A DNA stretch of 21,661 nucleotides. Origin: Anaerolineae bacterium. Lineage in GTDB: Bacteria > Chloroflexota > Anaerolineae > Aggregatilineales > Phototrophicaceae. The notes below the pieces were generated by a model. That model searched no databases and had not been told where the DNA came from. It worked only from the letters and a program-made list of their open reading frames with translations. The translations under genes and the position numbers were made by a program. Shown piece by piece: positions 1 through 21,661 of the stretch. The DNA lies in NCBI GenBank assembly GCA_028284565.1, contig JANQRM010000395.1, forward strand, positions 1-21,661, read 5' to 3'. Within the stretch, counting starts at the first letter, position 1. Each line of letters opens with the position of its first letter.

Positions 1-72
1 CGGTCCCCCATTCATGTTCGCTTTGGGTCGGGTTGGGGTCATTGAATTCTTCATATCTCCTCGTCCACCCAT
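1..72 (-). CDS. Possible N-terminus of a protein running off the left edge
   Basis: An open minus-strand frame starts with ATG at 72 and continues through the window edge, giving 24 residues that begin MGGRGDMKNS and end in a Gly/Pro-rich stretch. A second in-frame ATG at 54 follows a purine-rich GAGGAG element that is very close to it. A Gly/Pro/Arg-rich leader of this kind is common in front of ABC exporters in several phyla, but no domain is visible, so the product cannot be named. It could also be chance. It points the same way as the aldehyde dehydrogenase gene ending at 417 and is separated from it by about 340 bases. Confidence 0.35.
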   Translation of the reverse strand, partial: MGGRGDMKNSMTPTRPKANMNGGP

Positions 73-416
73 AGTAAAGTGAGAGCTGTTAATTGGCTAG
101 GTATTTGCCAAAGATAACCCAAATAAAAAGAACCGTTTTCCATTAACTCAGAAGTCTGCTGTACTCATTACCTGTTGATTATCCGAAAAAGATTCATCAG
201 GTCCAGTTCAGAGATGACTGCTTCATCACAATCCAGTAATTCTTTACCCTATTCACTATGAACAGACAAATATATAACACAACCAACTGGATAACATCCT
301 GTATCGCATCAAAACCATTTGGTGATAGATATTAGATTACTTGGTTCAAATGCTAGTTGTAGGCTATCAGTTGCTGAGAGAAAGGCTCGGCATTTGAATC
401 TTTTTGAAGTCGTGAT
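73..416. other. Non-coding stretch with no recognised gene
   Basis: This stretch of about 340 bases is rich in stop codons in all frames and is more AT-rich than its surroundings. I see no tRNA or convincing small gene; the longest start-to-stop frame I noticed is about 25 codons near 258 and has no support. It holds two inverted repeats: TTGGC with GCCAA (93-97 and 107-111), and a longer pair at 345-398 listed separately. It must contain the 3' end of the large minus-strand operon and probably a promoter for the gene starting near 72, but no clear -35/-10 pair stands out. Confidence 0.6.
345..398. repeat. Inverted repeat downstream of the large operon
   Basis: TTCAAATGC at 345-353 is exactly complementary to GCATTTGAA at 390-398, separated by 36 bases. 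It lies just past the stop codon of the aldehyde dehydrogenase gene that ends the large minus-strand operon. A short T-run follows the right arm on the plus strand (TCTTTTTG), which is the wrong polarity for terminating that operon. It could form a stem in the operon's 3' untranslated RNA. The long loop makes a classical terminator unlikely. Confidence 0.3.
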
Positions 417-1871
417 TTATCCAAAATTGAGGGGTCCTTCAACGCCGACCACTCGCGTCCCGCAGAAAAATCGATAGGTTTCAATTGTCCCTTCTTCACT
501 GAAACCACTCCATCCCCAAGCAGGTCGTGGAGCCATTAGATTAAGGCTAATCATACTACTGCCATTGACTTTCACTCCACCAGCATGAACCTTGCGTCCG
601 AAATCCATCGCTCTGTCTTCATCAGTACTGAAGATATAGGCTTCTAGTCCGTAGGGGGTCCCATTCGCCAAAGCAAGGGCTTCACCGTCTGAGGTGAAAC
701 TGTGGATAGTGCCGATAGGTCCAAAAATCTCATCTTGTGCGTCGGCAATATCTATTCCTGCAATTAGAACCGGCCCAATAAAATTCCCATTCAAATCCGG
801 CAACGATGTAACGGATTTGGCTTTACCCCCTTTTTCGAGTAAGCTATCTCGTTGCTGCGTAATTTTTGCTAGATGACTTGAATGAACAATCGGACCCATC
901 ATACTTTCGGCAGAGAGCGAATCACCAATTATAACTTTTTCTAACCTAGCGAATACCGCATCGAGTAAGTCATCTTGGATGCTTGCGTGGACAATCAAGC
1001 GTCCTAAAGCTCGACACCATTGTCCGTTAAGCGTAATCATCAAATTGATGACCCCTTGAGCCGCCTCTTCTATATTAGCATCAGCAAAGACCACAACAGG
1101 GTTATTGCCACCAAGCTCAAGCTGTGCTGGTTTAAAGTCGAGTGAGCAAGCAGTTGCAATCGAGCGTCCGCCTTCTAGTCCACCCGTAAAGGTCACAGCT
1201 TTGATACGCTTATCTGCTACCAACTTTTTTCCGACTTCTGCACCACCATGTACAATCTGAAAAACGCCGTTGGGGATTCCAGCGGCATGGGCGGCATCTG
1301 CAAAGACATCACAACCATTGGGCGACCATTCGGTTGGTTTGAGGATACAAGGCGCGCCCGCCGCCAGTGCATTCGCCACTTTATGAGCCGCCATCGGTGC
1401 GGGTGCATTCCAAGGAACAAGGGCTAAGGCGGGTCCCCAAGGTTTTCGATGGATTTCCACTGTATTACCATTGGGTCCTTCCATTGTGGAGATTTGCCAA
1501 CCACTGTTCATCTGCTCAATTGCCAGATGCCATGCGCCAGTGGTAATGATATTGAGCATACTGGTTGTGCTGATGACTGCGCCTGTTGTCAAGGCTTCTA
1601 AGTGAGCGATTTCATCTTTGCGGTTATCTAATTCATCAGAAAAGGCGACAAGATATTCTGCACGTTCTTCAATCGGCATATCTGACCATGAACCTTCGGT
1701 GTGGACATGCCACGCCGTTGCCAATGCCTGTTCGATTTGGGCATCTGAGCTAGCCATTTGCTGTTGGATTTGCTCGCCTGTATTGGGATTTTCGAGCCAG
1801 ACCCCCAAATTTTCTGTTGGTGTGGAAATTTCACCATCAATATAATCTTTTAAGTTGGGAACAGTCGTCAT
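417..1871 (-). CDS. NAD(P)-dependent aldehyde dehydrogenase
   Basis: A full-length aldehyde dehydrogenase of 484 residues, the usual length for the superfamily, oxidising an aldehyde to the acid with NAD(P)+ in the cytosol. Visible residues are the oxyanion Asn in PWNAP (N155), the cofactor Lys in LKPTE (K178), the general base Glu in LELGGNNP (E252) and the catalytic Cys in NGQWCRA (C286). The cysteine context GQWC differs from the more usual GQ.C forms but the nucleophile is present. It is the last gene of the nine-gene operon, 20 bases after the calycin-like gene. If that operon degrades chlorophyll, plausible substrates are phytenal from released phytol, or an aldehyde left after oxygenolytic ring opening; this is inference. 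The second aldehyde dehydrogenase of the window (14451-15914) is clearly divergent. Confidence 0.93.
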   Translation of the reverse strand: MTTVPNLKDYIDGEISTPTENLGVWLENPNTGEQIQQQMASSDAQIEQALATAWHVHTEGSWSDMPIEERAEYLVAFSDELDNRKDEIAHLEALTTGAVISTTSMLNIITTGAWHLAIEQMNSGWQISTMEGPNGNTVEIHRKPWGPALALVPWNAPAPMAAHKVANALAAGAPCILKPTEWSPNGCDVFADAAHAAGIPNGVFQIVHGGAEVGKKLVADKRIKAVTFTGGLEGGRSIATACSLDFKPAQLELGGNNPVVVFADANIEEAAQGVINLMITLNGQWCRALGRLIVHASIQDDLLDAVFARLEKVIIGDSLSAESMMGPIVHSSHLAKITQQRDSLLEKGGKAKSVTSLPDLNGNFIGPVLIAGIDIADAQDEIFGPIGTIHSFTSDGEALALANGTPYGLEAYIFSTDEDRAMDFGRKVHAGGVKVNGSSMISLNLMAPRPAWGWSGFSEEGTIETYRFFCGTRVVGVEGPLNFG

Positions 1872-1891
1872 GTTGAGGTAACTCCTATTGG

Positions 1892-2479
1892 CTAGGAATG
1901 TGTGGATTCGTCTGTGAATACTTGGGTCGAGCTTCGCTTTTCATGGACATCTCCATCTAAACCACGTGGGTCGTCTGCATGGCGATGGGTTGCTGTTGGG
2001 GCAAGTTTATACCCTTGCGCATGCAAAGAACGGATAGCTTTTGTGTCACGATATAAAACGGTTGAACGCGTTCGTTTATTCGGTGGCTCTAAGAAGACGA
2101 AATCGGGTTCACTATAACGCTTGAGTGCATCATTGATTTCTGCTGGCATAAAAGCAAGGACATTATTGCCTGCTGAGACACCGATATGAAGCGGAGCATC
2201 GGGTCCGAGTTTGTCAAAATGCAAAATGCCATCTATCAAACGCCCCGTAAATGTGCGCACGTGTAAGGGTCTTCCACGAAAAGTCACATTGGTTTGGATG
2301 TAATGTTCACCGTCAAAGTCGATGTAGACGAGATTATCGAAGGGAGAAGCTCCCGGTGATTCTGCCTCTTCATCACGATCAATTGGCGAGCCGGATAAGT
2401 CATAGAGTTCGATATGGTCATGCCAGATACCATTCATCATGTTGAGCATGTAACCAACCGTCCCGACTGCAAAGCTCAT
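1892..2479 (-). CDS. Calycin/lipocalin-like beta-barrel protein (single barrel)
   Basis: A 195-residue protein of unknown function. Its ATG overlaps the stop of the acyl-CoA-dehydrogenase-like gene (ATGA at 2476-2479), showing translational coupling. The N-terminal NGIWHDH (G17-x-W19) resembles the G-x-W signature opening calycin barrels, followed by alternating hydrophobic beta-strand-like segments and an RTRSTVLYRD strand near residue 135. The last 35 residues are polar, His/Asp-rich and probably disordered. The opening resembles that of the protein encoded at 4586-5527 (TGVWHG), so the two may share a fold. Calycin barrels include the cyanobacterial CpcS-type bilin-handling proteins and DUF3598, so binding of a tetrapyrrole intermediate is a reasonable guess and no more than that. 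No signal peptide is apparent. Confidence 0.8.
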   Translation of the reverse strand: MSFAVGTVGYMLNMMNGIWHDHIELYDLSGSPIDRDEEAESPGASPFDNLVYIDFDGEHYIQTNVTFRGRPLHVRTFTGRLIDGILHFDKLGPDAPLHIGVSAGNNVLAFMPAEINDALKRYSEPDFVFLEPPNKRTRSTVLYRDTKAIRSLHAQGYKLAPTATHRHADDPRGLDGDVHEKRSSTQVFTDESTHS

Positions 2480-3771
2480 GGGTTTTTAATCACACTAAAA
2501 TCAGGTGTGTAGTGTTCCTTTGTGACCATCTCTGCCGCCATCAAGCGACCCCGTTCTGGTGGAAAAGCTTGGACTAATCCCATCGATAAATCACGTAAAG
2601 CACGTGCAATTACACTTGAATTATTGGTATTGCTTGTCCCACATGCTTTGAGTGCGTTGACTCCAACATTGAATGAGAGTTCAGCAACAGAACTTTTGGC
2701 TAAACGCCATTGTCGGATCACCTGTTCTCTGGTTAAGAGGGGCGGTTCAGACGTTTCGATATTTAGTTGGTGACGCAACCACAAATATGCGGCTTCCAAA
2801 TCGTTGGTCATTTGTCCGATCAGTTGTTGATGAAAGGGACTCTCGGCAATCGGGCGACCTGTATCTGCGAAGGTTTTGCTCATGAGATAATTGAGGGTGA
2901 AATCATAAACATTTTGTGCAGTACCAAGATAAATCGCCGTGCCCGCCAATTGATTGCCGACAAATGACCCCCGGCTGACTTGCATCATCAGCACAAACGC
3001 ATTCGGAATCGTCAGTGCATCGTCATCTGCAACAAAGACATCTTCCAGAATGATACCGTTAGTGGCAGTTGCTCGCATACCCAGTGAATCCCACGGCGCA
3101 CGAACTGAAACACCTTCTGCATCGCGTTTAACAAAAAAGACCGTTAAACCTTCAGCAGTGTCATAACCCTCTAGCGCAGCGGTGACCAGATATTCATCAG
3201 CAACCCCACTGGCACAACCAAAGAACTTAATCCCGTTCAAGAGCCAACCCCCATCAACCTTGCTGGCTTTAGTCTTAATTGTGATGGAGCTGGTACTCGT
3301 TTTGGTCGATTCACTAGCGAAATTGGCTAACCACTTGCCTTCTGTTCCCATTTTGTGGAGGACTTTTTCTGCAAAAGCTTTCACAATTGGAATTTCATAG
3401 TCGGTAAATAGCCCCGCTTCAATCGCTTCGAGTGACAATAATCCCCGTGAGGCAGAACTACAATGGAAGAAATAAGCGAGAGCAGTCGATGGGCAAGCCG
3501 TTCCCATCGCAAAGCAAGCAGAGGCTAAATCACGCAATGTGCCACCCATACCACCATATGCTTCTGGGACAATTAAGCCTAATAAACCCACATCACTTAG
3601 CGTTTGAATATGTGGTATTTGAAATTCGCCAGATTGATCGGCTTCAACCGCTGAGTCCCGTAAACTCGGCAATATCGATTCGACAACTGTGGCACGTTCC
3701 GCCTCGACTGATGTCATATCGGTGAGTAGCTGTTTTCCGGTGAGTTGTCGTTTCGCTTCAATATCCATCAT
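2476..3771 (-). CDS. Acyl-CoA-dehydrogenase-fold flavoprotein, possibly a monooxygenase
   Basis: A 431-residue protein with the three-part acyl-CoA dehydrogenase layout: a helical N-terminal domain containing VPEAYGGMGG, a central beta domain with LNGIKFFGCASG and AEGVSVRAPWDSLGMRATAT, and a C-terminal helical domain. In medium-chain enzymes the catalytic Glu lies nine residues after the Arg of the RD motif. Here RD is R393-D394 and that position is A402, in LVQAFPPERGR, so the usual base and the Glu-Gly-Thr that follows are gone. The alternative helix-G position (YDFTLNY) has no obvious Glu either. Such loss is typical of fold relatives that are flavin monooxygenases (the DszC/HsaA type), so desaturation of an acyl-CoA should not be assumed. 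It sits between the NYC1-like SDR gene (20-base gap) and the small calycin-like gene (4-base overlap). It may oxidise phytol-derived acyl groups or a pyrrolic product. Confidence 0.88.
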   Translation of the reverse strand: MMDIEAKRQLTGKQLLTDMTSVEAERATVVESILPSLRDSAVEADQSGEFQIPHIQTLSDVGLLGLIVPEAYGGMGGTLRDLASACFAMGTACPSTALAYFFHCSSASRGLLSLEAIEAGLFTDYEIPIVKAFAEKVLHKMGTEGKWLANFASESTKTSTSSITIKTKASKVDGGWLLNGIKFFGCASGVADEYLVTAALEGYDTAEGLTVFFVKRDAEGVSVRAPWDSLGMRATATNGIILEDVFVADDDALTIPNAFVLMMQVSRGSFVGNQLAGTAIYLGTAQNVYDFTLNYLMSKTFADTGRPIAESPFHQQLIGQMTNDLEAAYLWLRHQLNIETSEPPLLTREQVIRQWRLAKSSVAELSFNVGVNALKACGTSNTNNSSVIARALRDLSMGLVQAFPPERGRLMAAEMVTKEHYTPDFSVIKNP

Positions 3772-3791
3772 GTCTTCTGCTCAGTCAACTT

Positions 3792-4586
3792 CTATTCGTC
3801 TGCAAATAAGTCGCGTTTAATGAAGCGAGATGTGAGGAAACGCCAGATAATCTTCGGTGTGGTCAGCCAAGCAATCGATGTACCATCTTTGGTATTAGCG
3901 AGCATTTCCTCCACCAAATAAGGTGTCACTGTTTCGACTTTATCTGCCAGAATATTGAAAAATTTCTTGGCGCGTTCTTTTTCTTCTTCAGAGGTATAGC
4001 CACCCATCAGCAAATCAGTCACAACCATGCCGGGTGAGAGCGTGCCGATTAAGACGGGTTTGTCTTTGGCTTCTTTTTGGAGGGATTGTGTGAAGTAACG
4101 AAGGGCGTATTTGGTTGTGCCATAGGTTGTCAGTCCACCACGTTTGCGTCCCCCACTCCCGAAGCCTTCCATATTAAAAATTTGACCATGCCCCTGTGCT
4201 GTCATTCCCTTGATCGCAATATGGGACGCATGCATAATTCCATAAAGGTTGATATCGACAACTTGTTGATAATCTTCGGGACTTAGTTCCCAAAACATCA
4301 CGTTATTATGGTCAATCCCTGCATTATTCACCCAATAATCGACTTTTGAAAAACGTGCTACAGTTGCATCCCACATCGCTTGCACTTGCTCATAATTGGA
4401 GACATCACAGGCACAACCAAGTATTGCGTCTGCTGAATAGCGTTCACTCAATGTGGAGACTGCTTTATCTACACTATCTTGAGATCGTCCATTAATGACG
4501 ACAGCACAATTTCGTTTTAGGAATTCTTCAGCCAATCCATACCCGATACCACGGGTACTTCCGGTTATCATGATAACATTCTTCAT
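3792..4586 (-). CDS. Short-chain dehydrogenase resembling chlorophyll b reductase (NYC1/NOL)
   Basis: A 264-residue classical SDR using NAD(P)H. I place the start at 4586 because the frame then begins MKNVIMITGSTRGIG, directly at the cofactor loop, and ATG overlaps the previous gene's stop (TAATG); the longer frame from 4655 lies inside that gene. Visible are TGSTRGIG, the NNAG motif, and the active-site Tyr and Lys in TYGTTKYALR. Beyond the generic motifs, several segments match what I remember of plant NYC1/NOL: IFNMEGFGSGG just before the active site, LSPGMVVTDLL after it, a FNIL..KVETV segment, and a late LTTPKI..RFLTSRF stretch. Plant NYC1/NOL reduce the C7 formyl of chlorophyll b to 7-hydroxymethyl chlorophyll. 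Neighbours related to other chlorophyll-breakdown enzymes support this reading. The exact substrate is inferred. Confidence 0.88.
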   Translation of the reverse strand: MKNVIMITGSTRGIGYGLAEEFLKRNCAVVINGRSQDSVDKAVSTLSERYSADAILGCACDVSNYEQVQAMWDATVARFSKVDYWVNNAGIDHNNVMFWELSPEDYQQVVDINLYGIMHASHIAIKGMTAQGHGQIFNMEGFGSGGRKRGGLTTYGTTKYALRYFTQSLQKEAKDKPVLIGTLSPGMVVTDLLMGGYTSEEEKERAKKFFNILADKVETVTPYLVEEMLANTKDGTSIAWLTTPKIIWRFLTSRFIKRDLFADE

Positions 4587-5527
4587 TAGGACTCTTCCCA
4601 TTTCAGTTCGCCGAAGGTGGTATATTGGCGATGGTCGCTGGCAAAGAATTGCCAAACTACACTCATGCTCATCTCGTCATCAATGATGAACTCGCGCCCT
4701 TGAATCTTGAGGGCTTCGCCGTAGAAATGTTGCTTGGTATAGAGTGCGCGTCCATAGGCAATGCCGTTGCCATGAATATCGGGTCCATCAAAGGTATGGC
4801 GATTGTTGTTGCGTGAGCGGTCAAATGAATACGATTTATTAAAAACACCTGATATATGAATTGTCATTTTGGAGCGTAGGAGGGAGAGAGGTTTGTAGTG
4901 CATTTCTACCTGATTTATCCCTAATTTTTCTTGGTGACCGTTATAGACTTCCATCTCTCCAGACCACTTGCCCGATTTCTTCGCAGGTAAGACATGAGGA
5001 TTAGGTCCATTGTTGCCCTCACTAGCCACAAACGCATCAATCCATTTTTTGGTATCGGGATTGTCCTCATAATCATGAGCGACTTTATAGATTCCATTGA
5101 AGACGGAGAATAGGGTTGGTCCATCAAACAACAAGGAGGAATACACTTGGGTTTTTCCATCGGCTAGAATATGCACCATCGTCCGAAGGTCGGCTGTCCA
5201 CTGGGGCGAGTAATAATTGGCATCGACTAACATACCATGAGGATGTCCCGCGCCGATAAAATCGGGTCCCAGATAGATGCGATTTTGGTCACTATCCATC
5301 ACACCAAAGGCAAAATCTCGCGCTTCAAGCCGATACCGTAAGGGTCCTGTTGCATCGAGTGTTGTGTTCATGAAGTAGGTGGTTTTTCCATCTTCAAAGA
5401 CACTGGAACGATAGACATGATTATAGCCGACATGATTGCCCTCCGCATCGAAAATCGAGGGTTGTCCATGCCATACACCGGTTATTTGTTGTTGCCATTC
5501 ACTAGGTTTGGTGGCAGGGCTTGTCAT
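4586..5527 (-). CDS. Tandem calycin/lipocalin-like protein (two barrels)
   Basis: A 313-residue protein whose two halves each open with a G-x-W signature followed by an amphipathic strand: TGVWHG (G17, W19) and SGKWSG (G186, W188). The first half contains aromatic and His-rich loops such as GAGHPHG; the second ends in KWEES with strand-rich spacing. The pattern recalls DUF3598-like or CpcS-like calycins but I cannot assign it to a named family. There is no signal peptide or transmembrane segment. It follows the second RCCR-like gene by 12 bases and its TAA overlaps the ATG of the NYC1-like SDR gene, so it is produced together with these enzymes. A carrier for a hydrophobic or photoreactive tetrapyrrole intermediate would fit, as would an enzyme using the barrel; both are inference. 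Confidence 0.82.
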   Translation of the reverse strand: MTSPATKPSEWQQQITGVWHGQPSIFDAEGNHVGYNHVYRSSVFEDGKTTYFMNTTLDATGPLRYRLEARDFAFGVMDSDQNRIYLGPDFIGAGHPHGMLVDANYYSPQWTADLRTMVHILADGKTQVYSSLLFDGPTLFSVFNGIYKVAHDYEDNPDTKKWIDAFVASEGNNGPNPHVLPAKKSGKWSGEMEVYNGHQEKLGINQVEMHYKPLSLLRSKMTIHISGVFNKSYSFDRSRNNNRHTFDGPDIHGNGIAYGRALYTKQHFYGEALKIQGREFIIDDEMSMSVVWQFFASDHRQYTTFGELKWEES

Positions 5528-5539
5528 AAGGTCTTCTTT

Positions 5540-6262
5540 CTATGCTTCTATGGTTTCTACTGCTTGATTTTTAAGTATCTGTTGAAGTTCTCGGCTCACA
5601 TCTTCACCAAGCAGACGGTCAACCTGCGCCCACACTTTGTCTACCTTCGGGTTAAATACGGCGTGACGATTGGCTTGGTCACGCTCTGCCAATTGGTCGG
5701 TTGAGTAACCTGCATCAGTTACACTGCTATCGACTAACCTAAACCAATGTTCCAGATATTGGGAGACCGGAGCTTGTATGGCATCGAAAGCCTCTGCATT
5801 CGCCCGATATGCCAACATCCAAGGCGACATAATGGCATATTGGGTTGGACCTAAGCGGGCGGGAGTTAGCCCTTCGATTGCGGCGGCATCAGCAAAGACG
5901 GCATCAAGTGGAGTAAACACCTCCATGATGTAATCAAGATTCGCCCCTAAATCTACACGCGGAATTAAATCGAGATGAAAGGCAAAACCTTCTTGCATCA
6001 AGACACTATCGAGGGTGAAGTGTGGCACTGGACTATCTGGTGATGTAAAGGCAAAAATCATATGGCTATCCAAGCCAAACGCCTCGACAGTCATGCTGAT
6101 ATACACCATTTTTGCGACGGATTCCCCACGAAACAAACGACATTCGCCAACCGATCCCATTTGACTGGTCAGTGCCTTAAAAGGCGAACCGATTTCGGTC
6201 ATCCCGAATTGGTTTTGTATTCGGGCTAAAGTGTGATGCGATAGATTTTTGGCGGCACTCAT
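5540..6262 (-). CDS. Red chlorophyll catabolite reductase-like protein, second copy
   Basis: A 240-residue protein whose centre reads VPHFTLD (residues 79-85) then HLDLIPRVDLG (D98, R102, D104), a later SPWMLAYRA (residues 146-154) and an acidic C-terminus. This order and spacing resembles the plant RCCR core as I remember it: an APN/APH-F strand, a LDL.HRKDL strand, then a SP.L..R helix. RCCR is a ferredoxin-dependent bilin-reductase relative that reduces the linear product of pheophorbide a oxygenase. The ATG overlaps the stop of the Rieske oxygenase gene (ATGA at 6259-6262), tying the two at translation, as expected if one feeds the other. It is shorter and more divergent than the copy at 8406-9227, so the two probably reduce different double bonds or form a heteromer. 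Family assignment is moderately secure; activity is inferred. Confidence 0.85.
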   Translation of the reverse strand: MSAAKNLSHHTLARIQNQFGMTEIGSPFKALTSQMGSVGECRLFRGESVAKMVYISMTVEAFGLDSHMIFAFTSPDSPVPHFTLDSVLMQEGFAFHLDLIPRVDLGANLDYIMEVFTPLDAVFADAAAIEGLTPARLGPTQYAIMSPWMLAYRANAEAFDAIQAPVSQYLEHWFRLVDSSVTDAGYSTDQLAERDQANRHAVFNPKVDKVWAQVDRLLGEDVSRELQQILKNQAVETIEA

Positions 6263-7437
6263 TCAGTTATATCCTCAGTTTGATTGGATGCTGAACCATT
6301 TTGTGGCGAGGTATATTCACCGCCACCTGTTTGACGTGTTGGGACTTCTTTCATCACCCAAGCATCTTTGAGTTCTGGGATTTCACGGCGCGCAGGTGAA
6401 GGAATCACAACCGCTTTAACATTGGTGTATTCGGATTTAATCAGGTGAGAGTCAATGCCCCAACCATGATCGAGGTAATAATTCCGTTTTTGACGAAAAT
6501 CGACCTGGATACGGTCTGAGCGGACATGCAATTCAGCGGCGAGGTCATAGGGCAAGAGTTCGGGACGCTGTTCTAGAACGGTTTTGCGATCTTCATCGAA
6601 GATTTTAATCACCCGTCGCTCGGCATCGCCATCGAAAATTTTCTGAGGGAAGAATGAGCGTAAGAGTAACCAGATACTGCGTGTTTTCTGTTCTTCGACG
6701 GGCAGATGAAAGGTGTACAGTAAGAAATCGCCGACAGGTAAGCGCACATTAAGTCGCGTTACATTGGGCATCCGATAGCCCCCTGTAGTGACAACAGGTG
6801 GACGTTCTTTTCCACCACGTAGGAAACGCCATAAACCTGATGGAGCCGGGGGATTCAGCGAGACAGTTGCATTGCCTCCCCATTCCATCTTTTCGACTTC
6901 ATATTCTTCGACTTCCGGTTCGTCGGGATTGCCAAATGAACCCGCATGAACAAAGGGCGCATGCGAAATATCCATGCCATTTTCAACAGCACGAGTATAA
7001 TGCACATCCCACCAGTATTCGCCCCAGGTTGCCCGATATTTTTCATCCCCCCATTCCGGAATTTCACAGAGGGGTGGGCGCTCGGCTTCGGGTAAATCTC
7101 CTAAGAATGCAAAAATAAATCCATATTTTTCTTGTGTTGGATATTTATCTACGCGCGCTTTTTTGGGGATGGAGCGTCCCTCTATATTCGCTGGGATTTT
7201 GACGCAAGAACCATCTTGTTCATATTCCCAACCATGATAGGGACAAACGATACAATCGCCTTTTGTCCAACCGTCCGATAATGCACCCCCTCGATGAACG
7301 CACAAATCACTCATCACAACTGGCGTGCCATCGGAGGTACGATAGATGACCAATTCATTGCCGAGCGCTGTGACGCGAATGGGCTTATCTTCAACTTCCG
7401 TTGATAAGCACAAGGCATACCAAAAATTTTTTAACAT
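6259..7437 (-). CDS. Rieske oxygenase, PaO/vanillate-demethylase type
   Basis: A 392-residue oxygenase. The N-terminal Rieske [2Fe-2S] domain has CVH (C46, H48) and CPYH (C65, H68), the CxH-x16-CxxH arrangement. The catalytic domain has the mononuclear iron motif in ENGMDISHAPFVH (N153, D156, H159, H164). The ENxMDxSHAPFVH form is shared with single-component oxygenases such as PaO, chlorophyllide a oxygenase and vanillate demethylase rather than with alpha/beta aromatic dioxygenases, and no beta subunit is encoded nearby. I see no C-terminal CxxC or transmembrane anchor of the kind found in plant PaO, and the tail is polar. Lying between two RCCR-like genes, opening of a tetrapyrrole macrocycle is the most economical role. 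A reductase or ferredoxin partner is not in the window. Upstream AAAGG is the ribosome site. Confidence 0.95.
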   Translation of the reverse strand: MLKNFWYALCLSTEVEDKPIRVTALGNELVIYRTSDGTPVVMSDLCVHRGGALSDGWTKGDCIVCPYHGWEYEQDGSCVKIPANIEGRSIPKKARVDKYPTQEKYGFIFAFLGDLPEAERPPLCEIPEWGDEKYRATWGEYWWDVHYTRAVENGMDISHAPFVHAGSFGNPDEPEVEEYEVEKMEWGGNATVSLNPPAPSGLWRFLRGGKERPPVVTTGGYRMPNVTRLNVRLPVGDFLLYTFHLPVEEQKTRSIWLLLRSFFPQKIFDGDAERRVIKIFDEDRKTVLEQRPELLPYDLAAELHVRSDRIQVDFRQKRNYYLDHGWGIDSHLIKSEYTNVKAVVIPSPARREIPELKDAWVMKEVPTRQTGGGEYTSPQNGSASNQTEDITE

Positions 7438-7458
7438 GATTACAACCTTTGCTCGTAT

Positions 7459-8406
7459 TTACACGTGTTGCCAAATTGTGGCAGTCGATGGACGCTCAAT
7501 AATGTCTTGTTGAAACAAAATATTTTTTATGAATTGTATAACTAATTGACTTATATCAGCGCGAATATGTGCCTCGTCTCCCGTTGCCTCGCTATCCATA
7601 AAAATGCGCCCGATACTATGGTCCGGTGGATAGCAAATGGTGTGATGATTTGCCCCTTCAAAAATACTGAGGATGCTATTGTGATAGTTCGCTTCATTAA
7701 ATAGCCGACAAAGATATTCTGCACCGCTTTCTTGACTATTGCCAAATACCCGCACATGATGATCGCCGATTCCATCTTCAGTTGCCCCCATCATTAGCAC
7801 CGGAACGTCTGTTGGCATAGCCGGAATTGCTCCTTTGTCCCAATTGCCCAAAACAGATGTCGCTAATGGATTAGCGCAAAAGGCGATAGAACCCGTTATC
7901 GATGAAAACCAATCATGACGAGCATTTTGTAGCGCCATTGTGCCACCAGCCGAGTGTCCACCGAGAATTATGTCATCTCGCAAATGACCCGCCAGTTCCG
8001 ATTCATCTCGTAGGGTATCTACTGCCTCCAATATCGACTTGAGACTGCTCGAAGTCGGACGTGCGCCATAAATGTCTTGCTGAACGGCTTCGATGTCGAT
8101 ACCGGGAGAAATGCTGATTCGATTGGGCAAATTTTCCGCAATCCATGATGCAATCACCGTTACAATGCCGCAGTTGGCTAAGTCTTGTGCTAGCCATTCA
8201 TAAGTGTGCGCGCTACAATTCACACCCGGTAAGAAAATCATCATCGGTGCAGGCGACCATTGTGTGTCAAAAGGTAAAACACCAGTTTGATAATCTGCCT
8301 CAGTTTTTGGAGCTAGGGCAGGGTAAAAGATTTTCAGTTGAATGCGATTGTAGGGTTCCGGTACAGTTTCCACCGTCACCATACGGAGTAACGCACGAGC
8401 AGGCAT
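7459..8406 (-). CDS. Chlorophyllase-like alpha/beta hydrolase
   Basis: A 315-residue serine hydrolase of the chlorophyllase/dienelactone-hydrolase kind. FLPGVNCSAHTYEWLA (residues 58-73) is the oxyanion strand and resembles the F.HG.N.S...Y..L segment of plant chlorophyllase. The nucleophile elbow is GGHSAGG (S152), the likely acid is D211 in MGATEDGIG, and the catalytic His is H254 or H255 in ANHHTICYPPD. There is no signal peptide. Its ATG overlaps the stop of the upstream RCCR-like gene (TAATG at 8404-8408). Chlorophyllase removes the phytyl chain from chlorophyll; released phytol would give the operon's aldehyde dehydrogenase and acyl-CoA-dehydrogenase-like protein plausible downstream work. 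Other esters, for example a methyl ester on a tetrapyrrole, are equally possible. The hydrolase family is secure; the substrate is inferred from context. Confidence 0.9.
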   Translation of the reverse strand: MPARALLRMVTVETVPEPYNRIQLKIFYPALAPKTEADYQTGVLPFDTQWSPAPMMIFLPGVNCSAHTYEWLAQDLANCGIVTVIASWIAENLPNRISISPGIDIEAVQQDIYGARPTSSSLKSILEAVDTLRDESELAGHLRDDIILGGHSAGGTMALQNARHDWFSSITGSIAFCANPLATSVLGNWDKGAIPAMPTDVPVLMMGATEDGIGDHHVRVFGNSQESGAEYLCRLFNEANYHNSILSIFEGANHHTICYPPDHSIGRIFMDSEATGDEAHIRADISQLVIQFIKNILFQQDIIERPSTATIWQHV

Positions 8407-9227
8407 TAGGCATCGACTCCGGGACGGGGTAGCTCACGGTCTGCACCCCATAAGGCACGTACAAGACGGTCTGTCAGTTCTTTACCAAACATGCGCTCAC
8501 CCAAAACATTTGCCGGGTCACGCTCAGCAATCGTCCGACGGAAGAATAAATCACGTTCTGCTAGTGCGGGGCGTTCTGCTTCGGGGACAGTATCACCTTC
8601 ATCAAGCCATGCTATCCATTGTGTCATCATCTGGTCGGCGGCAGATTTGACTTCTGCCATATTCTCTGGCGTATATTTGCAGGTATAACACAAGGCTGTT
8701 TCTGATAAGGCTTCGCGGACATAGAGAGAACGACTGAAAAACCAATTCATGTTGGAATTTTCGCGGAACTTGATGCTTAGGTCATTGGCAGGCTCATAAT
8801 ATTTATCGAGATAAGCGGTATCCATCAGCATATCGGCACGCGGGATAAAATCCATATAAAAGAAAATATCCGGCAAGGTGGCAAGTGCAAATGCAAGGTG
8901 CGGTACACGAGTCGTAGGGGGAAGCCATAGAGTCAAGTGCATATTAGCGAAACTATGCTCAGGATTTCCAATCCAACTATGGACGAACCAATCCAATTCA
9001 TCGCCCGACCAATTGCTCATGAAACCCCGTGCGCCTGAGCCATCGAAGGCTTCATACGGTTGTAAATCTTGAGTGGAGGGATCCATTTGAATCTCAAAAC
9101 GGTTATCAACCCGATTGCGGAGTTCGCCAAAAATTGACCACAATTCTTCAAAGGCTTCCGTGCGGTCGACATTGGGTTGCTCGGCAACTAACTCAACAAC
9201 TGATTTAACCTTTTTTTCTTTGCTCAT
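8406..9227 (-). CDS. Red chlorophyll catabolite reductase-like protein, first gene of the operon
   Basis: A 273-residue protein beginning the large operon, with ribosome site GAGGA six bases before the ATG. The core has FVHSWIGNPE (residues 81-90), VPHLAFAL (108-115), FYMDFIPRADM (D126, R130, D132), TAYLDKYYEP (137-146) and FSRSLYVREALS (164-175). The order closely tracks the plant RCCR core I remember: a SWIHCK strand, APNF..EL, L.LDLPHRKDL, PDYLKEYYQ and SPSLFVRSAFS. This is the better match of the two copies. Plant RCCR reduces red chlorophyll catabolite to primary fluorescent catabolite with electrons from ferredoxin and no bound cofactor. The charged N-terminal 25 residues are not part of that core. 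An operator-like TGTTATGACA lies just upstream. Family call is fairly confident; the true substrate (chlorophyll-, heme- or other tetrapyrrole-derived) is open. Confidence 0.87.
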   Translation of the reverse strand: MSKEKKVKSVVELVAEQPNVDRTEAFEELWSIFGELRNRVDNRFEIQMDPSTQDLQPYEAFDGSGARGFMSNWSGDELDWFVHSWIGNPEHSFANMHLTLWLPPTTRVPHLAFALATLPDIFFYMDFIPRADMLMDTAYLDKYYEPANDLSIKFRENSNMNWFFSRSLYVREALSETALCYTCKYTPENMAEVKSAADQMMTQWIAWLDEGDTVPEAERPALAERDLFFRRTIAERDPANVLGERMFGKELTDRLVRALWGADRELPRPGVDA

Positions 9228-9244
9228 AAACTATCCTCATGCTT

Positions 9245-9273
9245 GTTGTAATGTTATGACAATTTGTGGTAAA
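9245..9273 (-). promoter_or_regulatory. Candidate promoter of the nine-gene operon
   Basis: On the minus strand TTTACC (plus 9268-9273) and TACAAC (plus 9245-9250) are separated by exactly 17 bases, each matching four of six consensus positions. The operator-like TGTTATGACA lies inside the spacer, so a bound repressor would exclude RNA polymerase. The match is modest, and a different start point is possible in this AT-rich gap. Confidence 0.4.
9252..9261. promoter_or_regulatory. Probable GntR operator, RCCR operon
   Basis: TGTTATGACA differs by one base from the perfect palindrome TGTCATGACA found at the regulator gene itself and at the 12356/12479 divergent promoter. It is centred about 29 bases upstream of the first codon of the nine-gene operon. 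Inferred to be the site through which the neighbouring HutC-type regulator controls that operon. Confidence 0.6.
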
Positions 9274-9290
9274 AAAAGTGCCAGACAACT

Positions 9291-10016
9291 TTAGAGTGTG
9301 ATTTGATATTTGAATCGGTCTCCCCGGAAACGTGCCACCAAAAACTCAATCGGTGAACTATCACTCCCCATAACAATCCGTTCCATTTGCAAAATCGGTG
9401 TATTGGGTGCGGCATCTAACCAATCCATATCAAGGCGTTCAACAATACTGGCTTCTAAAGTGCGCTGAATACGAATCTCGGATAATGCCGGACAGTTCTG
9501 TAAGTAATCCAGTGATTGTCCCTTGGTGTATTTGGATTCATCAATGAATTTCCGAATATTTTTGGGGACATAGGCAAGATGATAGCCAATAACCCGATTA
9601 TCGGCTAAACGTAGCCGTCGAATTTGTAAGACACTAGCACCTTCTCGTATTTGCAGGGCATTAGCAACTGCTTCAGTTGCAATCACTTCGCTGGCATCTT
9701 TGAGTTGCCAATGAAGTGTAATCCCTTGTGATTTTGTATATTCATTGAGTTCAAATTGCTTCGAGGGGTCATAAGTAACTTTGGGTTCAGCAATAAAAGT
9801 TCCCAAACCGCGCTTCCTCACCAAATAGCCTTCGGTCACCAATTCGGACAAGGTTTGGCGAACCGTTGTACGGCTGATGTCATATACCTCTTGGAGTTGA
9901 TTTTCGCTCGGAAGAATATCACCGACATGCCATTCCCCATTGCGGATTTTGTCCAGCAATATGGTTTTCAGTTGATAGTACAATGGGATAGGTGAATTGC
10001 GATCAATAATCTGCAT
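9291..10016 (-). CDS. GntR-family transcriptional regulator, HutC type with UTRA domain
   Basis: A 241-residue regulator. Residues 5-76 form the winged helix-turn-helix, with LPSENQLQEVYDISRTTVRQ as the recognition unit and RKRGLGTF as the wing. Residues from about 90 to 238 are a UTRA effector-binding domain, with RRLRLADNRVIGYHLAYVP and the closing LVARFRGDRFKYQ typical of it. HutC-type regulators are usually repressors released by a pathway substrate or intermediate. The gene has its own strong promoter with a TGTCATGACA palindrome right after the -10, indicating autoregulation, and related sites lie at the nine-gene operon and the divergent 12356/12479 region. It sits between those units on the minus strand. 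The effector is unknown; a tetrapyrrole or breakdown product would be expected if the operon assignment is right. Confidence 0.96.
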   Translation of the reverse strand: MQIIDRNSPIPLYYQLKTILLDKIRNGEWHVGDILPSENQLQEVYDISRTTVRQTLSELVTEGYLVRKRGLGTFIAEPKVTYDPSKQFELNEYTKSQGITLHWQLKDASEVIATEAVANALQIREGASVLQIRRLRLADNRVIGYHLAYVPKNIRKFIDESKYTKGQSLDYLQNCPALSEIRIQRTLEASIVERLDMDWLDAAPNTPILQMERIVMGSDSSPIEFLVARFRGDRFKYQITL

Positions 10017-10037
10017 AAGGTCTTTTTAACGTTATAA

Positions 10038-10047
10038 TGTCATGACA
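10038..10047. promoter_or_regulatory. GntR operator, autoregulatory
   Basis: TGTCATGACA is a perfect 10-base palindrome, flanked by near-symmetrical GTTATA and TATAAC. It lies immediately downstream of the -10 element of the regulator's promoter, over the expected transcription start. A perfect copy also occurs at 12351-12360. A specific 10-mer is expected about 0.02 times in a random sequence of this length, so two copies in control regions are unlikely by chance. Confidence 0.72.
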
Positions 10048-10076
10048 ACTATAACAAGATGGTTTAACCCTGTCAA
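10048..10076 (-). promoter_or_regulatory. Promoter of the GntR regulator gene
   Basis: On the minus strand a perfect -35 TTGACA (plus 10071-10076) and a -10 TATAGT (plus 10048-10053, five of six) are separated by exactly 17 bases. The palindromic operator abuts the -10. This is the best sigma-70-type promoter I found in the window. Confidence 0.75.
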
Positions 10077-10090
10077 ACGATAATTTCTGC

Positions 10091-10753
10091 TTAACTCATT
10101 GCCAAAGCTCGTTCGCGCTGAACACGATAATCGATCCCCACAATTGCTAAGGCAAAAATCACCTCACCCATATTGGACACCACAATCGCATTGAAACCAA
10201 TTGCCGATGCCACAAACATAATAATCGAACCCAATACCAACCAATGCCATTGAATCTTTCTTGAGACGATAATGCCCACAATAATCATCACAATGATGGT
10301 GATAATCGCCGGAATAGGTGGACCAGAGCTAGCATCATTGACATAGCGCAAAGTATCTTGTTCGATTTCTGGAATCAGCACGAGATTGATGATATCTGTT
10401 TGCACACCCATGACAATCAAGATTGTTGCTAGTAAACAGAAGAGGCTATGTGCCACTTTGATACTTGCCCAAGAGATACCAATTTGGCGCAAGACTCCAA
10501 AGGCAAAGATAATCAGCAAGGGTGTTATCAAGGCATGAGTATAGAATCGTATGGCATTCAATCCAGCTAAGAGCGATCCTTCACCGATGAATTGCCCTAT
10601 CCCGATGATTAAGTTGTCATATGCCAATCCGATAATGGCGAGCATTGCCAGCAAGGTGTACGATTTTCGGTTTTGCATGAATAGCTTGAATATGAAATAT
10701 AAAGCAATCAGGTGAATGACTGTCATTACAAAATATAAAAAAGTGAGCATCAT
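10091..10753 (-). CDS. Polytopic membrane protein of unknown function (about 7 TM)
   Basis: A 220-residue very hydrophobic protein with about seven predicted membrane segments by eye: residues 4-24, 34-55, 66-90, 98-120, 145-168, 170-190 and 190-208. Connecting loops are short, the largest (about 120-148) being acidic and extracytoplasmic or cytoplasmic depending on topology, and the C-terminus is basic (DYRVQRERAL). I do not recognise a family. Its ATG overlaps the stop of the other membrane protein gene (ATGA at 10750-10753), so the two are coupled and may form a complex. Placed between the regulator and an alpha/beta-hydrolase-like gene, a role in sensing or moving the pathway substrate is possible, but nothing in the sequence shows a transporter signature. 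Confidence 0.82.
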   Translation of the reverse strand: MMLTFLYFVMTVIHLIALYFIFKLFMQNRKSYTLLAMLAIIGLAYDNLIIGIGQFIGEGSLLAGLNAIRFYTHALITPLLIIFAFGVLRQIGISWASIKVAHSLFCLLATILIVMGVQTDIINLVLIPEIEQDTLRYVNDASSGPPIPAIITIIVMIIVGIIVSRKIQWHWLVLGSIIMFVASAIGFNAIVVSNMGEVIFALAIVGIDYRVQRERALAMS

Positions 10754-11523
10754 TTGATCCTATAATTTTTAGAAGATATTTTTGTCAATTTAGATGTTGA
10801 ATACGCTGAAACGGGTTGATTTTGTTGTTTATTCAAAAGCTCTAAGGTGCTACGTGATAATAACCAAACCGCATATACAAATCCGATTTGAGCAATCGTG
10901 TTGATAATCTGCTCAATCCACTGCAAGGATTCTGTCTGTTCAGCCACGCGAGCGAGTCCTTGCAAGATAAAAATGGCAAGCAAATTCACAACAAAAAGGA
11001 TCAGTGCCAGTCGCTCTTGTTGCTGTCCCGATTGGCGAATCGCTAAGCCCAACGCCGTAATATTGAATAGTGTGGTCATGCCTAACAAAATGAAAAACCA
11101 TAGTTGGCGACCTTCACGAGTTGGGTCATACATCGCCACATTGACGACAACAGCAACGCCAACCGTTAAAATGGCGAGAGATGCGGGTATCAGCCAGACG
11201 TTTTTCCGATGTGGCTGACCAGCTAGTGTTCTCTGGGCATAAAACAGTGCAAACGCCATCAAGATAAAACCGGGAGCCAAAAAATAAAACAAGGCATTGT
11301 CAATAGCGACGATATTGGTTTGCCCCTCACTGACAGCATAAATGAGCTTCCAACTCGCTTTCGATACACCACCCAGCGCAATGAGACCCGCCCCAAGATA
11401 CGCCATCACTGCCAGTCGGTCATCCATGTTCTTGATCATTCGAGCTAGAAGATAGAGACCAATTGCAGAAAAAATCACTGGCAAAAAGTCTTCCAGTGCT
11501 AAAGCGATTGAATAAGTTTCCAT
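10750..11523 (-). CDS. Polytopic membrane protein of unknown function (about 7 TM)
   Basis: A 257-residue membrane protein with about seven hydrophobic segments, roughly at residues 9-27, 38-55, 75-97, 108-128, 140-160, 172-192 and 203-222, followed by a 35-residue polar, Ser/Lys-rich tail. AAGGA six to seven bases before the ATG is a good ribosome site. Segment number and size parallel those of the next gene, which it overlaps by four bases, so the pair may be distant paralogues or subunits of one complex; I cannot confirm homology by eye. No signal peptide, ATP-binding or transporter motif is visible. It follows the alpha/beta-hydrolase-fold gene by 47 bases and probably shares its promoter. 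Confidence 0.82.
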   Translation of the reverse strand: METYSIALALEDFLPVIFSAIGLYLLARMIKNMDDRLAVMAYLGAGLIALGGVSKASWKLIYAVSEGQTNIVAIDNALFYFLAPGFILMAFALFYAQRTLAGQPHRKNVWLIPASLAILTVGVAVVVNVAMYDPTREGRQLWFFILLGMTTLFNITALGLAIRQSGQQQERLALILFVVNLLAIFILQGLARVAEQTESLQWIEQIINTIAQIGFVYAVWLLSRSTLELLNKQQNQPVSAYSTSKLTKISSKNYRIK

Positions 11524-11570
11524 GAGCTTTCCTTAAAACTAATTTATTGGAGTGAGTCAGTACATTGTCT

Positions 11571-12356
11571 TCAGGTGTCATTGATAAACTGGCGAATAAT
11601 TTGGGCGAGTTCTTCTGGATGTTCATCACAAATATAAGTCCCTGCCTCTGGGACAATAATCAATTCGCTCATCGGGATTGTTGAATGCGTGGGTTCTGCA
11701 CTTGCGCGAATCGTGTCATGTTCGCCACAAACAATCAGTGTTGGACAATGAATGTGAGCGAGTAATCCAGCAAAATCTTGCTCGAATACCGCTTGATAAC
11801 TTTCATGATAACGAGATGCACGTAATGTCAGTAAGGTTTCGCGTTGGACAAGCTGAAGATTCTCAATTTGTGTTGTTGACCGAATCCGTCCCCAGACCTT
11901 TGTGAGGTGCGAACCATCATGCGGGATTGTAGAATCAGACAAGGTTTGTTTGAGTGCTTGTTTTTGCTGTTCCGTCAAATGCGGTGGTCCACCGAGTATC
12001 AGTTTTTCCACTCGCTCAGGATAATCATGACAAAATTGCACTGCAATGGCTGACCCAGTGTGATGTCCGAATAAGTAGCATTTTCCGATATTCATTTCAT
12101 TGAATAACTGATGGACTATTTCAGCATAATAAGCAATGGTTGGTTTATGCTGGGGGTCGAACGATTCGCCATATCCCGGTGTATCAGGGGCAATGATGTG
12201 GAATGCTGTCAACATGGACATCAGTTGCTCATACATTACCGATGAACTCGCTGTTTGATGGAGCATCACCAGTGGAATGCTTGAGCCGTGACCACTCAAT
12301 CGATAATGGACTTGCCCATCTAGTAAATTGACATAGCCTTTTGTAATAAATGTCAT
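11571..12356 (-). CDS. Alpha/beta-hydrolase-fold protein with His at the nucleophile position
   Basis: A 261-residue protein of standard hydrolase-fold length and order: strand LVMLHQTASSS (oxyanion region), APDTPGYGES (residues 57-65), nucleophile elbow LFGHHTGSA, cap region, then VCGEHD (D214) and a C-terminal helix. The elbow reads G97-H98-H99-T100-G101, so the residue normally Ser, Asp or Cys is His99. The usual catalytic His near the C-terminus is also replaced: EAGTYICDEHPEE has Thr240 where GH normally occurs. I recall other bacterial proteins with the GHHTG elbow, so this looks like a subfamily and not random decay. It may bind a ligand or use another chemistry. First gene of a minus-strand unit reading towards the membrane protein genes, divergent from the operon at 12479. 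A perfect TGTCATGACA operator overlaps its start codon. Confidence 0.9.
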   Translation of the reverse strand: MTFITKGYVNLLDGQVHYRLSGHGSSIPLVMLHQTASSSVMYEQLMSMLTAFHIIAPDTPGYGESFDPQHKPTIAYYAEIVHQLFNEMNIGKCYLFGHHTGSAIAVQFCHDYPERVEKLILGGPPHLTEQQKQALKQTLSDSTIPHDGSHLTKVWGRIRSTTQIENLQLVQRETLLTLRASRYHESYQAVFEQDFAGLLAHIHCPTLIVCGEHDTIRASAEPTHSTIPMSELIIVPEAGTYICDEHPEELAQIIRQFINDT

Positions 12357-12360
12357 GACA
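12351..12360. promoter_or_regulatory. GntR operator overlapping a start codon
   Basis: A perfect TGTCATGACA palindrome covers the ATG (12354-12356) of the alpha/beta-hydrolase-fold gene. It is identical to the autoregulatory site at 10038-10047. Binding here would act as a roadblock to the minus-strand transcript, or cooperate with the site at 12402-12411 across the divergent promoter. Confidence 0.65.
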
Positions 12361-12367
12361 TTTCGAT

Positions 12368-12396
12368 TTGACGAAGTATCTAACTTGATATAACAT
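12368..12396 (+). promoter_or_regulatory. Candidate promoter of the 12479 operon
   Basis: TTGACG (12368-12373) and TAACAT (12391-12396) are separated by 17 bases. The -35 matches well (five of six) and the -10 moderately (four of six). The operator-like TGTCATAACA lies at the expected transcription start. Other pairings in this AT-rich gap cannot be excluded. Confidence 0.45.
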
Positions 12397-12401
12397 CATG
12401 T

Positions 12402-12411
12402 TGTCATAACA
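12402..12411. promoter_or_regulatory. Probable GntR operator, divergent promoter
   Basis: TGTCATAACA, within the 12-base symmetrical TTGTCATAACAA, differs by one base from TGTCATGACA. It lies between the divergent genes at 12356 and 12479, 51 bases from the perfect site at 12351-12360 (about five helical turns), which would allow cooperative or looped binding. Confidence 0.6.
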
Positions 12412-12478
12412 ACTTATCTAGCTTTGGATAGTTTGTCAAGTAATCGAATTATTTGCCTCGAAATTCATATTGAGATAG

Positions 12479-13249
12479 TTGATGGAATACAACAGGAATT
12501 ATCTTATGGTTGATGCTTTAGGTTGGCGCAAAAAGTTTGGTGTCATTGCACCCAGTACCAACACCATTGTAGAACCCGATTATTATCGAATGACTGTGCC
12601 GGGTGTTACCGCACATTTCTCTCGTATCTGGATTCGTGACCAAGATTTAAGTGATAACAGCAAATTTGAAGCCCTATTGGAACAAATTCGGGAAGAAATC
12701 ACTTATTCAGTACAACGAGCCTTGACTGCCGAGGTGGAATACATTGTCATGGGCATGAGTGCGGAAACGTTTTGGGGAGGCGTGGAAGGCAATCGCCAAT
12801 TTATCAAGGAAATCAAAGCCCTCAGTGGCTTAGATGTCGCAACTGGTGCAGAGGCTTGCGAAAGAGCCTTACATCTCTTCGGTGCGAAACGAATCGGCGT
12901 TGTGACACCCTATCAACCCATTGGAGATGAAAATGTCATCAAGTTCTTCAATGAAATTGGGTTTGAAGTTGTCAATCTCAAAGGCTTGAAATGCCCGACG
13001 GCTGTTGCCATAGCTCATGTCAGCGAAGCTGAATTACGGCAAGCTCTCATTGAGGTCAATAGTGATGATGTCGATGCCCTTGTCCAAGTCGGGACGAACT
13101 TGAGTATGTTGCAATTAGCAGACGAAGCGGAACGCTGGTTAAGTAAGCCAGTGATTGCCATTAATGCGGCAACATGGTGGATGGCACTCCGAGACAACGG
13201 TATTGATGACAAGATTTTTGGCTTAGGACGACTGCTCCGCGACTTTTAG
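12479..13249 (+). CDS. Arylmalonate decarboxylase/maleate isomerase-like protein lacking both family cysteines
   Basis: A 256-residue protein of the Asp/Glu racemase superfamily: WRKKFGVIAPSTNT at the N-terminus, MGMSAETFWGG (91-101) at the first active-site loop, GAKRIGVVTPY at the half-way strand, and QVGTNLS (203-209) at the second loop. Maleate isomerases carry a Cys in each loop and arylmalonate decarboxylase one in the second; here the positions are occupied by Gly/Met/Ser and Gly205. The only cysteines, C127 and C172, are elsewhere. Racemase, isomerase or decarboxylase chemistry of the known types is therefore doubtful. The protein may start at Met10 (12506), which has AGGA upstream and gives the common start at VDALGW. 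It leads a plus-strand operon with an FAD monooxygenase (8-base gap) and an aldehyde dehydrogenase, suggesting a ring-cleavage or small-acid degradation step. Confidence 0.88.
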   Translation: MMEYNRNYLMVDALGWRKKFGVIAPSTNTIVEPDYYRMTVPGVTAHFSRIWIRDQDLSDNSKFEALLEQIREEITYSVQRALTAEVEYIVMGMSAETFWGGVEGNRQFIKEIKALSGLDVATGAEACERALHLFGAKRIGVVTPYQPIGDENVIKFFNEIGFEVVNLKGLKCPTAVAIAHVSEAELRQALIEVNSDDVDALVQVGTNLSMLQLADEAERWLSKPVIAINAATWWMALRDNGIDDKIFGLGRLLRDF

Positions 13250-13257
13250 GATAGATT

Positions 13258-14454
13258 ATGGAATCGGGACTGCCGATAATCATTATTGGAGCGGGACCTG
13301 TTGGTTTATCATTGGCAACAGCTCTAGTTCAGAAAAATATTTCTGTACATGTTTATGAGAAATGCCAGACTCTAAGTTCTGAAGCGCGTGCCAGCACGAT
13401 TCATCCACGTACATTGGAGATGTTTGATGAATGGGGGATGGTCGATAAGGTGTTAAAAGCAGGCTATCGGGTCGATTTTCTCCAATTTTGGGAGCGCGAT
13501 AGCCAACAACTCATTGCCCAATTTGATTATGATGTCATTGTCGATGACACCCCTTACCCTTTTCGTCTACAGTGTCCCCAAAGTGTGCTAACCCGTGTTT
13601 TGAAACCGCATATTGATACGAGTGATTGTGGTGCTGTCTTCATGGAACACGAATTTATGTTTGTCGAAGATAAGGGCACACATATCGAAGCAACCTTCAA
13701 GACACTGGAAGGGGAAAAAGTCGTCAAAGGACGTTTTCTGTGCGGTGCTGACGGTGCGAAAAGTACTGTCCGAGAGATACTCGATATTGACTTTGAAGGC
13801 ATGACTTACCGTGATCGTTTTTTGCTCGTTGCTACCGACATCAATTTCAATCCAATTTATCCGCATTTGGGACCTGTATGCTATCTATTTGACCCTGAAG
13901 AATGGGTAATTATCTTGCAATTACCGGACATCACACGAATCGTTTTCCGTATTCCAGAAAATGCAGATGATTTGGCTGTACAAGATTTCGATAATGTTCG
14001 TCAGCGTATTCAGGATTTTACGGGCAGTCAGCGTGATTTTATGATTCATAACGTGTCTATCTACAATGTACATCAACGAGTTGCCAGTACGTTACGACAG
14101 GGAAATGTTGTTTTGTTGGGAGATGCTGGACATATCAACAACCCGATGGGCGGGATGGGGATGAACAGCGGTATTCATGATGCTTACCATTTGGCTAATC
14201 TGATTGAACGCATTTTACAAGGTGAATCCGACAGCTTACTTGATGACTATAGCCAGATGCGAATTCACTATGCTCGAAATCACATTCGTCAATCGACGGA
14301 TAAAAACTATCAAGATATGACTGCGAATGACACGAGCTATCGAGAAAAGCGTAATCAGTACTTCCGTGATATTGCCTCAGACCGAGCTAAACAACGGGAC
14401 TATCTCATTCAGCGTTCGATGTTAGATGATCGCATTATTCTGGAGAACTCATGA
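13258..14454 (+). CDS. FAD-dependent monooxygenase (PheA/TfdB, UbiH-like group)
   Basis: A 398-residue class A flavin monooxygenase that would hydroxylate an aromatic or heteroaromatic substrate with NAD(P)H and oxygen. The dinucleotide-binding IIIIGAGPVGLSLA (G11, G13, G16) opens the protein, the DG motif is CGADGAKSTV (162-171), and the second FAD motif is VVLLGDAGHINNP (284-296) followed by GGMGMNSGIHDAYHLA. STIHPRTLEMFDEWG near residues 46-60 is typical of the phenol hydroxylase group. There is no extra thioredoxin-like C-terminal domain, consistent with the short length. The start follows a TAGGATAG ribosome site that includes the preceding stop codon. The stop overlaps the aldehyde dehydrogenase start (ATGA). 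Substrate unknown; a pyrrole- or pyridine-type compound from the pathway is possible. Confidence 0.94.
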   Translation: MESGLPIIIIGAGPVGLSLATALVQKNISVHVYEKCQTLSSEARASTIHPRTLEMFDEWGMVDKVLKAGYRVDFLQFWERDSQQLIAQFDYDVIVDDTPYPFRLQCPQSVLTRVLKPHIDTSDCGAVFMEHEFMFVEDKGTHIEATFKTLEGEKVVKGRFLCGADGAKSTVREILDIDFEGMTYRDRFLLVATDINFNPIYPHLGPVCYLFDPEEWVIILQLPDITRIVFRIPENADDLAVQDFDNVRQRIQDFTGSQRDFMIHNVSIYNVHQRVASTLRQGNVVLLGDAGHINNPMGGMGMNSGIHDAYHLANLIERILQGESDSLLDDYSQMRIHYARNHIRQSTDKNYQDMTANDTSYREKRNQYFRDIASDRAKQRDYLIQRSMLDDRIILENS

Positions 14455-15914
14455 CGACCTCGTTCCATGCCAAAACCTATAACTTGTGGATTGATGGTCA
14501 TAATGTTCCATCAGTAGCGGGAGAGACCTTTCCTGTATATGCACCTGCTGATGGTCGGCTGATTGCTTATGCCACACGAGCCAAACACGAAGATGTCAAC
14601 AAAGCTGTTGCCTCAGCGGTAAAAGCCTCACAACAATGGCGTGACATGAGTCCCACGCAACGTGAATTGGTAATGCTGAAATCTGCCGATTATTTGGAAG
14701 CACACGCCGATGATATTCTGGATTTGTTGATTGATGAAAGTGGCTCAACCATCGGTAAAGCACGCTTTGAAATAGCTTATAGTGCCAATTTACTCCGAGC
14801 CGCGGCTGGCGAAGCACGCCGTTTATATGGTGATACCTTCCCCAATGATAAATCGCATCGTATGTCGCTGGTCATTCGAGAAGCAATGGGAGTTGTCGCC
14901 GCAATTTCTCCCTTTAATGCCCCGCTTGTGCTTCTGGTTAAGATGGTCGTGTTTGCACTCGCAGTCGGCAATGCAGTTATTAGCAAGCCAAGTGAAGAAA
15001 CCCCACTGATCGCCATCGAATTTGGCAAAATGCTTACAGCATCGGGAATACCGGATGGAGTCTTCAACGTCGTTACGGGATTTGGAGCAGAAGCTGGCAA
15101 ATCCTTAGTCGAACATCCTGATGTACGTGGAATTGCATTTACGGGAAGCACAGCCACAGGCATTCGCATCCAGCAACAATCCGCCAACACGATGAAACGC
15201 CTCCAACTTGAATTGGGCGGTAAGAATCCCTTACTCATTCTCAATGATGTTGACCCTGTTGAGGCGGCAGAAATTACCGCAGTTGGCGCATTTTTTCATG
15301 GTGGGCAGATTTGCATGTCCAGTTCACGAGTGATTGTCGAATCGGGTGTCGCTGAAGACTTTATTGAAGCCATTACAAATAAAGCGAAAAGCATCTATCT
15401 TGGCGATTTGCGTGATGAGCGAACAGCTTACGGTCCACTGATTAACCAGAAAGCACTGGACAAAGTGATACAGCATGTCCAATCTGCCGTGGATGCTGGT
15501 GCGACGTTACTGACAGGTGGTGATGTGCATCAGAGCCTAACCTATCTACCAACCGTGTTGTTAGAACCACCGAGAGACAATGTAGCTTGGTGTGAAGAGA
15601 CTTTTGGGCCTGTACTGAGTATCGTTGTGATAGACAATCTTGAAGAAGCCATTCATGTGGCAAATGAAAGCGATTATGGTTTGAGCGCAGGTATTCTCAC
15701 GAATGATATGCAACGTGGGATGCAAGCCGCACGACAAATTAACTGCGGGGCTGTTCATGTTGGGATGCACTCCTTCCAAAGCGACGCAATGGCTCCGGTA
15801 GGTGGTTATGGATTATCTGGCATTGGGCGCAGTGGTGGCAAATATAGCGTGGAGCATTTTACAGAAGTGAAGTGGATTAGCCTTGAATTAGGCAATACAC
15901 CGCGTCCATTCTGA
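14451..15914 (+). CDS. NAD(P)-dependent aldehyde dehydrogenase, second copy
   Basis: A 487-residue aldehyde dehydrogenase with the full active site: oxyanion Asn in SPFNAPL (N156), cofactor Lys in SKPSEE (K179), general base Glu in LELGGKNP (E254) and nucleophile Cys in GGQICMSSSR (C288). The GGQICMSSSR form is typical of the benzaldehyde/vanillin/semialdehyde dehydrogenase group. GGAG-rich GGAGAACTC before the ATG is the ribosome site, inside the monooxygenase gene, which overlaps by four bases. It closes the plus-strand operon and meets the minus-strand operon tail-to-tail 20 bases away. It would oxidise an aldehyde arising from the monooxygenase or the first gene product; the substrate cannot be told from sequence. 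It is not a recent duplicate of the copy at 417-1871. Confidence 0.94.
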   Translation: MTTSFHAKTYNLWIDGHNVPSVAGETFPVYAPADGRLIAYATRAKHEDVNKAVASAVKASQQWRDMSPTQRELVMLKSADYLEAHADDILDLLIDESGSTIGKARFEIAYSANLLRAAAGEARRLYGDTFPNDKSHRMSLVIREAMGVVAAISPFNAPLVLLVKMVVFALAVGNAVISKPSEETPLIAIEFGKMLTASGIPDGVFNVVTGFGAEAGKSLVEHPDVRGIAFTGSTATGIRIQQQSANTMKRLQLELGGKNPLLILNDVDPVEAAEITAVGAFFHGGQICMSSSRVIVESGVAEDFIEAITNKAKSIYLGDLRDERTAYGPLINQKALDKVIQHVQSAVDAGATLLTGGDVHQSLTYLPTVLLEPPRDNVAWCEETFGPVLSIVVIDNLEEAIHVANESDYGLSAGILTNDMQRGMQAARQINCGAVHVGMHSFQSDAMAPVGGYGLSGIGRSGGKYSVEHFTEVKWISLELGNTPRPF

Positions 15915-15918
15915 GGCT

Positions 15919-15944
15919 GAGACTTGAAGTGAAATCAAGCTCTC
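15919..15944. terminator. Possible bidirectional hairpin between convergent operons
   Basis: GAGACTTGA (15919-15927) pairs with TCAAGCTCTC (15935-15944) with one bulged base and a seven-base loop. It lies in the 20-base gap between the convergent stop codons and runs into the end of the minus-strand gene. No T-run follows on either strand, so it is at best a weak intrinsic terminator. Confidence 0.3.
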
Positions 15945-16639
15945 ACATAATCATGCAAATCAATCTGCCATTGCTTACCGTCGGGTTGTTGCCATGTGTA
16001 GCGCAACAAAACACCGTACTCGTCAACCCAAAATTGAGCGGATTCATCATATAGCTCACCAATGTATTGATACCGTTTGGCTTGATATACTACACCGCCA
16101 GCCGTGATGGTCTCAGTAGACAAAACAGTTGCCTTACGTTCTTCAAAATAAGCGGAAAGCAACACATCAGGATTGTCGGGTTCTTTGATATTTGGGATCA
16201 AGACCTGTGTTCCATCTGGATAATTGACCAACTTCGTCAGCACAGCTCCCATCCCTATGCGCATCAACGGGGAAACAACCACACCAGATTCTAAAGTATG
16301 ATTCTCCGTAAACTGCTTGCCTTCGCATTTGCGTGTAATCGTTAAATTATGTTCTGAGAACTCATAGCTAGCAGTCGCTTCAGAAACCATATGCTCATTC
16401 TCATTTGTCCAACGAATTCCAATATTGCTGATTTGCGATTGCTTTGAGCGTATTTCGACAAGTAGATTCGCCTTGAAGACGGTGGCATCTCGTTCTACAC
16501 GGGTAATAAAAGTGCCGTCAGCTTGTTCATGAATCGTCCACGGTTCACGAATATGGGTATCATTGTCGCCTAGCCGATAGTGATATACACCTTTTGCATA
16601 GAAACGTTCATCGTCGCCTATCGAGGTGATAACTTGCAC
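15935..16639 (-). CDS. Unrecognised beta-rich protein, probable GTG start
   Basis: A protein of about 234 residues that I cannot assign. Alternating hydrophobic/polar strands (GVYHYRLGD, WTIHEQADGTF, SATYEF-like and KRYQYIGELYD segments) with a closing QPDGKQWQIDLHDYV suggest a beta-sandwich or barrel, perhaps like DUF3108-type proteins. I choose GTG at 16639 because GGTGGAG sits seven bases upstream and four bases separate it from the nitrilase-like stop at 16644; the upstream ATGs at 16660 and 16693 lie inside that gene, lack good ribosome sites and would add a Trp-rich stretch (MWLIVAHIGYWMLWW) found only because it is translated from the overlap. It ends the five-gene operon. No signal peptide remains with the GTG start. 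Function unknown; substrate binding is a guess. Confidence 0.75.
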   Translation of the reverse strand: MQVITSIGDDERFYAKGVYHYRLGDNDTHIREPWTIHEQADGTFITRVERDATVFKANLLVEIRSKQSQISNIGIRWTNENEHMVSEATASYEFSEHNLTITRKCEGKQFTENHTLESGVVVSPLMRIGMGAVLTKLVNYPDGTQVLIPNIKEPDNPDVLLSAYFEERKATVLSTETITAGGVVYQAKRYQYIGELYDESAQFWVDEYGVLLRYTWQQPDGKQWQIDLHDYVRA

Positions 16640-16643
16640 AATT

Positions 16644-18380
16644 TCACTCCACCAAAGCATCCAATAACCAATATGGGCGACTATCAACCACATCCGTTTG
16701 TTGACTCACCAACCGATTGCCCGCACTTGCTGGATAGATTGTCCCCAAGAGCAAGCCATTTCCTCTTGACGGTGTAACGATGGGATAGTTGATATTGCCG
16801 TCGAAGGGGCGTTTTTTCCACTCCGTCCACAGCGTAAAATCCTCATCTATCCCCAAAATCAGACTAGACCCCGCTTCCGTCTGTCGTGAGGCAACCACAA
16901 GGTTCATTCGATTTTCGGCGGCACGTTCTCGTAGACCTGTTTCCACTTCCCACGCCTCGCTAATATGTGTTGGGACAAGCACAATTTCGACGTTCTGTAC
17001 TGCCATCAGACGGAATAATTCTGGATAATTACTGTCATCACCAACTGCAATAGCGATCCGTCCAAATGGTGCATCGAAGGTTTTAAGGCTATCTCCAAAT
17101 TTGCTTTGCCACTGGGCGTGATAAGCATTATTGTGAAGTTGCACTTGTTGAAACACAATGCCCTCTTGTGAGATAAGCACACCAGTTAACGCATACCCAT
17201 CAGTGTCCCCACTTACAATACTGGTACATACTAACAGGTCGCTATTCAGTTCAGACAACTTCTCGACAACAGCATCCACTATCTCTTGTGATTGGACTTG
17301 TGCCGAATTTGGATTTTTAATGCTTCGATGTGGTATATGGCACAATTCTGGCAAGACGAGCATTTTCGCTTGATTGATAGCGGGCAACAGATTCAAAACT
17401 TCGTCAATCGCTTCTGCGCCATCATGCACTGGCTGATAGACAGCCACCGGAAGCGCATCCACACCTGCAGAATACTCACGCTGAGATGGTTTTTCTGAGA
17501 GTGGTTTATACAACGTCGGGCGACGGGTGTTCAAGATATGTGTTCCATCAGGACGTAATTTATGATCGGCACGGCTGACTTGAATATCCGCATAGATAAC
17601 GGCTTCGCCTGTTCGCGGTGCTTTTGCCAATACACTGCCATCAGGTGCGACAATCTGGCTTTCACCTGCACCATGCAATTGTTCGGGGGCGATTTTGACT
17701 CGTTCAGCGATGACAGTCGCCAATGCTTCCGGCACGAGTGAGCCGATTTTGTTGGCGGCAACCACAAACACCTTATTCTCTGCGGCTCGGACTGGGATAT
17801 GCAACGAGGCTTCATCATCGGCAAATGAATTCAAACTATTCAGCAATATTTGTGCGCCTCGTAAAGCTAAACCCCGTGGAGTCTCAAAAATGACCCCATC
17901 CATACAGGAATACATACCAATTTTCCCAAATGGCGTTTCAACAATCGGACAGATTTCGGATGCTTTCGTGAGGAAGTTATTCTCATTGCCCATCAAGACT
18001 TGTTTATCGGATACAGCGATGATGTCACCATTTGGGTCAAAAAGGATATTCGACCCTGTCACCTGTGGCTCATCATGCCTAACTGTACAATTGAGCATGA
18101 TATAGCATTGGAGTGCTTTGGCTTTTTGTCCAATTGCTCGTGTGAAATAACCTTCTAACTCAACCGCGACTGCATAAGCATGGTCTTGATTTTCATACCA
18201 TGAGGCATGGTTACAAAATTCTGGAAGAACCAGAATGTCGGGTTGACATTCGCTAGCGGAATCAATCATACGAAGGCACGTTTGCAAATTGGATTCAATA
18301 TCAATCCCTGTCGCAAATTGTGCCGCAGCAACCCGAATCTTCTCAGTCATAATGGCTATTCTTAAAATCTCATCAGTCAT
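16644..18380 (-). CDS. Two-domain carbon-nitrogen hydrolase (nitrilase superfamily), second domain degenerate
   Basis: A 578-residue protein made of two nitrilase-like domains in tandem, about twice the usual length. Domain 1 (12-295) has the Glu-Lys-Cys triad: LVLPEF (E54), VSDKQVLMG (K126) and GMYSCMDG (C159). Domain 2 (310-560) keeps LVLPEL (E345) but has QVQLHNN where Lys is expected and AVGDDSNYPE (G447-D448) in place of the Cys, so it should be inactive and structural or regulatory. Nitrilase-family enzymes hydrolyse amides, ureas or nitriles. The start at 18380 follows the lyase stop directly (TAAATG); Met11 at 18350, giving MTEKIRVAAAQF, is a plausible alternative and neither has a strong ribosome site. 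In this operon it could open a cyclic imide-derived amide or release ammonia from a pathway intermediate; that is inference. Confidence 0.92.
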   Translation of the reverse strand: MTDEILRIAIMTEKIRVAAAQFATGIDIESNLQTCLRMIDSASECQPDILVLPEFCNHASWYENQDHAYAVAVELEGYFTRAIGQKAKALQCYIMLNCTVRHDEPQVTGSNILFDPNGDIIAVSDKQVLMGNENNFLTKASEICPIVETPFGKIGMYSCMDGVIFETPRGLALRGAQILLNSLNSFADDEASLHIPVRAAENKVFVVAANKIGSLVPEALATVIAERVKIAPEQLHGAGESQIVAPDGSVLAKAPRTGEAVIYADIQVSRADHKLRPDGTHILNTRRPTLYKPLSEKPSQREYSAGVDALPVAVYQPVHDGAEAIDEVLNLLPAINQAKMLVLPELCHIPHRSIKNPNSAQVQSQEIVDAVVEKLSELNSDLLVCTSIVSGDTDGYALTGVLISQEGIVFQQVQLHNNAYHAQWQSKFGDSLKTFDAPFGRIAIAVGDDSNYPELFRLMAVQNVEIVLVPTHISEAWEVETGLRERAAENRMNLVVASRQTEAGSSLILGIDEDFTLWTEWKKRPFDGNINYPIVTPSRGNGLLLGTIYPASAGNRLVSQQTDVVDSRPYWLLDALVE

Positions 18381-19301
18381 TTATTGCGGTGTTAACGAAA
18401 TGGCTTGAGCGTCATACCATTGCCGACTGCGCCCACCCAATGAACGTCCAATTATCGGTTCAACATCTTTGACGACTTGATGTAACCTATCCAAATCAAT
18501 ATCCAGTTGAATACCCAGCTTATTGGCGAGCAGTACAAGGTCCTCTGTTGCCAGATTCCCTGTTGCACCAGGCGCAAAAGGACATCCACCTAACCCACCA
18601 ACACTCGCATCAAAAGTGCGGATACCAGCTGATAGTGCCGCAAAAGTATTGCCAATACCAAATCCCAATGTGTCGTGGAAATGGACAGCGAGTTTAGCCA
18701 CATCGTAGCGTTCAACCATCTCGGTCATGAGCGACTGAACTTGTGCCGGATGAGCATGTCCGATGGGGTCTGTGGGGCAAAGTTCATCAACATCCAAATC
18801 CCAGAAAATATCACCATAATGCAAAACAGCTTCAGGACTGACTTGTCCATCAAAAGGACACACCCAAGCCCCAGCTAAATAGGCGCGAACCCAAATACCA
18901 TCGCCTTTGGCTTGTTGAATCATGTCTCGATAACGTCCAATCCAATCCTCTGCCGTTTTACTTGTGTTACTTTTACTGAGACTGTCTGGAACAATGAGGA
19001 CAACGGCAATCGCATTCGCACCTGCATCCAGCGCATTTTGATAACCGCGTTCATTAAACACAAGAGCTGTCGTATGCACATGGGGATAGGTTTCGCGCAT
19101 AATCCGCATAATCTGGCTAGCATCTGCCATCATCGGCACCGCTTTCGGATTCACAAAGGCGGTCACTTCCAGATAGTCGATACCAGCATTGACCAGCCCA
19201 TCAATCAACGCCAATTTGTCGGCTGTTGTAATGGTGACGTTTTTTTCATTTTGTAACCCATCACGAGGACTCACCTCACAAATGCGAATTGTTTCAGTCA
19301 T
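18381..19301 (-). CDS. HMG-CoA lyase-like enzyme
   Basis: A 306-residue TIM-barrel lyase of the HMG-CoA lyase family. The N-terminal CEVSPRDGLQNEK (R13, D14) and the C-terminal GGLGGCPFAPGATGN loop, with the catalytic Cys, are intact, as are the metal-binding His residues in AVHFHDTLG. The family splits 3-hydroxy-3-methylglutaryl-CoA into acetyl-CoA and acetoacetate, and relatives cleave other 3-hydroxy-3-alkyl-glutaryl or citramalyl-CoA esters. It directly follows the CoA-transferase gene (TAAATG), so the transferase probably makes its thioester. With an amidase-like enzyme at the operon head, cleavage of a CoA ester derived from a methylated dicarboxylate, or of an isoprenoid acid, is plausible. 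The precise substrate cannot be read from the sequence. Confidence 0.95.
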   Translation of the reverse strand: MTETIRICEVSPRDGLQNEKNVTITTADKLALIDGLVNAGIDYLEVTAFVNPKAVPMMADASQIMRIMRETYPHVHTTALVFNERGYQNALDAGANAIAVVLIVPDSLSKSNTSKTAEDWIGRYRDMIQQAKGDGIWVRAYLAGAWVCPFDGQVSPEAVLHYGDIFWDLDVDELCPTDPIGHAHPAQVQSLMTEMVERYDVAKLAVHFHDTLGFGIGNTFAALSAGIRTFDASVGGLGGCPFAPGATGNLATEDLVLLANKLGIQLDIDLDRLHQVVKDVEPIIGRSLGGRSRQWYDAQAISLTPQ

Positions 19302-20498
19302 TTAAATGACCCCACTCGCTCGTAGATGTTCAATATCACTATCACTGCACGAGAGAATTTCCTGCAAGACCTCATCCGTATGTTGACTTAGTAGAGGGGG
19401 AGATGAGTAGCTATCTTCATAGGTATCAGAGAGCTTAATTGGATTGCCCGGCACTTTGTATGTGGTTCCGTTGGGATGCTCAACTTCCACAACCATATTA
19501 CGTGCTTTAACTTGCACATCACTGAGAGCCTGTTCCAGATTATTCACCGGCGCACACGGAATGCGAGCGACTTGCAATTGTTCAAGCCAATAATCTTGAG
19601 TATTAGTCTGGAAGATGTCACTCAATCGAGCATTGATTAGATTTTGGTTCTTCCAACGCCCCGGTTGTCCTTTATTCTCTTCTGTATCGAGGTCAGGTGC
19701 ATCCACTAATTCCATTAAATTGTCCCAAAAACTATCCGTAATCACAGCGATAACAATATGCCCTGTCTCAGTTGGGAAGGTGTTATACGGGACATGCACG
19801 AAATGAGCATTCCCTAGCTTGTGAGGGATTTGGTTACTGAGGAAGTACATCGTTGCCATATAGTTCAACAGGCTAATTTGTGCGTCTTGCATAGAAATAT
19901 CGACGTGTTGACCTTTTCCAGTTGTCTCACGGGCAACAATCGCTGATAAAACACCGATAACACCCATCATCCCTCCCCCCAAATCACCAATTGGAATCCC
20001 TGCTCGCGTTGGAGGTCCATCAGCTTGTCCGGTAATGCTCATCCCACCACCCATTGCCTGTGACACCATATCAAATGCCGGACGCTTTGCCCCCGGACCT
20101 GTTTCCCCAAAACCCGAAATGGTACAAGTGATAATGCGCGGGTTAATTGCACTCAGATGCTCATAGTCAATTTTGAGCTTGGTTGTGACTCCTGCACTAA
20201 AATTACTAAGGACAACATCCGACTGCCTGACTAAATCATAGAACAGTTGCAAGCCTTGTTCAGATTTTAGATTGAGTGTGACACTCTTTTTGTTGCGGTT
20301 CAGTGTCAGGAAATACGCACCCATACTGTCGATACTGTTTTGAGGATCGCTAGCGAGTAAGCGACGAGTGCCTTCCCCTTTATCTGGAGGTTCTACCTTG
20401 ATCGTTTCAGCCCCTAAATCAGCCAACATCATACCTGCATAGGGACCACTCAGCATGTGGGTTAAATCAAGAATACGGATGCCTTGCAATGCTTTCAT
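19302..20498 (-). CDS. Class III (CaiB/BaiF family) CoA-transferase
   Basis: A 398-residue enzyme, the normal length, that moves CoA between carboxylic acids. The N-terminus GIRILDLTHMLSGPYAGMMLADLGAE is split here as GIRILDLTHML plus SGPYAGMMLADLGAE and is diagnostic, followed by IKVEPP, LNRNKKSVTLNLK and SGFG. The likely catalytic Asp is D172 in IPIGDLGGGMMG, and GKGQHVDISMQDA follows. GGA lies upstream of the ATG, and the amidase-like gene ends 13 bases before. It is followed without a gap by the HMG-CoA-lyase-like gene. Racemases of the same fold need a His/Asp pair, which I did not see clearly, so transferase is the better call. Candidate acceptors are a substituted maleate/mesaconate or a branched-chain acid. 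Donor and acceptor cannot be determined from sequence. Confidence 0.95.
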   Translation of the reverse strand: MKALQGIRILDLTHMLSGPYAGMMLADLGAETIKVEPPDKGEGTRRLLASDPQNSIDSMGAYFLTLNRNKKSVTLNLKSEQGLQLFYDLVRQSDVVLSNFSAGVTTKLKIDYEHLSAINPRIITCTISGFGETGPGAKRPAFDMVSQAMGGGMSITGQADGPPTRAGIPIGDLGGGMMGVIGVLSAIVARETTGKGQHVDISMQDAQISLLNYMATMYFLSNQIPHKLGNAHFVHVPYNTFPTETGHIVIAVITDSFWDNLMELVDAPDLDTEENKGQPGRWKNQNLINARLSDIFQTNTQDYWLEQLQVARIPCAPVNNLEQALSDVQVKARNMVVEVEHPNGTTYKVPGNPIKLSDTYEDSYSSPPLLSQHTDEVLQEILSCSDSDIEHLRASGVI

Positions 20499-20511
20499 GC
20501 CATTTCCTTAA

Positions 20512-21156
20512 CTACGCGCTTGCATCAGATAAATTGTTGAGATAATCTATGACTTCTTTTTTGCTGACCACGTCCCCATATTTGCTATTAATATCGAAAA
20601 GATTAGATTCATGCGGTTGCGCGTGTCGATCTCCAACGCATTCCTGTGGAACAATGATCCGGAAACCATATTGCATGCCATCGACAGCCGATGCACGAAT
20701 ACAACCACTCGTTGAACAACCAGTCAGCAAGACGGTATCGACCCCAAGACTCGTCAACATCGCCGCGAGCGAAGTCCCAAAAAAGGCACTGGCATACTGT
20801 TTGACAATAATCACATCTTCATCTTGCGGTTCCAGTTCAGGCACAATCTCAGCCAGTGGTTCACCTTCAACCATTGTGAGGAGTACTGGGACTTTCTGAA
20901 CAAAAATCCCACCATCAAGTCCATTTTTGTTGTAGAGAACTTTCGTGTAGATGACGGGAACAGCCTTTTGTCGGGCAAGTGCAAGTAAATCAACCGTCTC
21001 ATTCACCGCTCCGACAACTGGCTCAGCATAAAGGGCTGAACCTTCAGTAGTGTACGCATTGATAAAATCGACAACCAGCACGGCGGCTTTCTTTCCAAAC
21101 CCTAAACGCCCATCAAATACACCCGCATAATTCTTTTTCAAATTACTATCTGACAT
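20512..21156 (-). CDS. Isochorismatase-family amidohydrolase (maleamate/N-carbamoylsarcosine amidase-like)
   Basis: A 214-residue cysteine hydrolase with the family triad: D30 in VLVVDFINAY, K119 in IVKQYASAFFGT, and C152 in TGCSTSGCIRAS. FDGRLGFGKKAA at the N-terminus and QECVGDRHAQPHESNLFD near the end resemble maleamate amidohydrolase and N-carbamoylsarcosine amidase more than isochorismatase or nicotinamidase, and the family also includes enzymes acting on other linear amides. GAGGGG nine bases upstream is the ribosome site. It is the first gene of the five-gene minus-strand operon and has a good promoter overlapped by an inverted repeat. Removal of an amide to leave a dicarboxylate for the following CoA-transferase gives a coherent order, but the substrate is inferred. 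Confidence 0.93.
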   Translation of the reverse strand: MSDSNLKKNYAGVFDGRLGFGKKAAVLVVDFINAYTTEGSALYAEPVVGAVNETVDLLALARQKAVPVIYTKVLYNKNGLDGGIFVQKVPVLLTMVEGEPLAEIVPELEPQDEDVIIVKQYASAFFGTSLAAMLTSLGVDTVLLTGCSTSGCIRASAVDGMQYGFRIIVPQECVGDRHAQPHESNLFDINSKYGDVVSKKEVIDYLNNLSDASA

Positions 21157-21213
21157 GAGTCATAGCCCCTCATTAGAATGCCAAAAAAACAAGCTAATCT
21201 GGAAATGTCGTAA

Positions 21214-21232
21214 TATCATATCAAATATGATA
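21214..21232. promoter_or_regulatory. Perfect inverted repeat over a -10 element, likely operator
   Basis: TATCATAT and ATATGATA form perfect 8-base arms around a CAA spacer. The right arm contains the -10 of the promoter reading into the amidase-like gene. It differs from the TGTCATGACA sites, so it may bind a second regulator. Copies of AATGTCG flank it at 21204-21210 and 21234-21240, exactly 30 bases apart. Confidence 0.55.
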
Positions 21233-21256
21233 CAATGTCGCTACATTTAAAGTCAA
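21227..21256 (-). promoter_or_regulatory. Promoter of the five-gene operon
   Basis: On the minus strand TTGACT (plus 21251-21256) and TATCAT (plus 21227-21232) are separated by 18 bases, each matching five of six consensus positions. The expected start lies about 60 bases upstream of the amidase-like ATG. The inverted repeat at 21214-21232 covers the -10. Confidence 0.6.
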
Positions 21257-21257
21257 A

Positions 21258-21267
21258 TATCATGACA
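21258..21267. promoter_or_regulatory. Possible fifth GntR site
   Basis: TATCATGACA differs by one base from TGTCATGACA and lies just upstream of the -35 of the five-gene operon and about 50 bases before the divergent plus-strand gene. Its placement fits a shared regulon, but the mismatch breaks the terminal symmetry, so it is less certain than the others. Confidence 0.4.
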
Positions 21268-21316
21268 AGTGATAGAGATACTTGTTTTTAGGTGAAAATG
21301 CTGTGAGAAACAGGCT

Positions 21317-21661
21317 ATGACCATACTAGCAAAACAGGTGAATCCATCCGGTTCGCGTGTCTTCATGGGGACAATCACCGATAAGATGCCTCTTCATACC
21401 GCGATGATGGACATTGCACGTGAAAATGCCATATCAACAGGTACGTTTGAATTATTGGGTGGATTGCATCAAGTAACCTTCACAGCCTATGATTTTGAAC
21501 AACAAGTCCGCCTAGAACCCGTTATCATTGAGCGCCCGATGGAGATAATTGCAGGACACGGCACAATTAGCCTATTAGATAATGAACCTCATATACATCT
21601 CCATCTCTCCTTAGCTTACCGCGATGAATCTGTAGCGGCTGGGATTCAGGTTGTGGGGGGA
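21317..21661 (+). CDS. PPC/DUF296 (PCC) domain protein, truncated by window edge
   Basis: The first 115 residues of a protein continuing past the right edge. FMGTITDKMPLHTAMMDIA, GTFELLGGLHQVTF and IAGHGTISLLDNEPHIHLHLSL give the strand order and the HxH pattern of the PPC (plants and prokaryotes conserved, DUF296) domain, a small trimeric fold found in plant AT-hook proteins and in stand-alone bacterial proteins of unknown function. In bacteria the His cluster is thought to bind a metal. It begins near residue 10, so no AT-hook precedes it. Start at 21317 is fixed by an in-frame stop at 21293; the ribosome site is weak (GAG at nine bases). It is divergent from the five-gene operon and shares its control region, which suggests a linked function. 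Confidence 0.85.
   Translation, partial: MTILAKQVNPSGSRVFMGTITDKMPLHTAMMDIARENAISTGTFELLGGLHQVTFTAYDFEQQVRLEPVIIERPMEIIAGHGTISLLDNEPHIHLHLSLAYRDESVAAGIQVVGG

Follow-up and report, generated by a model that had tools for sequence, protein, structure and literature searches.

A protein of the red chlorophyll catabolite reductase (RCCR) family and a second protein predicted to adopt the fold of RCCR and the ferredoxin-dependent bilin reductases (FDBRs) are encoded together in an Anaerolineae genome, and the pair recurs across phyla in the company of a Rieske oxygenase and a predicted double calycin. The stretch of DNA analyzed (21,661 nucleotides of contig JANQRM010000395.1, hereafter the window) holds a run of minus-strand genes at 417-10016 and a mixed-strand island that extends to 21156. 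We consider it probable that run and island together serve the catabolism of linear tetrapyrroles; these are predicted to be environmental bilins derived from chlorophyll.

Results

Organization of the gene run

On the minus strand, nine genes follow one another in the same direction between 9227 and 417 (Table 1); the gene for a GntR regulator, present in 7 of the 8 RCCR loci of Chloroflexota, lies 63 bases in front of them. The RCCR and ABH genes have 1 base in common (8406), those for the Rieske protein and FDBR240 overlap by 4 bases (6259/6262), as do ACAD and cal195 (2476/2479), and the remaining gaps within the nine-gene run include four of 12-21 bases. For the SDR, the most likely start is 4586, a 1-base overlap with the upstream stop that gives the 264-aa form P0241. 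The tight spacing bears out the coupled gene set described in a first-pass annotation of this DNA, which had read it as an operon of four kinds of chlorophyll-breakdown enzymes.

Table 1. Features of the window and the basis of their assignment
Feature	Position	Strand	Basis
ALDH1, aldehyde dehydrogenase	417..1871	-	PF00171, 357 bits
cal195, 195-aa putative calycin	1892..2479	-	no Pfam match; homologs in 5/80 loci
ACAD, acyl-CoA-dehydrogenase-fold flavoprotein	2476..3771	-	PF02770/PF08028/PF02771
SDR, short-chain dehydrogenase	3792..4586 (longest ORF from TTG at 4655)	-	PF00106, 139.7 bits
cal313, double calycin-barrel protein, predicted tetrapyrrole binder/carrier, 313 aa	4586..5527	-	predicted fold
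FDBR240, second protein of RCCR/FDBR fold, 240 aa	5540..6262	-	predicted fold; profile homology
Rieske non-haem iron oxygenase, VanA/DdmC/NdmA type, 392 aa	6259..7437	-	PF00355 + PF19112
ABH, alpha/beta hydrolase, predicted esterase, 315 aa	7459..8406	-	weak alpha/beta-hydrolase Pfam matches
RCCR family, 273 aa	8406..9227	-	PF06405; Arabidopsis RCCR structures
GntR/UTRA regulator, first gene of the run	9291..10016	-	PF00392, PF07702
Promoter-like site TTGACA-17-TATAGT, before regulator	10048..10076	-	consensus match 11/12; scan total not above shuffles
ABH2, second alpha/beta hydrolase	11571..12356	-	PF00561
Amdase/maleate-isomerase-superfamily protein	12479..13249	+	PF17645
FMO, FAD-dependent aromatic monooxygenase, PnpA/HspB-like	13258..14454	+	PF01494
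ALDH2, aldehyde dehydrogenase	14451..15914	+	PF00171, 509.8 bits
Nitrilase-superfamily amidohydrolase, two CN_hydrolase stretches	16644..18380	-	PF00795
HMG-CoA-lyase-like protein (HMGL)	18381..19301	-	PF00682; 17/80 loci
Family III CoA-transferase	19302..20498	-	PF02515, 417 bits
Isochorismatase-superfamily amidase, near N-carbamoylsarcosine amidohydrolase	20512..21156	-	PF00857

Two proteins related to RCCR and the bilin reductases

The first of these proteins matched PF06405 with 70.9 bits against a cut-off of 24.9 (E 1.2e-19) in the Pfam search, and it matched the Arabidopsis RCCR structures in the PDB at E 3.6e-12, or 1e-19 by profile, confirming that it is the RCCR relative initially proposed. 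Arabidopsis numbering was fixed via the F218V pair 3aga/3agb. The column of Glu154, which we take to be the catalytic residue of the plant enzyme, holds Ala in 24/24 RCCR rows, so we label this protein an RCCR-family homolog rather than a proven RCC reductase. D237 aligns with Asp291 of the Arabidopsis protein, presumably a residue with a functional role, and is invariant in the same 24/24 rows. Family membership is confirmed from sequence, with RCC reduction as a candidate activity.

For FDBR240, PF06405 gave no match in the Pfam search, and PF05996 (Fe_bilin_red) reached 19.1 bits, under its gathering cut-off of 31. Structure search nonetheless placed the predicted fold with RCCR and the FDBRs, alignment of its profile with that of RCCR gave an hhalign probability of 98.8 over 222 columns, and searching with an RCCR profile recovered the FDBR240-family genes, with E values of 6.2e-14 to 1.7e-11, in four genomes. 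Two residues, D85 and D208, are invariant in 45/45 rows of the family. D85 is the acidic residue of a PxxxxD motif, its column paired with that of gtPebB by motif and adjoining an hhalign gap; we assume that the acid of this motif corresponds to PcyA Asp105. A database search at E 0.001 counted 1,454 proteins of the family, and among the best 120 of the 1,454, every fully given name was "hypothetical". These results support a protein of predicted RCCR/bilin-reductase fold. Neither protein was placed outside that fold, and what stands of the original description of FDBR240 as a second RCCR is the fold, but not a Pfam family match.

Other proteins of the run

The Rieske protein had been taken for pheophorbide a oxygenase (PaO), an identity that did not hold: the PaO domain PF08417 was unmatched at E 0.1, the Rieske domain was matched with VanA_C in place of PF08417, and the relatives in the PDB are SxtDIOX, SxtT, NdmA and DdmC. 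Nor is ABH identifiable as a chlorophyllase, given that the Chlorophyllase Pfam model was unmatched at E 0.1 and that even the general alpha/beta-hydrolase matches were weak. Its nearest solved relatives, by local matches, are PET hydrolases and cutinases, and its Ser-Asp-His triad (S152, D211, H254) is invariant in 23/23 rows. The SDR, read earlier as chlorophyll b reductase (NYC1/NOL), returned only generic SDR models, PDB relatives and database names; within this set of models, structures and names it reads as a generic SDR, with no particular tie to NYC1/NOL.

By sequence, cal313 had no Pfam match. Its predicted fold is a double calycin barrel closest to DUF3598 and BFA1, with both barrels covered, in a structure search that does not exclude families outside those listed; the calycin-like reading of this protein was correct in that respect. 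ACAD may be a flavin monooxygenase of the two-component type. One gene cluster, represented in 15 actinomycete loci and assigned a flavin-reductase domain (PF01613) from one member scanned, immediately precedes ACAD in 14 of the 15.

Genes of the island

The window contains genes of the system beyond those first listed: a nitrilase, an FAD monooxygenase and an Amdase-family gene lie at 12479-18380. The nitrilase has a Glu-Lys-Cys triad (E54, K126, C159) that is invariant in 12 rows. Maleate isomerase has two catalytic Cys, and the Amdase-family protein is without this canonical pair, reading MGMSAE and VQVGTN at the two sites, with VQCGTN in 17/19 rows; canonical maleate isomerization by this protein is weakened as a candidate activity by the missing pair. 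The isochorismatase-type amidase matched 26st (E 1e-50) and 3ot4 (E 1e-42), and occurs in only 4/80 loci.

Conservation and linkage among bacteria

Homologs scoring at least 100 bits were counted in 80 RCCR loci and 43 control windows; genes in GC-rich loci were anchored by tblastn, and frame clusters were accepted only with a profile or a consistent place. The Rieske gene was present in 59 RCCR loci, the FDBR240 family in 58, cal313 in 57, ABH in 55, nitrilase in 53, Amdase in 37, and ACAD and FMO in 31 each, all against 0/43 controls, while SDR (50/80) and CoA-transferase (19/80) were each found in a single control window. All four core genes were present in 55 of the 80 loci, and the same core appears in loci of Chloroflexota, actinomycetes and Proteobacteria as well as in Acidimicrobiia-like ones. 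This conservation of partners, nearly absent from the control windows, goes beyond coincidence, as originally argued, and rules out a chance neighborhood. Actinomycetes account for 35/80 loci by our own grouping, and 34 of these 35 carry an Amdase-family gene. In one locus (L012), a single 12-gene run, with the Rieske gene at 11826, unites the upper and lower parts and includes ABH2, which reached the 100-bit threshold in 2/80 loci.

RCCR and the FDBR240 family showed matching distributions: both were found in four of 150 class relatives, the same four for each family, and both in two of 200 order relatives, again the same two. The two genes lie at least 84 kb apart, or on different contigs, in three of the four class relatives. 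One RCCR search of plasmids gave no match, and a plasmid-borne set was rejected.

Discussion

Proposed function and alternatives

In the catabolic scheme that we propose, the calycin proteins would hold the pigment, the hydrolase would remove an ester, and the Rieske oxygenase would oxidize the pigment, either by opening the macrocycle or by hydroxylating a side chain. The two bilin-reductase-fold proteins may reduce different bonds of the linear chain with electrons from ferredoxin, while SDR and ALDH1 could process formyl or aldehyde groups. Cleavage of the reduced chain to single-ring fragments would fall to the ACAD-fold and FAD monooxygenases, and opening of the lactam or imide rings to the amidases of nitrilase and isochorismatase type; the CoA-transferase and lyase would feed the resulting branched C4-C8 acids into central metabolism. 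Presumably the GntR protein senses the pigment or a product.

The first-pass annotation had instead proposed a complete bacterial counterpart of the plant PaO/phyllobilin pathway, starting from intact chlorophyll b and a. The run does unite an RCCR-family protein, a second RCCR-fold protein, a Rieske oxygenase, a hydrolase and an SDR, and the gene run, the fold assignments, the cal313 calycin and the conserved partners all stand; the four plant enzyme kinds and the completeness are not supported. In addition to the lack of PaO, Chlorophyllase and specific NYC1/NOL matches at the locus, the Mg-dechelatase SGR (Staygreen, PF12638) was found in 0/40 RCCR-bearing genomes, whereas the same search placed it over the cut-off in 4/150 class relatives, which differ from the four with RCCR. 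Of the 40 RCCR genomes, two, both of them cyanobacterial, had a PaO match above the cut-off; five more had matches of 23-24 bits, below it. We therefore reject the complete plant pathway as stated and regard a bacterial copy of it as quite unlikely. A neighboring gene of 150-170 aa in Chloroflexota and Acidimicrobiia-like loci, guessed by size to be SGR, had no Pfam match in four members scanned. Heme oxygenase was found in 16/40 RCCR genomes and not found in 24/40, too few for a general feeder.

It is also unlikely that the set degrades another N-heterocycle or aromatic compound, with the RCCR/FDBR-fold proteins recruited for a non-tetrapyrrole substrate, even though several of its proteins (the PnpA/HspB-like monooxygenase, the isochorismatase-type amidase, the maleate-isomerase-superfamily protein, the CoA-transferase and HMGL) are reminiscent of nicotinate-type lower pathways and Ala stands in place of the plant catalytic Glu. 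Known FDBRs and the pre-PcyA proteins of heterotrophs make bilins (PMC10151467), and this, together with the share of actinomycetes among the loci, could point to biosynthesis of a chromophore or pigment-like natural product. We find that very improbable, given that GntR/IclR regulators, aldehyde dehydrogenases, CoA-transferase, lyases and amidases would fit catabolism, that many RCCR genomes yielded no heme oxygenase and that one core is shared across such different groups.

If bilin catabolism is the right reading, it would supply named candidate enzymes in cultured strains, the Actinoplanes italicus and Streptomyces strains of loci L065 and L069 among them, open bacterial pigment breakdown to knock-out and assay, suggest a role for the FDBR240 family and bear on the origin of plant RCCR. 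Chlorophyll is made and degraded on a scale of 10^12 kg per year, and maleimides and hematinic acid, one-ring chlorophyll oxidation products, are reported in senescent leaves and lake sediments (PMC7318184). In the literature searched, with most subscription papers and preprints outside its coverage, we found neither a bacterial RCCR operon nor a bacterial gene set consuming linear chlorophyll pigments. It is conceivable, if short of probable, that these genes form the first set by which bacteria would fully mineralize open-chain chlorophyll pigments: in Chloroflexota, Actinomycetota and Proteobacteria, a paired RCCR/bilin-reductase system would reduce chlorophyll-derived bilins, cut them to single rings and deliver the ring acids to central metabolism. 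On this reading, plant RCCR may have come from a bacterial pathway of such a kind.

Comparison with known systems

The set resembles the plant PaO/phyllobilin pathway in combining an RCCR-family protein, Rieske oxygenase, hydrolase and SDR, and in the bilin-reductase fold. It differs in its VanA-type Rieske protein, its hydrolase nearest PET hydrolases and cutinases, the SGR and PaO not found, the Ala in place of plant Glu154, and the added second FDBR-fold protein and lower catabolic set. With cyanobacterial RCCR homologs (PMC2716323), it shares the RCCR family, but the Rieske/FDBR240-family/cal313 core is missing in 16/16 cyanobacterial loci. The bacterial SGR homologs of Anaerolineae, active on tetrapyrroles (PMC8531759, PMC11006732), come from the same class, yet SGR and RCCR were never in one genome among those searched. 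The FDBRs and pre-PcyA proteins share with the FDBR240 family the predicted fold, the conserved PxxxxD Asp and occurrence in non-photosynthetic bacteria; unlike them, the family falls under the PF05996 cut-off, and the heme oxygenase, V4R and globin genes described in PMC10151467 have no Pfam match among the window genes. Finally, cal313 resembles the DUF3598/BFA1 double calycins over both barrels of its predicted fold, but it differs from them in lacking a Pfam sequence match and in being encoded beside bilin-reductase-fold proteins.

Conserved gene neighborhood of RCCR

Scanning a single genome per species yielded 170 confirmed RCCR loci, and linkage at a threshold of at least 100 bits was counted in the best 80 of these. 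Among these 80, the Rieske gene was present in 59, the 5540 family (the second reductase-fold protein) in 58, cal313 (a predicted double calycin barrel) in 57, ABH in 55, nitrilase in 53 and SDR in 50, while ALDH1 and ALDH2, which cross-match, were each counted in 47. Counts were lower for Amdase (37), ACAD and FMO (31 each), CoA-transferase (19), HMGL (17), GntR (7), cal195 (5), isochorismatase (4), ABH2 (2), and mem1 and mem2 (1 each). As controls, 43 windows of 18-20 kb were taken from 13 of the genomes that carry these loci; ALDH1 and ALDH2 were found in two windows each, SDR and CoA-transferase in one each, and every other gene in none. The four-gene core (RCCR, Rieske, 5540 family and cal313) was complete in 34/35 actinomycete, 15/15 Acidimicrobiia-like, 3/8 Chloroflexota (three of the five incomplete ones, L001, L002 and L013, being cut contigs), 3/6 proteobacterial or other, and 0/16 cyanobacterial loci. 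L012, from a deltaproteobacterial genome, carries in one direction nitrilase, Amdase, 5540 family, ACAD, cal195, ALDH1, FMO, ABH2, RCCR, ABH, Rieske and cal313.

Co-occurrence extended to genomes in which the two genes are not linked. Within the class of one Chloroflexota carrier (E 1e-10), four of 150 genomes had RCCR and the same four had the 5540 family; the chance figure of 5e-8 is too favorable, as it ignores kinship and includes two genomes (G009, G010) previously identified as carrying RCCR. In three of the four, at least 84 kb or a contig boundary separates the two genes, and Rieske, 5540 family and cal313 remain together where RCCR is distant. In an actinomycete order (E 1e-30), both were found in the same 2/200 genomes, one of which (G022) was a carrier known beforehand.

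In the window, nine genes run on the minus strand from 9227 to 417, with 1- or 4-base overlaps at several junctions and 12-21-base gaps at four others. Among the closest homologs that carry a name are proteins of Anaerolineales and other Chloroflexota, which makes this group the probable source of the window. A promoter-like site lies upstream of the GntR regulator, in a scan that yielded no more sites than shuffled sequence.

Features of the window and of the L012 locus
Feature	Position	Strand	Remark
GntR/UTRA regulator	9291-10016	minus	directly precedes nine-gene run
Two membrane-protein genes	10091-11523	minus	second: weak 7TM match
Amdase/maleate-isomerase-family protein	12479-13249	plus	canonical Cys pair missing
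252-aa protein	15935-16693	minus	no Pfam match
L012 Rieske gene	11826		

Several further neighbors were observed. Eleven cyanobacterial RCCR loci (L009, L011, L014-L017, L021, L022, L025, L030, L041) are without core partners and have a CN-hydrolase-type gene after RCCR (PF00795 in one member scanned), with an aldehyde dehydrogenase after RCCR in 10; L016 and L021 contain a second RCCR gene. Four extra genes, in 17-21 loci each (L013:6874-9989, L005:855-4031 and Acidimicrobiia-like loci, e.g., L026, L029, L032-L034, L036), encode a 150-170-aa protein, a DUF3891 protein, of which the member scanned matched PF13030, and two proteins that align weakly with cal313 (14-23% identity). A small Dabb-domain gene (PF07876 in one scanned) occurs at L065:7917-8204 and in 15 other actinomycete loci, mostly shortly before the nitrilase gene on the opposite strand. 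For the membrane-protein genes, possibly encoding a transporter or sensor, weak homologs often lie beside Amdase in actinomycete loci, reaching at least 100 bits in just 1/80 loci. The 252-aa protein had no match at this threshold, nor any tblastn match, in the 80 loci.

Active-site residues

The active-site residues Glu154 and Asp291 of plant RCCR align with A114 and D237 of the bacterial protein, both invariant in 24/24 bacterial RCCR rows. In the 5540 family, D208 matches RCCR D237, and D85 of the PHFTLDS motif falls in the column of A114, an assignment based on the motif, as hhalign places a gap beside D85; both are invariant in 45/45 rows. By alignment, the two proteins carry different acid sets, which would fit either two different reductions or one reductase with a binding or isomerizing partner.

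Putative lower pathway

Further genes of the window code for an FAD monooxygenase close to PnpA and HspB, a nitrilase whose Glu-Lys-Cys residues are invariant, an Amdase-family protein, a second ALDH, an isochorismatase-type amidase, a family III CoA-transferase and an HMGL-type lyase. Single members scanned at other RCCR loci include an aconitase-family hydratase, PEP-mutase/ICL, MmgE/PrpD, a cyclase-family protein, an HpcH/HpaI lyase and an amidohydrolase. Enzymes of these kinds would be suited to branched C4-C8 dicarboxylates of the type expected from methylethylmaleimide or hematinic acid, two compounds that PMC7318184 discusses as oxidation products of chlorophyll. A simple maleate step is counted against by the window's Amdase-family protein, in which neither catalytic Cys of maleate isomerase is present. 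It is nevertheless strongly conserved, sharing 66-76% identity with 16 of 18 aligned RCCR-locus homologs (50 and 53% with the others). The final stage (HMGL, CoA-transferase, isochorismatase) is the least certain, since in most loci these genes are not linked to RCCR.

Probable substrate and comparison with known systems

The first-pass annotation had proposed a complete chlorophyll-breakdown operon. Among 40 RCCR-bearing genomes, Mg-dechelatase (PF12638) was found in none, and PaO exceeded its cut-off in two, both of them cyanobacterial, and matched below threshold in another five. Heme oxygenase was present in 16 of the 40 and had no match in any of the eight Chloroflexota carriers. Given this absence and scarcity, neither the complete chlorophyll route nor one fed by heme oxygenase is general. 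A better fit would be a metal-free substrate that is open from the start, or one that the Rieske enzyme itself opens. The same PF12638 search exceeded its cut-off in 4/150 class relatives (G046, G083, G115, G174), none of them among the sample's four RCCR carriers; these Staygreen-type genes possibly reflect a separate use of tetrapyrroles.

The genes, their predicted folds and their linkage are directly demonstrated, and their best reading is a probable catabolic island for open-chain tetrapyrroles; what the substrate is, in which order the steps run and what each enzyme catalyzes are inferred. No report of an operon of this kind was found in the literature searched. Already in print are a bacterial SGR, whose physiological relevance its authors state as unknown (PMC8531759), cyanobacterial RCCRs (PMC2716323) and the FDBR-type pre-PcyA of heterotrophs (PMC10151467).
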